Source: Actinoplanes aureus
GTDB taxonomy: Bacteria > Actinomycetota > Actinomycetes > Mycobacteriales > Micromonosporaceae
NCBI RefSeq assembly: GCF_015704865.1
Contig: NZ_JADQTO010000020.1
Coordinates: 62,001-126,000 of the forward strand
Direction: 5' to 3'
Length of the DNA: 64,000 nt
Each line of letters opens with the position of its first letter. The first letter of the stretch is position 1. The notes beneath the pieces were generated by a model. The model saw only the letters and a program-made list of their open reading frames with translations, had not been told where the DNA came from and did no database searches. Below are positions 1 through 64,000 of this stretch, one piece after another. A program made the position numbers and the translations under genes.

Positions 1-2
1 CC

Positions 3-3000
3 GCACCCGGTGTCGCAGGCCAGGTGGACGTGATCGGGCAGGCGATCGACCGGGCCGGTGTGCCGGCCGAGACCATCACGTACCTCGAGGCGCACGGCAC
101 CGGTACCCCGCTCGGCGACCCGGTGGAACTGCGTGCGGCGGCGCAGGCGCTGGCCGGGCGCACCGACCGGGTGGGCTTCTGCACGGTGGGCTCGGTCAAG
201 CCGAACCTCGGCCATCTGGACAGCTGCGCCGGCATGGCCGGGCTGATCAAGACCGTGCTGATGCTCCAGCATCGGACCATGGTGCCCCTGGTCAACTTCG
301 AGCGACCGAACCCGGAGCTGGACCTGGAGGGCGGACCGCTGGTGCTGGGCACGACCGTGCGGGAGTGGAACACCGGCGGGAACCCGCGCCGGGCCGGTGT
401 CACCGCACTCGGCGTGGGCGGTACCAACGCCCACCTCATCGTGGAGGAGGCACCGGCTGTGCCGGCTCACCGCGGCAATGACCCGGGGGAGCGGGTGGCG
501 GTTCTGCCACTGTCAGCGGCGCATCCGGAAGCGCTGACGGAACTCGCCGGCAAGCTGCACGATCACCTGCGGGCGTACCCCCGGCTCGATGTCGCCGACC
601 TGGTCACCACCGCCGCGCTCGGCCGTTCCCACCTGAGGTACCGGACGGCGGTCGTCGGGGCGACGGCCACCGAGCTGGCGGAGGCGCTGCGGGACGCCAC
701 ACCGGTCGAGGTGGCTTCCGGTGAGCGGCCGCCGGCGATCACCTTCGCCTACGGCGGTCAGGGATCCGCCTTCGCGGGTATGGCCGCCGAGTTGTACGAG
801 GCGGTCCCGGCCTTCCGCGACGTTCTGGATGAGTGCGAGGAGGTATACCGGCAGGAGACCGGGGACAGCCTGCTGGCCTACCTGCGAGACGGCCGGGCCC
901 CGACCCCAAGCCAGGACACGGACCTGGCCCAACCGGCCCTCTTCGCTTTCCAGATGGCACACACCGCGATGTGGCGTTCTCTCGGCGTCGAGCCGGCCTT
1001 CGTGGTCGGGCACAGCGCCGGGGAGTACGCGGCACTCTGCGCGGCGGGCGCGATGAACGTCGCCGACGGTCTGCGCCTGATGATCGCGCGGGGACGGCTG
1101 CTGCGCCGGACCGCCCCCGGAGCGATGATCGCTGTCTTCGCCGGCGAGGCCGCCGTCGACGATCTCCGCACCCGGACCGGGGTGGAACTGGCCGCCGTCA
1201 ACGGCCGGACCGAGTACGTCGTCGCAGGTTCCGAGCGGGCGGTCGACGAAGCGATCGGCTGGCTCGACGAGCAGGCGATCACCTGGCACCGCCTCGCCGT
1301 CGACCGGGCGTTTCATACCGCGCTGCTCGACCCGGTCCTGAGCGAGTGGACCGGGTGCGCGGCGGCCGTACCGATGAAGCCCCTCGACATCCCCCTCGCC
1401 AGCACGCTGACCGGCACACTGCTCCACCCGGGAACCGTGGTGGGTGCCGCACACCTGCGCCAGCAGACCCGAGAGCCGGTACGGTTCGCCGACGCGCTGG
1501 CCGCGCTGAACGGCGTGGGCTGTGAGACGTTCCTGGAGATCAGCCCGGAGGCGGTTCTGACCGGGATCGCTCGCCGCTCCGGAACCGGCAGACGATGGAT
1601 CGCCGTGGCGGAGCAGGGCACCGGACCACTGCGCGCCCGCTCGACGGCCCTCGCCGAGCTCTATTCGCTCGGCGCCAACCTGGACTGGTCGCGGATCGCT
1701 CCCGGCGGTCGCCGCATCCCGCTACCCGGCTATCCGTTCCGGCGAGATCGGCACTGGACCGAGGCCCGCCCGCAGCAGGCTGGCCCGGAGCCCGCCGGTG
1801 TCGCACCGGTGAGTGACCCGGGACCGGTACTGGCCAGGATTCGCGAGCTCACCGCCCGGGAGATCGGCGTCGAGCCGGCCGCGATCAGCCCCGACGCGAC
1901 ATTTCTCGACCATGGCGCCGACTCACTGACGATGCTGCGAGTGGTTCAGCAGGTGCGCCGGCAGTTCGGGGTCGACATCGCCGTACGCCGCTTGTTCACT
2001 GACGCCGCCACTTGCCGCAAGCTCGCCGAGCTCATCGGCGGTGAGCGCGGCCCCGATGTCGCCGCCCCGCCTCCGGCGGCACCGGCGCTCCCAGAGGCCG
2101 ACTCGCAAAGCGTCGCGAGGGTCGTCGCCGAGCAGTTGCGCGTCACCGGCCAGCTCTTGGAGAACGTCACCACCCTCATGCGGGATCAGCTGAACATGTT
2201 GCGCGGTGACCCGGCGCCGGTCGCCGCGGTGCCGGTGACGGTCAAGCCATCGCCGGAGCGTGTGGCGACCCTAGCGCCGGCCATGAGCCCCGAACGACAG
2301 GCGGCCGACTTCAGCCTCTACTTCTTCGGCGACTACCCCGACTCGGATCAGAATCGCAAGTACGAAGCGATCATCGCGGCCGCCCGGTTCGCCGACGATC
2401 ACGGGTTTCACGGCGTGTGGCTGCCCGAGCGGCACTTCCACTCCTTCGGCGGTCTGTTCCCGAATCCCGTCGTCGTCGCCGCGGCGCTGGCCCGGGAGAC
2501 CTCGCGAGTCCGGATCAACGCCGGGTCGGTGGTGCTTCCCCTGCACAATCCGATCCGTGTCGCCGAGGAATGGTCGGTGGTCGACAACCTCTCCGACGGG
2601 CGCGTCGGCCTCTGCGTGGCCAGCGGCTGGCACGCCAACGACTTCGCGCTCCGGCCGGAGGCCTTCGGCCGGCACCGTGAGCTGACGTTCGAGCACCTCG
2701 AGACGGTACGGCGGCTGTGGTCCGGTGCGGCGGTACCGGCGACCTCCGGCTCCGGGGAGGCGATCGACGTACGCATCTATCCGCGGCCTCTGCAACCACT
2801 GCCGCCGCTGTCGGTGGCGGTGGTGTCGAACCCGGACACCTACCGCGCGGCCGCGGCTGCGGACGTCGGCGTGGTCACCAATCTGATGGTGCAGTCGGTG
2901 GAGCAACTGGCGGAGAACATCGCGCTGTACCGCCGGAGCAGGGCTGAGCACGGACACGATCCGGCTGGTGGCCGCGTGGTGGTGCTGGTGCACACCTACC

Positions 3001-6000
3001 TGGGCGCGGACCTGGAGAGGGTCCGGGCCGAGGCGTACGAACCGTTCTGCGACTACCTGCGATCGTCGCTCTCGCTGTTCGGTCAGGTCACCAACAGCCT
3101 CGGCATGCGCATCGACGAGGACACCCCGCCGGAGGACGTCGACTTCCTGCTGGAGCGGGCCTACCAGCGCTACTGCGCCGAACGGGCCCTGATAGGCACG
3201 CCCGAGACCGTCGGCCCGATCATCGACCGCCTCGTCCGCGCGGGGGCTGACGAGATCTCCTGCTTCATCGACTTCGGCCTACCGGCGGAACAGATGCTCG
3301 AGTCCCTCAACTTCGTCGACGAGGTGCGGCGCCGGCATCACCGTGACGACCGGACCGAGGCACCGGGTATCGCGCTGTCCCCGGCACAGCGGGGAATGTG
3401 GTTCCTCGAACAGCTGCATCCCGGCACCCTGAACTACCACGAGCCGAAAGCCGTGCGGTTGGACGGACCGCTCGACGTCAGCCGGCTTCGACGGGCGCTT
3501 GCCCGGGTGGTCGACCGGCACGCGCCGCTGCGGACGGTGTTCCGGCAGGTCAACGGCGAACCGCAACAGGTCGAGCTGCCGGCGGTGCGCGTCGAACTGC
3601 CGGTCCAGGACCGTCTGGGCGAGCCCGAGGCCCAGGTCCTGCGCTCGGTGCTGCAAGAGATGAACGTGACGCCGATCGACCTGGCCGCGGGACCGCTGCT
3701 GCGAGCCGCCCTGATCCGTCGCGGCCCCGATCGGCACCTGCTCGTGCTGTGCGTGCATCACATCGTCTTCGACTCGTTCTCCACGGCAGTCCTTCTCCGC
3801 GACCTCGCCGCCTTCTACCGCAGCGGACCGGACGGCCCGGACCCGCTTCCCGCGCTGCCCGTCACCTACGCCGCGCATCTGGCCACCCGCACACCCGACG
3901 CGGATCGGGCCGCCCGGGCGAGGGAGTACTGGCGACGTACCCTCGCTGGTGCCCCGTCGCTGGCGCTGCCCACTGACCCTCCCCGTGCGGCGTCGGGCGG
4001 CGGGAGCGGGGCGTCGCTCACCGTGGACTGGGACGCGGACCTCGCCGCTCGGGTCGGCGGTTTCAGCCGGGACCATCAAGTGACGCCGTTCATGACGCTG
4101 ACGGCAGCGCTCGCCGGCGTTCTCGGCAGGTTCAGCGGCCAGCACGACCTGGTGCTCGGCACCGCGCTGACCCATCGCCCGCCGGGCACAGAGGACCTGA
4201 TCGGCCTGTTCATCGACACCGTACCCCTGCGCATCGATCTCGCCGGCGACCCTTCGCTGGGTGAGCTCGCGCAGCGGGTGCGCGAGGTCAGCACCGAGGC
4301 GTACGAACACGCCGGTATCGGTTTCGACGGCATGGTCGCGGCCGTCAATCCGGAGCGTGAGTCGAGCCGCAATCCGCTCTTCCAGGTGCTGATCGAGTAC
4401 GAGAACCGGACGGACGTGGACTTCGATCCGCCGCTGTTGCGGGCCAGCAGCGTCGACGTGGCCAGCCATCGGGCGCCCCTGGACATCACCGTCTACCTGT
4501 CCAACCACGACCACGGCTTGCAGTGCCACGTCGAGTACAACACCGACCTCTTCGACGAGCGGACGATCAGCGCGGTGCTGCGTTACGCGGAGTCCATGCT
4601 GCGCCGAGCCGCTGCCGCCCCCGAGCTGGGCCTGGCCGACCTGACGGCTCCTACCGAGGCTGACCGCACGGCTCTGGCCGCATGGAGCGGCCGCCCCTAC
4701 GAGCAGCCGGCGGCCGGCCTGCACACCCTGTTCGAGACGCAAGCGCGCCGGGAACCCGATGCCGTCGCTCTGCGGACCGAGCTCGAGCCGGTGACCTACC
4801 GGGAGCTGGACCGGCGGGCGAACGCCTTGGCGTGGCGTCTGCACGACCGTGGCGTGCGGCCGGACGACATCGTGGGAATCTGCCTCCCCCGAGGTACCGA
4901 GCTCATCGTGGCCATCCTCGGCGTGCTCAAGGCCGGGGCGGCCTATCTACCGCTGGATCCGGCAGTGCCGTTGTCACGGCTGGCGTTCATGGCGCGAGAC
5001 AGCGGCGCCTGGTTGCTGGTAACCGGCGACGGGGCGCTGGCCGCGCAGCTCGAGCTGGAGGCGGTGGCGGTCGAGGGTGCGGAACCGCGATCGGTGGCGC
5101 CGCCGCCCGTACCGGTGGATCCGGACCGGCTGGCGTACTGCATCTACACGTCCGGCTCCACCGGGATGCCCAAGGGTGTTGCGGTGCCGCACCGCGGCCC
5201 GGTCAACCTGGTCGCGTACTACCTGCGGATCCGGTCGCCGATGCGGACCCTGCAATGGGTCTCACCGAGCTTCGACGTCAGTGTGCAGGAGATCTTCACA
5301 ACGCTGGCCTCCGGTGCGGAGTTGGTGCTGATCCCGAACGAAGCCCGGTACGAGCCCACAACGGTCGCGGAAACCGTCCGCCGCTTCGGCGTGCAGCGAC
5401 TCTTCATGACGTTCACCGCGTTGAAGTACCTGATGGACACGGATCCGGCGATGCCGTCACTGCGGGAGGTCGTCTCCGCGGGAGAACCGATGTTCCTCAC
5501 GCCTGCGCTCCGGTCCTTCTTCGCGAAGAGCCCCGGGTGCGCGCTCTACAACGAGTACGGCCCGACAGAGGCGTCCATCATCGCGACCGTTCAGCGCGTG
5601 GACCTGTCCGCCGGGGACCGCCCACCGATCGGCCGTCCCGTCGACAACGTCGAGGTTCACGTGCTCGACGACGCCGGACGACCCGTTCCGCCGGGCGCGG
5701 TCGGCGAAATCCACCTGGGCGGATGCTGCCTGGCCCGGGGTTACGTCGCCCGGCCTGACGAGACCGCGCAGAGTTTCGTTCCGGTGCCCGCGGTCGCCGC
5801 CCGGCGGCTGTACCGGACACGCGATCGGGGCCGCTGGTCGCCGGACGGAGCACTGGAGTACCTGGGGCGGGTCGACGATCAGGTGAAGATCCGGGGCTTC
5901 CGCGTCGAACCCGGTGAAGCCCAGCAGTCGCTGTCGCGGCTTCCGCAGGTCCGTGACGCGGCTGTCGTCGCCGGCACCGACCAGCGTGGGGAGACCTACC

Positions 6001-7691
6001 TGATCGGGTACGTGGTGCCGGAGGCGGGGGCGACGCTGACCGGGGAGGACCTCGCGCGCCGGCTGGCCGGCACGCTTCCCGGCTACCTGATTCCGACCGC
6101 ATGGGTACGCCTGAACGAGTTGCCGGTGAACACGAGCGGCAAGCTCGACCGCGCCGCCCTGCCACCGCCACGGCGTTCCCGGGACGAAGCCGGCGCCGCG
6201 CCGGTGACCGACACCGAGAAGGTCCTGCACGAGCTCTGGCGCACCGAGTTGGGGCTCGGCGAGATCTCCGTCGACGCCTCGTTCTTCGCCCTCGGCGGCC
6301 ATTCCCTGTCCGCGGTCGGGCTGGTCAACCGGATACGGACCGCTGTCGGTGTCGAAATCGGTGTGGCGGACCTGTTCCGCGCACCGACGATCCGGCGCAT
6401 GGCGCTCGAGATCGACAAGCGCGACAGCACCGAGACCGCCCCCGCGTCGAGCGTTCAGCAGCGTGCCTGGCATCTGCATCACGCCAGTGCCTACCCCGCC
6501 GTCTACAACGTGACGCACCGGATCGATCTGCGAGGACCGCTCGACATCGATGCTCTGCACCGGGCTCTGGCCGGGCTCGCGCAGCGGCATCCCGTCCTGC
6601 GCACCGGATTCGCGGTTCTCGACGGTGAGCTGCGCCAGGTCATCTCCCGGGAAGCCGGCATCGAGCTCCCGGTCGTCGATGTCGGGCCCGAGCCGGACCG
6701 CGTGCCTGCCTGGTGCCAGACCGAAGCCGCTACGCCGTTCGATCTCGACCGGGCACCGCTGTGGCGGGTGCGCCTGGCCGCGGCCGGCGAGCAGCACTGG
6801 GTGCTCGTCCTGGTGATGCATCACATCATCTGTGACGGCTGGTCCATCGGTGTCATCGCCCGGGAGCTTTCGGCCCGGTACGCCGCGGAGGTCGGCGCCG
6901 GATCGGCCGAGCTGGACACTCCGGTCCCCTACGGCGCCTACGTGCGGTGGCGGCAGGCCGCCTGCGCGCAGGAGCAGGACCGTCTCACGAGCTTCTGGCA
7001 GCGCCGCCTGGCCGGCGCCGACCTGCGTCTGCCCCTGCCCTACGACCACCCGCGACCAGACACACGGTTGTCGGGACGCGGAGGGCTACGCCGCTTCAGC
7101 TTCCCCGATCGGGCCGTCGAGGCGGTACGACAGTCGGCGAAGGAGCTCGACACCACGCCCGCTGCCGTACTGACCGCTGTGTTCAGCATCTGGCTGGGCC
7201 GGCTGTGCGACCGGAACGACCTGGTGCTCGCGCTCTCCAGCGCCAGCCGCACCCGGCCGGAACACGCGAGCGTGGTCGGACCCGTGGGCGAAGCCTTGCT
7301 GGTACGGCTGACCCAGCGGGACGGCATGCCCCTCGCGGACCTGGTGGCGCAGGTGAGGGAGCGGACGTTCGAGGCGATCGATCACCATCTGCTGCCGCTG
7401 CGCGAGGTCAGTCAGCTGGTCGGCCAAGAGCTTTCCAGCCCACAGATCCTGTTCACCGTCGTCACGACACCGCCCCCTGGGCTCACCCTGCCCGGTCTCA
7501 CGACGGAGATCGCCGGGGTCGCTGTCGACGGAGTCGCGCGTACGGAGTTGTACGTGGTGATGATCCACGGCGATGACGGCATCTCACTGGTGATCGAGTA
7601 CTCGGCAGACCTGTTCGAGAGCGAGACCATCCAGCGCTGGGGGGAGGACCTCATCACGACAGCACAGGAGGCCTGCGGGCCTCTCGGCTAG
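3..7691 (+). CDS. Hybrid PKS-NRPS with internal luciferase-like monooxygenase (5' partial)
   Basis: The frame is open from the left edge, so the start lies outside. Domains in order: the C-terminal part of a ketosynthase (HGTGTPLGDP, then KPNLGHLD); an acyltransferase with GHSAGEY (Ser codon near 1014) and an AFH motif that usually goes with malonyl-CoA; an ACP (GADSL, Ser near 1923); a flavin-dependent luciferase-like monooxygenase at about 2280-3345; a condensation domain with HHIVFD near 3755; an adenylation domain at about 4700-6160 (YTSGSTGMPKG, NEYGPTE, NTSGKLDR); a PCP (LGGHSL, Ser near 6303); and a second condensation domain with HHIICDG near 6820. The protein ends there with no thioesterase or reductase. 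The chain is therefore presumably passed on, or released by condensation with a free amine or alcohol. The substrate of the adenylation domain was not predicted. The next gene starts 42 bp downstream on the same strand. Confidence 0.95.
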   Translation, partial: APGVAGQVDVIGQAIDRAGVPAETITYLEAHGTGTPLGDPVELRAAAQALAGRTDRVGFCTVGSVKPNLGHLDSCAGMAGLIKTVLMLQHRTMVPLVNFERPNPELDLEGGPLVLGTTVREWNTGGNPRRAGVTALGVGGTNAHLIVEEAPAVPAHRGNDPGERVAVLPLSAAHPEALTELAGKLHDHLRAYPRLDVADLVTTAALGRSHLRYRTAVVGATATELAEALRDATPVEVASGERPPAITFAYGGQGSAFAGMAAELYEAVPAFRDVLDECEEVYRQETGDSLLAYLRDGRAPTPSQDTDLAQPALFAFQMAHTAMWRSLGVEPAFVVGHSAGEYAALCAAGAMNVADGLRLMIARGRLLRRTAPGAMIAVFAGEAAVDDLRTRTGVELAAVNGRTEYVVAGSERAVDEAIGWLDEQAITWHRLAVDRAFHTALLDPVLSEWTGCAAAVPMKPLDIPLASTLTGTLLHPGTVVGAAHLRQQTREPVRFADALAALNGVGCETFLEISPEAVLTGIARRSGTGRRWIAVAEQGTGPLRARSTALAELYSLGANLDWSRIAPGGRRIPLPGYPFRRDRHWTEARPQQAGPEPAGVAPVSDPGPVLARIRELTAREIGVEPAAISPDATFLDHGADSLTMLRVVQQVRRQFGVDIAVRRLFTDAATCRKLAELIGGERGPDVAAPPPAAPALPEADSQSVARVVAEQLRVTGQLLENVTTLMRDQLNMLRGDPAPVAAVPVTVKPSPERVATLAPAMSPERQAADFSLYFFGDYPDSDQNRKYEAIIAAARFADDHGFHGVWLPERHFHSFGGLFPNPVVVAAALARETSRVRINAGSVVLPLHNPIRVAEEWSVVDNLSDGRVGLCVASGWHANDFALRPEAFGRHRELTFEHLETVRRLWSGAAVPATSGSGEAIDVRIYPRPLQPLPPLSVAVVSNPDTYRAAAAADVGVVTNLMVQSVEQLAENIALYRRSRAEHGHDPAGGRVVVLVHTYLGADLERVRAEAYEPFCDYLRSSLSLFGQVTNSLGMRIDEDTPPEDVDFLLERAYQRYCAERALIGTPETVGPIIDRLVRAGADEISCFIDFGLPAEQMLESLNFVDEVRRRHHRDDRTEAPGIALSPAQRGMWFLEQLHPGTLNYHEPKAVRLDGPLDVSRLRRALARVVDRHAPLRTVFRQVNGEPQQVELPAVRVELPVQDRLGEPEAQVLRSVLQEMNVTPIDLAAGPLLRAALIRRGPDRHLLVLCVHHIVFDSFSTAVLLRDLAAFYRSGPDGPDPLPALPVTYAAHLATRTPDADRAARAREYWRRTLAGAPSLALPTDPPRAASGGGSGASLTVDWDADLAARVGGFSRDHQVTPFMTLTAALAGVLGRFSGQHDLVLGTALTHRPPGTEDLIGLFIDTVPLRIDLAGDPSLGELAQRVREVSTEAYEHAGIGFDGMVAAVNPERESSRNPLFQVLIEYENRTDVDFDPPLLRASSVDVASHRAPLDITVYLSNHDHGLQCHVEYNTDLFDERTISAVLRYAESMLRRAAAAPELGLADLTAPTEADRTALAAWSGRPYEQPAAGLHTLFETQARREPDAVALRTELEPVTYRELDRRANALAWRLHDRGVRPDDIVGICLPRGTELIVAILGVLKAGAAYLPLDPAVPLSRLAFMARDSGAWLLVTGDGALAAQLELEAVAVEGAEPRSVAPPPVPVDPDRLAYCIYTSGSTGMPKGVAVPHRGPVNLVAYYLRIRSPMRTLQWVSPSFDVSVQEIFTTLASGAELVLIPNEARYEPTTVAETVRRFGVQRLFMTFTALKYLMDTDPAMPSLREVVSAGEPMFLTPALRSFFAKSPGCALYNEYGPTEASIIATVQRVDLSAGDRPPIGRPVDNVEVHVLDDAGRPVPPGAVGEIHLGGCCLARGYVARPDETAQSFVPVPAVAARRLYRTRDRGRWSPDGALEYLGRVDDQVKIRGFRVEPGEAQQSLSRLPQVRDAAVVAGTDQRGETYLIGYVVPEAGATLTGEDLARRLAGTLPGYLIPTAWVRLNELPVNTSGKLDRAALPPPRRSRDEAGAAPVTDTEKVLHELWRTELGLGEISVDASFFALGGHSLSAVGLVNRIRTAVGVEIGVADLFRAPTIRRMALEIDKRDSTETAPASSVQQRAWHLHHASAYPAVYNVTHRIDLRGPLDIDALHRALAGLAQRHPVLRTGFAVLDGELRQVISREAGIELPVVDVGPEPDRVPAWCQTEAATPFDLDRAPLWRVRLAAAGEQHWVLVLVMHHIICDGWSIGVIARELSARYAAEVGAGSAELDTPVPYGAYVRWRQAACAQEQDRLTSFWQRRLAGADLRLPLPYDHPRPDTRLSGRGGLRRFSFPDRAVEAVRQSAKELDTTPAAVLTAVFSIWLGRLCDRNDLVLALSSASRTRPEHASVVGPVGEALLVRLTQRDGMPLADLVAQVRERTFEAIDHHLLPLREVSQLVGQELSSPQILFTVVTTPPPGLTLPGLTTEIAGVAVDGVARTELYVVMIHGDDGISLVIEYSADLFESETIQRWGEDLITTAQEACGPLG

Positions 7692-7733
7692 CATCAACCC
7701 GGCTATCGCACGCGTGACCAGCGCTTCGGAGGC

Positions 7734-8996
7734 ATGGTGAACACGACTTCCCGCACCGCGACGGTGACGCTGCCCGGCTCCAAGTCAGTGACCGCTCGTG
7801 CGCTGTTCCTGGCCGCTCTGGCGGACGGTGAGAGCCGGCTGGTCGCTCCGCTCGAGGCCGCCGACACGGTCGCCTTCGCCGACGGGCTCGCGGCGCTCGG
7901 CTTCGGTGTCGTCCGGGACGGCGACGTCTGGAGCATCACCGGCGACCCGTCCGGGCCGCCCGCCGACACCGCGGAGGTGTGGTGCCACGACGCCGGCACC
8001 GCGGCGCGCTTCCTGCCCGGGTTGGTGTCACTCGGTACGGGTCAGTTCGCCATCGACGCCAGCGAGCAGATGCGGGCCCGTCCGATGCGGCCGTTGCTCG
8101 AGGCGCTACGTGCGCTGGGCGTGCGGGTGCACGCGGCGGACGGTGACCGGCTTCCCCTGCGGATCGACGCCGACGGCGTGGCGGGCGGCGTGGTGCGGGT
8201 GGACGCCGGCGCCTCCAGCCAGTACCTGAGCGCCCTCTGCATGATGGGTCCCGGTACCAAGAACGGGCTGAGCATCGAGGTGCTCGACGAGGTGTCCGTG
8301 CCGTACGTGGAGCTGACCCTCGCGATGATGCGTGAGTTCGGCGCCTCGGTGTCGCGGCAGGGTTCGCGGATCACCATCGCCCCGGGCACCTACCAGGCGC
8401 GGGAGTACGTCATCGAGCCGGACGCGTCCACCGCCTCGTACTTCTTCGCCGCGGCGGCGGTCACCGGCAACACCGTGACCTTGCTCGGCCTCGGCCGCCG
8501 GTCGAGGCAGGGCGATCTGCGTTTCGCCACCGAGGTTCTCCCCGCGATGGGCTGCGAGGTCACGGTCGCCGACGACCGGACCACGGTGACCGGCCCGGCG
8601 CGGTTGCGCAGTCCCGGCACGGTCGTCATGCGCGACATCAGTGACACGATGATGACCCTGGCCGCGATCGCGCCCTTCGCCGACGGACCGGTCCGGATCA
8701 CCGACGTGGCGAACTGCCGGGTCAAGGAATCCGACCGGATCGACGCGATGTCCTCGGCGCTGGGCGCGTGCGGGATCGCCACCAGCTCCGGGCCGGACTG
8801 GTTGGAGATCACTCCCGGCCGTCCCCGGGCGGCGACGGTACAGACCCGGGCCGATCACCGCATCGCGATGAGCATGAGCGTGCTCGGCCTCCGTACCCCG
8901 GGCGTTCGTTTCGACGACCCGGCCTGCGTGCGCAAGACCTTCCCCGACTTCCACTCGGTGTTCGCCGGCCTTCAGGAGACCTGGCGGCGGGGCTGA
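7734..8996 (+). CDS. EPSP synthase (3-phosphoshikimate 1-carboxyvinyltransferase) family protein
   Basis: A 420-residue member of the enolpyruvyl transferase family, which joins phosphoenolpyruvate to shikimate-3-phosphate. Visible motifs are LPGSKSVTAR (Lys17, Ser18, Arg22), the DAGTA loop at 86-90 where most relatives have NAGTA, GASSQYLSAL, DASTASYFFAAA, an Asp in ISDTMMT, RVKESDRI, DHRIAMS and a C-terminal RKTFPD. The active-site framework therefore looks intact. GGAGG sits only one base before the ATG, so GTG at 7737 is an equally good start. The position 42 bp after the NRPS and just before a second primary-metabolism homologue suggests a cluster-specific copy, either a resistant target or a biosynthetic enzyme. 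A misplaced housekeeping aroA is not excluded. Confidence 0.88.
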   Translation: MVNTTSRTATVTLPGSKSVTARALFLAALADGESRLVAPLEAADTVAFADGLAALGFGVVRDGDVWSITGDPSGPPADTAEVWCHDAGTAARFLPGLVSLGTGQFAIDASEQMRARPMRPLLEALRALGVRVHAADGDRLPLRIDADGVAGGVVRVDAGASSQYLSALCMMGPGTKNGLSIEVLDEVSVPYVELTLAMMREFGASVSRQGSRITIAPGTYQAREYVIEPDASTASYFFAAAAVTGNTVTLLGLGRRSRQGDLRFATEVLPAMGCEVTVADDRTTVTGPARLRSPGTVVMRDISDTMMTLAAIAPFADGPVRITDVANCRVKESDRIDAMSSALGACGIATSSGPDWLEITPGRPRAATVQTRADHRIAMSMSVLGLRTPGVRFDDPACVRKTFPDFHSVFAGLQETWRRG

Positions 8997-9045
8997 CAGG
9001 GCTCCGACTCCGCCACGACGTTCGTTGATCAGGATGGATGACGAC

Positions 9046-10236
9046 ATGCGCCGTGTGGTGCTGCTGGGCTCGACCGGCTCGGTGGGTACGCAGGCGGTCG
9101 ACGTCGTGCGACGTCACCGCGACCGTTTCCGGGTGCACGGCCTCGCCGCCGGCGGTAGCCGGCTGTCGTTGCTGGCCGAGCACGTGCTCGACCTGAGCCC
9201 GGACGTCGTGGCGGTGGCCGACCGCGACGCCGAGCCGTCATTCAGGTCGGCGATCCGGGCAGAGGCCGAGCGGCGAGGACTCAAGCCGGCCGACCATCCG
9301 CACCCGGCTGTCCTCACCGGCCCGGAAGGAGTCGAGGAGCTCGCGGCCGGCGGCGTGGACGTGGTGCTCAACGCCATCGACGGAGCGCTGGGGCTGGCCT
9401 CCACTCTGGCCGCGGTACGCACGGGGAATCTGGTGGCTCTGGCCAACAAGGAGTCGCTGATCGTCGGTGGCGACCTGATCAGGCGGATCGCCCAGCCCGG
9501 GCAGCTGATTCCGGTGGACTCCGAGCACGCCGCGATCGCACAGTGCCTCCGCTCCGGCGCGCGCGGCGAGGTGCACCGGCTCGTACTCACCGCCACCGGC
9601 GGGCCGTTCCGCGGCCGGGCACGTACCGAACTGGCCGCCGTCACACCGGCGCAGGCGCTGGCCCATCCGACCTGGTCCATGGGCCCGGTCATCAGCATCA
9701 ACTCGGCGACGCTCGTCAACAAGGGGCTGGAGGTCATCGAAGCGCACCTGCTCTTCGACGTGCCCTTCGACGACATCGTGGTGATGCTGCACCCGACCTC
9801 GGAGATCCACTCCATGGTGGAGTTCTCCGACGGGGCGGTCATCGCACAGGCCAGCCCGCCGGACATGCGGCTGGCCATCGCCTTCGGGCTGGCCTTCCCC
9901 GCTCGCCTGCCCGGGGTCGCGCGCGCCTTCGACTGGACCAAGTCCTACGACTGGCGACTCGACCCACTGGACGACGTGGCTTTTCCCGCGGTCGACCTCG
10001 CCCGCCACGTCGGCCGTACCGGCGACGGCGCTCCGGCGGTCTACAACGCCGCCAACGAGATCTGCGTGCAGCGTTTCCTGGCCGAGCGGCTGCCGTTCCT
10101 GGACATCGTCGACACCGTGGCGCGGGTGGTGGGGGAGTACCAGCCGAGCACGATCCGCGACCTGGCGGACCTGGACGCGGTGGATACCTGGGCCCGGGCC
10201 CGAGCCACCGAGATCACTGATCGCCGAACACCCTGA
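9046..10236 (+). CDS. dxr: 1-deoxy-D-xylulose 5-phosphate reductoisomerase (DXR/IspC) homologue
   Basis: The family converts DXP to methylerythritol phosphate with NADPH and Mn/Mg in the isoprenoid MEP pathway. Seen here: the N-terminal GSTGSVG nucleotide loop, NKESLI, the metal-binding VDSEH, TATGGPFR, HPTWSMG and NKGLEVIEAH. At 396 residues it has normal family length. The flap region reads HPTSEIHSM where housekeeping enzymes usually have HPQSxIHSM, a substitution next to the fosmidomycin-binding loop. ATG at 9046, 8 bases after AGGATGG, is preferred to TTG at 9025 or ATG at 9034. It follows the EPSP-synthase-like gene by 49 bp and probably belongs to the same transcript. It could be a resistant second copy, a biosynthetic enzyme or the only dxr of the genome. 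Confidence 0.88.
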   Translation: MRRVVLLGSTGSVGTQAVDVVRRHRDRFRVHGLAAGGSRLSLLAEHVLDLSPDVVAVADRDAEPSFRSAIRAEAERRGLKPADHPHPAVLTGPEGVEELAAGGVDVVLNAIDGALGLASTLAAVRTGNLVALANKESLIVGGDLIRRIAQPGQLIPVDSEHAAIAQCLRSGARGEVHRLVLTATGGPFRGRARTELAAVTPAQALAHPTWSMGPVISINSATLVNKGLEVIEAHLLFDVPFDDIVVMLHPTSEIHSMVEFSDGAVIAQASPPDMRLAIAFGLAFPARLPGVARAFDWTKSYDWRLDPLDDVAFPAVDLARHVGRTGDGAPAVYNAANEICVQRFLAERLPFLDIVDTVARVVGEYQPSTIRDLADLDAVDTWARARATEITDRRTP

Positions 10237-10255
10237 CCACTGGTCGCTGGAGACC

Positions 10256-10888
10256 TCACCCGGCCAGACCGGCCCGCCACGCCCAGGTGGCCATGCCCAC
10301 CCGGTTGTTGAGCCCCAGCTTGGCCTGGATGTTCGCGACGTGGGTCTTCACGGTCCCGGCGGAGATGAACAGCTCGGCGCCGATCTGCGCGTTCGTGAAG
10401 CCCTGAGCGACCAGCCGTACGATTTCGGTCTCGCGGTGTGTCAGGGGGTTGGGCACCGAGGGCCGGTCGGCCGTGGCCAACGCGCGCAGCAGCCGGACGG
10501 TGACCTGAGGGCTGATCAGCGCGTCACCGGCCATCGCCGCGCGGACCCCCTCGACCAGCAGTGCCGGCCCGGACCGCTTCAGCAGGAAGCCGCAGGCGCC
10601 GTTGCGCAGCGCGGCGTCCACGTACTCGTCGAGGTCGAAGGTGGTGACCACGACCACCCGCAGGCCGGCTTCGGTGAGCAGCCGGGTCAGTTCCAGTCCG
10701 TCGATGCCGGGCATCCGGATGTCGGTGAGTACGACGTCCGGCCGCAGGCTGCGTGCCATCGCCAGGGCCGTGGTGCCGTCGGTGGCCTCGCCGACCACCG
10801 TGATGTCGGGCTGGGAGTCCAGGACGAGGCGGAAACCGCTGCGCACGTCCGGCTGGTCGTCGGCGAGCAGGACCCGGGTGCTGTTCAT
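10256..10888 (-). CDS. NarL/DesR-type response regulator (LuxR HTH)
   Basis: A 210-residue transcription factor. The N-terminal receiver domain has the acidic pocket at Asp10-Asp11, the phospho-acceptor Asp56 in LTDIRMPG and a conserved Lys in GFLLKRSG. The C-terminal LuxR helix-turn-helix reads LTHRETEIVRLVAQGFTNAQ and then TVKTHVANI. Its start overlaps the stop of the histidine kinase (ATGA), so the two form an operon. The likely target is the palindrome at 11888-11911 between the kinase and the divergent membrane protein gene. Confidence 0.95.
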   Translation of the reverse strand: MNSTRVLLADDQPDVRSGFRLVLDSQPDITVVGEATDGTTALAMARSLRPDVVLTDIRMPGIDGLELTRLLTEAGLRVVVVTTFDLDEYVDAALRNGACGFLLKRSGPALLVEGVRAAMAGDALISPQVTVRLLRALATADRPSVPNPLTHRETEIVRLVAQGFTNAQIGAELFISAGTVKTHVANIQAKLGLNNRVGMATWAWRAGLAG

Positions 10889-11868
10889 GCCGCGACCACC
10901 GGGATGACGGCGACGACTTCCCAGCCCCGCTCACACGGCCCGGCCGACAGGGTGCCGCCACCCGCCTCGACCTGCTCCCGCAGGCCGGAGAGGCCCCGCC
11001 CGCCGCGCCTGTCACGCCGCGGCTGGGGTGGCGGCCCGGCCGTGTCGTTGCGGACCCGCACCTCGATACCGGAGGCGTCGCCGGTGACGGACACGTCGAC
11101 CCGGGTCGCTGCCGGCGCGTGCCGCCGGACGTTCGTCAGGGCCTCGACCACGATCCGGTACGCCACCGCGGCGCTGTCGCGGGGAACCTCGCCGTTCAGG
11201 GAGTTCCGGACCAGCCGCGCGTCGAGGTGACCCGCGGCGCGGAACCGGTCGACCAGGCCCGGCAGGTCGTCCAGCGTGGGCATCGGCCGTACCGTGGCGG
11301 CGTCCGGTTCGTGCAGCATGCCGACCATCCGGTCCATCGTGGCCAGCGCCGCCAGACCGGCGGCCTCGATCCGCGCCAGGGCCGGACCGGCCGCCTCCGG
11401 CCGGCTGTCCGCGACGAAGCGGGCCGCCTGCGCCTGCGCCACGATCCCGCTGATGTCATGGGCGACGAAGTCGTGCAGGTCACGCGCCACCTGCAGGCGC
11501 TGAGCATGCCGGGCCTGCTCGACGGCCACGGCCCGCCGGTGCGCCATCAGCCGGGGGTAGCCGCCGACGACGACCGCGACGACGGCGGGCATCGTCCAGA
11601 CCGCTGCGGCGGCGATCCGTTGCGCCGCGGGCATGCCGTCGGTGAACGACCAGAGCACCAGCGCCATCGTCGTCCCGGCGAGCCCGGCAGCAGGGGCGAT
11701 GTGCCGGTGCGGACCCCACCGCACGGCCACCGCCAACAGCACCGCGAGGACGGCCATCACCAGCATGAACAGGTACGGCGGGCGGTCGAGGTCGGCCACG
11801 AACGTCACACCCAGCGAGCAGCCGCTGGCCGCCATGCTGATCCAGCCGAGGTGCCGACGCGTCATCAC
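10885..11868 (-). CDS. Sensor histidine kinase, HisKA_3 / DesK class
   Basis: A 327-residue membrane kinase. Four or five hydrophobic stretches fill residues 8-105. A HisKA_3 dimerisation helix follows with ARDLHDFVAHD (His132 is the likely phosphorylated residue). The ATP-binding domain shows EALTNVRRHAP and GRGLSGLREQV. No extracytoplasmic sensor domain is apparent, so the signal may be sensed within the membrane, as in DesK. It is translationally coupled to the response regulator. The gene starts 21 bases from the 24-bp palindrome. Confidence 0.94.
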   Translation of the reverse strand: MMTRRHLGWISMAASGCSLGVTFVADLDRPPYLFMLVMAVLAVLLAVAVRWGPHRHIAPAAGLAGTTMALVLWSFTDGMPAAQRIAAAAVWTMPAVVAVVVGGYPRLMAHRRAVAVEQARHAQRLQVARDLHDFVAHDISGIVAQAQAARFVADSRPEAAGPALARIEAAGLAALATMDRMVGMLHEPDAATVRPMPTLDDLPGLVDRFRAAGHLDARLVRNSLNGEVPRDSAAVAYRIVVEALTNVRRHAPAATRVDVSVTGDASGIEVRVRNDTAGPPPQPRRDRRGGRGLSGLREQVEAGGGTLSAGPCERGWEVVAVIPVVAA

Positions 11869-11887
11869 CTGATCCTAGGCGGGCACC

Positions 11888-11911
11888 GCCCTATGCCGAT
11901 CGGCATAGGGC
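11888..11911. promoter_or_regulatory. Perfect 24-bp palindrome, probable operator of the two-component system
   Basis: The sequence GCCCTATGCCGA is followed at once by its exact reverse complement. It is the only conspicuous element in the 156-bp gap between the divergent histidine kinase and membrane protein genes. DesR/NarL-type regulators bind inverted repeats, so this is the obvious binding site. The function is inferred. Confidence 0.7.
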
Positions 11912-12024
11912 ACCACGGCCGGCGTGCCCCGCCTCGCCACAACGGCAGATGGTGGCGCACACCCGGCACGGCCGAGGCTGGTGAGGCAGCGGCGAAAAGG
12001 CGCCGCGCCTTCACAAGGAGTGAC

Positions 12025-13149
12025 ATGGTCACTGAGCAGATCTCGTCGGTACCGGTCACGCGCGGGAGCCGGTGGTGGCGGCACTGGCCGGCCTGGGCGG
12101 GCTACGTGACAGCCGGCTGGTCGTTGATGTACGCCATGCTCGGGCTGTACTGGACGGCCGGCGGTGACGGTTTCCCGTTCGCGCCGATCGACGACGACCA
12201 CAGGTCGGCGTCCATCCTGGAGGGCAGCCCGGTCGAAGTCGTCGCGCCGCTCATGGCGCTGCTCGGCCTGCTCGGTACGGCCGTCGCGCTGGCGATGGCC
12301 CGAGGCGCCGGCACCCGCCGCCAGTCAGCAGCGATGATCACCTTCGGCTGGATCGTGGCGGCCGGCCTCACCCTGATCATCCCGGACTACATCCTGATCG
12401 CTCTGCTGGCGTTCGGCCCGCTGCTGCTGGTGTTCACCTTCACCGGCGTGCCCGGCCCGCAGGACGGCATCGGCGACATCCTGTACTGGCATCGCACCAA
12501 CCTGATCATCCTGTTCGTCGGCGGCCTGCTGTGGGCCGCGGCCACGCTTGCCTACCAGCGCCGCAAGCGTGGGGCGTGTCAGCACTGCGGCCGTCGTCAC
12601 GGACCGGCCAGCGACGGCCCGTCCCGGCAGACGCTGCTGCGCTGGGGACGCTGGGCGGTCGTGGTCGCCTGCCTGGCGCCGCTGCCCTACGAGATCACCA
12701 GAGTGGCCTGGTACTTCGGTCATCCTCTCGGCATCAGCCGGGACTTCCTCACGATGATGCAGGACACCCCCGGCATGCTGGAGGTCGGGCTGGGCTGCGC
12801 CATCGCTTCGGCGCTGGGCGGCGTGCTCACCCACGGCCTGGTCAGCGGCTGGGGCGAGGTCTACCCGCGGTGGATCTGGTTCAAGGCCGGGAAACCGGTG
12901 CCGCCCGCACTCGCGACCGTTCCGGCATCCCTGGTCGCCGTCGTCCTCATCCCGGCCGGGCTGATGATGGTTTGGGATCCCGCGCTCGGCGACGGATGGG
13001 GCCTGCGTCTGCCCAGCGTGGCCTGGTTGCTCTGGGGCGCCGCACTCGGCGCGGCCACCATCGCCTACCACCTGCGCCGGCGTGGCGTCTGCCGGCATTG
13101 CGGACAGGGGACGAGCGCGGTGCCGGCCCCGGCTGGGCTTCAGCGGTAG
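12025..13149 (+). CDS. Polytopic membrane protein with two CxxC-ended halves
   Basis: A 374-residue protein with about eight to nine hydrophobic segments. It looks internally duplicated: each half ends with a membrane helix, a basic patch and a short cysteine motif (GACQHCGRR near residue 190; GVCRHCGQG near the C-terminus). The CxxC pairs could bind zinc or take part in redox chemistry. ATG at 12025 has AAGGAG five bases upstream; the open frame reaches much further back but has no comparable start. The gene is divergent from the two-component operon and lies behind its palindrome, so it is the likely output. No named family was recognised. Confidence 0.85.
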   Translation: MVTEQISSVPVTRGSRWWRHWPAWAGYVTAGWSLMYAMLGLYWTAGGDGFPFAPIDDDHRSASILEGSPVEVVAPLMALLGLLGTAVALAMARGAGTRRQSAAMITFGWIVAAGLTLIIPDYILIALLAFGPLLLVFTFTGVPGPQDGIGDILYWHRTNLIILFVGGLLWAAATLAYQRRKRGACQHCGRRHGPASDGPSRQTLLRWGRWAVVVACLAPLPYEITRVAWYFGHPLGISRDFLTMMQDTPGMLEVGLGCAIASALGGVLTHGLVSGWGEVYPRWIWFKAGKPVPPALATVPASLVAVVLIPAGLMMVWDPALGDGWGLRLPSVAWLLWGAALGAATIAYHLRRRGVCRHCGQGTSAVPAPAGLQR

Positions 13150-13751
13150 ATGCCCAGCAGCGCGCGGGACGCGGCCTCGACGATCTCGTCCGTGGAGGCC
13201 TCCAGCGTGCCGTCCAACCATGCGGTGACGAGTTCGGCCATGCCGCCGACGAAGAGCATGCCGCCGATCTCGTCCTCGTTCGTACTGCGGCCGGGGGAGC
13301 CGAGGAGCTTGCGGGACTCGACCGCCGATTCGTGAGCGAGATGGCGGAGCAGCTCGGTGCGGCGCTGCCGCAACTTGGGGATGGCGACGGACTCCACGAT
13401 GGCCACCCGGCCCTTGCGTGGGTCGTCGAGCAACAGGTCCATGAACGCACGCACCGATGCGCGTACCCGTACCGCCGGGTCTTCTCCGGCTGCCTCGGCC
13501 GCAGCGCGGCTGGTCTCCTCGATCTCCGCCGCGATCGCGTCCATGACCGCCTCGAGCACCGCTTCGAGGCCGGTGAAGCTCTCGTAGAAGTAGCGTTCGC
13601 TGAGGCCGGCCTCGGCGCAGACGGCGGTCATCGTGGTCCGTGTCCGCGGGTCGGCCCAGACCGTGAGGGCGGCGGCGAGCAGCCGGGTGCGGCGCTGCGC
13701 CACCCGGTCGGCGGCGCTGACGCCCCGGTAGATCCCTTGCTGGACCGCCAT
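13140..13751 (-). CDS. TetR-family transcriptional regulator
   Basis: About 203 residues. The N-terminal TetR helix-turn-helix is visible (RRTRLLAAAL, then TMTAVCAEAGLSERYFYESF), followed by a helical ligand-binding domain. It is divergent from the P450 gene 93 bp away, so it most likely controls the P450/acyl-CoA operon. Upstream in-frame ATGs at 13763 and 13784 are possible starts and none has a good ribosome site. The 3' end overlaps the convergent membrane protein gene by 10 bp. Confidence 0.92.
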   Translation of the reverse strand: MAVQQGIYRGVSAADRVAQRRTRLLAAALTVWADPRTRTTMTAVCAEAGLSERYFYESFTGLEAVLEAVMDAIAAEIEETSRAAAEAAGEDPAVRVRASVRAFMDLLLDDPRKGRVAIVESVAIPKLRQRRTELLRHLAHESAVESRKLLGSPGRSTNEDEIGGMLFVGGMAELVTAWLDGTLEASTDEIVEAASRALLGIYR

Positions 13752-13843
13752 GTCGCCAACCATGCCACAGCCGGTCCGGAACATTGACAGGATGCCCTTC
13801 CCGAATCACGCTGGTCGATACCTAGTCATCCGCGAGGTGAGCC

Positions 13844-15190
13844 ATGACGGCTGTGACTCGGGAACCGCGCCAGATCGCGGAACTGCGCCGCGAGGATCGC
13901 GGCCTGCCCTGGATCGGCAACCTTTTCAACTATCAGCGGGACCCGCTGCGGCTCTACCGGCGCCACTGGGAGCACTACGGCCCGGTCGCTCCGTCCTACA
14001 ACCTCGGCCGGACCACGGTGCTGCTGCTCGGCCCGGACGCCTGCGGCGAGGCGCTGCAGAACCGGGACAAGGCGTTCGCCAACAAACCGGCCTGGTCACA
14101 GCTGGTCGGCCCGTTCTTCCGCCGCGGCCTGATGCTCATCGACTTCGACGACCATCGGGATCATCGGCGGATCATGCAGGAGGCGTTCACCCGGGACCGG
14201 CTGGACGGCTACACCCGGCGGCTGCACCCGGCCATCGAGCGGGGCATGGCGAGCTGGGCGGCCGGCAGACAGTTCCCGGCGCACTGGCGCCTCAAGCAGC
14301 TCACCCTCGACATCGCCGCTGACCTGTTCATGGGCGGTGCACGCGACACCAGCGAGGCCGAGATGGCCCGGGTCAACAAGGCGTTCATCGCCTGCGTGCA
14401 GGCCGCCGCCGGGGTCGTGCGGGCCGACGTGCCGCTCACCCGCTGGGGCCGCGCCTACCGCGGCCGGCAGGTGCTGGAGAGGTTCCTGCGGGGGTATCTT
14501 CCGGCCAAGCGGGCCACGGCGACCGACGACATCTTCTCGGTGCTCTGCCACATCGAGACCGACGACGGCGCCCGCTTCTCCGACGACGACGTCATCAATC
14601 ACATGATCTTCCTGATGATGGCGGCGCACGACACCTCGACCATCACCACCTCCACGATCCTGCAGTACCTCGGCCAGCACCCCGCCTGGCAGGAACGCTG
14701 CCGGGCCGAGGCGCTGGCACTCGGGCCGGCGCCGGACCGGGCCGAGCTGGAGTCGCTGGTCTCGATCGACCTGGTCATGCGCGAGGCGCTGCGCCTGCGG
14801 GCGCCGGTACCGGTCCTGGTCCGCTACACCGTCAAGGACACCGTCGTGCAGGGCGTGCGCATCCCGGCCGACACCATGTGCGCGCTCGGCATCCAGTTCA
14901 CCCACTTCATGGAGGAGTACTGGACCAACCCGATGGTCTTCGACCCTGAACGCTTCGGGCCGGAACGCCGCGAGGACCGCTCGCACCGGTTCGCCTGGGA
15001 GCCGTTCGGCGGCGGCGTGCACAAGTGCATCGGCCTGCACTTCGCCGGCCTGGAGATCAAGGCGATCATGCACCGGCTGCTGCGGGGATACCACTGGAGC
15101 GTCGACCCCGGCTACGTCCCGCCGCTGGACCACCATGCGCTGCCGTTCCCCAAGGACGGCCAGCCGATCGTGCTGATCCGGAACTCATGA
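13844..15190 (+). CDS. Cytochrome P450 monooxygenase
   Basis: A 448-residue soluble bacterial P450. The I-helix oxygen-activation motif AAHDT is at 260-264, the ExxR pair is in EALR (314-317), and the heme loop FGGGVHKCIG has its Cys ligand at 395. It is the first gene of a six-gene series linked by overlaps and should make the first hydroxylation of a hydrophobic substrate. GAGGTGAGCC precedes the ATG. Redox partners are not encoded nearby. The substrate is unknown; the downstream enzymes suggest that a carbon is oxidised up to a carboxylate. Confidence 0.96.
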   Translation: MTAVTREPRQIAELRREDRGLPWIGNLFNYQRDPLRLYRRHWEHYGPVAPSYNLGRTTVLLLGPDACGEALQNRDKAFANKPAWSQLVGPFFRRGLMLIDFDDHRDHRRIMQEAFTRDRLDGYTRRLHPAIERGMASWAAGRQFPAHWRLKQLTLDIAADLFMGGARDTSEAEMARVNKAFIACVQAAAGVVRADVPLTRWGRAYRGRQVLERFLRGYLPAKRATATDDIFSVLCHIETDDGARFSDDDVINHMIFLMMAAHDTSTITTSTILQYLGQHPAWQERCRAEALALGPAPDRAELESLVSIDLVMREALRLRAPVPVLVRYTVKDTVVQGVRIPADTMCALGIQFTHFMEEYWTNPMVFDPERFGPERREDRSHRFAWEPFGGGVHKCIGLHFAGLEIKAIMHRLLRGYHWSVDPGYVPPLDHHALPFPKDGQPIVLIRNS

Positions 15191-16764
15191 CCGCGGTCAG
15201 CGCCCACCGCCCGGCCTGGCTCACCGACGCCCGGCTCGCTTCGCTGCGGCGATGGGTCGCGACTCCCGCGTCCGGCGGAAACGGCACGACCACGGCCGTC
15301 GCACCCTACGACGCCTTGCCGACCGTCCCGGTGCCGGCGTGCACGCCGGAGGACGTCGAAGGTGCCGCCGGCCAGGCACGTGCCGCGCAAGAGCGATGGA
15401 CCGAGATTTCGTACGCTGCCCGCGCCGAGGTCGTGCTCCGCTTCCACGACCTGCTCGTCGAGCGGCAGGACGAGGTGCTCGACCTCATCCAGTGGGAGAT
15501 GGGCAAGGCGCGTTTTCACGCCTGGCAGGAGGTCCTGCTGCTCGGCACGGTGGCCCGTCACTACGCCCGGCACGGGCAGACCTATCTCGAGGACCGGCCG
15601 GTGCGTCCGGCGGTCCCGGTGGTCACCCGGGTCCGGGAACTGCGCATCCCCAAGGGCGTCGTCGGGATCGTGTCGCCCTGGAACTACCCGCTCTACCTCG
15701 GCGTCGGCGACCTGATCCCGGCGCTGCTCGCCGGTAACGCCGCCGTCAGCAAGGCGGACTCACAGACCCCGTTGACCCTGCTGTGGGCCCGGGCTCTGAT
15801 GGCCGAGGCCGGCCTGCCGGAGAACGTCTGGCAGGTGGTCTCCGGTGACGGGCCGACGATCGGCGCGGCTGTCGTCGACTCCGCCGACTACCTCTGCTTC
15901 ACCGGCTCGACCGCGACCGGCCGGCTCGTGGCCGAGCGCGCCGCCCGCCGCCTCATCGGAACCTCCCTCGAACTCGGCGGCAAGAACCCGCTGATCGTCC
16001 GCGCCGACGCCGACCTGGACCTCGCCGCCCGCGGCACCGCCGACGCCGCGTTCGCCAACAGCGGCCAGATGTGCATCCACATCGAGCGGGTGATCGTGCA
16101 CGCGGACGTGTACGACACGTTCACCGAGACGCTGCTGGCCGCCACCAGCGCGCAGCGGCTGGGCCAGGGTTTCGACTACGGCTACGACCTCGGCCCGCTG
16201 GCCGGTCAGGCCCAGCTGGACCGGGTCGACGCGCACGTGCGGGACGCGGTCGCCAAGGGCGCCACGGTGCTGGCCGGCGGCCGCGCCCGCCCCGACATCG
16301 GCCCGTACGCCTACCAGCCCACCGTCCTCGCCGGCGTCACCGACGACATGGACGTGTGTCTCGGCGAGACCTTCGGCCCGGTCATCGCGCTGCACCGGGC
16401 GACCGACGACGCGGCCGCGATCGCTGCGGCCAACCGCGGTCGCCACGGCCTGTCCGCCAGCATCTTCAGCCGGAACACCGCCGAGGCCGAGGCGATGGCC
16501 CGCCGGATCCGTGCCGGTGCGGTGAACATCAACGACGGGGCCGGCCTCGCCATCGGCACGGTGGAGGCACCGATGGGCGGGCGCGGGGACAGCGGCCTGG
16601 GCCGCCGCCACGGAGCGGAGGGGATGCGCAGGTTCACCGACGCGCAGACCGTGGCCGTCTCCCGTGTCGGCCCGGTCGGGCCCCCGCCGGGCCGGCCGGC
16701 GGAAACGTTCGTGGCGCTCGGCAACAAGCAATTGAGGCTGCTGCGGCGGCTTGGCATCCGGTGA
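15187..16764 (+). CDS. Aldehyde dehydrogenase (NAD(P)+), succinate-semialdehyde-dehydrogenase-like
   Basis: 525 residues of the ALDH superfamily. Seen: the Rossmann motif FTGSTATG (238-245), the general base Glu262 in LELGGKNP and the catalytic Cys296 in NSGQMCIH. The ATG overlaps the P450 stop (ATGA), so translation is coupled. In this operon it probably oxidises an aldehyde, formed from the P450 alcohol by the SDR, to an acid for CoA activation. The succinate-semialdehyde likeness is from general sequence appearance only. Confidence 0.95.
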   Translation: MTAVSAHRPAWLTDARLASLRRWVATPASGGNGTTTAVAPYDALPTVPVPACTPEDVEGAAGQARAAQERWTEISYAARAEVVLRFHDLLVERQDEVLDLIQWEMGKARFHAWQEVLLLGTVARHYARHGQTYLEDRPVRPAVPVVTRVRELRIPKGVVGIVSPWNYPLYLGVGDLIPALLAGNAAVSKADSQTPLTLLWARALMAEAGLPENVWQVVSGDGPTIGAAVVDSADYLCFTGSTATGRLVAERAARRLIGTSLELGGKNPLIVRADADLDLAARGTADAAFANSGQMCIHIERVIVHADVYDTFTETLLAATSAQRLGQGFDYGYDLGPLAGQAQLDRVDAHVRDAVAKGATVLAGGRARPDIGPYAYQPTVLAGVTDDMDVCLGETFGPVIALHRATDDAAAIAAANRGRHGLSASIFSRNTAEAEAMARRIRAGAVNINDGAGLAIGTVEAPMGGRGDSGLGRRHGAEGMRRFTDAQTVAVSRVGPVGPPPGRPAETFVALGNKQLRLLRRLGIR

Positions 16765-16778
16765 ATGAAGGGACCGGC

Positions 16779-17951
16779 ATGGATTTCGACGACACCCCCG
16801 ACGAGGCGGTCTGGCGTGCCGAGGTGCGCGCCTTCCTCGAACAGCACAGCGGTGAGCGACCGTCCGATCGCGACGCTGCCCGGGCCTGGCAGGCCGCCCT
16901 GTACGAAGCCGGATTCGTCGGGGTCGCCTGGCCGGTGGAGGCCGGCGGCCTGGGTGGCACGCTGATGCAGCAGGCGATCGTCGACCAGGAGATGGCCCGG
17001 CTCGGCCTGCCCGCTCTGATCAACCTCATCGGCATCGGCATGTGCGGTCCGACCGTGATCGTGCACGGCAGCGACGGCCAGAAGGAGCGCTATCTCCAGC
17101 GGCTGCTGCGGGCCGACGACCTGTGGTGCCAGCTGTTCAGTGAGCCGGAGGCCGGCAGCGATCTGGCCGGGCTGCGTACCAGAGCGGTCCGCGACGACGA
17201 CGGCGGCTGGCGGGTCACCGGGCAGAAGGTGTGGACGACGCTCGCGCACATCGCCGACTTCGGGATCCTGCTCACCCGTACCGATCCTGATGTTCCCAAG
17301 CACCGCGGCTTGACCATGTTCGTCGTCGACATGAAGGCTCCGGGCGTCACGGTACGGCCGTTGAAGCAGATGAACGGCGAGGCGCACTTCAACGAGGTGT
17401 TCTTCGACGACGTGGCCGTACCCGACGCCGAGCGGCTCGGTGAGGTCGGCGACGGCTGGCGGGTGGCGCTGACGACGCTGATGAGCGAGCGGCTCTCGCT
17501 CGGCGGCGGCGGCACGTCGATCGGGCCCAAGCCCGAAGCGGTGGCCCGGCACGTCGCTGAACGCATCGGCGCGCTCTCCGCCGACCGGCAGGTGCTGGCC
17601 CGCCAGCAGCTGGGTCGCGGGTACGTCGCCTCGCTCGGGGCCCGCTACACCGGTTACCGCCAGCTCTCGAAGCTCAGCCGCGGCGAGCTGCCCGGTCCGG
17701 AGGCGTCGGCCGGGAAGCTGAGCGGCACCCGGTCGGCGCGTGACCTGACCGACCTCGCTGTTCGTGTCCTCGGAGACGACGCGCGCGTCGACGGTGACAC
17801 CTGGCAGACCATGCAGGCCGTGCTTCCGGGCATGGCGATCGCGGGCGGCAGCGACCAGGTGCTGCGCAACATCATCGGCGAGCGGGTCCTCGGTCTGCCC
17901 GCCGAACCCCGTGCCGACAAGGGCGTCACGTTCAAGGAGAGCCTGGCATGA
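16779..17951 (+). CDS. Acyl-CoA dehydrogenase, large-type subunit
   Basis: A 390-residue FAD-dependent acyl-CoA dehydrogenase. Family features include LFSEPEAGSDLAGLRTRA, TGQKVWTT, and GGSDQVLRNIIGERVLGLP at the C-terminus. ATG at 16779 follows GAAGGGA; a nearby ATG at 16765 is in another frame. Its stop overlaps the next acyl-CoA dehydrogenase gene. Adjacent unequal pairs like this usually encode heterotetramers (alpha2-beta2) acting on bulky CoA esters such as steroid side-chain intermediates. That inference fits the P450 and ligase beside it. Confidence 0.94.
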   Translation: MDFDDTPDEAVWRAEVRAFLEQHSGERPSDRDAARAWQAALYEAGFVGVAWPVEAGGLGGTLMQQAIVDQEMARLGLPALINLIGIGMCGPTVIVHGSDGQKERYLQRLLRADDLWCQLFSEPEAGSDLAGLRTRAVRDDDGGWRVTGQKVWTTLAHIADFGILLTRTDPDVPKHRGLTMFVVDMKAPGVTVRPLKQMNGEAHFNEVFFDDVAVPDAERLGEVGDGWRVALTTLMSERLSLGGGGTSIGPKPEAVARHVAERIGALSADRQVLARQQLGRGYVASLGARYTGYRQLSKLSRGELPGPEASAGKLSGTRSARDLTDLAVRVLGDDARVDGDTWQTMQAVLPGMAIAGGSDQVLRNIIGERVLGLPAEPRADKGVTFKESLA

Positions 17952-18925
17952 ACTTCGACCTGGACCAAGAACACCTGGACCTGGCCGGCGGCGCTCGTGA
18001 GTTCCTGTCGGCGGCGGCTTCCCCGGCGGCGGCCCGGGCGGCGCTGGAAGAGGGCACCGGCGTCCGGCCGGGCCGCGCGGAGCTGGTCAAGAGCGGCTTC
18101 GCGACGATCACGGTCCCGGAGAGTGCCGGCGGGGGCGGCGGCAGTGTCCTGCAGCTCGCCGTGGTGGCCGAGCAGGCTGGGCGGGTGCTCGCGGGTCCGT
18201 CGCTGGTGAACTTCGCGCGGGCGGCCGTGCTCCTGGACGGCGACGCGGACCGGCTGGCCGGCCTGGCCGACGGCAGCCTGGGCGTCGCGGTCGTCGACGA
18301 CAGCGGTCCGGTCCTGGACGCCATCGGCGCCGACACCTTCCTGGCGCTGCGCGACGGCGCCCTGGTCTGCGGGCCGGGCGCGGTCACCGCCCGGGAGCCG
18401 ATCGACCCGACCCGCGGTCTCGGTGATGTCGCCCTGGACGAGACCACCGTTCTGGTACGCGACGCCGGCGAACGGTGGCAGCGGGCCGAGCGCGTCGGCC
18501 GTACCATCCTCGCCGCCGAAGGCCTGGGTGCCGCCGCCCGCCTGCTGGAGATGGGCGTGGCGTACGCGAAGGACCGCCACGCGTTCGGCCGTCCGATCGG
18601 CTCGTACCAGGCGATCAAGCACATGCTCGTCGACGTCTACGTCGAGGTGGAGCAGCTGCGGTCGCTGGTCTGGTGGGCCGCCTGGGCCGCCGGCCACGCG
18701 CCCGGCGAGCTTCCCCTGGCCGCGGCCGCCGCCAAGGCCGCGGCGGCCACCACCCTGGAGCACGCGGCCGAGACGGTGATCCAGGTGCACGGCGGCATCG
18801 GGTTCACCTGGGAACACGACGCGCACCTGTACTGGCGGCGCGCCAAGGTGGACCGATTCCTGCTCGGAGACGACGTGGCGGCCTTCGACGAGGTCGCCCG
18901 GCTCGCGATGGAGGCGGCATCATGA
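17948..18925 (+). CDS. Acyl-CoA dehydrogenase, small-type subunit
   Basis: 325 residues, shorter than a typical 380-400-residue acyl-CoA dehydrogenase. The C-terminal GGIGFTWEHDAHLYWRRA matches the subunit that carries the catalytic Glu in heteromeric dehydrogenases of steroid side-chain degradation (established for FadE-type pairs; assignment here by motif). AFGRPIGSYQAIKHMLVD is the conserved C-domain stretch. It overlaps both neighbours by ATGA and probably forms one enzyme with the preceding gene product. Confidence 0.94.
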   Translation: MNFDLDQEHLDLAGGAREFLSAAASPAAARAALEEGTGVRPGRAELVKSGFATITVPESAGGGGGSVLQLAVVAEQAGRVLAGPSLVNFARAAVLLDGDADRLAGLADGSLGVAVVDDSGPVLDAIGADTFLALRDGALVCGPGAVTAREPIDPTRGLGDVALDETTVLVRDAGERWQRAERVGRTILAAEGLGAAARLLEMGVAYAKDRHAFGRPIGSYQAIKHMLVDVYVEVEQLRSLVWWAAWAAGHAPGELPLAAAAAKAAAATTLEHAAETVIQVHGGIGFTWEHDAHLYWRRAKVDRFLLGDDVAAFDEVARLAMEAAS

Positions 18926-20388
18926 CCAGTCCTGGCGAGCACAACCTCGCCGTCCTCGCCGAGAAGGCCTTCGAGCGCCTCGGCGACTACGAATCGCTGT
19001 TCTTCGAGGGTAAATGGCTGACCTCCGGTGAGATCCACGAGCGATCGACCCGGGTCGCCGCAGGGCTGCGCGCGCATGGGGTTCAGCCGGGCGACCGGGT
19101 GGTCGTGATGACCATGAACACCCCCGAGGTGTTCATCTCCTACCGGGCGATCTGGCGGGCCGGCGCGGTGGTGACGCCGGTGATCTTCCTGCAGAGCGGG
19201 CCGGAGCTGCGGCACATCCTCACCGACTCCGGCGCCACCGCGGCGATCATCAGCCCGGAGCTGGTCCCGCTGTTCAGCGCCGCCGCCGAAGGTCTGGGGA
19301 TCACGACCTTCGTCGTCGGCGACAGCTACGCCGCGCTCGAGGCCGGCGAGCCGGCCGCGATCGAGCCGCGCGCGGACGACGACCTCGCGGCGCTGCTCTA
19401 CACCGGGGGTACGACCGGACGAGCGAAAGGCGTCATGCTCAGCCACCGCGGCCTGTGGGAATCCGGCCGCGGCATCGAACTGGTGTCCCGGTCGACGACC
19501 GCGACCCGGTCACTGCTGCCACTGCCGCTGTCGCACGCCTACGGTCTCATCGTCGTCATCGGCGGCCTGCACTCCGAACGCCGGCTCGTCTCGGTGCTGC
19601 AGCGCTGGTTCGACCCGGTCGGCTGGCTGAAGCTGGTCGCCGAGTACCGCCTCGAGACCAGCCCGGTCGTCCCCACGATGCTGCAGCTGCTGCTCGCCCA
19701 GCCGTACAGCGACTACGACCTGTCCTCGCTGCAGTACTTCGGCTCGGGCGGTGCCACCCTGCCGCTCGCGATCCGCGCCGCTGCCGAGAAGGCGTTCGGC
19801 GTGACCATTCTGGAGGGCTACGGCTGCACGGAATCCAGCGCGGTGATCTCGGCGGAGACGATCACGGACCATCGGCCCGGCAGCGTCGGCAAGCCGCTTC
19901 CGCATGCCGAGGTGGCGATCGTCGACGGCGAGATCTGTGTCCGCGGTCCCGGGGTGATGCTCGGCTACTGGAACGACCCGGAACTGACCGCCCAGACGGT
20001 GAGAGACGGGTGGCTGCACACCGGCGACGTCGGACGTCTCGACGAGGACGGCTTCCTCTACGTGGTGGACCGGTTGAAGGATCTCATCATCCGTGGCGGC
20101 TTCAACGTCTTCCCGCGCGACGTCGAGGACGTGCTGCTCGAGCACCCGGCGGTGCAGATCGCGGCCTGTGTCGGCAAGCCGGACGCGGAGCACGGCGAAG
20201 AGGTGGTCGCCGTCGTGCAGCTCGTGCCGGGTCAGCAGGTGAGCGGCCCGGAGCTCGTCGAGTTCGCCAAAGCGCGGATGGCGAAGTACAAATATCCGCG
20301 CGAGGTGACCGTGCTCGACGCTGTACCGCTGACCAGCGTCGGAAAGATCAACCGCAAGGCCGTACGCGACCTGGTCAAGATCCGATGA
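18922..20388 (+). CDS. Acyl-CoA synthetase (AMP-forming ligase)
   Basis: 488 residues of the ANL superfamily. The AMP-binding P-loop LLYTGGTTGRAKGVMLSH is near residue 155. GYGCTESSAV, TGDVGRLDEDG, RLKDLIIRGGFNVFP and the C-terminal SVGKINRKAVRD with the catalytic Lys follow. It converts a free carboxylic acid to its CoA thioester with ATP. It overlaps the genes on both sides, and in the pathway it should act before the acyl-CoA dehydrogenases. Confidence 0.95.
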   Translation: MTSPGEHNLAVLAEKAFERLGDYESLFFEGKWLTSGEIHERSTRVAAGLRAHGVQPGDRVVVMTMNTPEVFISYRAIWRAGAVVTPVIFLQSGPELRHILTDSGATAAIISPELVPLFSAAAEGLGITTFVVGDSYAALEAGEPAAIEPRADDDLAALLYTGGTTGRAKGVMLSHRGLWESGRGIELVSRSTTATRSLLPLPLSHAYGLIVVIGGLHSERRLVSVLQRWFDPVGWLKLVAEYRLETSPVVPTMLQLLLAQPYSDYDLSSLQYFGSGGATLPLAIRAAAEKAFGVTILEGYGCTESSAVISAETITDHRPGSVGKPLPHAEVAIVDGEICVRGPGVMLGYWNDPELTAQTVRDGWLHTGDVGRLDEDGFLYVVDRLKDLIIRGGFNVFPRDVEDVLLEHPAVQIAACVGKPDAEHGEEVVAVVQLVPGQQVSGPELVEFAKARMAKYKYPREVTVLDAVPLTSVGKINRKAVRDLVKIR

Positions 20389-21212
20389 GTCGCAAGATAT
20401 CCGGGATGGCCGTGATCGTCACGGGCGGCGCCCGGGGTATCGGCCGTGCCACCGCGCAGCGCCTGGCGCGGCTCGGTGCTTCGGTAGCGGTCGGTGACCT
20501 CGACGCCGACCTCGCGGCCTCGGTCGCCGCGCCCTTCGGCGATCGGGTGGTGGCCGCCCGGCTGGACGTCACGGATCCCGCCTCGTGGCGAGAGTTCATG
20601 GCCGAGGTCAGCCACCTCGGCCCCTGGGACGCGCTGATCAACAATGCCGGCATCATGCCGCTCGGCTCGCTGCTCAAGGAGCCCGACGAGCTCACCCGGA
20701 CCATTTTCGACGTCAACGTGTTCGGCGCGATCAACGGTACGAAGGCGGTCGCTCCCGGAATGATCGACCGAGGTCGCGGCCACATCGTCAACGTGGCGTC
20801 GGCGGTGGGACGCCTCGCGGTCGCGAACGCGGCCAGCTACTCGGCCTCGAAATTCGCCGTGGTCGGGTTCAGCGAGGCCATGCGGGCCGAACTCGCACCC
20901 GCCGGCATCGATGTCACGGTCATCCTGCCGACCGTGGTGCAGACCGAACTCTCCGCCGGGGTCCCGGCCGCGAGGGGCGTCAAGCCGGTCACCGCCGAGG
21001 ACGTGGCCAAGGTGATCGAACTCGCGCTGCGCAAGCCGCGGGCCGAACTCTGGGTTCCGCGCTGGGTCCAGGGCCCCACGAAGTTCACGCAGGCCCTGCC
21101 GCGCCGGGTCGCCGGCGCGCTCGACAACCTGTCCGACGCGGGGAAGGTGCTGAGCCAGGCCGACCCGGTCGAGCGTCAGGCCTACGAGGAGCGCGCTCGT
21201 CGCGGCACCTGA
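20385..21212 (+). CDS. Short-chain dehydrogenase/reductase
   Basis: 275 residues, classical SDR. TGGARGIG is the cofactor loop, LDVT the adenine-binding motif and NNAG the core strand. The catalytic Ser lies in NVASAVG and the pair YSASK is present. It is the last gene of the six-gene operon (ATGA overlap) and could oxidise the P450-derived alcohol or a beta-hydroxy intermediate. The C-terminus carries a 40-residue tail rich in basic and hydrophobic residues. It ends 4 bp from the convergent TetR gene. Confidence 0.95.
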   Translation: MSRKISGMAVIVTGGARGIGRATAQRLARLGASVAVGDLDADLAASVAAPFGDRVVAARLDVTDPASWREFMAEVSHLGPWDALINNAGIMPLGSLLKEPDELTRTIFDVNVFGAINGTKAVAPGMIDRGRGHIVNVASAVGRLAVANAASYSASKFAVVGFSEAMRAELAPAGIDVTVILPTVVQTELSAGVPAARGVKPVTAEDVAKVIELALRKPRAELWVPRWVQGPTKFTQALPRRVAGALDNLSDAGKVLSQADPVERQAYEERARRGT

Positions 21213-21216
21213 CCAG

Positions 21217-21750
21217 CTACCGGCCGGCGAGCTGGACGAACAGGTCGTGCGCCGCGTCCACCTCGGCCGGATCCTCGCCGGCGAGCAGGTCGATCAGCAG
21301 GCCGCGGGCGACCGCGACGCCGAGCCGCAACGCCGCCCGGTCGGGTGCGACACCGAGCCGCTCCGCCGCCCTCTCGGCGTCGTCCAGCCAGCTCGCGGTG
21401 AGCCCGGCCGGCCCCGGCGCCGCCCCACGCGCGGTGAGCGCGAACACCTCGAAGAACAGCCGCACGAACGGCCGGACCTCAGGATCCGAAACCGCCCGCC
21501 ACACACCGGTCATCAGCTCACCCGGGGTGCTCGCGGTCTCGGCCAGCGCGGTCATCGTGGCCCGCTGCCGCGCCTCCATCGCGCCGACCACGGCCGTGAG
21601 CAGCCCCTCCCGGCTGCCGAAGTGGAACAGCAGCATCCGGTGACTGGTGCCGGCGCCGGTCGCGATCTCCCGCAGGCTGCGGTCGGCCAGCCCGTCGCGG
21701 GCCGCGAAGTCGAGGATGCGGGTGAGCAGCTCATCGCGGGCATCAGACAT
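21217..21750 (-). CDS. TetR-family transcriptional regulator
   Basis: 177 residues with an N-terminal TetR helix-turn-helix (RSLREIATGAGTSHRMLLFHF) and a C-terminal helical domain. It is divergent from the SRPBCC gene with only 23 bp between the coding regions. A 16-bp palindrome fills most of that gap and overlaps this start codon. It probably represses itself and the SRPBCC gene, and perhaps the convergent acyl-CoA operon. Confidence 0.93.
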   Translation of the reverse strand: MSDARDELLTRILDFAARDGLADRSLREIATGAGTSHRMLLFHFGSREGLLTAVVGAMEARQRATMTALAETASTPGELMTGVWRAVSDPEVRPFVRLFFEVFALTARGAAPGPAGLTASWLDDAERAAERLGVAPDRAALRLGVAVARGLLIDLLAGEDPAEVDAAHDLFVQLAGR

Positions 21751-21765
21751 GTACCAAATGGTACA
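21750..21765. promoter_or_regulatory. TetR operator candidate TGTACCA-AA-TGGTACA
   Basis: Two perfect 7-bp arms with a 2-bp centre lie between the divergent TetR and SRPBCC starts. The gap is too small for two normal promoters plus leaders, so transcripts may be leaderless or promoters may lie in the coding regions. Occupancy would block both genes. Confidence 0.75.
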
Positions 21766-21773
21766 GTGGCCGC

Positions 21774-22196
21774 ATGCGCTACGAGGAGACCGTTCTTGTC
21801 GACGCGCCGGTGGAGCTGATCTGGCGCCTGACCACCCACATCGACGACTGGCCGACCTTCCTGCCGACCGTGCAGCGAGTGGAGCGGCTCGACGCGGGTG
21901 AGCTGCGCGTCGGCAGCACCGCCCGGCTCAAGCAGCCTGGCCAGAGCAGCGCGATCTGGACCGTGACCCACCTCGAACCCGAGCGCGAGTTCACCTGGGA
22001 GACCAGCCGGACCGGCCTCCGCCTGACCGGCCGCCACCTGCTCGAGCCGGCCGGCGAGGGCACCCGGATGACTCTCGTCCTGGAGACCACCGGCCGTGCC
22101 GCCGGTGTGGCGTCGGTGCTGTTCGGCGGCATGATGCGGTCAGCGCTCCGCAGGGAAGCCGCAGGCTTCGCACGCCAGGCCTCCGCGGTCCGCTGA
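21774..22196 (+). CDS. SRPBCC (START/polyketide cyclase-like) family protein
   Basis: 140 residues with the pattern of the SRPBCC lipid/ligand-binding fold: an initial strand YEETVLVDAPVELIWRLTTH, WPTFLPTVQRVE, a central TWETSRTGLRLTGRHLLEP and a long C-terminal helix. Members bind hydrophobic ligands or act as cyclases. Genomic pairing with a TetR repressor through a shared operator suggests a ligand-responsive unit. No catalytic role can be assigned from the sequence. Confidence 0.85.
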   Translation: MRYEETVLVDAPVELIWRLTTHIDDWPTFLPTVQRVERLDAGELRVGSTARLKQPGQSSAIWTVTHLEPEREFTWETSRTGLRLTGRHLLEPAGEGTRMTLVLETTGRAAGVASVLFGGMMRSALRREAAGFARQASAVR

Positions 22197-22316
22197 ACCC
22201 ACTCCCGGTCGAGGTCTGCCGGCCGGTCCCGCTCATTCGGGGTACGCGTAACCGGCGTCCCGCCGAAGCCGACCCGTCCCCGCTCTCCCGGGCGCAAGCC
22301 AGGCTTCCCCTCACCG

Positions 22317-22521
22317 CCCCAACGCGACCGCCGGGAAACAGCCCGGCCGCGTGGCTAGGGAGCCTTCGTGCTCAGGGTCTTGGCCCAACGCGGGCGCTGT
22401 CTGGCGGCCGTTGAGACAGCATTGAGGTTGGGCCAGGACCTGACCGCGGAAGCCCTCTAGCAATCGCGCCCGGTCCTGCCGTAGCGGGACGGCTTGGTGT
22501 TTCCCGGCGGCCGCGCTGGGG
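22317..22521. repeat. 205-bp nested imperfect palindrome (MITE-like element or structured RNA)
   Basis: Outer arms 22317-22340 and 22498-22521 are reverse complements at 22 of 24 positions (left arm starts CCCCAACGCG, right arm ends CGCGCTGGGG). Inside them, 22374-22389 pairs with 22427-22441, and 22396-22402 (GCTGTCT) pairs perfectly with 22414-22420. The segments between the arms are also partly complementary. The whole piece can fold as one long hairpin. No convincing ORF lies in it. A MITE, an IS remnant or a non-coding RNA are all possible. Confidence 0.6.
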
Positions 22522-22651
22522 CCGGGGCGGACAGCTCGGCTCGCGCGGGGAGGGCGGGGACGGGTCGGCTTCGGCGGGACGCCGGTCACGCGTACCGAAA
22601 AAGGACAGTGACCGGCAAGCGGACCTCGACGTCTCCATGATCCGGCCTCGC

Positions 22652-22666
22652 TCCGAAAGTTTCGGA
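22652..22666. promoter_or_regulatory. Palindromic operator TCCGAAA-G-TTTCGGA upstream of xylanase
   Basis: A perfect 15-bp palindrome. The same core (CGAAA-N-TTTCG) recurs at 35488-35498 before the sugar ABC importer, and shorter half-like copies are at 22806-22814 and 35293-35302. Similar palindromes have been described before Streptomyces xylanase genes (from memory). A shared xylan regulator is the natural reading. Confidence 0.65.
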
Positions 22667-22776
22667 ATTCTCCTCGCCGTCGAGGATTTGGTGGCCGTTT
22701 CTGATGACGCGGCCTTGTGGTAGGTGGGGGCGAAATCGGGCCGCTGCCTCGCTTTATCGCTGTCTGCGTCCGTTGA

Positions 22777-24024
<1,248 letters not shown>

Positions 24025-24052
24025 CCCCGGCCCGCTTCCTGACACTGCTCCT

Positions 24053-24082
24053 GTGGCGCGGCGGACCCGGCCGCCGCGCCAC
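24053..24082 (+). terminator. Strong intercistronic hairpin after the xylanase gene
   Basis: GTGGCGCGGCGG and its exact complement form a 12-bp GC-only-type stem with a 6-base loop, between the xylanase stop and the GH43 ribosome site (GGAGGT). There is no T-run. It could be a partial terminator or a stabiliser that keeps xylanase mRNA more abundant than GH43 mRNA. Confidence 0.65.
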
Positions 24083-24100
24083 CCTCAGCGGAGGTAATTC

Positions 24101-25768
24101 ATGACGATCGCCAAGGCCGCCGCCTCCACCGTCGGTGACGGCGGGACCGTCCACCGCATGATCCGAAACCCGGTGCTGCCGGGATTTCATCCGGATCCGT
24201 CGATCCTGCGGGTCGGTTCCGACTACTACATCGCGACGTCGACGTTCGAGTGGTACCCGGGCGTGCGGGTGCACCACTCGACCGATCTGGTCGACTGGCG
24301 GCCGCTCGGCGGCGTGCTGACCGAGCGGCGGCTTCTCGACCTCACCGGGACGGCCGACTCGTGCGGGGTCTGGGCGCCCAACCTGACCTACGCCGACGGG
24401 CTGTTCCATCTGCTCTACACCGACGTCGCGACGTTCGCCGGCGGCTATTGGGATCCGCAGAACTACCTGGTCACCGCACCGAGCATGGCCGGTCCGTGGT
24501 CGGACCCGGTGGTTCTGCACGGCCGCGGCTTCGACGCCTCGCTGTTCCACGACGAGGACGGCACGACCTGGATGCTGTCGATGTGTGCCGACTGGCGACC
24601 CGGGCGCAACCGCTTCGCGGGCATCTCGATCCAGCGGTACGACCGTCACGAACGGCGCCTGGCCGGCCCGGAACACCTGATCTTCGAGGGCACCGAGGCC
24701 GGGCTCACCGAGGCGCCGAACATCTATCGCAACGACGGCTGGTACTACCTGGTCACCGCGGAGGGCGGCACCACCTGGACCCACCAGGTCACCGTCGCCC
24801 GGTCCCGGCACCTGCTCGGGCCGTACGAGGTGGACCCGGGCGGGCCGCTGCTGACCTCGGCCGGACGCCCGGACCTGACCCTGCAGAAGGCCGGCCACGG
24901 CAGCCTCGTGCAGACCTCGGCCGGCGACTGGTACCTGGCGCACCTCGCCGCCCGGCCGTACCCGCCGTCCGGCCGGTGCGTCCTCGGGCGTGAGACCGCT
25001 CTGCAGAAGGTGGACTGGCCGGCCGGCGGATGGCCCCGCATCCACGACGGGATACCGGCCGAACACGTCCCGGCCCCCTCCGGTGCCGCCGCGGTGATCG
25101 GGCCGCCCTCCTCCGAGCAGTTCGAGGACGACCCGTTCGAGGCGCCGGTCCTCGGCGTCAACTGGTCGACACTGCGCCGCCCGGCCACGCCGGACTGGAT
25201 CGATCTGTCCGCCCGCCCGTCGCACCTGCGGATCCGGGGCGGTCAGTCGCCGATGGCACGGCACCGGCCGAGCCTGGTGGCCCGCCGGGTGACGGCCCGG
25301 CGCTGCACCTTCGAGGCGACGTGCGAGTTCGAGCCCCGCAACCACCGGCAGCTGGCGGGCGTCACCGCGTACTACAACTCCCGCAACTGGTACTACCTGC
25401 ACATGACCGCCGACGACGACGGCACCCCGGTGCTCGACGTGCTGTGCTGCGACAGCGGGCGCGTCACCGCGGCGCCGGGCATGCGGACCCCGCTCGGTGA
25501 CGTACGGCGAGTGGGTTTGCGTGCCCGCCTGGACGGCCCGGCGCTGACCTTCGCCTACACGACCGACCCCGACGCCGGATCCGTCTGGCACGACCTCGGC
25601 CGGAGCTTCGACGCCACCACCCTGTCCGACGAGTACGCCGTGACGGTGGTACCCGGCGAGCCCGAGGCTTGGGGCTTCACCGGCGCCTTCGTCGGGCTCT
25701 GGGTGCAGGATCTGGGTGCCGAGGGCGGCTACGCCGACTTCGATCGAGCCGTCTACCGCACCGACTGA
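24101..25768 (+). CDS. Intracellular GH43 beta-xylosidase / alpha-arabinofuranosidase
   Basis: 555 residues without a signal peptide. The five-bladed propeller of GH43 shows the general base Asp32 in GFHPDPSI, the pKa-modulating Asp145 in GFDASLFHDEDG and the acid Glu204 in LTEAPNIY. The C-terminal half (about 340-555) is the beta-sandwich seen in two-domain GH43 xylosidases. Such enzymes release xylose (often arabinose too) from short oligosaccharides. GGAGGT precedes the ATG; an ATG at 24158 gives a start closer to the family norm. It lies 76 bp behind the xylanase. Confidence 0.93.
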   Translation: MTIAKAAASTVGDGGTVHRMIRNPVLPGFHPDPSILRVGSDYYIATSTFEWYPGVRVHHSTDLVDWRPLGGVLTERRLLDLTGTADSCGVWAPNLTYADGLFHLLYTDVATFAGGYWDPQNYLVTAPSMAGPWSDPVVLHGRGFDASLFHDEDGTTWMLSMCADWRPGRNRFAGISIQRYDRHERRLAGPEHLIFEGTEAGLTEAPNIYRNDGWYYLVTAEGGTTWTHQVTVARSRHLLGPYEVDPGGPLLTSAGRPDLTLQKAGHGSLVQTSAGDWYLAHLAARPYPPSGRCVLGRETALQKVDWPAGGWPRIHDGIPAEHVPAPSGAAAVIGPPSSEQFEDDPFEAPVLGVNWSTLRRPATPDWIDLSARPSHLRIRGGQSPMARHRPSLVARRVTARRCTFEATCEFEPRNHRQLAGVTAYYNSRNWYYLHMTADDDGTPVLDVLCCDSGRVTAAPGMRTPLGDVRRVGLRARLDGPALTFAYTTDPDAGSVWHDLGRSFDATTLSDEYAVTVVPGEPEAWGFTGAFVGLWVQDLGAEGGYADFDRAVYRTD

Positions 25769-25792
25769 CACCGGGCGGTGCTCACAGCGCGC

Positions 25793-25815
25793 CGCTCAGT
25801 GCCTGTCCCTGAGCG
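25793..25815 (+). terminator. Hairpin after GH43
   Basis: CGCTCAG and CTGAGCG, a perfect 7-bp stem with a 9-base loop, begin 25 bp after the GH43 stop. No U-tract follows, as is common in GC-rich genomes. Weak evidence. Confidence 0.35.
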
Positions 25816-25920
25816 ATGCCGCCGCTGCTATAGATCACGAAGCTAGAGACGGCATGTCGAGGGAGATCGCTGAGCTGTACGGTCTTTCCCTGTTCGCAGA
25901 AACGCGAAAATATCGCATGG

Positions 25921-26270
25921 CATGCGAGGGTCCACCTGATCGAGGCCTGCAGCCGGCCCGACCCCGGCTTCTGGCGCGCCTGCCCCGGCTGCGGCGAACC
26001 CGGCCGCATCCACGTCGGCGGCAACGCTCGTGCCCGTGGCACCGATGACGGCGTGCCCGCGGCGGATGCCCGCCAGGTCGCGGACGAAGCCGGCAAGTGG
26101 TTCGTGGCCGAGGACGCCCTGTTCCAGCTCGCCACCGACCTGCCCGCCGCAGTTCTGGCCCCGATGCTCGGCATCCACATCAGCGTCGCCGCGGTCTTGC
26201 AACGCGCCAGCGCCAGCGCCGGCGACTGGACCAGCTACGCCGCCGACATCAGCCGCCGAACAACCCAAAG
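25921..26270 (+). pseudogene. Decayed C-terminal fragment of a recombinase-like protein
   Basis: The open frame has no plausible start (stops at about 25810 and 25828 precede it) and shows a CPGCG zinc-ribbon-like patch, then LATDLPAAVLAPMLGIHIS and GDWTSYAADI. This tail resembles the C-terminus of actinobacterial XerD/tyrosine-recombinase-like proteins that accompany small XRE regulators (recognised from memory). The frame runs on into the methyltransferase gene, so its own end is lost. Similar debris occurs at 27826-28098 and 28890-29038. Confidence 0.42.
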
Positions 26271-26282
26271 GGGATCACCGAC

Positions 26283-27110
26283 ATGCCCGCCTCTCGCGAG
26301 ACGATCGAATCCGCCTTCAACCAGCGAGCCACCACCTACGACAACAACTCCTGGCACATCCGCTACGCCGAACGGCTCGTTGAGCTCGCCGCCCCCGCTG
26401 CCGGCATGCGCATCCTGGACGCCGCTACCGGCACCGGCTTCGCTGCGATCGCCGCCGCGCGAGCCGCGGGCCCCACCGCACACGTGCTCGGCGTGGACAT
26501 ATCCGATGGCATGCTCAGCCGGGCACGGCAATCGATGACGTCTCTGGGGATGACGAACGTCGACCTGATCAAGGCTGATGCTGCCTCTCTGCCGAACCTG
26601 GACACCGGCTCGTTCGACCTCGTGCTCTGCTCCGCCGGACTGCTCTATCTGCCCATCCGAACCGCTCTACGCGAGTGGCGGCGGCTCCTGAAGCCCGGCG
26701 GCCTCGTCGCGTTCTCCACCATGCGGGAAGGATTCCCGGTCGCGGCCAGGCTCTTCCGCGAACAGGCCAGCCACTACGGTCTGGCCCTCACCGATCCCGC
26801 CACACCGCTTGGCATGCCGTCTCGATGCCGGCAAGAACTTCGCGACGCCGGGTTCATCCCCGCCCAGGTGGTCACCGAGACCGTTCGGTTCTCCCGCGCC
26901 GACCTCGAGTACGCCTGGCAAGCCCACACCCAGGGCCCGCACCACGACGCGATCGCCGCGCTCAGTCCCACGCAGGTAGCGACATTCCGCGCCGAGTACA
27001 CCAGCACCCTGGCTGATCTCCTGAACACCAACGAAGATCACGCCCTCACCTCAGAGGTGATCTACGCTCTCGGCCGCGCCGGCCGGCAGGAGACAGATAC
27101 TCAGCTGTGA
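26283..27110 (+). CDS. Class I SAM-dependent methyltransferase
   Basis: 275 residues. An N-terminal FNQRATTYDNNSWHIRYAERL helix resembles UbiE/ubiquinone-menaquinone-type methyltransferases. The SAM motif ILDAATGTG, the acidic VLGVDIS, ADAASLPNLD and a post-motif LKPGGLVAFSTM follow. AAAGGGG lies 9 bases before the ATG. The substrate is unknown. It is an intact gene inside a region of decayed mobile DNA and overlaps the convergent GNAT gene by 60 bp. Confidence 0.92.
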   Translation: MPASRETIESAFNQRATTYDNNSWHIRYAERLVELAAPAAGMRILDAATGTGFAAIAAARAAGPTAHVLGVDISDGMLSRARQSMTSLGMTNVDLIKADAASLPNLDTGSFDLVLCSAGLLYLPIRTALREWRRLLKPGGLVAFSTMREGFPVAARLFREQASHYGLALTDPATPLGMPSRCRQELRDAGFIPAQVVTETVRFSRADLEYAWQAHTQGPHHDAIAALSPTQVATFRAEYTSTLADLLNTNEDHALTSEVIYALGRAGRQETDTQL

Positions 27111-27797
27111 GCCCAGCTCACGGAACCCGAGCGCTCGGGCTACTCGACGTGACGCATCGGGCCGGGCCCGCCACTGAGGCAGCAGACCACCGTCCAGCGC
27201 ATGGGTGACGGCTGCGGCGGCGACCGTGCGCGCAAGCCCTCGCCCACGCTTGGCCGGGACGGTCAACACGCTGACATGGGCGGTGCTGCAGGGCCAAGTT
27301 CGGTAGCCCGCCGCTGCAATGACCTCCGACCCGGTACGCACCACGAACGCCGGTGACGTGATCTCGGCCAGGCCCGACTCGTCGGCGTCTTCAGCCGGCA
27401 CCGAAGCCAGCAGAGTTCCCACATCGGTATGGCCCGCCGGGGCCATCTCCACCACTTCGAACCCGACCGGACGGAAACCGGCCACATCGCAGTAAGCCAA
27501 GCTCGCCGGCCCCAGAACCTCAGCGACAGGCAACCTGCCACCAACCACTGCGGGGTCAGTCATAGCAGTCGACGGAAGATCGCTCAGGCTGGCCCGCACC
27601 ATCTCGGCGGTGTCGCCGTCAGGGGCGGTCCCGATCACTGCGCTTCCGAGACCGACGACGCCCACCCAACCTGGCGGGCACAGCAGCGACCGGGAAGAGA
27701 CAGCCACGTCGATCGCCGCATCCTTGAACGCGACCGGCGCCCCGGCCAGGTCGGACCAGAGCCGCCGAGCACGGTCAAGCAGAGGATGGTCGGTCAT
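27051..27797 (-). CDS. GNAT-family N-acetyltransferase
   Basis: 248 residues. The C-terminal half carries the acetyl-CoA binding signature: strands ending AHVSVLTVPAKRGRGLARTV followed by a helix, and later ARALGFRELGSQL. The N-terminal half is a divergent region, so this is a GNAT with an extra domain. ATG 27797 was chosen because the upstream extension to 28061 reads through low-quality sequence. It overlaps the methyltransferase tail by 60 bp, an unusual convergent overlap. Confidence 0.8.
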   Translation of the reverse strand: MTDHPLLDRARRLWSDLAGAPVAFKDAAIDVAVSSRSLLCPPGWVGVVGLGSAVIGTAPDGDTAEMVRASLSDLPSTAMTDPAVVGGRLPVAEVLGPASLAYCDVAGFRPVGFEVVEMAPAGHTDVGTLLASVPAEDADESGLAEITSPAFVVRTGSEVIAAAGYRTWPCSTAHVSVLTVPAKRGRGLARTVAAAAVTHALDGGLLPQWRARPDASRRVARALGFRELGSQLSICLLPAGAAESVDHL

Positions 27798-27825
27798 GGA
27801 CGCATGATGGCAAGCAGTGCGCGAG

Positions 27826-28098
27826 GCCGCTACCGAGAAACAACCCGCCTGATCCTGGTCATCGACCGAATTCCCTTGCTCACCGGACGCGGGATCACGC
27901 TGTCGGCTTCCCACATCTACCGCCTGGTCGGTGACCGGCTCGGGCGCTGATCGACGCCCTTGAGTGCCTGTCGAGGACCTCTGCGCCTTCCGTGTCGAGG
28001 CCGCCGCGGTGCCCAAGGTGGTCAGCGCCGGCCCGGTCGTGGCCGACCTGAACAAGACCATCCGCCCAAACGCGCTCGAGTGCGCCGCACCGACTGAC
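27826..28098 (+). pseudogene. Frameshifted XRE-family HTH regulator remnant
   Basis: One frame gives IPLLTGRGITLSASHIYRLV and stops at 27950. A second continues with IDALECLSR and a third with EDLCAFRVEAAAVPKVVSAG and PVVADLNKTIRP. In order, these correspond to the helix-turn-helix, middle and C-terminal parts of small actinobacterial XRE regulators that usually sit beside the recombinase-like genes seen here as fragments (family recalled, not searched). The gene is clearly broken. Confidence 0.45.
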
Positions 28099-28266
28099 CA
28101 CGCCCGAACAGTTTCCGGGATGACACGTTCCGGCTAAGACTTGCGCACAGCAGGCGCCGGCCGCAGCAGAAAAGTACGCCTGATCGCGTGGTCGTCCGGC
28201 ACTACCCGCCTCCACTGATCGAGCAAACGCCGGACAGATCCGGCACCGCCTAGCCATGATCGACGC

Positions 28267-28746
28267 GTGAGTATCCCTACCTCTCGCAGCGACTATTCGG
28301 TGCTGCTGCTGGCGTCAGATTGGCTGACAGTCGACGCCGCTCTCGACAGCTTGGCCTACAGCCTTCGATCGGAAGGATGGGATGTGGAGGAGGGCGACGA
28401 GGAACACGAAGGCCAGCACCCGTATTGGCGTTCATGGCTCGAGTTCACCGAAGACATCCGCCGAGCTGGAGCGGACCGGCTTCCCGAACGACCGAGCGAC
28501 CCCCAGGAACTCGCCACCTGGCCACCCCTCGACCTGAGGATCGAGATTGAACTCAGCGAGGTGCAGTGGCAACTCGTCATCTCCGCACTGAACGACTCAG
28601 CAACCGTTAGCAGCCGACTGGGAAACCATGACGAAGCCGCCGACACCCGGGGCGTCGCACGAGAGATCACGACTGAGCTGAAAGGACACGGCTGGCAGCC
28701 GCTCCTCGACGACATCAACCCGCTGCACAGCCGAGAGGCGTCTTAA
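28267..28746 (+). CDS. Hypothetical acidic protein
   Basis: 159 residues, starting at GTG. It is acidic, without signal peptide or membrane segment, and predicted mostly alpha/beta; no family was recognised. Residues 31-50 hold a dense acidic patch (WDVEEGDEEHE). A central stretch LRIEIELSEVQWQLVISALN looks like a real folded core. It stands alone among recombinase remnants, so it may be cargo of a former mobile element. Confidence 0.6.
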   Translation: MSIPTSRSDYSVLLLASDWLTVDAALDSLAYSLRSEGWDVEEGDEEHEGQHPYWRSWLEFTEDIRRAGADRLPERPSDPQELATWPPLDLRIEIELSEVQWQLVISALNDSATVSSRLGNHDEAADTRGVAREITTELKGHGWQPLLDDINPLHSREAS

Positions 28747-28889
28747 ATCCGCTTCCGCCTGGCCAAGAGCCGGTACGCAGTCACGCGTCCCGAACTCACG
28801 ACACATCGATACGCGATGTCGTCAGTAAAGAGATGCGGATTTCATCGGTGCGATGGAGAGTCAGCGACTTGATCATCCGCAACCTAGAG

Positions 28890-29038
28890 CCGAACGCGAC
28901 AGCTGGTGCTGCGGGCCCCGCCGCCGGTCGCCGCCGACGCGCTCGGCTTCCACCAGACCAGCACCGCCCGCCAGGCGCTCACGCTGGCGGCCTTTGGGAC
29001 CGATACACCCCGGCTCGATCCAGGCGATCCCGATAGCA
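28890..29038 (+). pseudogene. Second recombinase C-terminal fragment, frameshifted
   Basis: One frame reads RQLVLRAPPPVAADALGFHQ and then TSTARQ; the next frame continues AHAGGLWDRYTPARS and stops. Joined, they match the C-terminal end of the same recombinase-like type as 25921-26270 (identified from memory). Nothing else recognisable is present between 28747 and 29102. Confidence 0.42.
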
Positions 29039-29102
29039 GGTCACTGTCGGTTCCGCGCCATGGCCCTGTCCGTCGTCGTTGCGGCAGGGCCAGTCTGTGC
29101 AC

Positions 29103-30089
29103 ATGGGGCTAGCGGACAATCACCAGCCGACCAAGCTTGAGCAGCAACTGATCGACAGCGTGATCCGAGGGGAGCTGCTGGACCTCGCCGGCGACGAGCC
29201 GGTCGACGAGACCGCGATGCGCTCCTGGGACGACCCCGAACGCACCGTCCGCGCGGATCATCCGCGACATCGTGCTGGGCCGGCTGGCCGCCGAGCCCGA
29301 CCCGCGCGGGCTGCAGCTACGCGGCGCCCGTATCGCCGGCCGCATCGACCTGGAGAACATCACCCGCGATCTGAACGTGCAGCTGGTCGCCTGTCACCTG
29401 CCCGACGGCCTACTGCTGCGCGACACCAGCCTGCTGGCCCTGATCTTGAACGGATCGCGCATCGGGCCGTCGCCCGCCTCGAACGATCCAGCGATCGACG
29501 CCGACCGGTTGACCGCCCGGCTCATGGGGCTGGCCGGGACAACGGTCACCAGCACCGCCGGCGGCGGTGCGATCCGGCTGCGCGACGCCCACCTCGGCCA
29601 ACTGCATTGCAGCTGGGCGTCCTCCAACTGGCCGGTGCCCGCATCGGCGGCGGATTGTGGCTCGACACCACCAACACCCGCTCGGCCGACCCCCGGGATA
29701 AGACGTTGGCCGACCTCGACGGCACCACCTACACCGGACTCCCCAAACCAGGATCACTCAAGCGGTGGCTGCGGCTGCTGCGCGAGCACACCCCCGCCTA
29801 CGCCGCCCAGCCCTACCAGTAACTAGCCGCCGTCCACCGCGTCGCCGGCCACGACCACGAAGTCCGCGACATCCTCATGGCCCAACGCCGCGACCAAATC
29901 CCCCGCCGCGCCATCACCGGCGCCGACCGCACCTGGGCCCTCCTCAAGACCACCACCCGCGACCAATGCGCCCCCACCCCCACCACCGCCGGACAAGCCC
30001 TCACCGCCGGCTGGCTCCTACAAGCCCTCGCCTGGGCCTTCGCCGCCCTCTTCATCGCCGGCTTCACCAGCGCGGTCCGCAAAACCTGA
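29103..30089 (+). pseudogene. Broken gene for a large membrane-anchored pentapeptide-like/oxidoreductase-type protein
   Basis: Three reading-frame pieces run in order. The first starts MGLADNHQPTKLEQQL and reaches PERTVRAD near 29258. The frame then shifts to RDIVLGRLAAEPDPRGLQLR, through about 29625. It shifts back to LGVLQLAGARIGGGLWLDTT and SLKRWLRLLREHTPAYAAQP, and meets a TAA at 29820-29822. The same frame then continues LAAVHRVAGHDHEVRDILMA and ends in one hydrophobic helix before 30089. The order and the QPY-x-LAAV junction match actinobacterial proteins annotated as membrane-associated oxidoreductases (recalled). Two frameshifts and one nonsense codon make it non-functional. Confidence 0.6.
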
Positions 30090-30249
30090 CCAGGACAACA
30101 ACACCCGCCGGTAACGCTGCGCCAACGCCGACCGGTCCGGCGCTGAGAACTCGCACCAGACGAATACGCACTCCTGCCAGTCAACCGTCGCGACCGGTCC
30201 GGCAGCCCTGCCGGGCACCGGTTCAGCCGGGTCGTACTCCTGACAAAGT

Positions 30250-30296
30250 TTGACTGCGACTAAAGCGAAATGCTTGACTGGCACTCAAACGAAATG
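30250..30296 (+). promoter_or_regulatory. Tandem 23-bp direct repeats before the TetR-glycosyltransferase operon
   Basis: Copies at 30250-30272 and 30274-30296 begin TTGACTG and end CGAAATG, with 19 of 23 positions identical and a period of 24 bp. The second contains an imperfect palindrome (TTGAcTG-G-CAcTCAA). The repeat lies 17 bp before the TetR start and is a good candidate for autoregulatory operators. Confidence 0.55.
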
Positions 30297-30312
30297 GCGG
30301 GAGGGTCACGGG

Positions 30313-30882
30313 ATGGCTAGCAGGGCGGAGGCGGTGGCGGCGACCCGTGAACGGATCGCGCGCTCGGCACTGCGGCTGTTGATGGAGTGCGCCTACGACG
30401 ACGTCACGCTGGCCGACATCGCCGCCACCGCCAAGGTGTCCCACCAGACCGTGCTCAACCACTACCAGTCCAAAGAGGGCGCGGCCCTGGCCGCGATCGA
30501 GCTGCTGCGCGGCGAGACCGAGGCGCTGCGCACCTCCGTGCGCCGGGGCGACCCCGGGCACGCGGTCGAGGTGCTGGTGGAGCAGTACGAGCGGTTCGGG
30601 GATCTCAACGTCCGCTGGGCCATGTCGGCGGAGCGGCTGGGCCGCCTGGCCGTCCTGCTCGACCACGCCCGGGCCGCCCACCGCGGCTGGCTGGAGGACA
30701 CCTTCGCCCAGGCGCTGCCCGCCGCTGCGGCCGAGCGGCGCCGCGCCGTCAACGCGCTGCACGCCGCCACCGACGTCTACACCTGGAAGCTGTTGCGCCG
30801 GGACCTGCGTCTCAGCCGCTCCGAAACGATCCGCGCGATGACCGCGCTGGTGCGCGGCGTACTCCCGGGAGACCAACCATGA
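30313..30882 (+). CDS. TetR-family transcriptional regulator
   Basis: 189 residues. The N-terminal helix-turn-helix (VTLADIAATAKVSHQTVLNH) is standard TetR, and a helical effector domain follows. GGGAGGG seven bases before ATG 30313 supports this start; the frame could extend to 30250 but would run through the operator repeats. It overlaps the glycosyltransferase gene by ATGA, so it probably senses a compound that the enzyme handles. Confidence 0.93.
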   Translation: MASRAEAVAATRERIARSALRLLMECAYDDVTLADIAATAKVSHQTVLNHYQSKEGAALAAIELLRGETEALRTSVRRGDPGHAVEVLVEQYERFGDLNVRWAMSAERLGRLAVLLDHARAAHRGWLEDTFAQALPAAAAERRRAVNALHAATDVYTWKLLRRDLRLSRSETIRAMTALVRGVLPGDQP

Positions 30883-32198
30883 ACTGCAACGCGTATCTGT
30901 TCGCGCTCACCGACGGAGGCGGCGGCACCGTCGCGCCCGAGCTCGGCGTCGCGCGCCGCCTCGTGGAGCGCGGCCACCGGGTCACGGTCCTGGCCGAGGA
31001 CTCGATGGCGACGGCGGTCGCCCGCTCCGGCGCGACGTTCCGGCGCTGGCAGCACGGCCTCAACCGCCCGGATCACAGCCCTGAGCACGCTCCCTACCGG
31101 GAGTGGGAACTCAACAGCCCACCCGCGCTGCTACGCGCGATGATCAACCACCTCATCGTCGAGCCGGCGGCCGGCTACGCCCGCGACGTCCTCGACGCCT
31201 TCCAGGCGGACCCGGCGGGCCGGCCCGACCTGGTGGTGACCTCGTTCTTCGCGTTCGGCGCGATGCTGGCGGCCAAGGCCGAACGCGTGCCGTTCGACGT
31301 ACTCCTACCGAACGTCTATCCGCTGCCCGCCAGGGGCATGCCGCCCTTCGGCCCGGGCTTCGCGCCGGCCCGAGGCCCGCTCGGCCACCTGCGCGACCAG
31401 ATCTTCCGTGCGATGAGCCAACGAATGTGGGACGGCGCCGCGCTGCCCGGCCTGAACGCCACCCGCGCAGCGCACGGCCTGCCGCCGCTGGCCCACTTCC
31501 AGGACCAGGTCCTCGAGGCGCGCCGCCAACTGCTGCTGACCAGTGCCGCGTTCGACTTCCCGGCGGCACTGCCGTCCTCGGCCCGCTACGTCGGCCCGGT
31601 GCTCGACGATCCGGCCTGGGCCGACCGGACGTGGTCGGCGCCGCCGGGCGATGCCCCGCTCGTGCTGGTGTCGCTGTCCACCACGTTCCAGGACCAGGCG
31701 GCCTGCCTCCAGCGGATCATCGACGCCCTGGCCGCTCTGCCGGTTCGCGGCCTGGTGACCACGGGCCCGGTCATCGACCCCGGCGCCCTGCGCGCGCCCG
31801 CCTCCGTGCGTGTGGTCGAGGCCGCACCGCACGCCGCGGTGCTGCCCGAGGCGGCCCTGGTCGTCACCCACGGCGGCCACGGCACCCTGGTAAAGGCGTT
31901 CGCGGCCGGGCTGCCGGCGGTCATCCTGCCGCACGGCCGCGACCAGGCCGACAACGCCGCCCGGGTCACTCACCACGGCGCCGGGGTGGCGCTGTCACGC
32001 ACCGCCGCGCCCGCGCGGATCGCCGCCGCGATCCGCCGCGTGCTCGACGACGGGTCGCACCGCCGGGCGGCCGGCCGGCTCGGCGCCGCACTGCTGCACG
32101 ACGCCCGGTCAGGCCGGCTGCTCGCCGAACTCGAGGATGTGCAGAACCCGACGGCCACCAGCGGTCCGGAACGTCGCCCGGCGCGGCGACCAACCTGA
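30879..32198 (+). CDS. GT1-family (macrolide-type) glycosyltransferase
   Basis: 439 residues, GT-B fold. The N-terminal GGGGTVAPELGVARRLVERG is the acceptor-side domain. The C-terminal nucleotide-sugar site shows VVEAAPHAAVLPEAALVVTH, HGGHGT and PHGRDQADNAARV, as in UDP-glycosyltransferases that glycosylate natural products and inactivate macrolides. Coupling to a TetR regulator suggests an inducible modification or detoxification role. Donor and acceptor are unknown. Confidence 0.92.
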   Translation: MNCNAYLFALTDGGGGTVAPELGVARRLVERGHRVTVLAEDSMATAVARSGATFRRWQHGLNRPDHSPEHAPYREWELNSPPALLRAMINHLIVEPAAGYARDVLDAFQADPAGRPDLVVTSFFAFGAMLAAKAERVPFDVLLPNVYPLPARGMPPFGPGFAPARGPLGHLRDQIFRAMSQRMWDGAALPGLNATRAAHGLPPLAHFQDQVLEARRQLLLTSAAFDFPAALPSSARYVGPVLDDPAWADRTWSAPPGDAPLVLVSLSTTFQDQAACLQRIIDALAALPVRGLVTTGPVIDPGALRAPASVRVVEAAPHAAVLPEAALVVTHGGHGTLVKAFAAGLPAVILPHGRDQADNAARVTHHGAGVALSRTAAPARIAAAIRRVLDDGSHRRAAGRLGAALLHDARSGRLLAELEDVQNPTATSGPERRPARRPT

Positions 32199-32329
32199 TC
32201 GGCAGCGTCGTTGACGCCGGCCGCGATAGCGGCAACCTGCTCCAGCTCGTCGCTGCGATGAACTGGCACGGCTTACCGGCTTGCCGACCCATCGGTCGAA
32301 CACCGCCAGGCAAGCATGCGGCAAGCAGT

Positions 32330-32484
32330 CGGAGCGACCGATGCCGGATTCGACGTCAGCGCCATCCCGCCGGATCACACGCAACGGCCCGACTACGAAC
32401 GCCTGCCCGAACATTCCGAAGCCAACGTCACCTGGGCCATCATCACTCTGATGACCTGCCGGCTCGTCCGCACTCGTTGCCGGA
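32330..32484 (+). mobile_element. IS5-type transposase 3' remnant
   Basis: The translated piece DYERLPEHSEANVTWAIITL and MTCRLVR (about 32391-32471) matches the C-terminal end of IS5-family DDE transposases (recognised from memory). There is no start, catalytic core or intact inverted repeat. It abuts the 3' end of the GH51 gene. Confidence 0.5.
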
Positions 32485-34011
32485 TCAGGTTGAGAGACTG
32501 CCGCTCACGGTGACGAACGAGTGGGCTGGCAGGTGCGCCCGCAGCTTGCCGCCGGTCAGCGACACGCCGTCGTACGGGCGCGGCGCCACCACCGACGGCG
32601 ACTGCGGCGTGTTGTGGTCCTGCAACGCCCCGGACGTCAGGATCAGGGCTTCGACCGCCTCGACCGTGCCACCACGCAGGTCGATCGCCACGTCGGCGGC
32701 GGAGGAGGCGTCGAGGTTCGACAGTGATACGAGCAGCCGGCCGTCCTTGCGGCTGGCCGACACCGAGACGGTCGTCAGCGTCGCGTCACCGACCGGGCGG
32801 GTCGGCGGCGCGTCGCGGAAGTCGACCCGCAGCGACGTCGCGTCCTGGTGACCCCGGTTCATCTGGAAGACGTGGTAGGTGGGGGTGAGGACCATGGCCT
32901 TCGAGTCCGGGTCGGTGAGGATCATGGCCTGTAGCACGTTCACCGTCTGTGCGATGTTGGCCATCACCAGGCGGTCGGCGTACCGGTGGAAGACGTCGAA
33001 GTGCACGCTCGCCACCAGCGCGTCGCGCAGCGTGTTCTGCTGGTAGAGGAAGCCGGGGTTGGTGCCGGGCTCCACGTCGAACCAGGTGCCCCACTCGTCC
33101 AGGACCAGGCCGGCGGTCTTGTTCGGGTCGTAGCAGTCCATCACGGCCGCGTGCCCGGCGAGCAGCTCCTCGATGCGGGCCGCGGACACCATCGTCGTGT
33201 AGTACTCGTCGGTGTCGAAGACCGTGGCCGAGCCCTTGTCGTCCCAGGTGGGGCCGGTGATCGTGTAGTAGTGCAGGGACAGGGCGTGGTAGGCGGTGCT
33301 GCGGATGTGCTGGCAGCCGAGGTGCCCGATCTGCTTCATCAGCGTCTCGGTCCACCCGTAGTCGGTGGCGTTGGCGCCCGCGGCGATCTTGTACAGCTTG
33401 TTGTCGCCGTAGTCGCGGCAGTAGGTGCCGTAGCGGCGGGCCTCCTGCGCGTAGTGCTCGGCGGTCATGTTGCCGCCGCAGCCCCACGCCTCGTTGCCCA
33501 GGCCCCAGAACCGGACCCGCCACGGCTCGTCGCGGCCGTTGGCCTTGCGCAGCCGGGCCATCGGCGAGTCGCCGTCGCGGGTCAGGTACTCGACCCAGTC
33601 GCTCATCTCCCGTACGGTGCCGGAGCCGACGTTGCCGCTGATGTACGGCTCGGCGCCGAGCAGCTCACACAGGGCCATGAACTCGTGGGTGCCGAAGTGG
33701 TTGTTCTCCTCGACCCCGCCCCAGTGGGTGTTGACCATGACGGGCCGCTGGTCCTTGGGCCCGATGCCGTCCTGCCAGTGGTATTCGTCGGCGAAGCAAC
33801 CGCCCGGCCAGCGCAGGTTCGGGATGTTCAGGGCGCGCAGGGCTTCGACGACGTCCAGGCGGATGCCACCCTCGTTGGGGATGTCGGAGTCCTCGCCGAC
33901 GTAGAAGCCGCCGTAGATGCAGCGGCCCAGATGCTCGGCGAAGTGCCCGTAGACGTGCCGGTTGATCCGTGGTCCGTCGAGGTCCACGTTGATGACGGCT
34001 TCGATGCTCAT
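32485..34011 (-). CDS. abfA: GH51 alpha-L-arabinofuranosidase (intracellular)
   Basis: 508 residues, the usual GH51 length, without a signal peptide. The (beta/alpha)8 domain shows the acid/base Glu174 in WGLGNEAWG and the nucleophile Glu306 in [28 protein letters not shown] is a family hallmark. It removes arabinose side chains from arabinoxylan oligosaccharides. It starts inside the stop of the GH10 gene (ATGA), so the two are one operon transcribed away from the ABC importer. Confidence 0.96.
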
Positions 34012-35237
34012 CTGGTGCCTTTCTCCAGCGTCGTCACTGCCTCACCGGGGCCGCCGATGGTGAGGGATGCCGTCCGGCCGGCGCAGCTCAACTGGTAGTC
34101 GCCGAGGAAACCGCGGACTGCGACGCGACCCGCGTCATCCGTCCGCAGTGTCGTGGGCGGTAGCCACCATTCTTCCTTCACCAGGCGCCGCAGCGCGTCG
34201 TACCCGGGTTTCGGTGTGCCGTCGGCGCGCACGAGACCACAGGGGGCGCCGAGCCACGCGCCGTCGTCGGTCAGCCCCCAGTAGGTGATCGCCTGGACCG
34301 AGGGGTGCGAGAGCAGCGTGCGGTAGTGCCGGACGATCTCGTCCGCCTGGCGTTCCTCGCCCTCCGGCGTGGAGGGCCAGGAGGGGATCTGATAGTCGTT
34401 GAGATCATCGATCTCCGGTGGCATCAGGTGCCCGGAGAGCAGGGTGGTCTCGGTCATGTGAATCGGGAGCCCGTACCGGGAGAACCGTTCCAGGATCGCC
34501 AGGGTCTTCTCCTCACCCCAGTAACCCTGGTGCATGTGGCTCTGCAGGCCGAGAGCGTCGATCTTTATGCCGGCCTCGAGCACACCCTCGATCAGACATT
34601 CGTACGCCGTGGACATGTCGAAGTCGTTGAGCACCAGAGTCGCCGCCGGGTTGGCCGCGCGCGCCTCCTCGAACGCGAGGCGGACGATCGCGATCCGGCC
34701 CCGCTCCCGGGCCAGCCGGGTGATCGCGTTGGGGTGCTGCTCGTTGGCGAACACCGGCATGATCACGGCTTCGTTTATCGCATCCCACGTGTGCATGACG
34801 TCGGCGAAGTGGGCCACCTCGCGCCTGATCCGGGCGCGCACGGTCGCCTCGACCTCGTCGGTCGGCATCTCGCGCAGCCAGTCGGGTGCCAGGGTGTGCC
34901 ACAGCAGCGGGTGACCCTTGACCCGGCAACCGTGGCGAGTGAACCACTCCGCGGCCCGGTGCAGCCGTTTCGTGTCGGGCCGGCCGCGCTGGGGTTCGAA
35001 GTCACTCCAGTAGAACGGCAGGGTCGCCGTGTTGAAGACGTCGAACCACAGGCCGGCCAGATCCGACGCGGTCTCCTCGTTCGCCACGGGGACGAAGTCG
35101 AAGCCGATGTTGCCGAACGAGAAGGCGTGAGAGCGCTGCTCGACGAGGACGTCGCGGTCCCGGAGCGGTTGACCGTCGACGTCGAGCAGGGTCACCAGGA
35201 CGTCGCCGGTTCGGTGATCAAGCTGAGCTGCCGTCAT
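34008..35237 (-). CDS. GH10 endo-beta-1,4-xylanase, apparently intracellular
   Basis: 409 residues without a signal peptide. The GH10 barrel has the acid/base Glu156 in TWDAINEAV and the nucleophile Glu263 in [18 protein letters not shown] and [14 protein letters not shown] are family motifs. Signal-less GH10 enzymes trim imported xylo-oligosaccharides. A small beta-rich segment precedes the barrel (residues 1-50) and another follows it (360-409). AGGAGG lies 8 bases before the ATG. The upstream region (35238-35518) is shared with the divergent importer genes. Confidence 0.94.
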
Positions 35238-35292
35238 TTCGTTGCCTCCTGTCGCCGCTCGTAGCGTAGGGACCGGGTCAGCCCGGGTCCAG

Positions 35293-35303
35293 CGAAACTT
35301 CCA
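35293..35303 (-). promoter_or_regulatory. Degenerate CGAAACTTCC site upstream of GH10
   Basis: CGAAACTTCCA keeps one full CGAAA arm but has lost the second arm of the CGAAA-N-TTTCG palindrome. It lies 56 bp upstream of the GH10 start. It may be a weaker site for the same regulator. Confidence 0.4.
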
Positions 35304-35341
35304 AAAACATGCGACATTTTCCGAGCCCTGGCCAGCGGTGT

Positions 35342-35355
35342 TGTGAACGCTCTCA
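35342..35355. promoter_or_regulatory. LacI-type operator candidate
   Basis: TGTGAACGCTCTCA matches the symmetric LacI-family pattern TGTGAGCGCTCACA at 12 of 14 positions, with the central CG. A second, overlapping palindrome CGCTCT-CA-AGAGCG covers 35348-35361. It is centrally placed in the divergent promoter region. Confidence 0.5.
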
Positions 35356-35433
35356 AGAGCGCGGAAAGCTGATCAGGCCACTCTGCGTGCGGCACCGTTA
35401 CCTACGTGTTACAGCGATGGCGAGGTGGATGCC

Positions 35434-35461
35434 TTGACATCCCCGCCAAGCCGTCCATAAC
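35434..35461 (+). promoter_or_regulatory. Promoter of the xylo-oligosaccharide importer operon
   Basis: TTGACA at 35434-35439 and CATAAC at 35456-35461, 16 bp apart, are the best sigma-70-like boxes of the region. The perfect operator at 35488-35498 would fall about 20 bp downstream of the transcription start, where a repressor would block elongation. Confidence 0.55.
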
Positions 35462-35487
35462 TTGGGCGCCATCTTCCGGAAATACTC

Positions 35488-35498
35488 CGAAACTTTCG
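35488..35498. promoter_or_regulatory. Palindromic operator CGAAA-C-TTTCG
   Basis: A perfect 11-bp palindrome 20 bp before the importer start codon. It has the same core as the xylanase-upstream site at 22652-22666. Confidence 0.68.
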
Positions 35499-35518
35499 CT
35501 ACCGAGAGGTGAGGCCTC

Positions 35519-36811
35519 ATGGCACCTAACAGGACCCTCGCAATGGCTGCCGTGGTGGCGCTGGGCGCCATGAGCCTGGCCGCCTGCAGCGGCGGCGACG
35601 ACGACGGCGGCAGCTCCGGCTCGGGCGGCAACGTCACGATGCAGTTCTGGCACAACGCCACGACCGGGCCCGGCAAGGCGTTCTGGGACAAGACGGTCGC
35701 CGACTTCCAGACCGCCAACCCGAACGTCAAGATCAAGATTCAGCAGGTCCAGAACGAGGACCTGGACGGCAAGCTGCAGACCGCGCTGAACTCCGGCTCC
35801 GCGCCCGACATCTTCCTGCAGCGCGGCGGCGGCAAGATGGCCGCGATGGTCGAGGCCGGCCAGCTCAAGGACATCACCGGCGACATCACCGCGGAGACCA
35901 AGGCGGCGGTCGGGCCCGCTCTGGGGACGGGGCAGGTCGACGGTAAGTCGTACGCCGTACCGGTCTCGATCTTGCCTGGGGGTTTCTGGTACAGCAAAGA
36001 TCTGTTCAAGAAGGCCGGTGTCGAGGCGCCCCCGACCACGTTGGAGGAGCTCAGCGCGGCGGTGACCAAGCTGAAGGCCAACGGTACGCCGATCGCCCTC
36101 GGCGCCAAGGACGCGTGGCCGGCCGCTCACTGGTACTACTTCTTCGCCCTGCGTGCCTGCAGTCAGGCCTCGCTCGACGCCGCCGCGAAGGACAAGAACT
36201 TCAGCGACGCCTGCTGGACCAAGGCCGGCAACGACCTCAAGGCCTTCGCCGACACCAAGCCGTTCAACGACGGTTTCCTGACCACCTCCGCGCAGCAGGG
36301 TGCGGGCAGCTCGGCGGGTCTGGTGGCCAACTACAAGGCGAGCATGGAACTCATGGGCGCCTGGGACCCGGGCGTGATCGCCTCCCTGACGAAGGACACC
36401 AAGCCGCTGCCCGACCTGGGCTTCTTCCCCTTCCCGGCGGTTTCCGGCGGCCAGGGTGACCCGGCCGCGATCATGGGTGGCGCGGACGGCTACTCGTGCT
36501 CGGCGCAGGCGCCGAAGGAGTGCGCCGACTTCCTGAACTACATCGTGACCAAGGACGTGCAGGAGGGCTACTACAAGGCCTTCAACTCGCTGCCGATCAG
36601 CAAGGAGGCCCAGGGCGCCGTCACTGAGGAGTACCTCAAGGCGGTTCTCGAGGCCTACAACAAGGCACCGTACGTCTCGCAGTGGCTGGACACGATCTAC
36701 GGGCAGAACGTGGGCAACGCCCTGAACGTCGGCGTCGTGAATCTGCTCGCCGGCAAGGGTGACGTCGCCGGAATCATCAAGTCCGTGAACGACGCGGCCA
36801 AGAAGGGCTGA
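35519..36811 (+). CDS. Sugar ABC transporter substrate-binding lipoprotein
   Basis: 430 residues, family 1 extracellular solute-binding protein. The signal peptide ends in a lipobox (LAAC, Cys23), followed by an acidic Gly/Ser linker. MQFWHNATTGPGKAFWDKTV is the typical N-lobe start. It sits on the outer face of the membrane and delivers oligosaccharide to the two permeases encoded next. The xylan enzymes on both sides suggest xylo-oligosaccharides as ligand, by context only. GAGAGGTGAG precedes the ATG. Confidence 0.95.
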   Translation: MAPNRTLAMAAVVALGAMSLAACSGGDDDGGSSGSGGNVTMQFWHNATTGPGKAFWDKTVADFQTANPNVKIKIQQVQNEDLDGKLQTALNSGSAPDIFLQRGGGKMAAMVEAGQLKDITGDITAETKAAVGPALGTGQVDGKSYAVPVSILPGGFWYSKDLFKKAGVEAPPTTLEELSAAVTKLKANGTPIALGAKDAWPAAHWYYFFALRACSQASLDAAAKDKNFSDACWTKAGNDLKAFADTKPFNDGFLTTSAQQGAGSSAGLVANYKASMELMGAWDPGVIASLTKDTKPLPDLGFFPFPAVSGGQGDPAAIMGGADGYSCSAQAPKECADFLNYIVTKDVQEGYYKAFNSLPISKEAQGAVTEEYLKAVLEAYNKAPYVSQWLDTIYGQNVGNALNVGVVNLLAGKGDVAGIIKSVNDAAKKG

Positions 36812-36813
36812 GC

Positions 36814-37803
36814 GTGGCGGTCACTGCGGACGCGCCCGGTGACCGTGTGCGGAACGGAGGCGGCGTGCAGGCGTCGCCTCCGTACCGTCCCCGCCGGCGC
36901 GGCATAGGTTGGGCGCAACGTCTGGAGATCGCGGCGCTGTCCGGCCCGGCGATCCTGATGTTCGTCGGCTTCGTGATCTTCCCGGTCCTGATGGCCGGGT
37001 ACTACGGCTTCTACCGGTGGAAGGGTTTCGGGGCACCGACCGACTTCGTCGGCCTCGACAACTACGTCACCATCCTGCAGGACAGCCTGTTCCACGAAGC
37101 GCTGTGGCACAACGGTCAGATCGTCGTGCTGTCGCTGGTGCTCCAGGGTCCGATCGCGGTCGGCCTCGCGCTGCTGCTCAACCAGAAGATGCGCGGCCAG
37201 TCGATCATCCGGATACTCATCTTCGTCCCGTACGTGATCGCCGAGGTCATCGTCGGAACGGCCTGGAGCCTGATGCTCCAGACCAACGGCGCGGTCAACG
37301 ACGTCCTGAGGTCGATCGGTCTCGGCTGGCTGGCCGAGGACTGGCTGGCGAACCCGCAACTCGCCATCTGGACCTTGATGCTGATCCTGACCTGGAAGTA
37401 CGTCGGGTTCGCGGTGATCCTGTTCCTGGCCGGGATGCAGAACATCCCGGAGGAACTGTCCGAGGCCGCCGCGGTGGACGGCGCCTCCTACTGGCAGACC
37501 CAGTGGCGGATCACCCTGCCGCTGCTCGGGCCCACCATCCGGATCTGGGCCTTCCTGTCGATCATCGGTGCGCTACAGCTGTTCGACCTCGTCTACATCA
37601 TCTGGGGCCAGTACGTCGCGTCGACCGCCGGCACCTCGACCATGGCGACGTACATGGTCACCGAGGGCCGCAACGCGGGCAACTACGGGTACGGCAACGC
37701 GGTAGCGGTCGTGCTGTTCGTCATTTCAATGATCATCGCGCTCGTGTACCAGCGTTTCGTTCTGCGCCGGGACACCGAGGGCGCGCTTACCGGAGGACGG
37801 TAG
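36814..37803 (+). CDS. Sugar ABC transporter permease (MalF/UgpA type)
   Basis: 329 residues with six membrane helices after a basic N-terminal tail. The EAA loop reads EAAAVDGASYWQTQWRITLP and contacts an ATPase. It starts with GTG three bases after the binding-protein stop. The operon has no ATPase gene, so a shared MsiK-type ATPase encoded elsewhere is presumably used, as is normal for actinomycete sugar importers. Confidence 0.95.
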   Translation: MAVTADAPGDRVRNGGGVQASPPYRPRRRGIGWAQRLEIAALSGPAILMFVGFVIFPVLMAGYYGFYRWKGFGAPTDFVGLDNYVTILQDSLFHEALWHNGQIVVLSLVLQGPIAVGLALLLNQKMRGQSIIRILIFVPYVIAEVIVGTAWSLMLQTNGAVNDVLRSIGLGWLAEDWLANPQLAIWTLMLILTWKYVGFAVILFLAGMQNIPEELSEAAAVDGASYWQTQWRITLPLLGPTIRIWAFLSIIGALQLFDLVYIIWGQYVASTAGTSTMATYMVTEGRNAGNYGYGNAVAVVLFVISMIIALVYQRFVLRRDTEGALTGGR

Positions 37804-37806
37804 GAC

Positions 37807-38640
37807 ATGGCCAGGCCCACCCCATCCCGGCAGGGCAATCCGATCGTGTACGTCGGCGCCCTGATGCTGATCGGCCTGATGCTCGGTCCCGTCATCTACA
37901 TCATCATCGGCGGGTTCCGGACCAACTCGCAGATCACCACCGACCCGGCGGCCCTGCCGGACCCGTGGGTGTTCGGCAACTACACCGATGTGCTGACCAG
38001 CGACGTCTTCTGGCGCCAGGTCGGCAACTCGACGATCGCGGCGCTGGCCACGACCATCGGCGTCGTGGTGCTGGGTGTGATGGCGAGCTACGTCCTGGCC
38101 CGGTACAAGTTCCGCGGCCGGGGAGCGATGTACGCCCTGTTCGCCGCCGGCCTGATGTTCCCGGCGACGGTCGCCATCACGCCGCTGTACATCCTGGTGA
38201 AGAACCTGGGCCTGGTGAACACCCTGCCCGGCGTCATCCTTCCGCAGATCGCCTTCGGGCTGCCCACCACGATCATCATCCTGGTCCCGTTCCTGCAGGC
38301 CATTCCCAAGGAGATCGAGGAGGCCGCCGCCATCGACCGGTGCAGCCGGCTCGGGTTCTTCTGGCGGATGGTGCTCCCACTGTCGGTGCCGGGCCTGATC
38401 ACCACCGGGATCCTCGCGTTCATCGGCAGCTGGAACAGCTATCTGCTGCCGCTGTTCATCCTGAACGATCAGGACGGGTTCACTTTGCCGCTGGGCGTGC
38501 AGGCGTTCGCATCGCAATACTCAGTTGACACCGCCAAGGTGCTCGCGTTCACCTCGTTGTCGATGATCCCGGCGCTGGTGTTCTTCAGCCTGTTCGAACG
38601 CCGCATCGTGGGTGGCCTCACCGGTGCGGTCAAAGGATGA
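37807..38640 (+). CDS. Sugar ABC transporter permease (MalG/UgpE type)
   Basis: 277 residues with six membrane helices and the EAA loop EAAAIDRCSRLGFFWRMVLP. It is the second half of the membrane channel, 3 bp after the first permease. Its stop lies 32 bp before the preferred GH120 start. Confidence 0.95.
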   Translation: MARPTPSRQGNPIVYVGALMLIGLMLGPVIYIIIGGFRTNSQITTDPAALPDPWVFGNYTDVLTSDVFWRQVGNSTIAALATTIGVVVLGVMASYVLARYKFRGRGAMYALFAAGLMFPATVAITPLYILVKNLGLVNTLPGVILPQIAFGLPTTIIILVPFLQAIPKEIEEAAAIDRCSRLGFFWRMVLPLSVPGLITTGILAFIGSWNSYLLPLFILNDQDGFTLPLGVQAFASQYSVDTAKVLAFTSLSMIPALVFFSLFERRIVGGLTGAVKG

Positions 38641-38672
38641 CGCAGCAAGTGACGACAGAAAGGCACCAGAAC

Positions 38673-40640
38673 ATGACATCGCTGCACGTGGCGACCACCG
38701 GATCCGACGACGCCGACGGCTCGGCGCAACGGCCGTTGCGGACGATCAACCGGGCCGCGGCGCTCGCGAGGCCCGGGGACACCGTGGTCGTGCACGCCGG
38801 CGAGTACCGAGAGTGGGTGACGCCCCGGCGTGGCGGCCTGAGCGACAACCGCCGCATCACCTACCAGGCCGCCGAGGGCGAGCACGTCGTCATCAAGGGA
38901 TCCGAGCGGATCACCGGCTGGGAGCCGGACGGCGGGACCGTGTGGAAGGCGACGGTGCCCAACGCGCTGTTCGGCGACTTCAACCCGTTCGCCGAGGAGA
39001 TCGCCGGCGACTGGGTCGTCTACGCCGACAAGGCGCCCCGCAAGCACCTCGGCGACGTCTACCTCAACGGCCTCAGCTTCTACGAGGCCGGCTCGCGCGC
39101 CGAGGTGTCCGCCCCTGAGAAGCGCACCGAGATGAAGGACGACTGGACCGGCGTCACCGACCGCGTCCGCAACCCGGAGCAGACTCTGCTGGTCTGGTAC
39201 GCGCAGGTGGACGCCGAGGCGACCACGATCTGGGCGAACTTCCAGGGCGCCGACCCGAACGCCGAACTGGTCGAGATCAACGTACGCCGGTCGGTGTTCT
39301 ACCCGCTCGTGCCGCACCTGGACTACATCACCGTGCGCGGCTTCGAACTGGCCCAGGCCGCGTGCCCGTGGACCCCGCCGACCGCCGACCAGCCCGGGTT
39401 GATCGGCCCGAACTGGGCCAAGGGCTGGATCATCGAGGACAACGTCATCCACGACGCGAAGTGCTCGGCGATCTCCCTCGGCAAGGAGGCCTCGACCGGC
39501 CACAACTACGCTACCGAGCGCGGCGACAAGCCCGGTTACCAGTACCAGCTCGAGTCGGTCTTCTCCGCCCGGCAGATCGGCTGGGACAAAGAGCACATCG
39601 GCTCGCACGTCATCCGCCGCAACCACATCTACGACTGTGGGCAGAACGGCATCGTCGGTCACCTCGGCTGCGTCTTCTCGACGATCGAGGACAACCACAT
39701 CCATCACATCGCGGTCAAGCGCGAGTTCTACGGCTACGAGATCGGCGGCATCAAGCTGCACGCCGCCATCGACGTGGAGATCCGGCACAACCGCATCCAC
39801 GACTGCTCGCTGGGCACCTGGCTGGACTGGCAGACCCAGGGCACCCGCGTCTCCCGCAACGTCTACTACGACAACAACCGCGACCTGTTCATCGAGGTCA
39901 GCCACGGGCCGTACCTGGTCGAGCACAACGTTCTCGCCTCGCCGGCCGCGCTGGAGCTGTGGAGCCAGGGCGGGGCGTTCGTCAACAACCTGCTCTGCGG
40001 CACCGTGTGGCTCAACCCGGTGATGGACCGGGCCACGCCGTACCACCGGCCGCACAGCACCCAGGTGGCCGGCTACGCGTTCATCGTCGGTGGCGACGAC
40101 CGGTGGCTCGGCAATCTCTTCGTCGGGGGAGACCCGGCGGTGGCGTACGCGGCGTCCGTGCCCGAGGGCAGTGCCGAGGCGTACGCCGGCACCGCCGGCT
40201 ACGCCGGCTACCCGGCGTCGTTCGAGGAGTACCTGCAGCGCATCGACGAGCAGCCGCCCGGCGACCACCAGCGCTTCCTCAACGTGAAGCAGGCCGTGTA
40301 CGCCCAGCGCAACGTCTACGCCGCCGGCGCCCGCCCGTTCGACGGCGAGCGTGACCCGGTGACGCTGGACAGCGCTTCCGCGTCGATCGTCGAGGAGGGC
40401 GACGAGGTCTACCTGGTGACCGACCTGCCGGAGGGCATCGCCGGCGCCGGTATCGCCCCGGTCGGCGGCCGCGACCTGGAGCGGGTCCGGTTCGTCGACG
40501 CCGAGTTCGAGGAGCGTGACGGCAGCCCCGCGGTCATCGACACCGACCTGACCGGTGTCCGCAAGGAGCCGGGGCGGACGTACCCGGCGGGCCCGCTCGC
40601 CGGCCTCACCGTGGGAAGCAGCCGGGTACGCGTCTGGTGA
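38673..40640 (+). CDS. GH120 beta-xylosidase (right-handed beta-helix)
   Basis: 655 residues without a signal peptide. The sequence follows the Thermoanaerobacterium XylC type closely from the first residues (HVATTGSDDADGSAQRPLRT) to the C-terminus (recalled comparison). The catalytic pair proposed for GH120 is kept: Asp385 in TWLDW and Glu408 in DLFIEVSHGP. It should release xylose from imported xylo-oligosaccharides. ATG 38673 with AGAAAGG upstream agrees with family length; ATG 38637, which overlaps the permease stop, is the alternative. Confidence 0.92.
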   Translation: MTSLHVATTGSDDADGSAQRPLRTINRAAALARPGDTVVVHAGEYREWVTPRRGGLSDNRRITYQAAEGEHVVIKGSERITGWEPDGGTVWKATVPNALFGDFNPFAEEIAGDWVVYADKAPRKHLGDVYLNGLSFYEAGSRAEVSAPEKRTEMKDDWTGVTDRVRNPEQTLLVWYAQVDAEATTIWANFQGADPNAELVEINVRRSVFYPLVPHLDYITVRGFELAQAACPWTPPTADQPGLIGPNWAKGWIIEDNVIHDAKCSAISLGKEASTGHNYATERGDKPGYQYQLESVFSARQIGWDKEHIGSHVIRRNHIYDCGQNGIVGHLGCVFSTIEDNHIHHIAVKREFYGYEIGGIKLHAAIDVEIRHNRIHDCSLGTWLDWQTQGTRVSRNVYYDNNRDLFIEVSHGPYLVEHNVLASPAALELWSQGGAFVNNLLCGTVWLNPVMDRATPYHRPHSTQVAGYAFIVGGDDRWLGNLFVGGDPAVAYAASVPEGSAEAYAGTAGYAGYPASFEEYLQRIDEQPPGDHQRFLNVKQAVYAQRNVYAAGARPFDGERDPVTLDSASASIVEEGDEVYLVTDLPEGIAGAGIAPVGGRDLERVRFVDAEFEERDGSPAVIDTDLTGVRKEPGRTYPAGPLAGLTVGSSRVRVW

Positions 40641-40674
40641 CCGCAGAGGGCCGACTCCTCGTACGCCGAACCTC

Positions 40675-40971
40675 ATGGCCGATACTGCAGAGGTGACCGC
40701 GATCGACGACGACTCTGAAAAGCCGCAGGACGGCGCCGCCGATGCCTCGCCGGCGCCGGCCCCGCGGAAGTCGCTGAACAGCAACTGGGCCCTCACCGTG
40801 GCGGGTGGGCTCTTCGGTACCTACTACCTGGTCAGCGGAGCCCTGTTGCTCCGTGACAAGCACGGGAACGGGGTGTTCGCCCTGCTCATGACGGGGATTG
40901 TGCTGGTGGTCGGTCTGATCGCCGTCCTGCTGTTCAGGTCGTACCGCGCGGAACGAGCGGCACGGAAGTAG
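40675..40971 (+). CDS. Small two-helix membrane protein
   Basis: 98 residues: an acidic, Ala/Pro-rich N-terminal tail of about 40 residues, two hydrophobic helices (about 42-60 and 68-88) and a basic end (RSYRAERAARK). No family was recognised. It lies 34 bp after the GH120 gene and overlaps the end of the convergent FGE gene by 38 bp. It may be part of the importer transcript. Confidence 0.6.
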   Translation: MADTAEVTAIDDDSEKPQDGAADASPAPAPRKSLNSNWALTVAGGLFGTYYLVSGALLLRDKHGNGVFALLMTGIVLVVGLIAVLLFRSYRAERAARK

Positions 40972-41914
40972 CGACGCATCGGAAGCCGACGTGGCTCATG
41001 CCGGTGTCGACCATGTGCGGGCGTCTCGCGGCCGGGCGGTACCGCAGGCAGTAGCTGTCCGCGCAGAGGAACGACCCGCCCTTGATCACCTTGCGGGGGA
41101 TCCGGACCTGGGGCTGCGCGGGGTCGAAGCTCTGCTCACGGAGCCCGCCCCGGGGATCGCGTGGTGCGCAGCACGGTGAGAGGTCGGCCCAACGCCGTTC
41201 GGCGTACCAGTCCTGGGTCCACTCCCAGACGTTGCCGGCCATGTCGGCCAGCCCGTAGCCGTTCGGCGGGAACGAGCCGACCGGCATGGTCGTTCCGTAG
41301 CCCTGCTCGGCGCGCCACGGGAAGTCGCCGTGCCAGTAGTTCGCCCGCCGCTGCCCGGCCGGTTCGGGTTCGTCTCCCCAGGTGAACGTGGCGGCGTCCA
41401 GGCCGCCGCGGGCCGCGTGCTCCCACTGCGCTTCGGTGGGAAGCGCGAGTCCGGCCCAGGTCGCGTACGCGTCGGCGTCCTCGTAGGCGATGTGCACGAC
41501 GGGATGCTCGGCCCGGCCGTCGAGATCGCTGGCCCGGCCCTCCGGCCGCCACCAGCAGGCGCCCGGCGTCCACGCCCACCACTGGCTGAGGTGACGCAGG
41601 TCGACGGGTCCCGGGGTGCCGACGAAGACCATCGACCCGGGCACCAGGTTCTCGATCGGCGCGCCGGGGAAGTCGGCCGGGTTCAGCGGACGTTCCGCGA
41701 CGGTCCGGTAGCCGGTCTCCGTGACGAACGCGGAGAACGCCGCGTTCGTCACGGTGGTGCGGCTCATCCAGACTCCGTCGACCTCGACGACCCGCGCCGG
41801 GGCCTCCTCCGGGTAGTGCTGGTCGGAACCCATGCGGAAGGCCCCGCCGGGAATCCAGATCATGTCGTCCGCCGGCGGGGCTCCCGTTGACCGGGACAGG
41901 GTTGACTCGGTCAT
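40934..41914 (-). CDS. Formylglycine-generating enzyme (sulfatase-modifying factor)
   Basis: 326 residues. FGE oxidises the sulfatase active-site Cys to formylglycine with oxygen and copper. The FGE fold motifs are present: IPGGAFRMGSD near the start, LPTEAQWEHAARGG, GLADMAGNVWEWTQDW and KGGSFLCADSYCLRYRPAAR. Both active-site cysteines (284 and 289) are kept. ATG 41914 overlaps the sulfatase stop, so the enzyme is made together with its substrate; the longer frame upstream is a shadow of the sulfatase gene. Confidence 0.94.
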   Translation of the reverse strand: MTESTLSRSTGAPPADDMIWIPGGAFRMGSDQHYPEEAPARVVEVDGVWMSRTTVTNAAFSAFVTETGYRTVAERPLNPADFPGAPIENLVPGSMVFVGTPGPVDLRHLSQWWAWTPGACWWRPEGRASDLDGRAEHPVVHIAYEDADAYATWAGLALPTEAQWEHAARGGLDAATFTWGDEPEPAGQRRANYWHGDFPWRAEQGYGTTMPVGSFPPNGYGLADMAGNVWEWTQDWYAERRWADLSPCCAPRDPRGGLREQSFDPAQPQVRIPRKVIKGGSFLCADSYCLRYRPAARRPHMVDTGMSHVGFRCVATSVPLVPRGTT

Positions 41915-43413
41915 GCGCTTGCGATGCCTTCCCGCAGTTTGGCCAGAACCTTGTCGAGGTTGAAGCTGGCCGGTTCCTGCCGGCGCGGGAACTCGGCGAA
42001 ACTCTGCAGCATGTTGAACACGTACGCCTGCATCGGCACGACGATCCAGGCGTGGTCGAGGATCCAGTCGTAGTAGGTGTTCGAGGTGACATCGGCCCGT
42101 TCGTACGGGTCGGTGCGCAAGTTGAAGATCTTCGGGACGCGCAGCTCGGTGAACGGCTCGGCCCACACCCGCAACGTACCGGTCGCCCTCTGCTCCAGGA
42201 AGACCAGCTTCCAGTTGTGGAAACGTACGGCTGTCAGGTCGCCGTCATCGGAGATGTAGAAGAAGTGCCGCCGCGGGCTCTCCTCGACCTCGCCGGTGAG
42301 GTAGCCGGTCTGGTCGTGGCCGTCGAGGTGGACCTTGTAGCGGGTGCCGTTGAGCTCGGTCCCGGTTCGCAGCCGCTCGACGATGTCCGGCACTCCGGCG
42401 GCGGCGAGCAGGGTGGGGAACCAGTCGGTGTGGCTCACGATCCCGTTGAACACGGTGCCGGGAGCGATCCGGCCCGGCCATCGCACCACCGCGGGCACCC
42501 GGTACGCGCCCTCCCAGTTGGAGTTCTTCTCCCCTCGGAACGGTGTCATCCCGGCGTCCGGCCAGGTGTTCATGTGCGGGCCGTTGTCGGTGGAGTAGAC
42601 GACGATGGTGTTCTCGGCGATGCCCAGCTCGTCGACCAGGTTCAGCAGGTCGCCGACGAGCTTGTCGTGGTCGACCATCGCGTCGTGATACTCCGACTGC
42701 CACCGCCCGGCCTGTCCGCGGCTCTCCGGCTTCACGTGCGTACGGAAATGCATGTGTGTGCTGTTGAACCACACGAAGAACGGCTCATCGGCGGTGGCCT
42801 TGTCCCGGATGAAGCCGGCTGCCGCGGCGAAGAACTCCTCGTCGACGGTTTCCATCCGCTTCCTGGTCAGCGGGCCGGTGTCCTCGATGCGCTGGGTGCC
42901 GTCCTTGTCCGCCCACGAGTGGATGACTCCGCGCGGTCCGAACTTCTCCCGGAAGTTCGGCAGCTCTTCCGGCGTGGGGTAGTCGGCGAGTTCCGGTTCC
43001 TCCTCGGCGTTGAGGTGGTAGAGGTTGCCGAAGAACTCGTCGAAGCCGTGCATCGTGGGCAGGTGCTCGTCGCGGTCGCCGAGGTGGTTCTTGCCGAACT
43101 GGCCGGTCGCGTACCCGTGTTCCTTGAGCGCGGTGGCGATGGTCGGATCCTCGGCCTGCAGGCCGACGGGTGCTCCCGGCATACCCACCTTGGTCAGCCC
43201 GGTGCGGATCGGGTTCTGCCCGCAGATGAAGGCCGCCCGCCCGGCGGTGCAGCTCTGCTCGCCGTAGTAGTCGGTGAACCGGGCGCCCTCCTCGGCGATC
43301 CGGTCGATGTTCGGCGTCCGGTAGCCCATCAAGCCGTCGCTGTAACAACTCAGGTTCGAGATCCCGATGTCGTCACCCCAGATCACCAGAATGTTGGGAC
43401 GTTCGGTCGGCAT
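41911..43413 (-). CDS. Type I (formylglycine) sulfatase
   Basis: 500 residues of the alkaline-phosphatase superfamily. Metal ligands are in NILVIWGDDIG, the modified residue Cys55 lies in CTAGR (55-59; the C-x-A-x-R form), and FGKNHLGD and VVYSTDNGPH are conserved. No signal peptide was seen, so it acts in the cytoplasm or leaves by an unknown path. AAGGAG eight bases before the ATG fixes this start. It hydrolyses a sulfate ester of unknown nature; the FGE gene follows in overlap. Confidence 0.95.
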   Translation of the reverse strand: MPTERPNILVIWGDDIGISNLSCYSDGLMGYRTPNIDRIAEEGARFTDYYGEQSCTAGRAAFICGQNPIRTGLTKVGMPGAPVGLQAEDPTIATALKEHGYATGQFGKNHLGDRDEHLPTMHGFDEFFGNLYHLNAEEEPELADYPTPEELPNFREKFGPRGVIHSWADKDGTQRIEDTGPLTRKRMETVDEEFFAAAAGFIRDKATADEPFFVWFNSTHMHFRTHVKPESRGQAGRWQSEYHDAMVDHDKLVGDLLNLVDELGIAENTIVVYSTDNGPHMNTWPDAGMTPFRGEKNSNWEGAYRVPAVVRWPGRIAPGTVFNGIVSHTDWFPTLLAAAGVPDIVERLRTGTELNGTRYKVHLDGHDQTGYLTGEVEESPRRHFFYISDDGDLTAVRFHNWKLVFLEQRATGTLRVWAEPFTELRVPKIFNLRTDPYERADVTSNTYYDWILDHAWIVVPMQAYVFNMLQSFAEFPRRQEPASFNLDKVLAKLREGIASA

Positions 43414-43483
43414 CTGTGTACTCCTTCGCCGGCGGGCCATCGGATTAGTTCTTGGCGAGTGAACGACGCGAAGCCCGGCTCGC

Positions 43484-43543
43484 GCCTCATCCCATACGGG
43501 TGAGTGGCGTGAGCCGGCACAGATCGCCTGCCCGGGATGAGGC
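43484..43543. repeat. 10-bp inverted repeat in the sulfatase/HAD divergent region
   Basis: GCCTCATCCC at 43484-43493 and GGGATGAGGC at 43534-43543 are exact reverse complements 40 bp apart, in the 161-bp gap between the divergent sulfatase and HAD genes. They are spaced about five helical turns between centres, like a pair of regulator sites. Function inferred. Confidence 0.45.
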
Positions 43544-43574
43544 CGGACACCGCGGATCGGTGGATGCTCAGCCG

Positions 43575-44510
43575 ATGACCACTGACGGCAACCGCCCGGC
43601 GCAGACGCCGCTCCGCAGTTGGCGGGACGGGGACACGAAGCACGCGATCCTCGAGTTCGTCGAGCGTGTCGCGGCCGAAGTGCCGATCGAGGAGCGCGTG
43701 GCGGTCTTCGACAACGACGGAACGCTGTGGTGCGAGAAGCCACTGCCGATCCAATTGGACTTCATCCTGCGGCGGTTCGTGGCGATGGCCGAGGCCGATC
43801 CCGCGTTGCGGGGCCGCCAGCCGTGGAAAGCGGCGTACGAACGCGACCACGAGTGGTTGGGTAGGGTGCTCACCGAGCATTACGCCGGGGACGACCGTAA
43901 CGTCCGGATCGTCGCCGGCGGGATCCTCGCGGCCTACGACGGCATCTCGGTGGAGGACTTCGAGGCTCGCTCGGACGAATTCCTCCGGAACACCGACCAC
44001 CCGACGCTGGGACGCGGATACCTGCGGTGCGCCTATCAGCCGATGATCGAGTTGCTCGACTATCTGGCGGTCAACGGCTTCGCCAACTACATCGCCTCCG
44101 GCGGCGGGCGCGACTTCATGCGGCCGATCAGCCAGGAGGTCTACGGCATTCCACGCGAGCGGGTCATCGGCAGCACTGTGGCGCTGGCCTATCGCGATGA
44201 CGCCGCCGGCGGCACCATCTTCCACAAGGCGGAGCTGGACTACCTGGACGACGGCCCGGAGAAGCCGGTCCGGATCTGGAACCGGGTCGGCCGCCGCCCG
44301 TTGCTGGCCGCCGGAAACTCCAACGGCGACATCCCGATGCTGCACTTCAGCCAGCACGCCGCCAAACCGTTCCTGCGGCTGCTCGTGCTGCATGACGACG
44401 CGGACCGCGAGTTCGCCTACACCAGCGGCGCCGAACGGGCGCTCGAGGAAGCCGGCCGCCACGGCTGGACGGTCGTCAGCGTCGGAGACGACTGGTCCAC
44501 CGTCTTCTGA
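43575..44510 (+). CDS. HAD-superfamily phosphatase (phosphoserine-phosphatase-like)
   Basis: 311 residues. Motif I is VFDNDGTLW with the nucleophile Asp46 and acid Asp48, followed by a large cap. Motif II/III lie in IASGGGRDFMRP and the acidic GNSNGDIPML is motif IV. It is cytosolic. Divergent pairing with the sulfatase operon suggests a related role, for example in handling a phosphorylated or sulfated metabolite. The start is uncertain: ATG 43575 has only a weak ribosome site, and the frame is open to 43452. Confidence 0.88.
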   Translation: MTTDGNRPAQTPLRSWRDGDTKHAILEFVERVAAEVPIEERVAVFDNDGTLWCEKPLPIQLDFILRRFVAMAEADPALRGRQPWKAAYERDHEWLGRVLTEHYAGDDRNVRIVAGGILAAYDGISVEDFEARSDEFLRNTDHPTLGRGYLRCAYQPMIELLDYLAVNGFANYIASGGGRDFMRPISQEVYGIPRERVIGSTVALAYRDDAAGGTIFHKAELDYLDDGPEKPVRIWNRVGRRPLLAAGNSNGDIPMLHFSQHAAKPFLRLLVLHDDADREFAYTSGAERALEEAGRHGWTVVSVGDDWSTVF

Positions 44511-44706
44511 TGGCCCGCGCCGGATGATCAAAACCGGACGCCAGCTCCAGCCGCGTCGATCGCCACCGGTAATTGTCCACTGGTGAGGTGCACAAACATG
44601 GCATCGGTTCGATCAGTCACAGTAGTTGCGCTAACGATCACGGTCATGTTTGCCTGACGGCGAGATCTGCCGCGGGGGGCCGCGTTCAATGGGGCAAGGT
44701 GGAGCT

Positions 44707-44769
44707 ATGACAGGACGGTCGGTGGCTGCGCGTTCCGGGGTGGGCGAGACGGCGGACGGCCGGTCATGA
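44707..44769 (+). CDS. 20-codon leader ORF overlapping the LAL regulator start
   Basis: ATG at 44707, six bases after GGTGGAG-like sequence, encodes MTGRSVAARSGVGETADGRS and stops at TGA 44767-44769, which overlaps the ATG of the large regulator (ATGA). The regulator itself has no good ribosome site. The arrangement implies translational coupling or leader control. It is too short to prove as a protein. Confidence 0.45.
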   Translation: MTGRSVAARSGVGETADGRS

Positions 44770-47429
44770 CCGATCAACGCGTGGGCCCGGCTGATCTGCT
44801 GTCACTGGCCGTTGCCAAGACGGCGTCACCACAGGGGCGTCGCGCCGACGTGGAGCGGCAGCGGCTGTTCGACCTGCTCAACGCCGCGGCCGACAAAGCG
44901 GTGACCCTGGTCTGTGCGGGTGCCGGCTGGGGCAAGACCATGCTGGTATCCGCGTGGGCGCGGAGCCGGACCGGCCCGATCGCCTGGCTCAGTCTGGACA
45001 AGAAGGACAACGATCCGCAGTTGTTCTGGGCGTACGTCGTGGCGGCCCTGCAACTGGCCGGCGCCGTGCGACCGGGCAACCCGTTCACCGAGGCGAACTC
45101 CATGCCCGCCGACGGACGCGAACGCGGCCGTCACCTGGCCGCCGGGCTCGGCCGCCTGCCGGACCGGACGATCCTCGTCATCGACGACTTCCATGAGATC
45201 GACGATCCGCAGATCCTTCAGGAGATGAACGACCTGCTGCGGCGTCCGCCGCGTCCGCTGCGGATGGTCTTCATCAGCCGGGTGTGGCCCGCGCTGGCCC
45301 TGCACCGCCTTCGCGCGGAGGGACAGGTCGCCGAGATCCGGGCGAAGGAGCTGGCGTTCACCGCGGACGAGGCCGCCGCCCTGGTACGCGGGCACGGACT
45401 CACCCTGGCCGCGTCGGACGTGAGCCGGCTGCTCGACCGGACGGAGGGCTGGGCGGCCGGACTCCGCCTCGGCGCGGGCTTCCTCGCCGGCCACGACGGC
45501 GCCCGCTCGATCGAGGACTTCGCCGGCGACGTGCACGGCGTCGACGACTATCTGATCGAGGGGATCCTGGCCGACCGGGACGTACGCGAACGCCGGTTCC
45601 TGTTGCAGACCAGCATCCTCGACCGGCTCTGCGCCGACCTGGCCAACGCGGTCACCACCCAGCACGACGGGCAACGCATGCTCGAGCAACTGGAGCGCGA
45701 CAACGACTTCGTCGTCCGGCTCGGTCCGAAACCACTCTGGTTCCGCTACCACAACCTGCTGCGGGAGGCGCTCGGCCATCACCTGTCGCTGGAGGAGCCG
45801 GCGGTGATCCCTGAGCTGCACCGTCGTGCGGCCCGGTGGTACGCCACCAACAACTCGCTCGTCGAAGCGCTCACCCACGCGGTGTCCGCCCGTGACTGGG
45901 CGTACGTCGGACACGTGGTCGCCACCCAGGCCGGCGGGTTGATCCTGTCCCCGCACCGGGCCGCTCTGCTCAAGATCCTGCAGCGGGTGCCGCCGGAGGA
46001 GATGGACTCGACCCCGGAGCTCATCTTCTGCACGGTGGTGCTGCTGTTCCACGCCGGCGACTACGAGGCGATCCCGGCCCGCATCGCACGCGCCCGGGAA
46101 CTGCTGCGGCGCCGGGGCGATGCCGGCACCCACCGATCCGTCGACATCATGCTGTACACCCCGGAGATGCTGACGGAACGTGCCGTCGGTGCCATGCCGT
46201 CGGTGGTCGCGGTCAGCAACCGGCTGCTCGACCTGCTCGCTACCGGCACCGCGGGCGGGGTGGTCGCCACGCAGCAGCGCGCCATCGCGATGAACCATCG
46301 CGGCCTTGCCTTGATGTGGACCGGGCAGCCCGAGGCCGCCTCCCGGGATCTGTGGGCGGCCATCAGCGCCGCACACACCTCCGGCGTGGAACTGACCGAG
46401 ATCAACGCGGCCGGGCATCTGGCGCTGCTGCAGATCCTCTCCGGATCGGCTGACGAGGCGGCGAAGCTGGCCGCCAGCACCCTCGAACTCGCCGATCAGC
46501 GGGGTTGGCGATACACCCTGCAGGCGGTGCCCGCCCACTTCGCCAACGCGCTGGTGCTGCTGGAACGGCACGACCTCAAAGCCGCCCAGGAAGCCGTGCG
46601 GCAGGGTGCCCGCGCACACCACGGCAACCCGGAAGCGGCCCAGCGCGTCGTCCTGCTCGGGATCGAGGCGCGCCTGGCCGTGGCCCGCGGCGAGCTGGCC
46701 CGGGCGCGCCTGTTCCTCGACGAGGCACGCCGCGACCGCAGTCCTCGGATGCATGCCCCCACGCTCGATCGGTGGCTGACGCTCATCGACGCGGAGGTGA
46801 ACCTGGCTGAAGGCCGGCCCGAACCGGCGGCCCTGTTCGACCCCGGCATCGAGCCGGACCCCACGCTGGACTTCCCGCGCCAGGTCGTCCGCGCCCGGTT
46901 CGCGTACGCCACCCGCGACCTTCGCCGCGCCGAGGATCTGCTGAAGGCGGCACCCAGCGTCCTGTCGCACACCGTCGCCACCGTGGAGGCGGGCGTGGTC
47001 GGCGCCCTGGTGGCCGACGCCCGGGGACAGGCCACCCTGGCGGTCGACCTGCTGGCCGGCGCGATGAACCTGGCCGCCGGCGAAGGGATCCGCCGGCCCT
47101 TCGTCGTCCTGGCCGGCAGCCGCCTCGACGACCTGATCCAGCGACTGCGACTGCTCGGCGGCGATGCCTCGTTCATCGAGGATTCCCTCAGCGAAGTGCG
47201 TGCGACCAGCCAGTTGCCCGCCGAGCTGGCGACCGCGGCCGGCCTCAGCGACCGCGAGGCCGAAGTCTTGCGTTACCTGCCCACCAACCTGTCTGCTGCC
47301 GAGATCGCCACCCATCTCGGCGTGTCGGTGAACACCATCAAGGCACACATGCGAGCCATCTACCGCAAACTCGGCGCGGCGCGCCGGAACGAGGCCGTGA
47401 TGGTGGCTCGCAAGACCGGCATCCTCTGA
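44766..47429 (+). CDS. Large ATP-binding LuxR (LAL/MalT-type) regulator
   Basis: 887 residues. Walker A GAGWGKT is at 52-58 and a Walker B-like TILVIDDFHEI follows in a STAND-type NTPase. A long helical TPR-like region is in the middle. The C-terminal LuxR helix-turn-helix reads LSDREAEVLRYLPTNLSAAE and NTIKAHMRAIYRKLG. Such proteins oligomerise with ATP and an inducer to activate transcription. The inducer is unknown. It is convergent with a second LAL gene 12 bp away. Confidence 0.95.
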   Translation: MTDQRVGPADLLSLAVAKTASPQGRRADVERQRLFDLLNAAADKAVTLVCAGAGWGKTMLVSAWARSRTGPIAWLSLDKKDNDPQLFWAYVVAALQLAGAVRPGNPFTEANSMPADGRERGRHLAAGLGRLPDRTILVIDDFHEIDDPQILQEMNDLLRRPPRPLRMVFISRVWPALALHRLRAEGQVAEIRAKELAFTADEAAALVRGHGLTLAASDVSRLLDRTEGWAAGLRLGAGFLAGHDGARSIEDFAGDVHGVDDYLIEGILADRDVRERRFLLQTSILDRLCADLANAVTTQHDGQRMLEQLERDNDFVVRLGPKPLWFRYHNLLREALGHHLSLEEPAVIPELHRRAARWYATNNSLVEALTHAVSARDWAYVGHVVATQAGGLILSPHRAALLKILQRVPPEEMDSTPELIFCTVVLLFHAGDYEAIPARIARARELLRRRGDAGTHRSVDIMLYTPEMLTERAVGAMPSVVAVSNRLLDLLATGTAGGVVATQQRAIAMNHRGLALMWTGQPEAASRDLWAAISAAHTSGVELTEINAAGHLALLQILSGSADEAAKLAASTLELADQRGWRYTLQAVPAHFANALVLLERHDLKAAQEAVRQGARAHHGNPEAAQRVVLLGIEARLAVARGELARARLFLDEARRDRSPRMHAPTLDRWLTLIDAEVNLAEGRPEPAALFDPGIEPDPTLDFPRQVVRARFAYATRDLRRAEDLLKAAPSVLSHTVATVEAGVVGALVADARGQATLAVDLLAGAMNLAAGEGIRRPFVVLAGSRLDDLIQRLRLLGGDASFIEDSLSEVRATSQLPAELATAAGLSDREAEVLRYLPTNLSAAEIATHLGVSVNTIKAHMRAIYRKLGAARRNEAVMVARKTGIL

Positions 47430-47441
47430 CCCACCGCACCG

Positions 47442-49688
47442 CTATGTCCGCAGCAGACCGAGGTCGCGGCCCCGCTCGACGACCTCGTTGCGGCTGGCGC
47501 ACTGCAGTTTCCGGCGGATCGCGACCAGATGGGCCTTCACGGTGTTGCGGGAGATGTGCAGCTCCTCGCCGATCTGGCCGAGCGAGAGATGGGTCGGCAG
47601 TAGCTGGAGCACCCGCATCTCCGCCCTGGTGAGCGCCATCGCGCTGGGGACCGGGACGTGCCCGCCCTCGGCGGCGAAGCGGGCCAGGACCCGGCTCAGT
47701 TGCTGCCGCAGCGTTCCCTCGGTCAGCAGTCCGTCCAGATGCCGTCCGGCCTCCTCGGTCTGGATGCGCGCGGCGGCGAAGTCGCCCAGTTCGAGGAAGA
47801 TCTCGGCGAGCGTGATCGCCACCTGGGTCGACAACCATGGGATCACCGCTGGGGAGAACGTGGTGATCATCCGCAGGACGGTGCCGGCGTGCCGCCGGGC
47901 GGCCACCTGGTTGCCCTGGTGGGCGGCGATCCGGGCGGCGGCGACGTAGCCCAGGATGCTGAACAGGTGCTCCTCTATACCGGCGGTCTCGATCAGATGG
48001 ACCGCTTGGCCGGCCTTCTCCTCCGCGTCGGACCAGTCGTCCCGGTCCGCCGCGAGCAATGACAGCTCGGCCAGGGCGGCGACGGCGGCCGTGGGCGGTC
48101 GCCCGGCCGCGCCGAGCTGGACCGCCACGCTGAGTTCCTTGACCGCCAGGTCGGCGGCACCGGTCAGCGCGTGGGCGACGCCGAGCGTCGCTATCGCCGA
48201 CGGAAACCACGGGCTGCCGGGTGGCTCGCCCTCGGTGGCCGCCTTCGCGTCGAGCAGCATCTGGTCGATCCCCAGCGCACCGAGCGACGCCCGCAGGATC
48301 GTGACGGCGGACGTGAGCGAGCTGCTGCCGTCCGGCAGTGGTCCCTCGAAGGATCCCCGCTCCGCGGCGTGCAGGCAGCCCTGTGCGCCCGGCATGTCCC
48401 CGCTGAGCGCCAGCGTCCAGGCCGCGGTGATCGCCAGCGGCGGATAGCTGACCAGGCCGTTCTGGCCTACCGCGGTCAGCCATCGGCGGATGGTCTGCAG
48501 CCGCCCGGCGGAGGCGAAGTCCGGCGCGTGCTGGTTGATCCAGCGGGCCGCCGCGAGGGTGTCTCCACTCGCGAGCATGTGCTCGATCGCGTTCTCGGGC
48601 TGGCCCTGCTGCTCGTACCAGTCGGCGGCGCGCTGATGCACCCGTGACTCCTCGCCGGGTTCGCGTCGTCGCAGTTCGGACAGCAGCATTTCGGCGACCA
48701 GGCTGTGGTAGCGGTACCACTCGCCGCGCCGGTCCTGCGGTACCACGAACAGATTCCGGCGCGCCGCCTCGGCCAGCCGGTCGGCAGAGCCGCTACCACC
48801 GAGCACGTGGTCGCAGAGCGCGCCGGACATCTGGTCGAGCGGGGCGGCACGCGTCAGGAACCGCACCATGTCCGGAGACTCCTTGACCAGGAACTCGTCC
48901 CGGAGGTAGTCCAGGAGGAACGGATCGTCTCCGGCCAGCCGTCTCGCGGCGATGGCGGGATCCGAGGCGGTGCGGATGGCCCGGGCGCCGAGATAGACGC
49001 CGGCCGGCCAGCCCTCGGTGCGCTGGACGAGCGTGTCGACGGTGGCGTCTGACGGATCCACCCCGGCATGGGCCAGGATCGCCCGAACCTCCTCGTGCGT
49101 GAACGCCAGATGCTCCACGCCGAACTCGACGGAGCGGTCCTCGCTGCGCAGCCGGCCGAAGCCGAGCATCAGCCGGGACCCGACCGCGAGCTGGAAGCCT
49201 GCCGGGACGCCGGCGGCGAGCGCGCGGATGAAGTTCATCGACGCGACGTCGCGCAGCTCGTGGACGTCGTCGAGCACCAGGACGCCCCGCCGGTTTCCGT
49301 TCCGCAGGGACGTCAGGAGATGGCCGAGCGCTGTCAGGTGCCGGGACCCGTCGCCGGACGAGAGGGCCTGGAACACCGCCGGGTCCAGCGGCTGGATGCG
49401 GTGCAGCGCCAGAGCGACGTGTCCGGCGAGACGGACCGGGTCCCCGTCGGCCTCATCGACCGTCACCCAGGCGAACTCCCGTGAGTCCTCGGCCGCCCAC
49501 TGGCTCAGCGAGGTCGTCTTCCCGTATCCGGCGGGTGCGGTCACCAAGATGAGCGAAATGCGTTCGGGCGTCGCGGCGAGAGCCTTCAGCAGCCGGGTAC
49601 GCGCGATCAGGCCCTGTCGCTGGACGGGGCGCTGAATCTTCGCCTCGACCGCAGCGAAAGGCAGCTCTAAGCGCCCGTTATGTACCAT
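47442..49688 (-). CDS. Large ATP-binding LuxR (LAL/MalT-type) regulator
   Basis: 748 residues with the same plan as the convergent neighbour: Walker A APAGYGKTT (51-59), Walker B GVLVLDDVHEL, a TPR-like middle and a C-terminal LuxR helix-turn-helix (LTRAEMRVLQLLPTHLSLGQ, NTVKAHLVAIRRKL). It is clearly diverged from the other LAL protein, so the pair is not a recent tandem copy. The start is 90 bp from the stop-proximal side of nothing functional except the ABC operon end, which lies upstream of it. Confidence 0.95.
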   Translation of the reverse strand: MVHNGRLELPFAAVEAKIQRPVQRQGLIARTRLLKALAATPERISLILVTAPAGYGKTTSLSQWAAEDSREFAWVTVDEADGDPVRLAGHVALALHRIQPLDPAVFQALSSGDGSRHLTALGHLLTSLRNGNRRGVLVLDDVHELRDVASMNFIRALAAGVPAGFQLAVGSRLMLGFGRLRSEDRSVEFGVEHLAFTHEEVRAILAHAGVDPSDATVDTLVQRTEGWPAGVYLGARAIRTASDPAIAARRLAGDDPFLLDYLRDEFLVKESPDMVRFLTRAAPLDQMSGALCDHVLGGSGSADRLAEAARRNLFVVPQDRRGEWYRYHSLVAEMLLSELRRREPGEESRVHQRAADWYEQQGQPENAIEHMLASGDTLAAARWINQHAPDFASAGRLQTIRRWLTAVGQNGLVSYPPLAITAAWTLALSGDMPGAQGCLHAAERGSFEGPLPDGSSSLTSAVTILRASLGALGIDQMLLDAKAATEGEPPGSPWFPSAIATLGVAHALTGAADLAVKELSVAVQLGAAGRPPTAAVAALAELSLLAADRDDWSDAEEKAGQAVHLIETAGIEEHLFSILGYVAAARIAAHQGNQVAARRHAGTVLRMITTFSPAVIPWLSTQVAITLAEIFLELGDFAAARIQTEEAGRHLDGLLTEGTLRQQLSRVLARFAAEGGHVPVPSAMALTRAEMRVLQLLPTHLSLGQIGEELHISRNTVKAHLVAIRRKLQCASRNEVVERGRDLGLLRT

Positions 49689-49778
49689 TTACCCGTCCTC
49701 GTCGAGCGGTCACCCGGGCCGCTGCCACGTCGTGAGCAGTCGTTCTACGCTACATCGCTCCCGTGGCTGAGCTCAGGC

Positions 49779-50543
49779 TCAATCAGTCCTGGCCCGGACC
49801 AGATCGAGGACCTCGTGACGGAGCCGGGCGAAGCCGGGCAATTCCTTGGTGGCGGTCTGTGACCGCGGCAGCGGCAGATCCACGTCGATCACCCGGAGCA
49901 CGGTGGACGGGGCGGGGGAGAGCACCACGATCCGGTCGGAGAGGTACACCGCCTCGTCGATGTCGTGGGTGACCAGCATGATCGTCACGGCGTACTCCTG
50001 GCGCAGCGGCAGGATCAGGTCTTCCAGGTCCATGCGGGTCTGCGCGTCGACCGACGCGAACGGCTCGTCCATCACCAGCAACTTCGGCCGGTAGGCGAGC
50101 GCCCGGGCGATCGCGACCCGCTGCTGCATGCCGCCGGAAAGCTCCCGGGGCCGGCGCCGAGCCGTGCCGTCGAGGCCGACGGCGGCGAGCGCGTCCAGCG
50201 CGGCGGTCCGAGCCGCGGTGCGGGACAGCCCTTTGGCGCGCAGCGGCAGCGTGACGTTGCCGAGCACGGTGAGCCAGGGCAGCAGCGAGCGGCTGTAGTC
50301 CTGGAAGACCACGGCCACGTCGGGCGGTGGTCCGGTCACCCGCACGCCGCCGATGGTCACCGAGCCCGAGGTGGGTTCCAGCAGGCCGGCAACGATCCGC
50401 AGCGCGGTGGTCTTTCCGGCCCCCGAGGGGCCGACGATCGAAACCATCTCACCGGTACGCACGCCGAACGTCACCCCGTCCACCGCGAGGTGGTCGCCGT
50501 AGAACTTGGTGAGGTGCTCGACGCTGACCAGTGTGTCGCTCAT
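49779..50543 (-). CDS. ABC transporter ATP-binding protein (SsuB/TauB type)
   Basis: 254 residues: Walker A GPSGAGKTT (38-46), the Q-loop in FQDYSRSLLPW, signature LSGGMQQR, Walker B LLVMDEP and the switch His in LVTHDIDEA. The FQDY-SLLPW context is typical of nitrate/sulfonate/taurine importers. It overlaps the preceding permease gene (ATGA) and completes a four-gene importer operon. Confidence 0.95.
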   Translation of the reverse strand: MSDTLVSVEHLTKFYGDHLAVDGVTFGVRTGEMVSIVGPSGAGKTTALRIVAGLLEPTSGSVTIGGVRVTGPPPDVAVVFQDYSRSLLPWLTVLGNVTLPLRAKGLSRTAARTAALDALAAVGLDGTARRRPRELSGGMQQRVAIARALAYRPKLLVMDEPFASVDAQTRMDLEDLILPLRQEYAVTIMLVTHDIDEAVYLSDRIVVLSPAPSTVLRVIDVDLPLPRSQTATKELPGFARLRHEVLDLVRARTD

Positions 50544-51316
50544 GATCTACCTTCCCCGGTGGTCGCGACCATGCCCCAGCGGCCGACGGTGAACCGCTCC
50601 ACCAGGGCGAAGGCGGCGTTGAGCGAGTAGCCGAGCAGCGCCAGCAGTACCATCCCGGCCCACATCCGGGCGTACTGGAACTCCTGCTGCGCGAGCAGCG
50701 TCACCGCGCCGATGCCGTACGGCGCGCCGACCATCTCACTGACCACCATGACCAGCACGGCGATCGAGAGGGCGGTGCGCGCGGCCGCCACGATGTACGG
50801 TGCGGCCGCCGGGAGCAGCAGCAGGAAGAGCCGGCGGAGCGGGCCGATCCGGTAGGCGCGGCCGACGTCGATCAGTGCCGCGTCCACCGCCCGCATCCCC
50901 GCGGTGGTGTTCACCAGGACCACGAAGAACACGCTGAAGACGATCACGCCGACCTGCATCGTCGCACCGATGCCGAGCGCGATCACGAAGATCGGCAGCA
51001 GCGCCACCGCCGGCAATGTCAGGAAGAAGCCGACCAGCGGGCCGAGCAGATCGCGCAGCACCCTTACCCGGCCGAGCAGGACGCCGCCGGCCACCCCGGC
51101 CAGCAGGCCGATCAGGTAGCCGCGGACCAGGTTCCACAGACTCGGCAGTACGTGCTCGGTGAAGCCCGGGCCGAGCCAGGTGGCCCGGAACTCGCGCGCG
51201 ATCGCGCCGAGCGGCGGGAAGTACGGGTTGTGCGCCCGGACGGCCCAGAACTGATATCCGGCGATCAGCGCGGCCGGGAGGATCGCCTGCCAGAGGAGGC
51301 CGGTCAGTCTGCTCAT
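50540..51316 (-). CDS. ABC transporter permease (SsuC/TauC type)
   Basis: 258 residues with about six membrane helices. The coupling loop is around ALIDVGRAYRIGPLRRLFLL. It begins with an ATG overlapping the stop of the other permease; the upstream extension of the frame is non-coding shadow. Together with the second, different permease it can form a heterodimeric channel. Confidence 0.93.
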   Translation of the reverse strand: MSRLTGLLWQAILPAALIAGYQFWAVRAHNPYFPPLGAIAREFRATWLGPGFTEHVLPSLWNLVRGYLIGLLAGVAGGVLLGRVRVLRDLLGPLVGFFLTLPAVALLPIFVIALGIGATMQVGVIVFSVFFVVLVNTTAGMRAVDAALIDVGRAYRIGPLRRLFLLLLPAAAPYIVAAARTALSIAVLVMVVSEMVGAPYGIGAVTLLAQQEFQYARMWAGMVLLALLGYSLNAAFALVERFTVGRWGMVATTGEGRS

Positions 51317-52056
51317 CGCGTCTGGGCGACCCGGCGTTGCAGCGCGCCGAAGGCCGCCGCGACGAGCAGGCCGAACAATCCGGCGACCAGGGTCAGCGCG
51401 TACACCCGGGGGAGGTCGTTGCCGCCGGCCGCGACCACCAGCAGTTGCCCCAGTCCGGGCGCCCCGCCGATCAGCTCGGTGACCAGTGCGACGGCGAAGG
51501 CGCTCGCCGCGGCGAGCTTCAGCGCGCTCGCCACGATCGGCAGGGCGGCCGGCAGCCGGACGAAGACCACCCGCCGCCACCAGCCGAGCCGGTAGCTGCG
51601 GGCGGTGTCCAGCACGACCCGGTCGATGTCGCGTACCCCATAGCTGGTCTGGATCAACAGCGGCCAGAGCGCGCCCTGCATGATCAGCATGATCTTGAAC
51701 GTGATGCCGCCGTGCAGGATCAGCAGCGCGAGCGGGAGGATCACGATCGGCGGGATCGGGCGCAGCGCCTCCACCGGGATCCGGACGAACCGCCAGGCCC
51801 GCTCGCTCGCCCCGATCGCCAGCCCGAGGGGGATCGCCACCGCCGCGCTGGCCACCAGGCCCAGTGCCCAGGAGCGCACGGTGTCACCGATCGCGACCCA
51901 GAACGGCACGCTGCCGAGCAGGTCGCCGAGCGCGGTGACTGTGCTGGTCAGGGTCGGCACGTCGGTCGGGGCCACGAGGCCGGAGCGGGTGGCGGACTCC
52001 CAGAGCCCGGCCGCCCCGGCGATGCCCAGAGCCGGCAGGACGGCGCGGCGGATCAT
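51313..52056 (-). CDS. ABC transporter permease (SsuC/TauC type)
   Basis: 247 residues with six membrane helices and the coupling loop VVLDTARSYRLGWWRRVVFV. It starts with a 1-base overlap (TGATG) on the binding-protein stop. It is only distantly similar to the other permease in the operon. SsuABC-type systems normally encode one permease, so two is unusual. Confidence 0.93.
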   Translation of the reverse strand: MIRRAVLPALGIAGAAGLWESATRSGLVAPTDVPTLTSTVTALGDLLGSVPFWVAIGDTVRSWALGLVASAAVAIPLGLAIGASERAWRFVRIPVEALRPIPPIVILPLALLILHGGITFKIMLIMQGALWPLLIQTSYGVRDIDRVVLDTARSYRLGWWRRVVFVRLPAALPIVASALKLAAASAFAVALVTELIGGAPGLGQLLVVAAGGNDLPRVYALTLVAGLFGLLVAAAFGALQRRVAQTR

Positions 52057-53030
52057 CAGGGGCCGACGAAGGAGGCGAGGTCGATGTCGTTCTTCACCCA
52101 GCCGTACTGCTTCATCAGCGTGACCAGCGGCGCGATCTGGTCCGCGGTGACTTCGCTGCGGTAGTCGACGTCCGGCAGCGCGGCGGCATCGGCGGCGCTG
52201 AGGCCGGCGAGTGGTGCGCCGGCCGCCTTCACCTCGTCCGGGTGGCTGTCGGCGTACGTGAGCGCCTCCTTGATCGCGGTCTGGAATCTGTCGATCGCGG
52301 TCTTCCGGTCGCCGCTCAGGTCCTTCTTCGCATAGACCACGCCGCTCGGCGAGCCGGGCTCCAGCACCTCGGCCGGTATGTCTCCCAGGTCGGTCAGGTC
52401 CGGGAACTGGGTGAGGCCCTTCGACTGGTGCGGTTCCACGGTCACGCCGGCGTCCACCTGCTTGTCCGCGACCGCCTTGGCGATCTGCGCGAACGGCAGG
52501 GTGACCAGCTCGATGGCGCTGGGATCGCCGCCGGCCTTGGCCACGGCGGCCAGGAGGGTGAGGGTGAGCACCGAGCGCGGGGCGTTGGTGGCGACCTTCT
52601 TACCGGCGAGGCCGGTGAGCGAGGTGATGCCGGAGTCCTTGCGGACGAAGATGCCGCCGTTGTCGCCCTTCTTGCCCCACAGGCCGATGTTGGAGACCAG
52701 TTTCAGGTCGGAGTTGCCGGCCGCGACGGCGAGCAGCACCGGGGCGTACCCGGTCCAGCCCAGGTCGTACTGGCCGGCCACCACTCCGGTGACCACGTTG
52801 GGTCCGCTGTCCACGTTGGTGATCTCGACCTGGACGCCCTGCTTCGCGAAGAAGCCCTGCGCCTCACCGACCTTGATCACCCCGTAGTCGATGGACGGTA
52901 TCGCGCCGATCTTGACGGTGAGGGTCCCGCCGGACGCCTGCGTGCTCGCCGGGCCGGCCGAGTCACAAGCGATGGGGGCGAGCAGCGCGGCGAGCGTGGC
53001 CATGGCGAGGGCGATGCGTCTCAGCTTCAC
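52056..53030 (-). CDS. ABC transporter substrate-binding lipoprotein (NMT1/SsuA-like)
   Basis: 324 residues. A signal peptide with lipobox LLAPIAC anchors it outside the membrane. The family core shows KIGAIPSIDYGVIKVGEAQG at the start and DSGPNVVTGVVAGQYDLGWT. GTG 53030 with AAGGCACCTC upstream gives the signal peptide at the very start; the frame is open further upstream without support. The ligand (sulfonate, taurine, nitrate or a thiamine-type pyrimidine) cannot be told from the sequence. Confidence 0.92.
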   Translation of the reverse strand: MKLRRIALAMATLAALLAPIACDSAGPASTQASGGTLTVKIGAIPSIDYGVIKVGEAQGFFAKQGVQVEITNVDSGPNVVTGVVAGQYDLGWTGYAPVLLAVAAGNSDLKLVSNIGLWGKKGDNGGIFVRKDSGITSLTGLAGKKVATNAPRSVLTLTLLAAVAKAGGDPSAIELVTLPFAQIAKAVADKQVDAGVTVEPHQSKGLTQFPDLTDLGDIPAEVLEPGSPSGVVYAKKDLSGDRKTAIDRFQTAIKEALTYADSHPDEVKAAGAPLAGLSAADAAALPDVDYRSEVTADQIAPLVTLMKQYGWVKNDIDLASFVGP

Positions 53031-53280
53031 GAGGTGCCTTCCACGATGCGCAGGGAGTGTCAAGGTCATCGCAGAATCTACGCATCCGGTAGAGATTGCG
53101 TTGTCCCCTGCTGTACAGGCCGAACGTGACGTCGGCGACGCTTTGGCGTCAGCCGGCGCGGAACACGCCCGGCGCCGTCTGGGCCGCGGGCCAGCCATGA
53201 CCGCCGACCCCAGTGATGAGTTGTCGCGCCCGCGCCCGTCATACCTACGACAGGACATGACGAGGCGGAAGGATGGCGTG

Positions 53281-54279
53281 ATGAATGCGGAGGCGCGAAT
53301 GAAAGAGCTGGGCGTGAGCGGTCTGGGCGAGGTAGACGAGCCGGCGTTCTCGGGGCTGGCCGAGCGGCACCGGCGGGAGCTGCACGTGCACTGCTACCGG
53401 ATGCTCGGATCGTTCGAGGACGCTGAGGACACCGTGCAGGAAACGTTCCTGCGTGCCTGGCGGCGACGGGAGTCCTTCGAGGGAAGGTCGACGTTCCGTG
53501 CCTGGCTGTACCGGATCGCCACCAACGCCTGCCTGGACCTGCTCGCCAAGCGCCGCCCGGAGCCGGCCACCGGCGGCGAAGTGCTGTGGCTACAGCCTTA
53601 CCCGGACCGGCTGCTCGACGAGTTGCCCGCGGGCGACGCGGACGAGCCGGAGACCGTCGCCGTCGCGCGGGAGACGATCGAGCTGGCGTACCTGGTCGCG
53701 GTCCAGCACCTCGCGCCGCGCCCGCGGGCCGTGCTGATCCTGCGGGACGTGCTCGGGTGGCCGGCGAAGGACGTCGCGGAGCTCCTCGGTGACTCGGTCA
53801 ACTCCGTGAACAGCGCGCTGCAGCGAGCCCGCGCCGGTATGCGGGAGCACCTGCCCGCCGAGCGGCAGGACTGGACCGGCGGCGAGGAGGACGCTGCAAC
53901 GCGCGAGCTGGTGCGCCGCTATACCGACGCCAGCGTGGCCACGGACATCAACCGGGTCGCCGCACTGCTGCGGGACGACGTCCGCTGCTCGATGCCGCCC
54001 ACGCCGGGCCTGTACATCGGCCGCGACACGGTGGTGAACGACTGGGTCGAGAGCGGCTTCGGGTCCATGCAGAACCTGCGCGCCGTCATCACCTCGGTGA
54101 ACCGGCAGCCCGCCGTCGCCTTCTACCAGTGGCGGAAGCCGGAGGGCGCCTATCTGCCGCTGACGATCGACGTCCTGCGCGTCACCGGCGGGGCGATCAC
54201 CGAGATCATCACCTTCCACGACGACCAGTTCCCGCGGCTCGGGCTGCCGGAGCGCCTGCCGGCGGACGGCACGGAGTAG
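53281..54279 (+). CDS. ECF-type sigma-70 factor with SnoaL-like C-terminal domain
   Basis: 332 residues. Region 2 is LAERHRRELHVHCYRMLGSF and EDAEDTVQETFLRAW; region 4 includes VLILRDVLGWPAKDVAELLG. About 130 C-terminal residues resemble a SnoaL/NTF2-like domain, as in ECF sigma factors that carry their own control domain instead of a classical anti-sigma partner. ATG 53281 follows GGAAGG. ATG 53299, behind GGAGG, is an equally good start. It leads a three-gene set. Confidence 0.93.
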   Translation: MNAEARMKELGVSGLGEVDEPAFSGLAERHRRELHVHCYRMLGSFEDAEDTVQETFLRAWRRRESFEGRSTFRAWLYRIATNACLDLLAKRRPEPATGGEVLWLQPYPDRLLDELPAGDADEPETVAVARETIELAYLVAVQHLAPRPRAVLILRDVLGWPAKDVAELLGDSVNSVNSALQRARAGMREHLPAERQDWTGGEEDAATRELVRRYTDASVATDINRVAALLRDDVRCSMPPTPGLYIGRDTVVNDWVESGFGSMQNLRAVITSVNRQPAVAFYQWRKPEGAYLPLTIDVLRVTGGAITEIITFHDDQFPRLGLPERLPADGTE

Positions 54280-54284
54280 TCCCG

Positions 54285-54539
54285 GTGCGGACGCTCACGC
54301 TGCGCGGTGGCGCGCGTGTCGCGGTGGTCGCGGCGGAGTGGTGCGACGCGTTCGGCGTCGTCATCCGCGGACGGGTGCAGCTGGAGCTGCGCAACGGCGA
54401 GCCCGGGCCGGTCCTCGGACGCGACGCCGGGTTCTGGCTCCGCGGCACCGGCGTCCGCGCCCTGCGCAACCCCGGCCGTCGCACGGCGAGGGTACGCATC
54501 GTCACACGCCAGTCACCGAATGACGGAGGAACGACATGA
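54285..54539 (+). CDS. Small cupin-like protein
   Basis: 84 residues from GTG 54285, 5 bp after the sigma factor gene. The pattern GVVIRGRVQLELRNG, VLGRDAGFWLRGTGV and RNPGRRTARVRIV resembles one short cupin barrel. The metal-binding His/Glu set of cupin motif 1 is not evident, so it may be a binding rather than catalytic protein. It overlaps the DUF6069 gene by ATGA, so it is part of the sigma operon. Confidence 0.65.
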   Translation: MRTLTLRGGARVAVVAAEWCDAFGVVIRGRVQLELRNGEPGPVLGRDAGFWLRGTGVRALRNPGRRTARVRIVTRQSPNDGGTT

Positions 54540-54973
54540 CCAGCATCAACGAGCCCCGGGTCGTCGCCGGCCCGGTATCGGGCCGACTTCGCGGGCTCGC
54601 CCGCACCGGCCTCATCGCCACGCTCGCAGCGGTGGCGGCCACCACCCTCGCCGCTGCGCTTGCCCGGGCCGCCGGCGTCGACTTCGAGATCCCCGAAGGT
54701 GGCGAGACGATCCCGTTGTCCGGGTTCGCCGTGGTGACCGGCTTCTTCTCGATCGTGGGCGTCGTGATCGCCGGCGCTCTTCTTCGGTGGAGCGCGCGCC
54801 CCGCCGTGCGATTCGTGTGGACGGCGGTGTCGCTGACCGCGATCTCGTTGGTGCCGCCCGTGATCTCCGGGGCTAACACCGCCACCATCACCACGCTGAT
54901 CGGGCTACACCTCATCCCGGCGTCGGTGATGATCCCCACCCTGGCGCGGAGCCTCCGCAACCGGACTGATTGA
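54536..54973 (+). CDS. DUF6069-like four-helix membrane protein
   Basis: 145 residues with four hydrophobic helices (about 22-46, 62-84, 92-112 and 118-138). The overall look is that of the DUF6069 family of actinobacterial membrane proteins (recalled). It is translationally coupled to the cupin-like gene, so it may be the membrane-side member of the sigma factor system. It ends 7 bp from the convergent hydrolase. Confidence 0.8.
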   Translation: MTSINEPRVVAGPVSGRLRGLARTGLIATLAAVAATTLAAALARAAGVDFEIPEGGETIPLSGFAVVTGFFSIVGVVIAGALLRWSARPAVRFVWTAVSLTAISLVPPVISGANTATITTLIGLHLIPASVMIPTLARSLRNRTD

Positions 54974-54980
54974 CGATCCG

Positions 54981-56378
54981 CTACGACAACGTGCGCGCGA
55001 CGCGCCGGCTGACCCGGCCGCCATGCAGATACTGCGGGCGGCCGTGGCCGTCGTCGCCCAGGAACACCACCGTCCGGTGCCAGCCGAGCCGGGGCCGGGC
55101 CGGCACGAAGGTGTCGCCGTCGAGCCGGACGATCTCCTCCACCGGCTCGACCGGCCCCAGCTCCGCGAAGATCCCCGCCGGCCGGTGCTCCAGCCACAGC
55201 CGGCCGTCCTCGTCGCCCGACACCACGAGCTCGCCGGCCGGCGAGACGTAGACGCCGGCATAGCGCTCCGCGTCGGCCGGCTCCGGCTGGGCCGGTGGCC
55301 GCGGCAGTGCGGGAAGCTCGACCCCGGCCAGCTCCCGCAGCAGGAAGCCGACGAGCTCGTGGACCGTGGTGGCCACCTCGCCGCCGTTCTGCACGAAGGC
55401 GATCGACACGCCGGCCGCCGGCACGACGCGCAGGTTCGCCGACTGGCCGAGAGTGTTGCCGGAGTGGCCGATCACCGTGCCGCCGGGCCAGTGGCCGAGC
55501 TCCCAGCCGAGCCCCCAGCCGTCGCCGAAGCCGGCCAGCGCGGGCAGCGTCACCTGCTGCTCCCGCATCGCGGCGACGCTCGCGGGGCTCAGCACGGCGG
55601 CGCCGTCCGGGCCCACGCCGTTCCGCAGGTGCAGACGGGCGAAGGCGAGCAGGTCCCGGGGGCGCATCGCGAGCAGCGAGCCGGCCGGGGCGTGGGCGGC
55701 CGGGAGATTCCAGAGCGGCGCCGGATGCTCGGGCTCGCCGGGTCCGTCGCTGAGGTGGCCTACGGCGGCCCGGAACATGATCGCGCGTTCGGCGCCGAGC
55801 GCCGTGTGGGTCAGGCCGAGCGGTTCGATCAGGCCGTCCCGCAGACATTCAGCGTACGGCCGGTCGCGCAACACCTCGATGAGGCGGCCCAGCACGACAT
55901 AGGCCGCGTTGTTGTAGGAGAACATCGTCCCGGGCGGGAAGTCCTGCTCGACCTCGGCGAGAGCCGCCACGTAGAGCTCGATCGCGTCGTCGTTGCGGCC
56001 GGTGTCGGTGAAGACGTCCCCGCCGAAGCCGGCGGTGTGGGTCAGCAGGTGGCGCACGGTGATCGCCGCCGAGGCGGCCTCGTCGGCCACCCGGAAACCG
56101 GGCAGGTACCGCCGCACGGGCGCGTCGAGCTCGACCCTGCCCTCGTCGACGAGCTGCATGAGCAGTGTGGCGGTCAGCAGCTTGGTGACCGAGCCGACCT
56201 GGAACACGGAGTCGGGCGTGGCCTCCACGCCGGTGGCGGTGTGCAGCACGCCGGCCGCGTGCTGGATGACGTCGTCACCGACGGCGACGGCGATGGCCGC
56301 GCCGGGAATCCGGTGGGCCGCCAGCACGCCGGCGAACCGCTCGGACAACCATCGGTCGATCTGCGCAAGGGAGGTCAT
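54981..56378 (-). CDS. Serine hydrolase, class C beta-lactamase / esterase family
   Basis: 465 residues. The catalytic SxxK is Ser63-Val-Thr-Lys66 in VGSVTKLL, the Tyr motif is YNN (154-156), and HSGNT is the third element. After the catalytic domain (to about 360) a C-terminal beta-rich domain follows, as in D-aminopeptidase/esterase relatives. There is no signal peptide. ATG 56378 begins a normal family N-terminus; upstream starts to 56435 add non-conserved residues. Confidence 0.93.
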   Translation of the reverse strand: MTSLAQIDRWLSERFAGVLAAHRIPGAAIAVAVGDDVIQHAAGVLHTATGVEATPDSVFQVGSVTKLLTATLLMQLVDEGRVELDAPVRRYLPGFRVADEAASAAITVRHLLTHTAGFGGDVFTDTGRNDDAIELYVAALAEVEQDFPPGTMFSYNNAAYVVLGRLIEVLRDRPYAECLRDGLIEPLGLTHTALGAERAIMFRAAVGHLSDGPGEPEHPAPLWNLPAAHAPAGSLLAMRPRDLLAFARLHLRNGVGPDGAAVLSPASVAAMREQQVTLPALAGFGDGWGLGWELGHWPGGTVIGHSGNTLGQSANLRVVPAAGVSIAFVQNGGEVATTVHELVGFLLRELAGVELPALPRPPAQPEPADAERYAGVYVSPAGELVVSGDEDGRLWLEHRPAGIFAELGPVEPVEEIVRLDGDTFVPARPRLGWHRTVVFLGDDGHGRPQYLHGGRVSRRVARTLS

Positions 56379-56494
56379 TCGCCTCACCATAGGCGTACGG
56401 CGATGTATCGGCCTCGGCGTTGAAGCTCCTGACACGCCAGATCATGAACGCCGCCGCGAGGCTGGTAGCAGCGCCCCACAGGCAGAGCCGCCGG

Positions 56495-57112
56495 TCACCT
56501 TCCAGTTCGTCGCGAGTCGGGTCGCCGCCCGGTACGCCCCGGCGCAGAACCGCGGGACCGAGCCGACTGATCAGCCGGGGCGTCGACGGCACCGGGATTG
56601 GAGAACACCATCGGAGGTGCCGCAGGGCGGTTGGACACCGGTGGGGGCCACTCCGACGCGGCGATCTGCGCTCCGGTTACCGGCACCTCCGGCGAGATGC
56701 GGTCAAGCAAGCGCTGCGCCAGCGTGGCGTCGATCTCGAGGTCCGGGCTGATGCGCACATCGGCGGCGGTCGCCAGGTCCACGACGTCGTCGCTGGTGAA
56801 CGTCTCAGCCCCGAGGGTGCTGAGCCGCCGGGCGAATTCCTTCACATTGATCATCTGCAACACAATCCTCGGTTTGCTGATGACCCAGCGTAACCGCCGC
56901 TGTGGCCGGACTGCGCCCGGCACCGACCGCAGCCCAGGCTTGCCGCCGGACGGCCCGATCCGTCGCGGCCGAAACCGCGGTGACCTGCCGCGCGGCAAGA
57001 GGACCGCGCAGCTGTCTGCCTGCGCAACGTTCCAGCTCAGCTTGTCGGAGGCGGAGAGGCTGGGGGTCGGCATCATCGCGTACTCGAAGCCGGGCGGGAT
57101 GTCCTTGGCCAT
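56495..57112 (-). CDS. Hypothetical protein of doubtful integrity
   Basis: The frame has two plausible starts. ATG 57112 lies behind GGAGG-CGAG and begins MAKDIPPGFEYAMMPTPSLS. An internal ATG at 56854 begins MINVKEFARRLSTLGAETFT, followed by DDVVDLATAADVRISPDLEI, which looks like genuine protein. The stretch between is Arg/Pro-rich and unconvincing. A third small ORF (57073-57216, minus) overlaps the first start. Two short genes or one decayed gene are both possible. No family was recognised. Confidence 0.35.
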   Translation of the reverse strand: MAKDIPPGFEYAMMPTPSLSASDKLSWNVAQADSCAVLLPRGRSPRFRPRRIGPSGGKPGLRSVPGAVRPQRRLRWVISKPRIVLQMINVKEFARRLSTLGAETFTSDDVVDLATAADVRISPDLEIDATLAQRLLDRISPEVPVTGAQIAASEWPPPVSNRPAAPPMVFSNPGAVDAPADQSARSRGSAPGRTGRRPDSRRTGR

Positions 57113-57317
57113 CTCGCCTCCGCCCAGGCGGTCATCGCCTGCTTGACGGCCTGCAAACCGGCAGCGAGCCGGCCTTCTTCCGTTTCGGCCTGAGGTCGCG
57201 GCGGCCGGTGACGCATACCTGGCGTTGCCCGGGTGGGCAAGGGTAAGTCTGGGTAAACGGATTCTGCCCCGGCCGGTTCTGGGACCGCGGGCCGCCGCGG
57301 GAAAGGGCGTGATCTAC

Positions 57318-57839
57318 GTGGCTTACGGGGTGGTGCTGCGGCCGGACGCGCAGACGTCACGGTCGCTGGTCGAGCTGTCGCACGCGATCGGGGACGGTCA
57401 CGAGCCGCTCATGTTGCTGGGGGAGAAGGCACCCCCGCACGTGTCGGTGCTGCACGTCGACTGCGCCGAGGACCAGACCGCCGGCATCGTCGCGGCGACC
57501 GCGCCGCACCGGGGCCGAACCATCCCGGCGAAAGTCATCGGCCTGCTGTACGCGGTGATCCCGCCCGGCGACTACTACGTGCCGACGGGCGGCTACTACT
57601 TCGGCCTGGAGTTGATCCGGAGTCCGGAGCTGGACGCCCTGCACCAGGAGTTCCTGCTTCTCGGGCACACACCGTTGGGCCTGGTGGACCAGGATTACCG
57701 GCCGCACATCACCCTTGGCGTGACCGCCGCACCACCTTCCCAGCCGCCGTTCTCGAAGGTCCCGGCCGGGGTCGTACAGCTGACGATGGCCAGCGGCCCG
57801 ATCGGCCCCTTCGGAACGTTTCCCGACCTCCTCGAGTAA
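57318..57839 (+). CDS. 2H phosphoesterase superfamily protein (2'-5' RNA ligase-like)
   Basis: 173 residues with the two His-x-Thr/Ser-x motifs that define the family, HVSV at 41-44 and HITL at 130-133. Members hydrolyse cyclic phosphates or 2',5' bonds in nucleotides and RNA. AAAGGG lies 10 bases before GTG 57318; GTG 57309 is an alternative. It is convergent with the Crp-family gene, 6 bp apart. Confidence 0.82.
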   Translation: MAYGVVLRPDAQTSRSLVELSHAIGDGHEPLMLLGEKAPPHVSVLHVDCAEDQTAGIVAATAPHRGRTIPAKVIGLLYAVIPPGDYYVPTGGYYFGLELIRSPELDALHQEFLLLGHTPLGLVDQDYRPHITLGVTAAPPSQPPFSKVPAGVVQLTMASGPIGPFGTFPDLLE

Positions 57840-57845
57840 CACCCG

Positions 57846-58496
57846 TCAATCGACGGCGAAAGTGCTGAGGCGGGCCCGGTCGGTGATGACGATTCCGTGT
57901 GCGGTCAGCCTGACAGCGCCGGCCTGAGTCAGCCGTGCCAGTGCCCGGTTCACCGTGACGCGGCTGAGGCCGAGCACGCGGGCCAGCTGCTCTTGTGATC
58001 CGCGCCAGGCGACCGGCCGGTCCCGGTTCTGCTCGTTCAGCCAGACAGCGATCCGGGCCACGGCAGGCAGGGTGGCGATCTGGGCAAGCCGGCGCCGGGC
58101 TGTCATGGCGTCCCGCGCCAGATGCGAGAGTACGTGCTTGCGCACCGAGTGTTCCTCCTCCAGCAGGTCCAGGAAGGCGGCGGGAGGTAGTAGCCGTGCG
58201 GAGACCGTGGTCAGCGCCATCAGGCCGGTCGCGGGTGGGTGCCCGTCGAGTACCGCGGCCTTGTCCACGATCGCCGGACCGGCCCACCGCTCGGGCCACA
58301 CCTCGGCACCGGCGGATCCGCTGTGCGTTGCCACGACCGTCCCCGCCAGCAGGAACATCACCGAACGAGGCGCGTCACCGGCCGGCCGGAGCACGGCACC
58401 CGCGGCGAAGCGTGCGGTCCGTGTCCGGCCGGCGAGAGCCGTCAGCGCGGCAGGTGTGAGCATGCGCAGCGCCGGGATGGAGGCCAGAGAGCTCAT
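57846..58496 (-). CDS. Crp/Fnr-family transcriptional regulator
   Basis: 216 residues with an N-terminal cyclic-nucleotide-binding-type barrel (FAAGAVLRPAGDAPRSVMFL) and a C-terminal winged helix (SQEQLARVLGLSRVTVNRAL). The RES/RxxS phosphate-binding cassette of true cAMP binders is not evident, and no Cys cluster of Fnr is seen, so the effector is open. A 16-bp palindrome begins at its start codon. Confidence 0.93.
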   Translation of the reverse strand: MSSLASIPALRMLTPAALTALAGRTRTARFAAGAVLRPAGDAPRSVMFLLAGTVVATHSGSAGAEVWPERWAGPAIVDKAAVLDGHPPATGLMALTTVSARLLPPAAFLDLLEEEHSVRKHVLSHLARDAMTARRRLAQIATLPAVARIAVWLNEQNRDRPVAWRGSQEQLARVLGLSRVTVNRALARLTQAGAVRLTAHGIVITDRARLSTFAVD

Positions 58497-58511
58497 GTAT
58501 CAACTGATACA
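58496..58511. promoter_or_regulatory. Palindromic operator TGTATCA-AC-TGATACA
   Basis: Two perfect 7-bp arms around a 2-bp centre lie in the 49-bp gap between the divergent Crp-family and YCII-like genes. The shape is the same as the TetR site at 21750-21765 (TGTAyCA-NN-TGrTACA). It probably autoregulates the Crp-family gene. Confidence 0.65.
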
Positions 58512-58545
58512 GCGTCGGGCGGCGGAAGCGACCTAGCCTGCCAGC

Positions 58546-58806
58546 ATGTGGATCATCGAGCTTCGATTCCGTCCCACCCCTGAACGCCTGGCGGCGCGTC
58601 CGGCGCACCGGAGCCGCCTGACCGCCCTGCACCGGGAGAACGTCGTCCGGATGGCGGGTCCTCTGGCCGACGACTCCGGAGCGGTGATCATCGTGGCGGC
58701 GGCCGACCGTGCGGCCGTCGACTCGCTCATCGCCGCCGACCCCTACTTCGCCACCGCCGGCGTCGATGTCCTTCAGGTCCGGGAGTGGGATCCGTTCCTG
58801 CAATAG
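58546..58806 (+). CDS. YCII-like small protein
   Basis: 86 residues with the ferredoxin-like pattern of the YCII family: WIIELRFRPTPERLAARPAH, LTALHRENVVRMAGPLADDS, an AADPYF loop and VREWDPF at the end. The conserved His and Asp positions of YciI are present. Function of the family is not well fixed. It is divergent from the Crp-family gene across the palindrome and ends 3 bp from the convergent lipoprotein gene. Confidence 0.85.
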   Translation: MWIIELRFRPTPERLAARPAHRSRLTALHRENVVRMAGPLADDSGAVIIVAAADRAAVDSLIAADPYFATAGVDVLQVREWDPFLQ

Positions 58807-58809
58807 CGA

Positions 58810-59970
58810 TCAGGGCGTCCAGATCCAGGCGTCGCCGATGACGGCCGGCGTACCGTCCGACCGGGCGCCGCCGAACACCACCATCCGGGTGCCGGCGGCG
58901 ACGACCGTGCGCCCGGTGACCTGGCCGCCCGGGACGGCGGGAACCGTCTGCCACGCACCGGTCGTCGTGTCGAGCACGACGCCGCGGTCGCCGAGGTAGA
59001 TCGCCGTGGTGGCGGTACGCGCACCCGCGGCGGGCGGGTCGCCGGCCGGTGGGTTCGGCAGCGCCGACCAGACGCCGGTGGCCGGGGCCACGCTCCCGCC
59101 GTACGGATAAGTGCGGCCCCAGTTGCCGATCTGCCCGCCGTCGGCGCCGCCGAGCATCGGGTTGATCAGCTGGTCGCCCGCCGTGAGCCACGGTGCGGTG
59201 GCCAGGATGGCCGAGTCCGGCAGCCGCCGCCATGAGCCGGCCGTGAGGTCCAGCGCCGCGGCCCGGGTGATCGACGGCTTCTCGGCACCGGGGTTCGCGA
59301 CCAGCTCGTGGTCGAACAGCACGAGCTCGCTGCCGGTCCAGGCCATCGTCCGCTCGTACGCGGCGCTCAGTGGATCGGCCGGCAGCGCGGCCCACGTCGC
59401 GGTCCGGGGATCGAAGAGGTAGTCCTTGCCCTGGCGGTTCTCCTCGCTGCCCAGGTACGCCACGAGCCGGTCGCCCGCGGCAAGCAGCCGGTAGTCGCCG
59501 TCGATCGGCACGGGCACCCGTGTCCACTCGTCGTGATCGACCCGGTAGACGAGAAGTTCCTCTCCCGCCGCGTCCGGCAGGATGTATGCCGCCGAGCCGA
59601 GGACCACACCCTGCCCGTACATCAGTGGCACGGGCGAGTCGGCGATCTCGCGCCAGCGGTTCGTCGCCGGGTCGAAGGCCGCCCCGTCGGCGAGCGGCGT
59701 GGAGTCCCCGGGGCAGTCGGCCGAGGGCGGGCAGGGCGGTGCGTCGCTGCCGCCGAGGAACAGCACCTCGCGTCCGGTCCACAGCCCCAGCGCCGCCTCG
59801 CGCGGGCTCAGCGGCGAGGCCGGGAGAGCCGACCACCCGGACGGGCTCTGGGCCACCGGTTCGACGTTCGGCCCGCACCCCGCGAGTACGCCCCAGAGTC
59901 CCGCCACCAGCACTGCCGTCGCACCGCGTCTCATCGCGGTTGGACTGCCGGGCGCCCGCCAGGGTTCCAT
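58810..59970 (-). CDS. Kelch/beta-propeller-like lipoprotein
   Basis: 386 residues. RRGATAVLVAGLWGVLAGCG is a lipoprotein signal with lipobox LAGC. The rest has repeated Kelch-like units ending in phrases such as GSDAPP, AFDPATNRWREI, YLFDPRTATWAAL, VLDTTTGAWQTV and MVVFGGARSDG, suggesting a beta-propeller outside the membrane. Starts at TTG 59976 (overlapping the stop of the upstream gene) and ATG 59934 (at the signal itself) are alternatives. It is cotranscribed with the membrane protein gene. Confidence 0.85.
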   Translation of the reverse strand: MEPWRAPGSPTAMRRGATAVLVAGLWGVLAGCGPNVEPVAQSPSGWSALPASPLSPREAALGLWTGREVLFLGGSDAPPCPPSADCPGDSTPLADGAAFDPATNRWREIADSPVPLMYGQGVVLGSAAYILPDAAGEELLVYRVDHDEWTRVPVPIDGDYRLLAAGDRLVAYLGSEENRQGKDYLFDPRTATWAALPADPLSAAYERTMAWTGSELVLFDHELVANPGAEKPSITRAAALDLTAGSWRRLPDSAILATAPWLTAGDQLINPMLGGADGGQIGNWGRTYPYGGSVAPATGVWSALPNPPAGDPPAAGARTATTAIYLGDRGVVLDTTTGAWQTVPAVPGGQVTGRTVVAAGTRMVVFGGARSDGTPAVIGDAWIWTP

Positions 59971-59972
59971 GG

Positions 59973-61019
59973 TCAAAGCATTTCGCCGTCGTCAGCACCG
60001 GCCAGCCGGTACGCCCCGACCACCAGCACCAGTGCCACCACGACGACCGTCACGTCACTGACGAGCGCCATCAGCGCCGACGTCGGCACGTAGGCCGGGG
60101 CCAGGCCGGCTCCGGCCGCAGCGGCGACCAGGCCCGCGGACCAGCCGGTCACCACGTGACGCTGCGTCCAACCGGAGCGCCGGGACCAGATCCACACCAG
60201 CGCCACGACTGACCCGGCGGCCAGGACCCGCGCGGCGACTCCGGGCCATCCGGGGACGAACCACAGGCTCAGGTGGACCGCGAGCACGAGCAGCCCGAAC
60301 AGCAGCGGATGGGGGACGTGGCCCGCGTGAGGCCGCCGCACGCGCCGCCACCGTGGCAGCATCGCGGCGCCGACCAGCACGACAATCACCGCTATCGCGA
60401 GCCCTGCCTGAGCAGGGGCGAGCATGAAGCCCTTTCGCCCGTCCTCCTGATCCGAGAAGATCATCAGGCTGCCGAGCAGGTACAGCGCGCCGATGCCCAG
60501 CAGACCGGGCCGGCCCAGCCATGGACGCTTGCGGTACGGCGGCCGCAGGGCCGTCTCGACCAGCACGATCGGTGCGCAGATGCTCAGCAGAACGTGGTTG
60601 CCGATGTAGGTGATGGCCTGCTCGGCACTGAACCCGAACGCCGGAACCAGGGTCGCGGTCGAGGTTTGTGCCAGGTCGGCGTACTCGGTGTCGTCGAGGA
60701 AGCCGGGGTTGAACAAAGCCTGGTCGACCAGGGCGGCCTGTATGACGCCGAACGCGCCGGCCAGCAGCACCATCGCCGGCCAGCCCCCGCCGGTACGGCG
60801 TGCGACCTCGCGGATGAGCACCGCGGCGCCGCCGTACAGCGGCCCCAGGAAAAGGATCACCACCGGGTAGTCACTGACGGCGAAGCCGCCCCAGGAGCAC
60901 TCGGCGGCCCACGGAGCAAGCACCAGCAGTGCGACCACCGGCACCCAGCCACGCCGGCGACGGCGCGGCTCGGCCGGTCGCCCGGCTCTGTCCGGTCCTA
61001 CTACGTCCGCACTGTCCAT
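59973..61019 (-). CDS. Polytopic membrane protein
   Basis: 348 residues with about nine hydrophobic helices after an Arg-rich start. AAAGGA six bases before ATG 61019 supports this start. No transporter or enzyme motif was recognised; DYPVVILFLGPLYGGAAVLI and EQAITYIGNHVLLSICAPIV are the most distinctive stretches. It overlaps the lipoprotein gene, so the two may work together in the envelope. The frame extends to 61442 without support. Confidence 0.85.
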   Translation of the reverse strand: MDSADVVGPDRAGRPAEPRRRRRGWVPVVALLVLAPWAAECSWGGFAVSDYPVVILFLGPLYGGAAVLIREVARRTGGGWPAMVLLAGAFGVIQAALVDQALFNPGFLDDTEYADLAQTSTATLVPAFGFSAEQAITYIGNHVLLSICAPIVLVETALRPPYRKRPWLGRPGLLGIGALYLLGSLMIFSDQEDGRKGFMLAPAQAGLAIAVIVVLVGAAMLPRWRRVRRPHAGHVPHPLLFGLLVLAVHLSLWFVPGWPGVAARVLAAGSVVALVWIWSRRSGWTQRHVVTGWSAGLVAAAAGAGLAPAYVPTSALMALVSDVTVVVVALVLVVGAYRLAGADDGEML

Positions 61020-61110
61020 GGTCATCCTTTCGCGGAACGGCGCGGGCGTCGCCCGCCCACCGAGCCTGGCGTGCTGGGTTCGGCGGCCGCCGCTGCCTTC
61101 GGGCCATTCC

Positions 61111-61139
61111 TCGACGACCAAAGTCGATGACCGAAGTCG
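61111..61139 (+). promoter_or_regulatory. Repeats upstream of rhamnulokinase
   Basis: GACCAAAGTCG (61116-61126) and GACCGAAGTCG (61129-61139) are direct repeats 13 bp apart. TCGAC-N7-GTCGA (61111-61127) is an inverted repeat over the first. They lie 26 bp before the rhaB GTG and are a candidate binding site for the DeoR-family regulator encoded downstream. Confidence 0.5.
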
Positions 61140-61164
61140 CAACTGTTGGGAATAACATCGGTAC

Positions 61165-62607
61165 GTGCCGACTTTTGTCGCCGTCGACCTGGGTGCCGAG
61201 AGCGGCCGGGTGGTGCGCGGATCGCTGCGGGACGGCCGGCTCGCGGTCGATGAGGTGCACCGGTTCGTCAACCGTCCGGTCGCGTTGCCGGACGGCTTGC
61301 ATTGGGATGTGCTGGCGCTGTTCGCCGACCTGTCGGCGGGGATCGCCGCGGCTGCCGCCGACGGGCCGATCAGCGGGGTCGGCATCGACGCGTGGGGCAA
61401 CGACTTCGCGTTGCTGGACCGGGCCGGAGGCCTGATCGGCAATCCCTGGCACTACCGCGACCAGCGGACCCGGTCGAGCCTGGACCTCATCGCGGCCCGG
61501 GTCGGCGCCGGGGAGATCTACCGGACCACCGGCACGGCTCCGTTGCCGATCAACACGGCCAGCCAGCTGGTCGCGATGGAGGACTCCGCGCAGCTCGAGG
61601 CCGCCGAGCGGCTGGTGCTGCTGCCCGACCTGTTCGGATACTGGCTGACCGGGCAGGCGGTGACCGAGCAGACCATCGCCAGCACCAGCCAGCTGCTGGA
61701 CGTGGAGACCCGGACCTGGGCGACCGGCGTCATCGACAAGCTCGGCATCCCGCGGCGGCTGTTCGACTACGACGTGGTGCCGCCGGGCATCGCTGTGGGC
61801 CGGTTGCGCGAGCATCCGGAGGTGCCGTTGTGGACGGTCGCCGGGCACGACACGGCCTCGGCCGTCGCCGCCGTGCCGGCCGGCGCGGCGCCATCCGGCT
61901 TCCTCTCCTCGGGTACGTGGTCGCTGGTCGGTCTGGAGCTGGACGCGCCGGTGCTGACCGACGAGGCCAGGCTGTCCGGGTTCTCCAACGAGGCCGGGGT
62001 GGACGGCACGATCCGGTTTCTGCGCAACGGGACCGGGCTGTGGCTGCTGCAACGCTGCCGGGCCGCCTGGCGTTCAGCGTCATACGCTGACCTGGTAGCC
62101 GCCGCCGAGCAGGCACCCGGCTTCCAGGGCCTGGTCGACCCGGACGATCCCGCGTTCGTCAGCCCGCGTGACATGCCGGCGCAGCTGGTGGCGGCGTGCC
62201 GCCGAAACGGGCAGCCGGTCCCCGCCGATCGTGCCGCCGTCGTGCGCTGCGTCCTGGACAGCCTGGCCTGCCGGCACCGCTGGAGCCTGGAGCGGGCCGA
62301 GCAACTGGCCGGCCGGCGAGCCGACGTCCTGCACATCGTCGGCGGCGGCGCCGCCAACTCGCTGCTCTGCCGGCTGACCGCCGACCTGACGGGCCGTCCG
62401 GTGCTCGCCGGACCGGTCGAGGCGACCGCCGTGGGCAACCTGCTGGTGCAGGCCCGGGCGGCCGGCGAGGTGGGCTCGCTGACGGAGATCCGGGAGGTGG
62501 TGGCCCGCTCACTGCCGCCACGCCGGTACGATCCGCAGCCGACCGACCGCAGCGAGGACGCCTACCGGCGTTTTTTGACACTGCTCGACAGCAGTGACAA
62601 CTTCTGA
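61165..62607 (+). CDS. rhaB: Rhamnulokinase (FGGY family)
   Basis: 480 residues. FVAVDLGAESGRVVRGSLRD is the N-terminal phosphate-binding motif of rhamnulokinases, and GIDAWGNDFALLD, GHDTASAVAAV, FLSSGTWSLVG and VGGGAANSLLC follow the FGGY order. It phosphorylates L-rhamnulose with ATP. It starts with GTG and has no clear ribosome site; AATAAC lies about 10 bp upstream, so a leaderless mRNA is possible. No isomerase or aldolase gene lies in this window. Confidence 0.94.
   Translation: MPTFVAVDLGAESGRVVRGSLRDGRLAVDEVHRFVNRPVALPDGLHWDVLALFADLSAGIAAAAADGPISGVGIDAWGNDFALLDRAGGLIGNPWHYRDQRTRSSLDLIAARVGAGEIYRTTGTAPLPINTASQLVAMEDSAQLEAAERLVLLPDLFGYWLTGQAVTEQTIASTSQLLDVETRTWATGVIDKLGIPRRLFDYDVVPPGIAVGRLREHPEVPLWTVAGHDTASAVAAVPAGAAPSGFLSSGTWSLVGLELDAPVLTDEARLSGFSNEAGVDGTIRFLRNGTGLWLLQRCRAAWRSASYADLVAAAEQAPGFQGLVDPDDPAFVSPRDMPAQLVAACRRNGQPVPADRAAVVRCVLDSLACRHRWSLERAEQLAGRRADVLHIVGGGAANSLLCRLTADLTGRPVLAGPVEATAVGNLLVQARAAGEVGSLTEIREVVARSLPPRRYDPQPTDRSEDAYRRFLTLLDSSDNF
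62575..62600. repeat. 26-bp inverted repeat at the 3' end of rhaB
   Basis: TTGaCACTGCT and AGCAGTGaCAA (10 of 11 pairs) flank a 4-base loop, inside the last codons of rhaB and 48 bp before deoR. A run of T precedes rather than follows it, so it is more likely an operator or mRNA hairpin than a terminator. Confidence 0.5.
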
Positions 62608-62647
62608 CATATTCTGGCGGCAGTCCTGGAAATCGGAGGTGTGATCC

Positions 62648-63421
62648 GTGCTGATCGCCGAGCGTCGCCGGCGCCTGCTGGCGCATGTCCGCGACCACGG
62701 TTACGTCTCGTTCCGGGATCTGGCCGAGGCGCTCGGCATCTCCGAGTCCACGGTCCGCCGGGACCTGCGCGCGATGGCGGCGGACGGCCTGCTCGCCCTG
62801 ACCCGCGGCGGCGCCGGTCCACGGCACGGATCGTCGCCGGCCCGGTCCGTCCCACCGGCCGGGCCGAACGGCGCCGACCCGGTCTCCGGACCGCGTGAGG
62901 CCATCGCCGCACGGGCCGCCACGCTGGTCGCCGAGGGCAGCGCGGTGCTGCTCGGACCGGGTCGTACCACCACCGCGCTGGCCCGGTACCTGGCCGCCTT
63001 CGACCAACTGACGGTGGTCACCAACTCGATCTCGGTGACCAGCGCGCTGCTCGACGCGCCGCAGGTCGAGGTGGTGCTGATCGGCGGCGCCCTGCGCCGG
63101 TCGATCGGCGCCGCGGTGGGCCCGATCGCCGAGGCCGCGCTGACCGGCCTCCGTGGTGCCCAGGTCTTCCTGTCCGGCGAGGGCGTGACCCCCGAACGCG
63201 GCCTGACCACGCCGAACGTCTTCGCGGCGGCGACCGATCAGGCCCTGATGGCGGCCGGGCAGCAGGTGGTGGTGCTGGCCGATCACACCAAGCTCGGCCG
63301 CGAGACGATGTGCCAGACGGTGCCGCCGGAGCGCATCGACGTGCTGGTCACCGATCAGGCCGCCGACGATTACCTGGTGGACCGGCTCCGGGCGACGGGC
63401 ATCGACATCCACGTGGCTTGA
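62648..63421 (+). CDS. DeoR-family transcriptional regulator
   Basis: 257 residues. The N-terminal helix-turn-helix (VSFRDLAEALGISESTVRRD) and the sugar-phosphate-binding domain with VVTNSISVTSALL, VVLIGGALRR, VLADHTKLGRE are standard. GTG 62648 has GGAGGTGT upstream. As the neighbour of rhaB it probably responds to a rhamnulose phosphate and controls the rhamnose genes. Confidence 0.94.
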   Translation: MLIAERRRRLLAHVRDHGYVSFRDLAEALGISESTVRRDLRAMAADGLLALTRGGAGPRHGSSPARSVPPAGPNGADPVSGPREAIAARAATLVAEGSAVLLGPGRTTTALARYLAAFDQLTVVTNSISVTSALLDAPQVEVVLIGGALRRSIGAAVGPIAEAALTGLRGAQVFLSGEGVTPERGLTTPNVFAAATDQALMAAGQQVVVLADHTKLGRETMCQTVPPERIDVLVTDQAADDYLVDRLRATGIDIHVA

Positions 63422-63426
63422 CATCC

Positions 63427-63470
63427 TCCTCGCCCGGAAGGACGAGGACTCCCTCCACGCTGCGCGTGGA
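63427..63470 (+). terminator. Two hairpins behind deoR; the first resembles an IS200/IS605 right end
   Basis: 63427-63448 forms TCCTCGCCC/GGACGAGGA with one mismatch. 63454-63470 forms TCCACGC-TGC-GCGTGGA, perfect. The leading TTGACATCCTCCTCGCCC resembles the ends of IS605/TnpB-type elements of actinomycetes (recalled). They may now serve as the deoR terminator. Confidence 0.45.
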
Positions 63471-63502
63471 CCGCGCGGCGTCCGGATGGGTTCCTGCTTC
63501 GC

Positions 63503-63686
63503 CGCGACCGGGCCAGCGCCTACGCTGACGGAGCCTGCACCGGAGCACCGGACGCGATGCGGGTCGCGGGCCGGTTCCATCTGTGGCAGAACCTCGCCAA
63601 GGCCGTCGAACGGTGCGTCGCCCGGCACAAAGCTGCTGGCCGGAACCCGTTGCCGCGCCGGCTACGACCTGGTCCGCAAGCGGGTC
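63503..63686 (+). mobile_element. ISL3-type transposase fragment
   Basis: The frame reads RDRASAYADGACTGAPDAMR, then VAGRFHLWQNLAKAVERCVA, which matches the DDE core of ISL3-family transposases (recognised from memory). No start or C-terminal part is present. It ends against the truncated methyltransferase gene. Confidence 0.55.
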
Positions 63687-64000
63687 CTACTCGCGGGTTG
63701 AGGAGCCCTCCCGGCGCAGCACCAGCAGGTCCAGGGCGTCGATCACGGGCCCGGTGTCGGTCAGCGCGGCGTGGCGCAGGCGCTCTACACCGGCGGCGTA
63801 TTCCTCATCGGTGATCAGCTGCAGCGGGGTGTGTGCCTCGCGGCGCAGCGCGGCCGCTGCCTGGCGTAGTGATACGGCGGTGATTTGTGGGACCTGTTCC
63901 AGGCTGACGGTGGCGAATCCCTCGCCGGCGAAGGCGGCTTCGACCTGGCCGACGGTGGGATAAGTGTCCAGAACTCGGATCGCCTCCGGGAAGTAGCGAA
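63687..64000 (-). CDS. SAM-dependent methyltransferase, C-terminal part (5' cut by window edge)
   Basis: About 104 residues, entering from the right edge: RYFPEAIRVLDTYPTVGQVE, AAFAGEGFATVSLEQVPQIT, LRQAAAALRREAHTPLQLIT, ending at TAG 63689-63687. This is the tail pattern of class I methyltransferases of the UbiE/Tam-type layout; the SAM site is outside. The first residues are missing, so the family is tentative. Confidence 0.6.
   Translation of the reverse strand, partial: RYFPEAIRVLDTYPTVGQVEAAFAGEGFATVSLEQVPQITAVSLRQAAAALRREAHTPLQLITDEEYAAGVERLRHAALTDTGPVIDALDLLVLRREGSSTRE

Follow-up and report, generated by a model that had tools for sequence, protein, structure and literature searches.

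A conserved synthetase-exporter cassette in Actinoplanes aureus with an in-line luciferase-like monooxygenase and a terminal condensation domain that plausibly acts in chain release

How does a PKS-NRPS that carries a luciferase-like monooxygenase (LLM) in line and ends on a condensation (C) domain modify its chain and set it free? The question is raised by the first gene in the stretch of Actinoplanes aureus DNA analyzed here (64,000 nucleotides of contig C23, hereafter the window). Its reading frame is open from 3 to 7691, and Pfam and NCBIfam searches bore out the domain order AT-ACP-LLM-C-A-PCP-C without a thioesterase that an initial annotation had given. However, the gene does not begin at base 3. 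It starts 2829 bases before the window, spans contig positions 59171–69691, and encodes 3506 aa. The upstream part of the cluster, which the initial annotation had proposed to read, contains FAAL, ACP, and the N-terminal part of KS, as well as a gene for an MFS transporter (contig about 57928–59178) that shares 8 bases with the start of the synthetase gene. In Pfam and NCBIfam searches, the whole protein has the order FAAL-ACP-KS-AT-ACP-LLM-C-A-PCP-C. The features in the window are as follows.

3–7691, + strand: in-window part of the synthetase gene, C-terminal 73% of the protein, stop at 7691
3–302, + strand: KS, C-terminal part (Pfam; motifs TACSTS, EAHGTGT, and KPNLGH)
741–1580, + strand: AT (Pfam; motifs GHSAGE and AFH)
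1968–2240, + strand: ACP (Pfam; motif DHGADSL)
2310–3329, + strand: LLM of the MupA/Atu3671 family (Pfam, TIGR04020; nearest solved structure PuwE, 6ket)
3369–4676, + strand: first C domain (Pfam; motif HHIVFDS)
4731–6143, + strand: A domain, predicted proline-like (Pfam; extracted code DVQMVAEIIK)
6222–6404, + strand: PCP (Pfam; motif LGGHSL)
6441–7673, + strand: terminal C domain (intact HHIICDG; the protein ends 6 residues further)
7734–8996, + strand: aroA2, second EPSP synthase gene of the genome, separated from the synthetase gene by 42 bases (Pfam/NCBIfam)
9025–10236, + strand: dxr2, second DXP reductoisomerase gene of the genome, 28 bases behind aroA2 (Pfam/NCBIfam)

The Pfam matches are far above chance (LLM, 2.6e-51; the two C domains combined, 4e-152; A, 2e-121), and active-site motifs are seen in KS, AT, the ACPs, both C domains, and PCP. 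The AT domain is presumably of the malonyl type by the usual rule. The domain map of the synthetase contains no KR, and no Pfam match to Aminotran_3 was found anywhere in the protein. A hidden domain between ACP and LLM, including an aminotransferase, was excluded by alignment, as only linker sequence lies there. For thioesterases, a one-sequence search, which could miss a divergent or distant enzyme, gave no match in the first 126 kb of the contig, up to the end of the window.

The LLM domain covers the whole TIGR04020 profile (positions 1–341 of 341) with 461.5 bits, against a curated cut-off of 244.45, and is the sole domain above this cut-off in the genome. Among solved structures, it matches the PuwE domain best (6ket, E=2.3e-123). 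MupA of mupirocin biosynthesis belongs to the same family, and in vitro it hydroxylates only ACP-bound beta-ketoacyl thioesters, at the alpha carbon (PMC10952193). MupA is a separate protein of a trans-AT system and is followed by KS0, whereas the LLM described here is built into a cis-AT PKS-NRPS. PuwE combines an aminotransferase and a monooxygenase between PKS and NRPS parts and is the proposed maker of a 3-amino-2-hydroxy acyl chain (PMC4219810). Like the synthetase, the PuwC/PuwD/PuwE system of Cylindrospermum alatosporum is started by FAAL, has KS-AT-ACP without KR, and has a PuwE-type monooxygenase directly before C-A-PCP. The two differ in that the aminotransferase between ACP and the monooxygenase is missing here. 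Moreover, the synthetase is one protein that ends on a C domain, whereas the Puw line continues with PuwF and closes with a thioesterase. A tree of 109 LLM domains places the in-line ones with PuwE, separate from stand-alone ones; the aminotransferase-free LLM domains do not form one clade.

Because KR is missing, a beta-keto chain is expected, and as neither KR nor an aminotransferase follows KS-AT-ACP, the expected intermediate is an alpha-hydroxy-beta-ketoacyl chain. The LLM would thus hydroxylate the alpha carbon of the ACP-bound beta-ketoacyl chain. The suggestion of the initial annotation that the carrier-bound chain is oxidized before the amino acid is added gains support from the similarity to PuwE, the membership in the MupA family, and the absence of KR. 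For the amino acid itself, the A-domain code DVQMVAEIIK points to a proline-like substrate. Codes in the aminotransferase-free group are mostly similar to DVQMFAQVIK. Val236 and Gln239 mark most proline-activating A domains, and the seventh position of the listed azetidine-2-carboxylate codes is likewise E or Q (PMC12283262). The amino acid is given as a prediction only, since the code positions were derived from our own alignment with GrsA numbering. No match to this code was found in the literature searched.

Taken together, a self-contained cassette of synthetase and MFS exporter is a reading to which we assign an even chance. FAAL would load the first ACP with an activated carboxylic acid, probably a fatty acid. 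KS and AT would then add one malonyl unit, and the beta-ketone would stay because the protein has no KR or aminotransferase. LLM would hydroxylate the alpha carbon of the ACP-bound beta-ketoacyl thioester, and the first C domain would couple the chain to a proline-like amino acid on PCP. These four steps are modeled on characterized relatives. The last two steps are suggested by the layout of the cassette: the terminal C domain would free the chain without a thioesterase, with an internal oxygen or carbon or a small free nucleophile as the attacker, and the MFS protein would export the product.

The pairing of synthetase and exporter is widely conserved. A scan of genome contigs yielded 80 loci, among them 42 further ones with the aminotransferase-free order from FAAL to LLM; their hosts include Streptomyces, Kribbella, Micromonospora, Amycolatopsis, Saccharothrix, Actinophytocola, Lentzea, and others. 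In 36 of these 42 loci, an MFS gene immediately precedes the synthetase gene, as it does in 16 of the 17 testable loci that bear an aminotransferase. These neighbor counts hinge on how far the contigs extend and on our own gene-start calls. The domain maps of the relatives come from single-sequence searches, so divergent domains can be missed. When read over 60 kb, all 11 genomes have both the MFS and the synthetase genes. No match to another NRPS, a thioesterase, or an aminotransferase was found within about 20 kb on either side in eight of these 11 wider neighborhoods, the exceptions being G751, G757, and G749, where a single adenylation domain sits at the far edge. Against a self-contained cassette, other NRPS genes are found near the synthetase in G411, G751, and G757. 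Two small divergent genes that seemed conserved upstream of the cassettes (named sm131 and sm121, without Pfam matches) proved to be the MFS gene read in antisense and were dropped. Within the genus of the window, five related in-line LLM proteins have an in-protein aminotransferase, and one, the G050 protein with 47% identity over its length, lacks it.

The terminal C domain is also retained among relatives. Among 41 checked proteins with the aminotransferase-free architecture (the one described here, four from a separate genome search, two of which repeat scanned loci, and those from the scanned loci), 39 have a C domain as their last domain, with an exact HHxxxDG motif in 37 of these 39. 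The two exceptions are a protein truncated by a contig end and one that ends after PCP. In the window, the motif is present as HHIICDG. In sequence, however, the domain resembles ordinary elongation C domains, with Txo2 as the best solved match (176 bits), and its median identity to relatives is 42.6%, compared to 65.8% for KS and 68.0% for LLM. The terminal C domain is conserved in small cassettes in which no thioesterase was detected, which points to an active domain, with release as the simplest role. Functional examples come from other systems. The termination C domain of glidonin biosynthesis releases the chain using free putrescine (PMC10587159), and the C3 domains of the beauvericin and bassianolide synthetases, which are fungal cyclodepsipeptide synthetases, carry out cyclizing release (PMC5457498). 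In those systems, a C domain at or close to the terminus of the line has been demonstrated to release the chain, whereas here this role is deduced; the comparison with these enzymes is one of position and role. Judging by this layout, chain release by the terminal C domain is plausible. A more specific idea appears quite improbable: the alpha-hydroxyl made by LLM would serve as the nucleophile for the terminal C domain, and a single bacterial enzyme with no thioesterase would thereby form a morpholinedione or a small cyclodepsipeptide as a cyclic ester.

The initial annotation had offered two functions for the last C domain, namely release or transfer to a stand-alone partner, and had named a downstream NRPS module or a thioesterase, encoded upstream with matching docking regions, as evidence against its reading. 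Release is strengthened because the terminal C domain is kept in 39 of 41 proteins and eight of 11 wider neighborhoods have no other NRPS or thioesterase match. As for the partner, no thioesterase match was found in the 126 kb searched, but A-T and A-MT-T proteins without their own C domain, together with a free C domain, are present upstream. These A-T and A-MT-T proteins (contig 38049–44963) are encoded 14–21 kb upstream in a divergent operon, so transfer is possible in this genome. The terminal C domain may accordingly belong to a split module and pass the chain to one of these proteins, so that the synthetase would be the first part of a longer line that also uses nitrocyclopropylalanine. 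A nearby NRPS in G411 that starts with A and is followed by a PCP-TE protein is consistent with such a hand-over. However, the terminal C domain is kept in the eight wider neighborhoods that have no such partner, the conserved unit is the MFS gene plus the synthetase rather than the synthetase plus these NRPS genes, and the protein ends 6 residues after the terminal C domain, which leaves little room for a docking segment. We consider the split module rather unlikely.

The divergent operon (contig 36061–53751, upstream of the window) encodes an HrmI homolog (E=1e-130), a BsmA-domain dioxygenase that we read as HrmJ/BelL-like, and a DapF-like diaminopimelate epimerase. These three kinds of genes are common to the hormaomycin and belactosin clusters, where they serve nitrocyclopropylalanine formation (PMC10764440). 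Several NRPS proteins, a KamA-like enzyme, an F420-type LLM, and a class III aminotransferase are also encoded, and the operon is probably a nitrocyclopropylalanine pathway with a KamA-like aminomutase. Since the MFS-synthetase unit stands alone elsewhere, we read the operon as a neighboring pathway, probably apart from the synthetase cassette, although a link in this strain is possible.

The class III aminotransferase of this operon, encoded about 13 kb upstream, raises another alternative, namely that a separate enzyme aminates the beta-ketone, so that the product would carry the 3-amino-2-hydroxy acyl group known from puwainaphycins and microginins. Class I/II aminotransferase genes lie near the synthetases in G050 and G411, and a sister group of LLM enzymes has an aminotransferase in the same protein. 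With the C-less A-T and A-MT-T proteins, the free C domain, and the class III aminotransferase all within 25 kb of the synthetase, hand-over or amination in trans is possible in this genome. However, the local enzyme is similar to the taurine type and matches the in-line aminotransferases weakly (about 35% over 328 residues), those of G050 and G411 belong to another class, and most cassettes have no aminotransferase match nearby. Amination in trans is thus unlikely.

The two genes behind the synthetase were also considered as parts of the pathway, either because they might encode resistant duplicates of the product's targets or because they might supply building blocks. Both follow on the same strand with short gaps, so that aroA2 is possibly co-transcribed with the synthetase, and each is a second genomic copy (aroA2 shares 43% and dxr2 59% identity with its counterpart). 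Among solved chains, aroA2 is nearest to 7m0o (447.6 bits, compared to at most 250.6 for others). However, a search beside relatives did not support their membership: no aroA or dxr of this kind was found directly beside any other cassette, relatives of aroA2 with 80–82% identity occur in unrelated places in three other genomes with no dxr beside them, and dxr2 has no match at E<=1e-155 among 354 other genomes of the family. Both genes lie outside the conserved cassette. A literature search by titles and abstracts gave no match of aroA/dxr self-resistance to this architecture, and a shared pathway appears very doubtful. The suggestion of the initial annotation that these genes supply the releasing nucleophile is unlikely, as the two are duplicates of aroA and dxr that the other cassettes do not have beside them. 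Further on the plus strand, ATP-grasp, CCR-like, and ATP-grasp genes follow.

The preferred reading, a self-contained synthetase with its exporter, concerns a cassette found across dozens of actinobacterial species, many of which belong to Streptomyces. No product was described for this layout in the literature searched, and by titles and abstracts no match to the FAAL/LLM/terminal-C architecture was found there; ichizinone was rejected as a matching system, as its LLM is free-standing. Because the cassette has only two genes, it could be expressed whole in a laboratory host. Such expression would directly address the ability of a bacterial terminal C domain to release a chain and would reveal the fate of an alpha-hydroxy-beta-keto chain that meets neither an aminotransferase nor a ketoreductase downstream.

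Among the scanned loci, actinobacterial KS-AT / AMT-LLM-C-A-T-C synthetases (e.g., L186–L213) share with the synthetase the LLM-C-A-T-C tail, the intact terminal C domain, and the upstream MFS gene (16/17). They differ in having an aminotransferase domain, a mostly leucine-like A code (DALLLGVVLK), and LLM domains in other clades. One of them, in Streptomyces olivoreticuli ATCC 31159 (L194), has the A code DALLLGIVLK. S. olivoreticuli makes bestatin, a compound that contains a 3-amino-2-hydroxy acid joined to leucine, and a link between this synthetase and bestatin is possible. Finally, genes for a UbiA prenyltransferase, a glyoxalase, a zinc alcohol dehydrogenase, a 3-dehydroquinate-synthase-like protein, and a polyprenyl synthase lie on one strand at contig positions 20884–29207 and possibly form a separate pathway for a prenylated product.

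Follow-up and report, generated by a model that had tools for sequence, protein, structure and literature searches.

The stretch of DNA analysed here (the window; 64,000 nucleotides, C23:62001-126000) comes from the 10.7 Mb genome of Actinoplanes aureus, which is assembled in 108 contigs, and opens with the 3' part (1..7691, + strand) of a PKS-NRPS gene that encodes 3506 aa in all and starts 2.8 kb before the window (position -2829, C23:59171). The encoded domains are an acyl-AMP-ligase-like A domain, T, KS, AT, ACP, a MupA/Atu3671-type luciferase-like monooxygenase, C, A, T and C, the loading domain resembling acyl-AMP ligases. Directly behind this gene and on the same strand lie genes for an accessory EPSP synthase (EPSPS; aroA2, 7737..8996, +, with a GTG start and a possible ATG at 7734) and an accessory DXP reductoisomerase (DXR; dxr2, 9034..10236, +, with alternative starts at TTG 9025 and ATG 9046). 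The gap between synthetase and EPSPS is 42 bp, and that between EPSPS and DXR is 37 bp from the preferred ATG at 9034, 49 bp from ATG 9046 or 28 bp from TTG 9025, which confirms the arrangement given in the original prediction (42 and 49 bp). The complete + strand operon reads ATP-grasp, crotonyl-CoA carboxylase/reductase (CCR), ATP-grasp, MFS transporter, PKS-NRPS, EPSPS and DXR, and its end is marked by a convergent LuxR-type response regulator gene (10256..10888, -) neighboured by a sensor histidine kinase gene (10885..11868, -). No promoter-like or terminator-like sites were found in 7400-10600 using a sigma-70-type consensus only, and both GC content and third-position GC of the EPSPS and DXR genes resemble those of the rest of the operon.

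A divergent operon (C23:36061-53727) encodes, in its first part, a P450, DapF, A-T, an MFS transporter, C, A-MT-T and a class III aminotransferase, and in the remainder a luciferase-like protein, C-A-T, an ABM-like protein, a 2OG enzyme, an HrmI-like diiron protein and a lysine-2,3-aminomutase-like radical SAM protein. The diiron oxygenase matches HrmI (9n1a) with 439 bits, and the 2OG protein is inferred to be the HrmJ/BelL counterpart from its family, its neighbours and a 203-bit match to 'BsmA domain containing protein' structures (9dq0). PMC10764440 describes a HrmI/HrmJ/DapF triad for the nitrocyclopropylalanine of hormaomycin and belactosin; since a putative equivalent of this triad is present here, homology suggests that the peptide product of the divergent operon probably contains a nitrocyclopropylalanine residue or derivative. 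The likeness to the hormaomycin/belactosin module (HrmI/BelK, HrmJ/BelL, HrmT/BelM) extends to the diiron oxygenase, the 2OG enzyme and DapF, whereas the radical SAM protein, the ATP-grasp proteins, CCR and the PKS-NRPS with its luciferase-like monooxygenase are extras of the present cluster. Neither the radical SAM protein nor EPSPS or DXR occurred at any of the best 80 of 94 confirmed HrmI-type loci (E 1e-15; flanks of up to 10 kb on each side, some shorter). The nearest PDB match of the first ATP-grasp protein is the L-amino acid ligase 4wd3 (71 bits), and relatives of 31-37% identity occur in 7 of the 66 other genus genomes (E 1e-25). No second copy of the whole cluster was found among these 66 genomes via the first ATP-grasp or among the best 80 of the 94 HrmI-type loci, and none of the family matches among the cluster's genes indicates use of chorismate or isoprenoids.

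The window EPSPS scores 399 bits against the AroA equivalog model TIGR01356 (cut-off 287), and the catalytic K, S, R, SSQ, D, KExxR, HR and K residues are present in alignments read by eye at what we take to be the relevant E. coli positions. The DXR likewise exceeds the cut-off of the Dxr equivalog TIGR00243 (354 bits against 316). Each has a housekeeping counterpart elsewhere in the genome, namely an aroA at C44:254040-255257 (43% identity to the window EPSPS) and a dxr at C1:17338-18510 (59% identity to the window DXR), which excludes the case that the two genes are the only copies.

At E 1e-85, matches to the EPSPS were found in 7 of the 67 genus genomes including its own, with identities of 82% (G036), 80% (G039), 54% (G015) and 46-47% (three genomes). 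The copies at 80-82%, confined to two of the 66 other genus genomes, form a clade with the window EPSPS (100/100), and have neither a DXR nor the cluster adjoining, so that the window's gene order does not recur with its nearest EPSPS homologues in the genus. A tblastn comparison of cluster-region genes with the surroundings of the EPSPS genes of G036, G039 and G015 also recovered neither a DXR nor the window synthetase. Four called genes and 5 kb separate the G036 EPSPS from an adenylation-domain protein of 1282 aa, whose likeness to the adenylation domains of the cluster is only 31-36%; G039 has a two-component pair 6 kb from its EPSPS that is 36-49% like the window's pair, and the G015 copy adjoins putative mobile-element genes, as read by eye. 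A larger EPSPS clade takes in G266, the G015 copy and second copies from Streptomyces-type genomes; the 17 genomes so called here (family f21, genus g28) are assigned to Streptomyces on the strength of a named Streptomyces DXR that groups with theirs. Enzymes of about 54% identity are also encoded in plasmid operons together with DAHP synthase, aroB, aroC, chorismate mutase and transketolase.

The PEP/glyphosate loop of the window EPSPS reads DAGTA (codons 7989..8003, +), as originally noted. The same loop is found in G036, G039, G266, G105 and the plasmid shikimate-operon copies, and is therefore a clade trait common to relatives, which rules out DAGTA as a resistance mutation. The loop of G015 is DGATT, as is that of 16 Streptomyces-type genomes (17 rows, since one genome appears twice); the remaining genome of the 17, G105, has DAGTA. 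The best PDB match of the window EPSPS is S. sviceus EPSPS 7m0o (447.6 bits), which we take to be DGT-28, a glyphosate-tolerant 'class IV' EPSPS; its DGATT loop is that of the 16 Streptomyces-type second copies within the wider clade. The G96A substitution of E. coli EPSPS is linked to glyphosate tolerance, and 7m0o has Ala at the G96 position, whereas the window EPSPS has DAGTA instead and lacks the Ala that marks the glyphosate-tolerant class IV enzymes. Pairwise dN/dS among the three close EPSPSs is 0.26 (NG86). Because a clade with DAGTA and copies at this dN/dS exist in relatives, the window EPSPS is, as judged from its sequence relatives, a conserved accessory enzyme that was not created for the cluster.

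The DXR retains K125, D150, S151, E152, H209, W212, M214, S222, N227, K228, E231, S254, H257, P274 and M276 (E. coli DXR numbering) and carries S186T, Q253T and V255E relative to the E. coli enzyme. The latter two changes produce the HPTSEIHSM noted originally (codons 9790..9816, +), in which S254 and H257 are kept. They are less telling, because two Bacilli have Glu at 253 and position 255 is variable. S186T (Thr codon 9595..9597, +), the more telling change, went unmentioned in the original prediction. It falls on the phosphate/phosphonate-binding serine: according to PMC9782300, the phosphonic acid group is held in a hydrogen-bond network made up of Ser186, Ser222, Asn227 and Lys228; passages from PMC4149570 contain nothing on S186. 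Ser is found at this position in 69 of the 70 other rows of an actinobacterial alignment, the exception being a Kineococcus plasmid DXR, and in all 8 rows besides the window and Kineococcus sequences of a mixed alignment of 10; the window DXR thus lacks the Ser of housekeeping-type Dxr. The Kineococcus DXR combines S186T with V255R, and has no biosynthetic genes annotated beside it and no EPSPS found on its plasmid. Across 145 near-invariant columns the window DXR departs from the consensus at 12 (compared with 70 other rows; median over rows 0), a count exceeded by two distant outgroup rows (15 and 14) and Kineococcus (13) only. With both equivalog cut-offs passed, and the catalytic, metal and substrate residues of the DXR kept apart from S186, the claim that most catalytic motifs are conserved holds, and both enzymes are apparently catalytically competent.

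The history of the DXR differs from that of its neighbour. No counterpart was detected in any other of the 67 genus genomes at E 1e-150, and G036, G039 and G015 have one DXR each (E 1e-40). The nearest matches, at up to 67% identity, belong to family f19, whose DXRs group with a Nonomuraea sequence. The thresholds used (1e-150 for the genus, 1e-140 for the class sample, 1e-148 for f19) are such that more divergent second DXR copies would escape. In a 41-row tree the window DXR has an end branch of 0.82 (median 0.14) and joins the Kineococcus radiotolerans plasmid DXR (100/99), a pairing that drew a long-branch warning from the program; when the Kineococcus row was omitted, the window DXR remained with the f19 rows (97/97). 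Values of dN/dS are 0.41 to the housekeeping dxr and 0.38 to the Kineococcus DXR (NG86, near saturation). An origin as a duplicate of the genome's own housekeeping dxr was rejected (AU p 0.00125). Also rejected was the idea that both genes arrived together from an EPSPS-dxr locus of Streptomyces type, DXR identity being 57-60% there compared with up to 67% to f19 (AU p 0.0164), a rejection that is moderate rather than strong because the window DXR is a long branch.

Such Streptomyces-type loci emerged from a gene-order sample of 21 genomes carrying the window's EPSPS type (18 from the class sample, 3 from the genus), each with one DXR (E 1e-40) and two or more EPSPSs (E 1e-30). In 5 of the 21 (G239, G309, G451, G406 and G282) no more than 250 bp separates EPSPS and DXR genes of the same strand, in G429 the distance is 0.9 kb, and in the other 15 the two are not neighbours; all six genomes with the neighbouring genes fall among the 17 of Streptomyces type. 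The prediction held that finding the same order in relatives without the synthetase would refute its interpretation, and this is partly the case: that order occurs in 5 of the 17 Streptomyces-type genomes carrying this EPSPS, with matching direction and with the EPSPS as a second copy. There, however, the dxr is the sole copy, belongs to another lineage and is followed by rseP-like and ispG-like genes (three neighbourhoods, named by eye), and no synthetase is present. The housekeeping dxr of A. aureus itself also lies before rseP-like and ispG-like genes (named by eye). Searches across the class and in f19 gave 58 DXR loci, none with an EPSPS inside its 1.5-kb flanks. Since the DXR lineage differs, the window's pairing looks independent of the Streptomyces-type pairing.

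A cluster-linked dxr has precedent. In PMC9296572 the dxr of organisms that make Dxr inhibitors is called a self-resistance gene, with dxr alone a known marker, and the producers of the fosmidomycin/FR-900098 family described there resemble A. aureus in having a cluster-linked DXR besides the housekeeping one. In contrast to these producers, the locus here combines a PKS-NRPS cluster with an adjoining EPSPS and S186T, and no motif-bearing PEP mutase was found. The genome has five matches to the PEP mutase family (PF13714; four over the cut-off), none on the cluster's contig, and the EDKx5NS motif is absent from all five in the stretches examined, for which reason a PepM-derived phosphonate Dxr inhibitor is an unlikely product. 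This absence does not settle the matter, since Dxr inhibitors are not all phosphonates: fosfoxacin is a phosphate. A further cluster-linked DXR is encoded on the Priestia megaterium plasmid pBM700 together with two ATP-grasp proteins, a weakly N-oxygenase-like protein, an AAC(3)-type acetyltransferase and a nucleotidyltransferase fused to a CobD-like PLP domain (174 bits, below the model's cut-off). The second of its ATP-grasp proteins shares 31% identity over the full length with the product of the window operon's first gene, and DXR and ATP-grasp ligases thus recur together. The acetyltransferase, which has no PDB match at 1e-10, is presumably comparable to FR-900098 enzymes, going by Pfam types. 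The Priestia DXR retains Ser186 and the Thr-bearing Kineococcus DXR is without annotated biosynthetic neighbours, so S186T does not go hand in hand with cluster linkage. We know of no natural EPSPS inhibitor. No report of EPSPS as a self-resistance gene was found in the literature searched, as judged by title or abstract opening, and the text of PMC12723261 contains neither 'EPSP' nor 'aroA'.

Our preferred but tentative reading, whose chances we put a little short of even, is that EPSPS and DXR are operon-linked spare targets, with self-resistance most likely for the DXR and weaker for the EPSPS. Both genes are second copies besides a housekeeping gene, as a self-resistance target duplicate would be, and both would represent spares for essential enzymes, known as herbicide or antibiotic targets, that sit at the 3' end of a peptide/polyketide operon. 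The close spacing in one direction, the lack of promoter-like or terminator-like sites, the retained catalytic residues, S186T, the dxr precedent, the absence of family matches for chorismate or isoprenoid use and the Priestia cluster favour this view. Co-transcription with the synthetase would ensure that the two enzymes are made when the cluster is made; were the housekeeping enzyme inhibited by the product or by a similar metabolite, the spare copies could keep the shikimate and MEP pathways running, amounting to self-resistance by target duplication. The EPSPS, already an accessory gene in the genus, may have joined the operon to serve the same end. The earlier proposal of duplicated resistant targets fits the DXR, with its long branch and phosphate-site change, better than the EPSPS, which has no distinctive active-site change and whose DAGTA is shared with its clade; the original interpretation is in this sense partly supported. 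Besides the lack of a motif-bearing PEP mutase, the missing tie between S186T and clusters and the want of a known natural EPSPS inhibitor, it counts against self-resistance that the EPSPS, lacking such a change, is present in two relatives without the cluster, and that the long DXR branch could also reflect relaxed constraint or a changed substrate.

That second possibility leads to the suggestion that DXR-like (and EPSPS-like) proteins were recruited to act on a non-canonical substrate and provide a building block. The long branch, the changes around the phosphate site and the other unusual chemistry in the cluster are in keeping with it, but both proteins exceed equivalog cut-offs and retain their catalytic residues, and we regard it as very unlikely. 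For the EPSPS in particular the recruitment envisaged in the original prediction is disfavoured, because close homologues, with dN/dS about 0.26, occur in genomes without the cluster. We consider it unlikely that the two genes are passengers, an accessory aroA and dxr that landed at the cluster edge with no tie to the product. The varied places of the close EPSPS copies in G036 and G039, the mobile-element genes beside the G015 copy, a related DXR on the Kineococcus plasmid and the position of the pair at the cluster boundary, before a convergent two-component system, would all suit such an origin; against it, two same-direction insertions within 42 and 37-49 bp of a synthetase look, in our judgement, unlikely by chance.

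An unlikely explanation of the pair is precursor supply, in which extra EPSPS and DXR would raise shikimate/MEP flux for a neighbouring pathway such as a meroterpenoid-type cluster on the same contig (C23:18.8-28.8 kb). This cluster (polyprenyl synthetase, UbiA, Pyr4-type cyclase) needs isoprenoid units, and the ~54% EPSPSs of plasmid shikimate operons point to a supply role for the wider EPSPS clade. It lies 41 kb off, however, beyond a BTAD-type regulator and a transposase, and would account at most for the DXR. The AroB-like enzyme encoded there has its best match in 4p53 'Cyclase' (374 bits; presumably valiolone synthase ValA), ahead of dehydroquinate synthases, and for this reason points away from the shikimate pathway, ruling out shikimate supply by this upstream gene. 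Moreover, no DXS, DAHP synthase or chorismate-using family was found among the genes scanned, and supply leaves S186T unexplained.

Within the spare-target reading we further entertain, as a decidedly unlikely case, a peptide-polyketide product inhibiting EPSP synthase and DXP reductoisomerase alike, perhaps through two warheads, with aroA2 and dxr2 as paired immunity genes. If true, EPSPS would have a natural inhibitor, and Dxr one that is made without PEP mutase. The S186T DXR allows a direct test of whether this substitution lowers phosphonate binding. Should self-resistance hold, the cluster would point to a natural inhibitor of two targets common to plants and bacteria, and the aroA2-dxr2 pair would be a marker for finding that inhibitor.

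A second EPSPS, bearing the DGATT variant of the active-site loop, lies directly 5' of the sole dxr in five Streptomyces-type genomes (G239, G309, G451, G406 and G282; stretches L161, L162, L164, L167 and L168, respectively), out of 17 in which this EPSPS occurs. An EPSPS akin to that of the window is also found on two Streptomyces plasmids (NZ_CP108007.1 and NZ_CP108489.1; L037 and L038) in a shikimate-type operon together with DAHP synthase, chorismate mutase, prephenate dehydrogenase, aroC, aroB and transketolase.

The DXR of Kineococcus radiotolerans plasmid pKRAD01 (L035 7998-9170) shares with the window DXR the S186T replacement at the phosphate/phosphonate-binding serine of E. coli DXR. 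A helix-turn-helix gene adjoins it, no biosynthetic genes are annotated nearby, and EPSPS is absent from the plasmid.

Elsewhere on contig C23, a meroterpenoid-type cluster (C23:18798-28829, L014) encodes a polyprenyl synthetase, UbiA, a Pyr4-type cyclase, an FAD oxidoreductase and an AroB-like enzyme whose nearest match is 4p53 'Cyclase'; its product is possibly a prenylated C7-cyclitol. The HrmI-type diiron-protein gene is adjoined by a gene for a lysine-2,3-aminomutase-like radical SAM protein (C23:52435-53727; L012 17435-18727), which had no matches at E 1e-15 within flanks of up to 10 kb per side of 80 other HrmI-type loci, the best 80 of 94 confirmed. Within the window, a gene row encoding a P450, an aldehyde dehydrogenase, two acyl-CoA dehydrogenases, an AMP-ligase and an SDR (13844-21212) is apparently catabolic, and is followed by GH11 and GH43 glycosidases (23002-25768).

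A compact cluster on Priestia megaterium plasmid pBM700 (NC_014023.1 143159-151263, L228) combines a DXR with two ATP-grasp proteins, an AAC(3)-type acetyltransferase, a nucleotidyltransferase/CobD-like fusion and a weakly N-oxygenase-like protein; an MFS gene adjoins it, and the annotation of 143-164 kb names no PEP mutase. The cluster perhaps directs synthesis of a fosfoxacin/FR-900098-like N-acyl-N-hydroxy amino-alkyl phosphate, alongside which its DXR may serve as an immunity gene.
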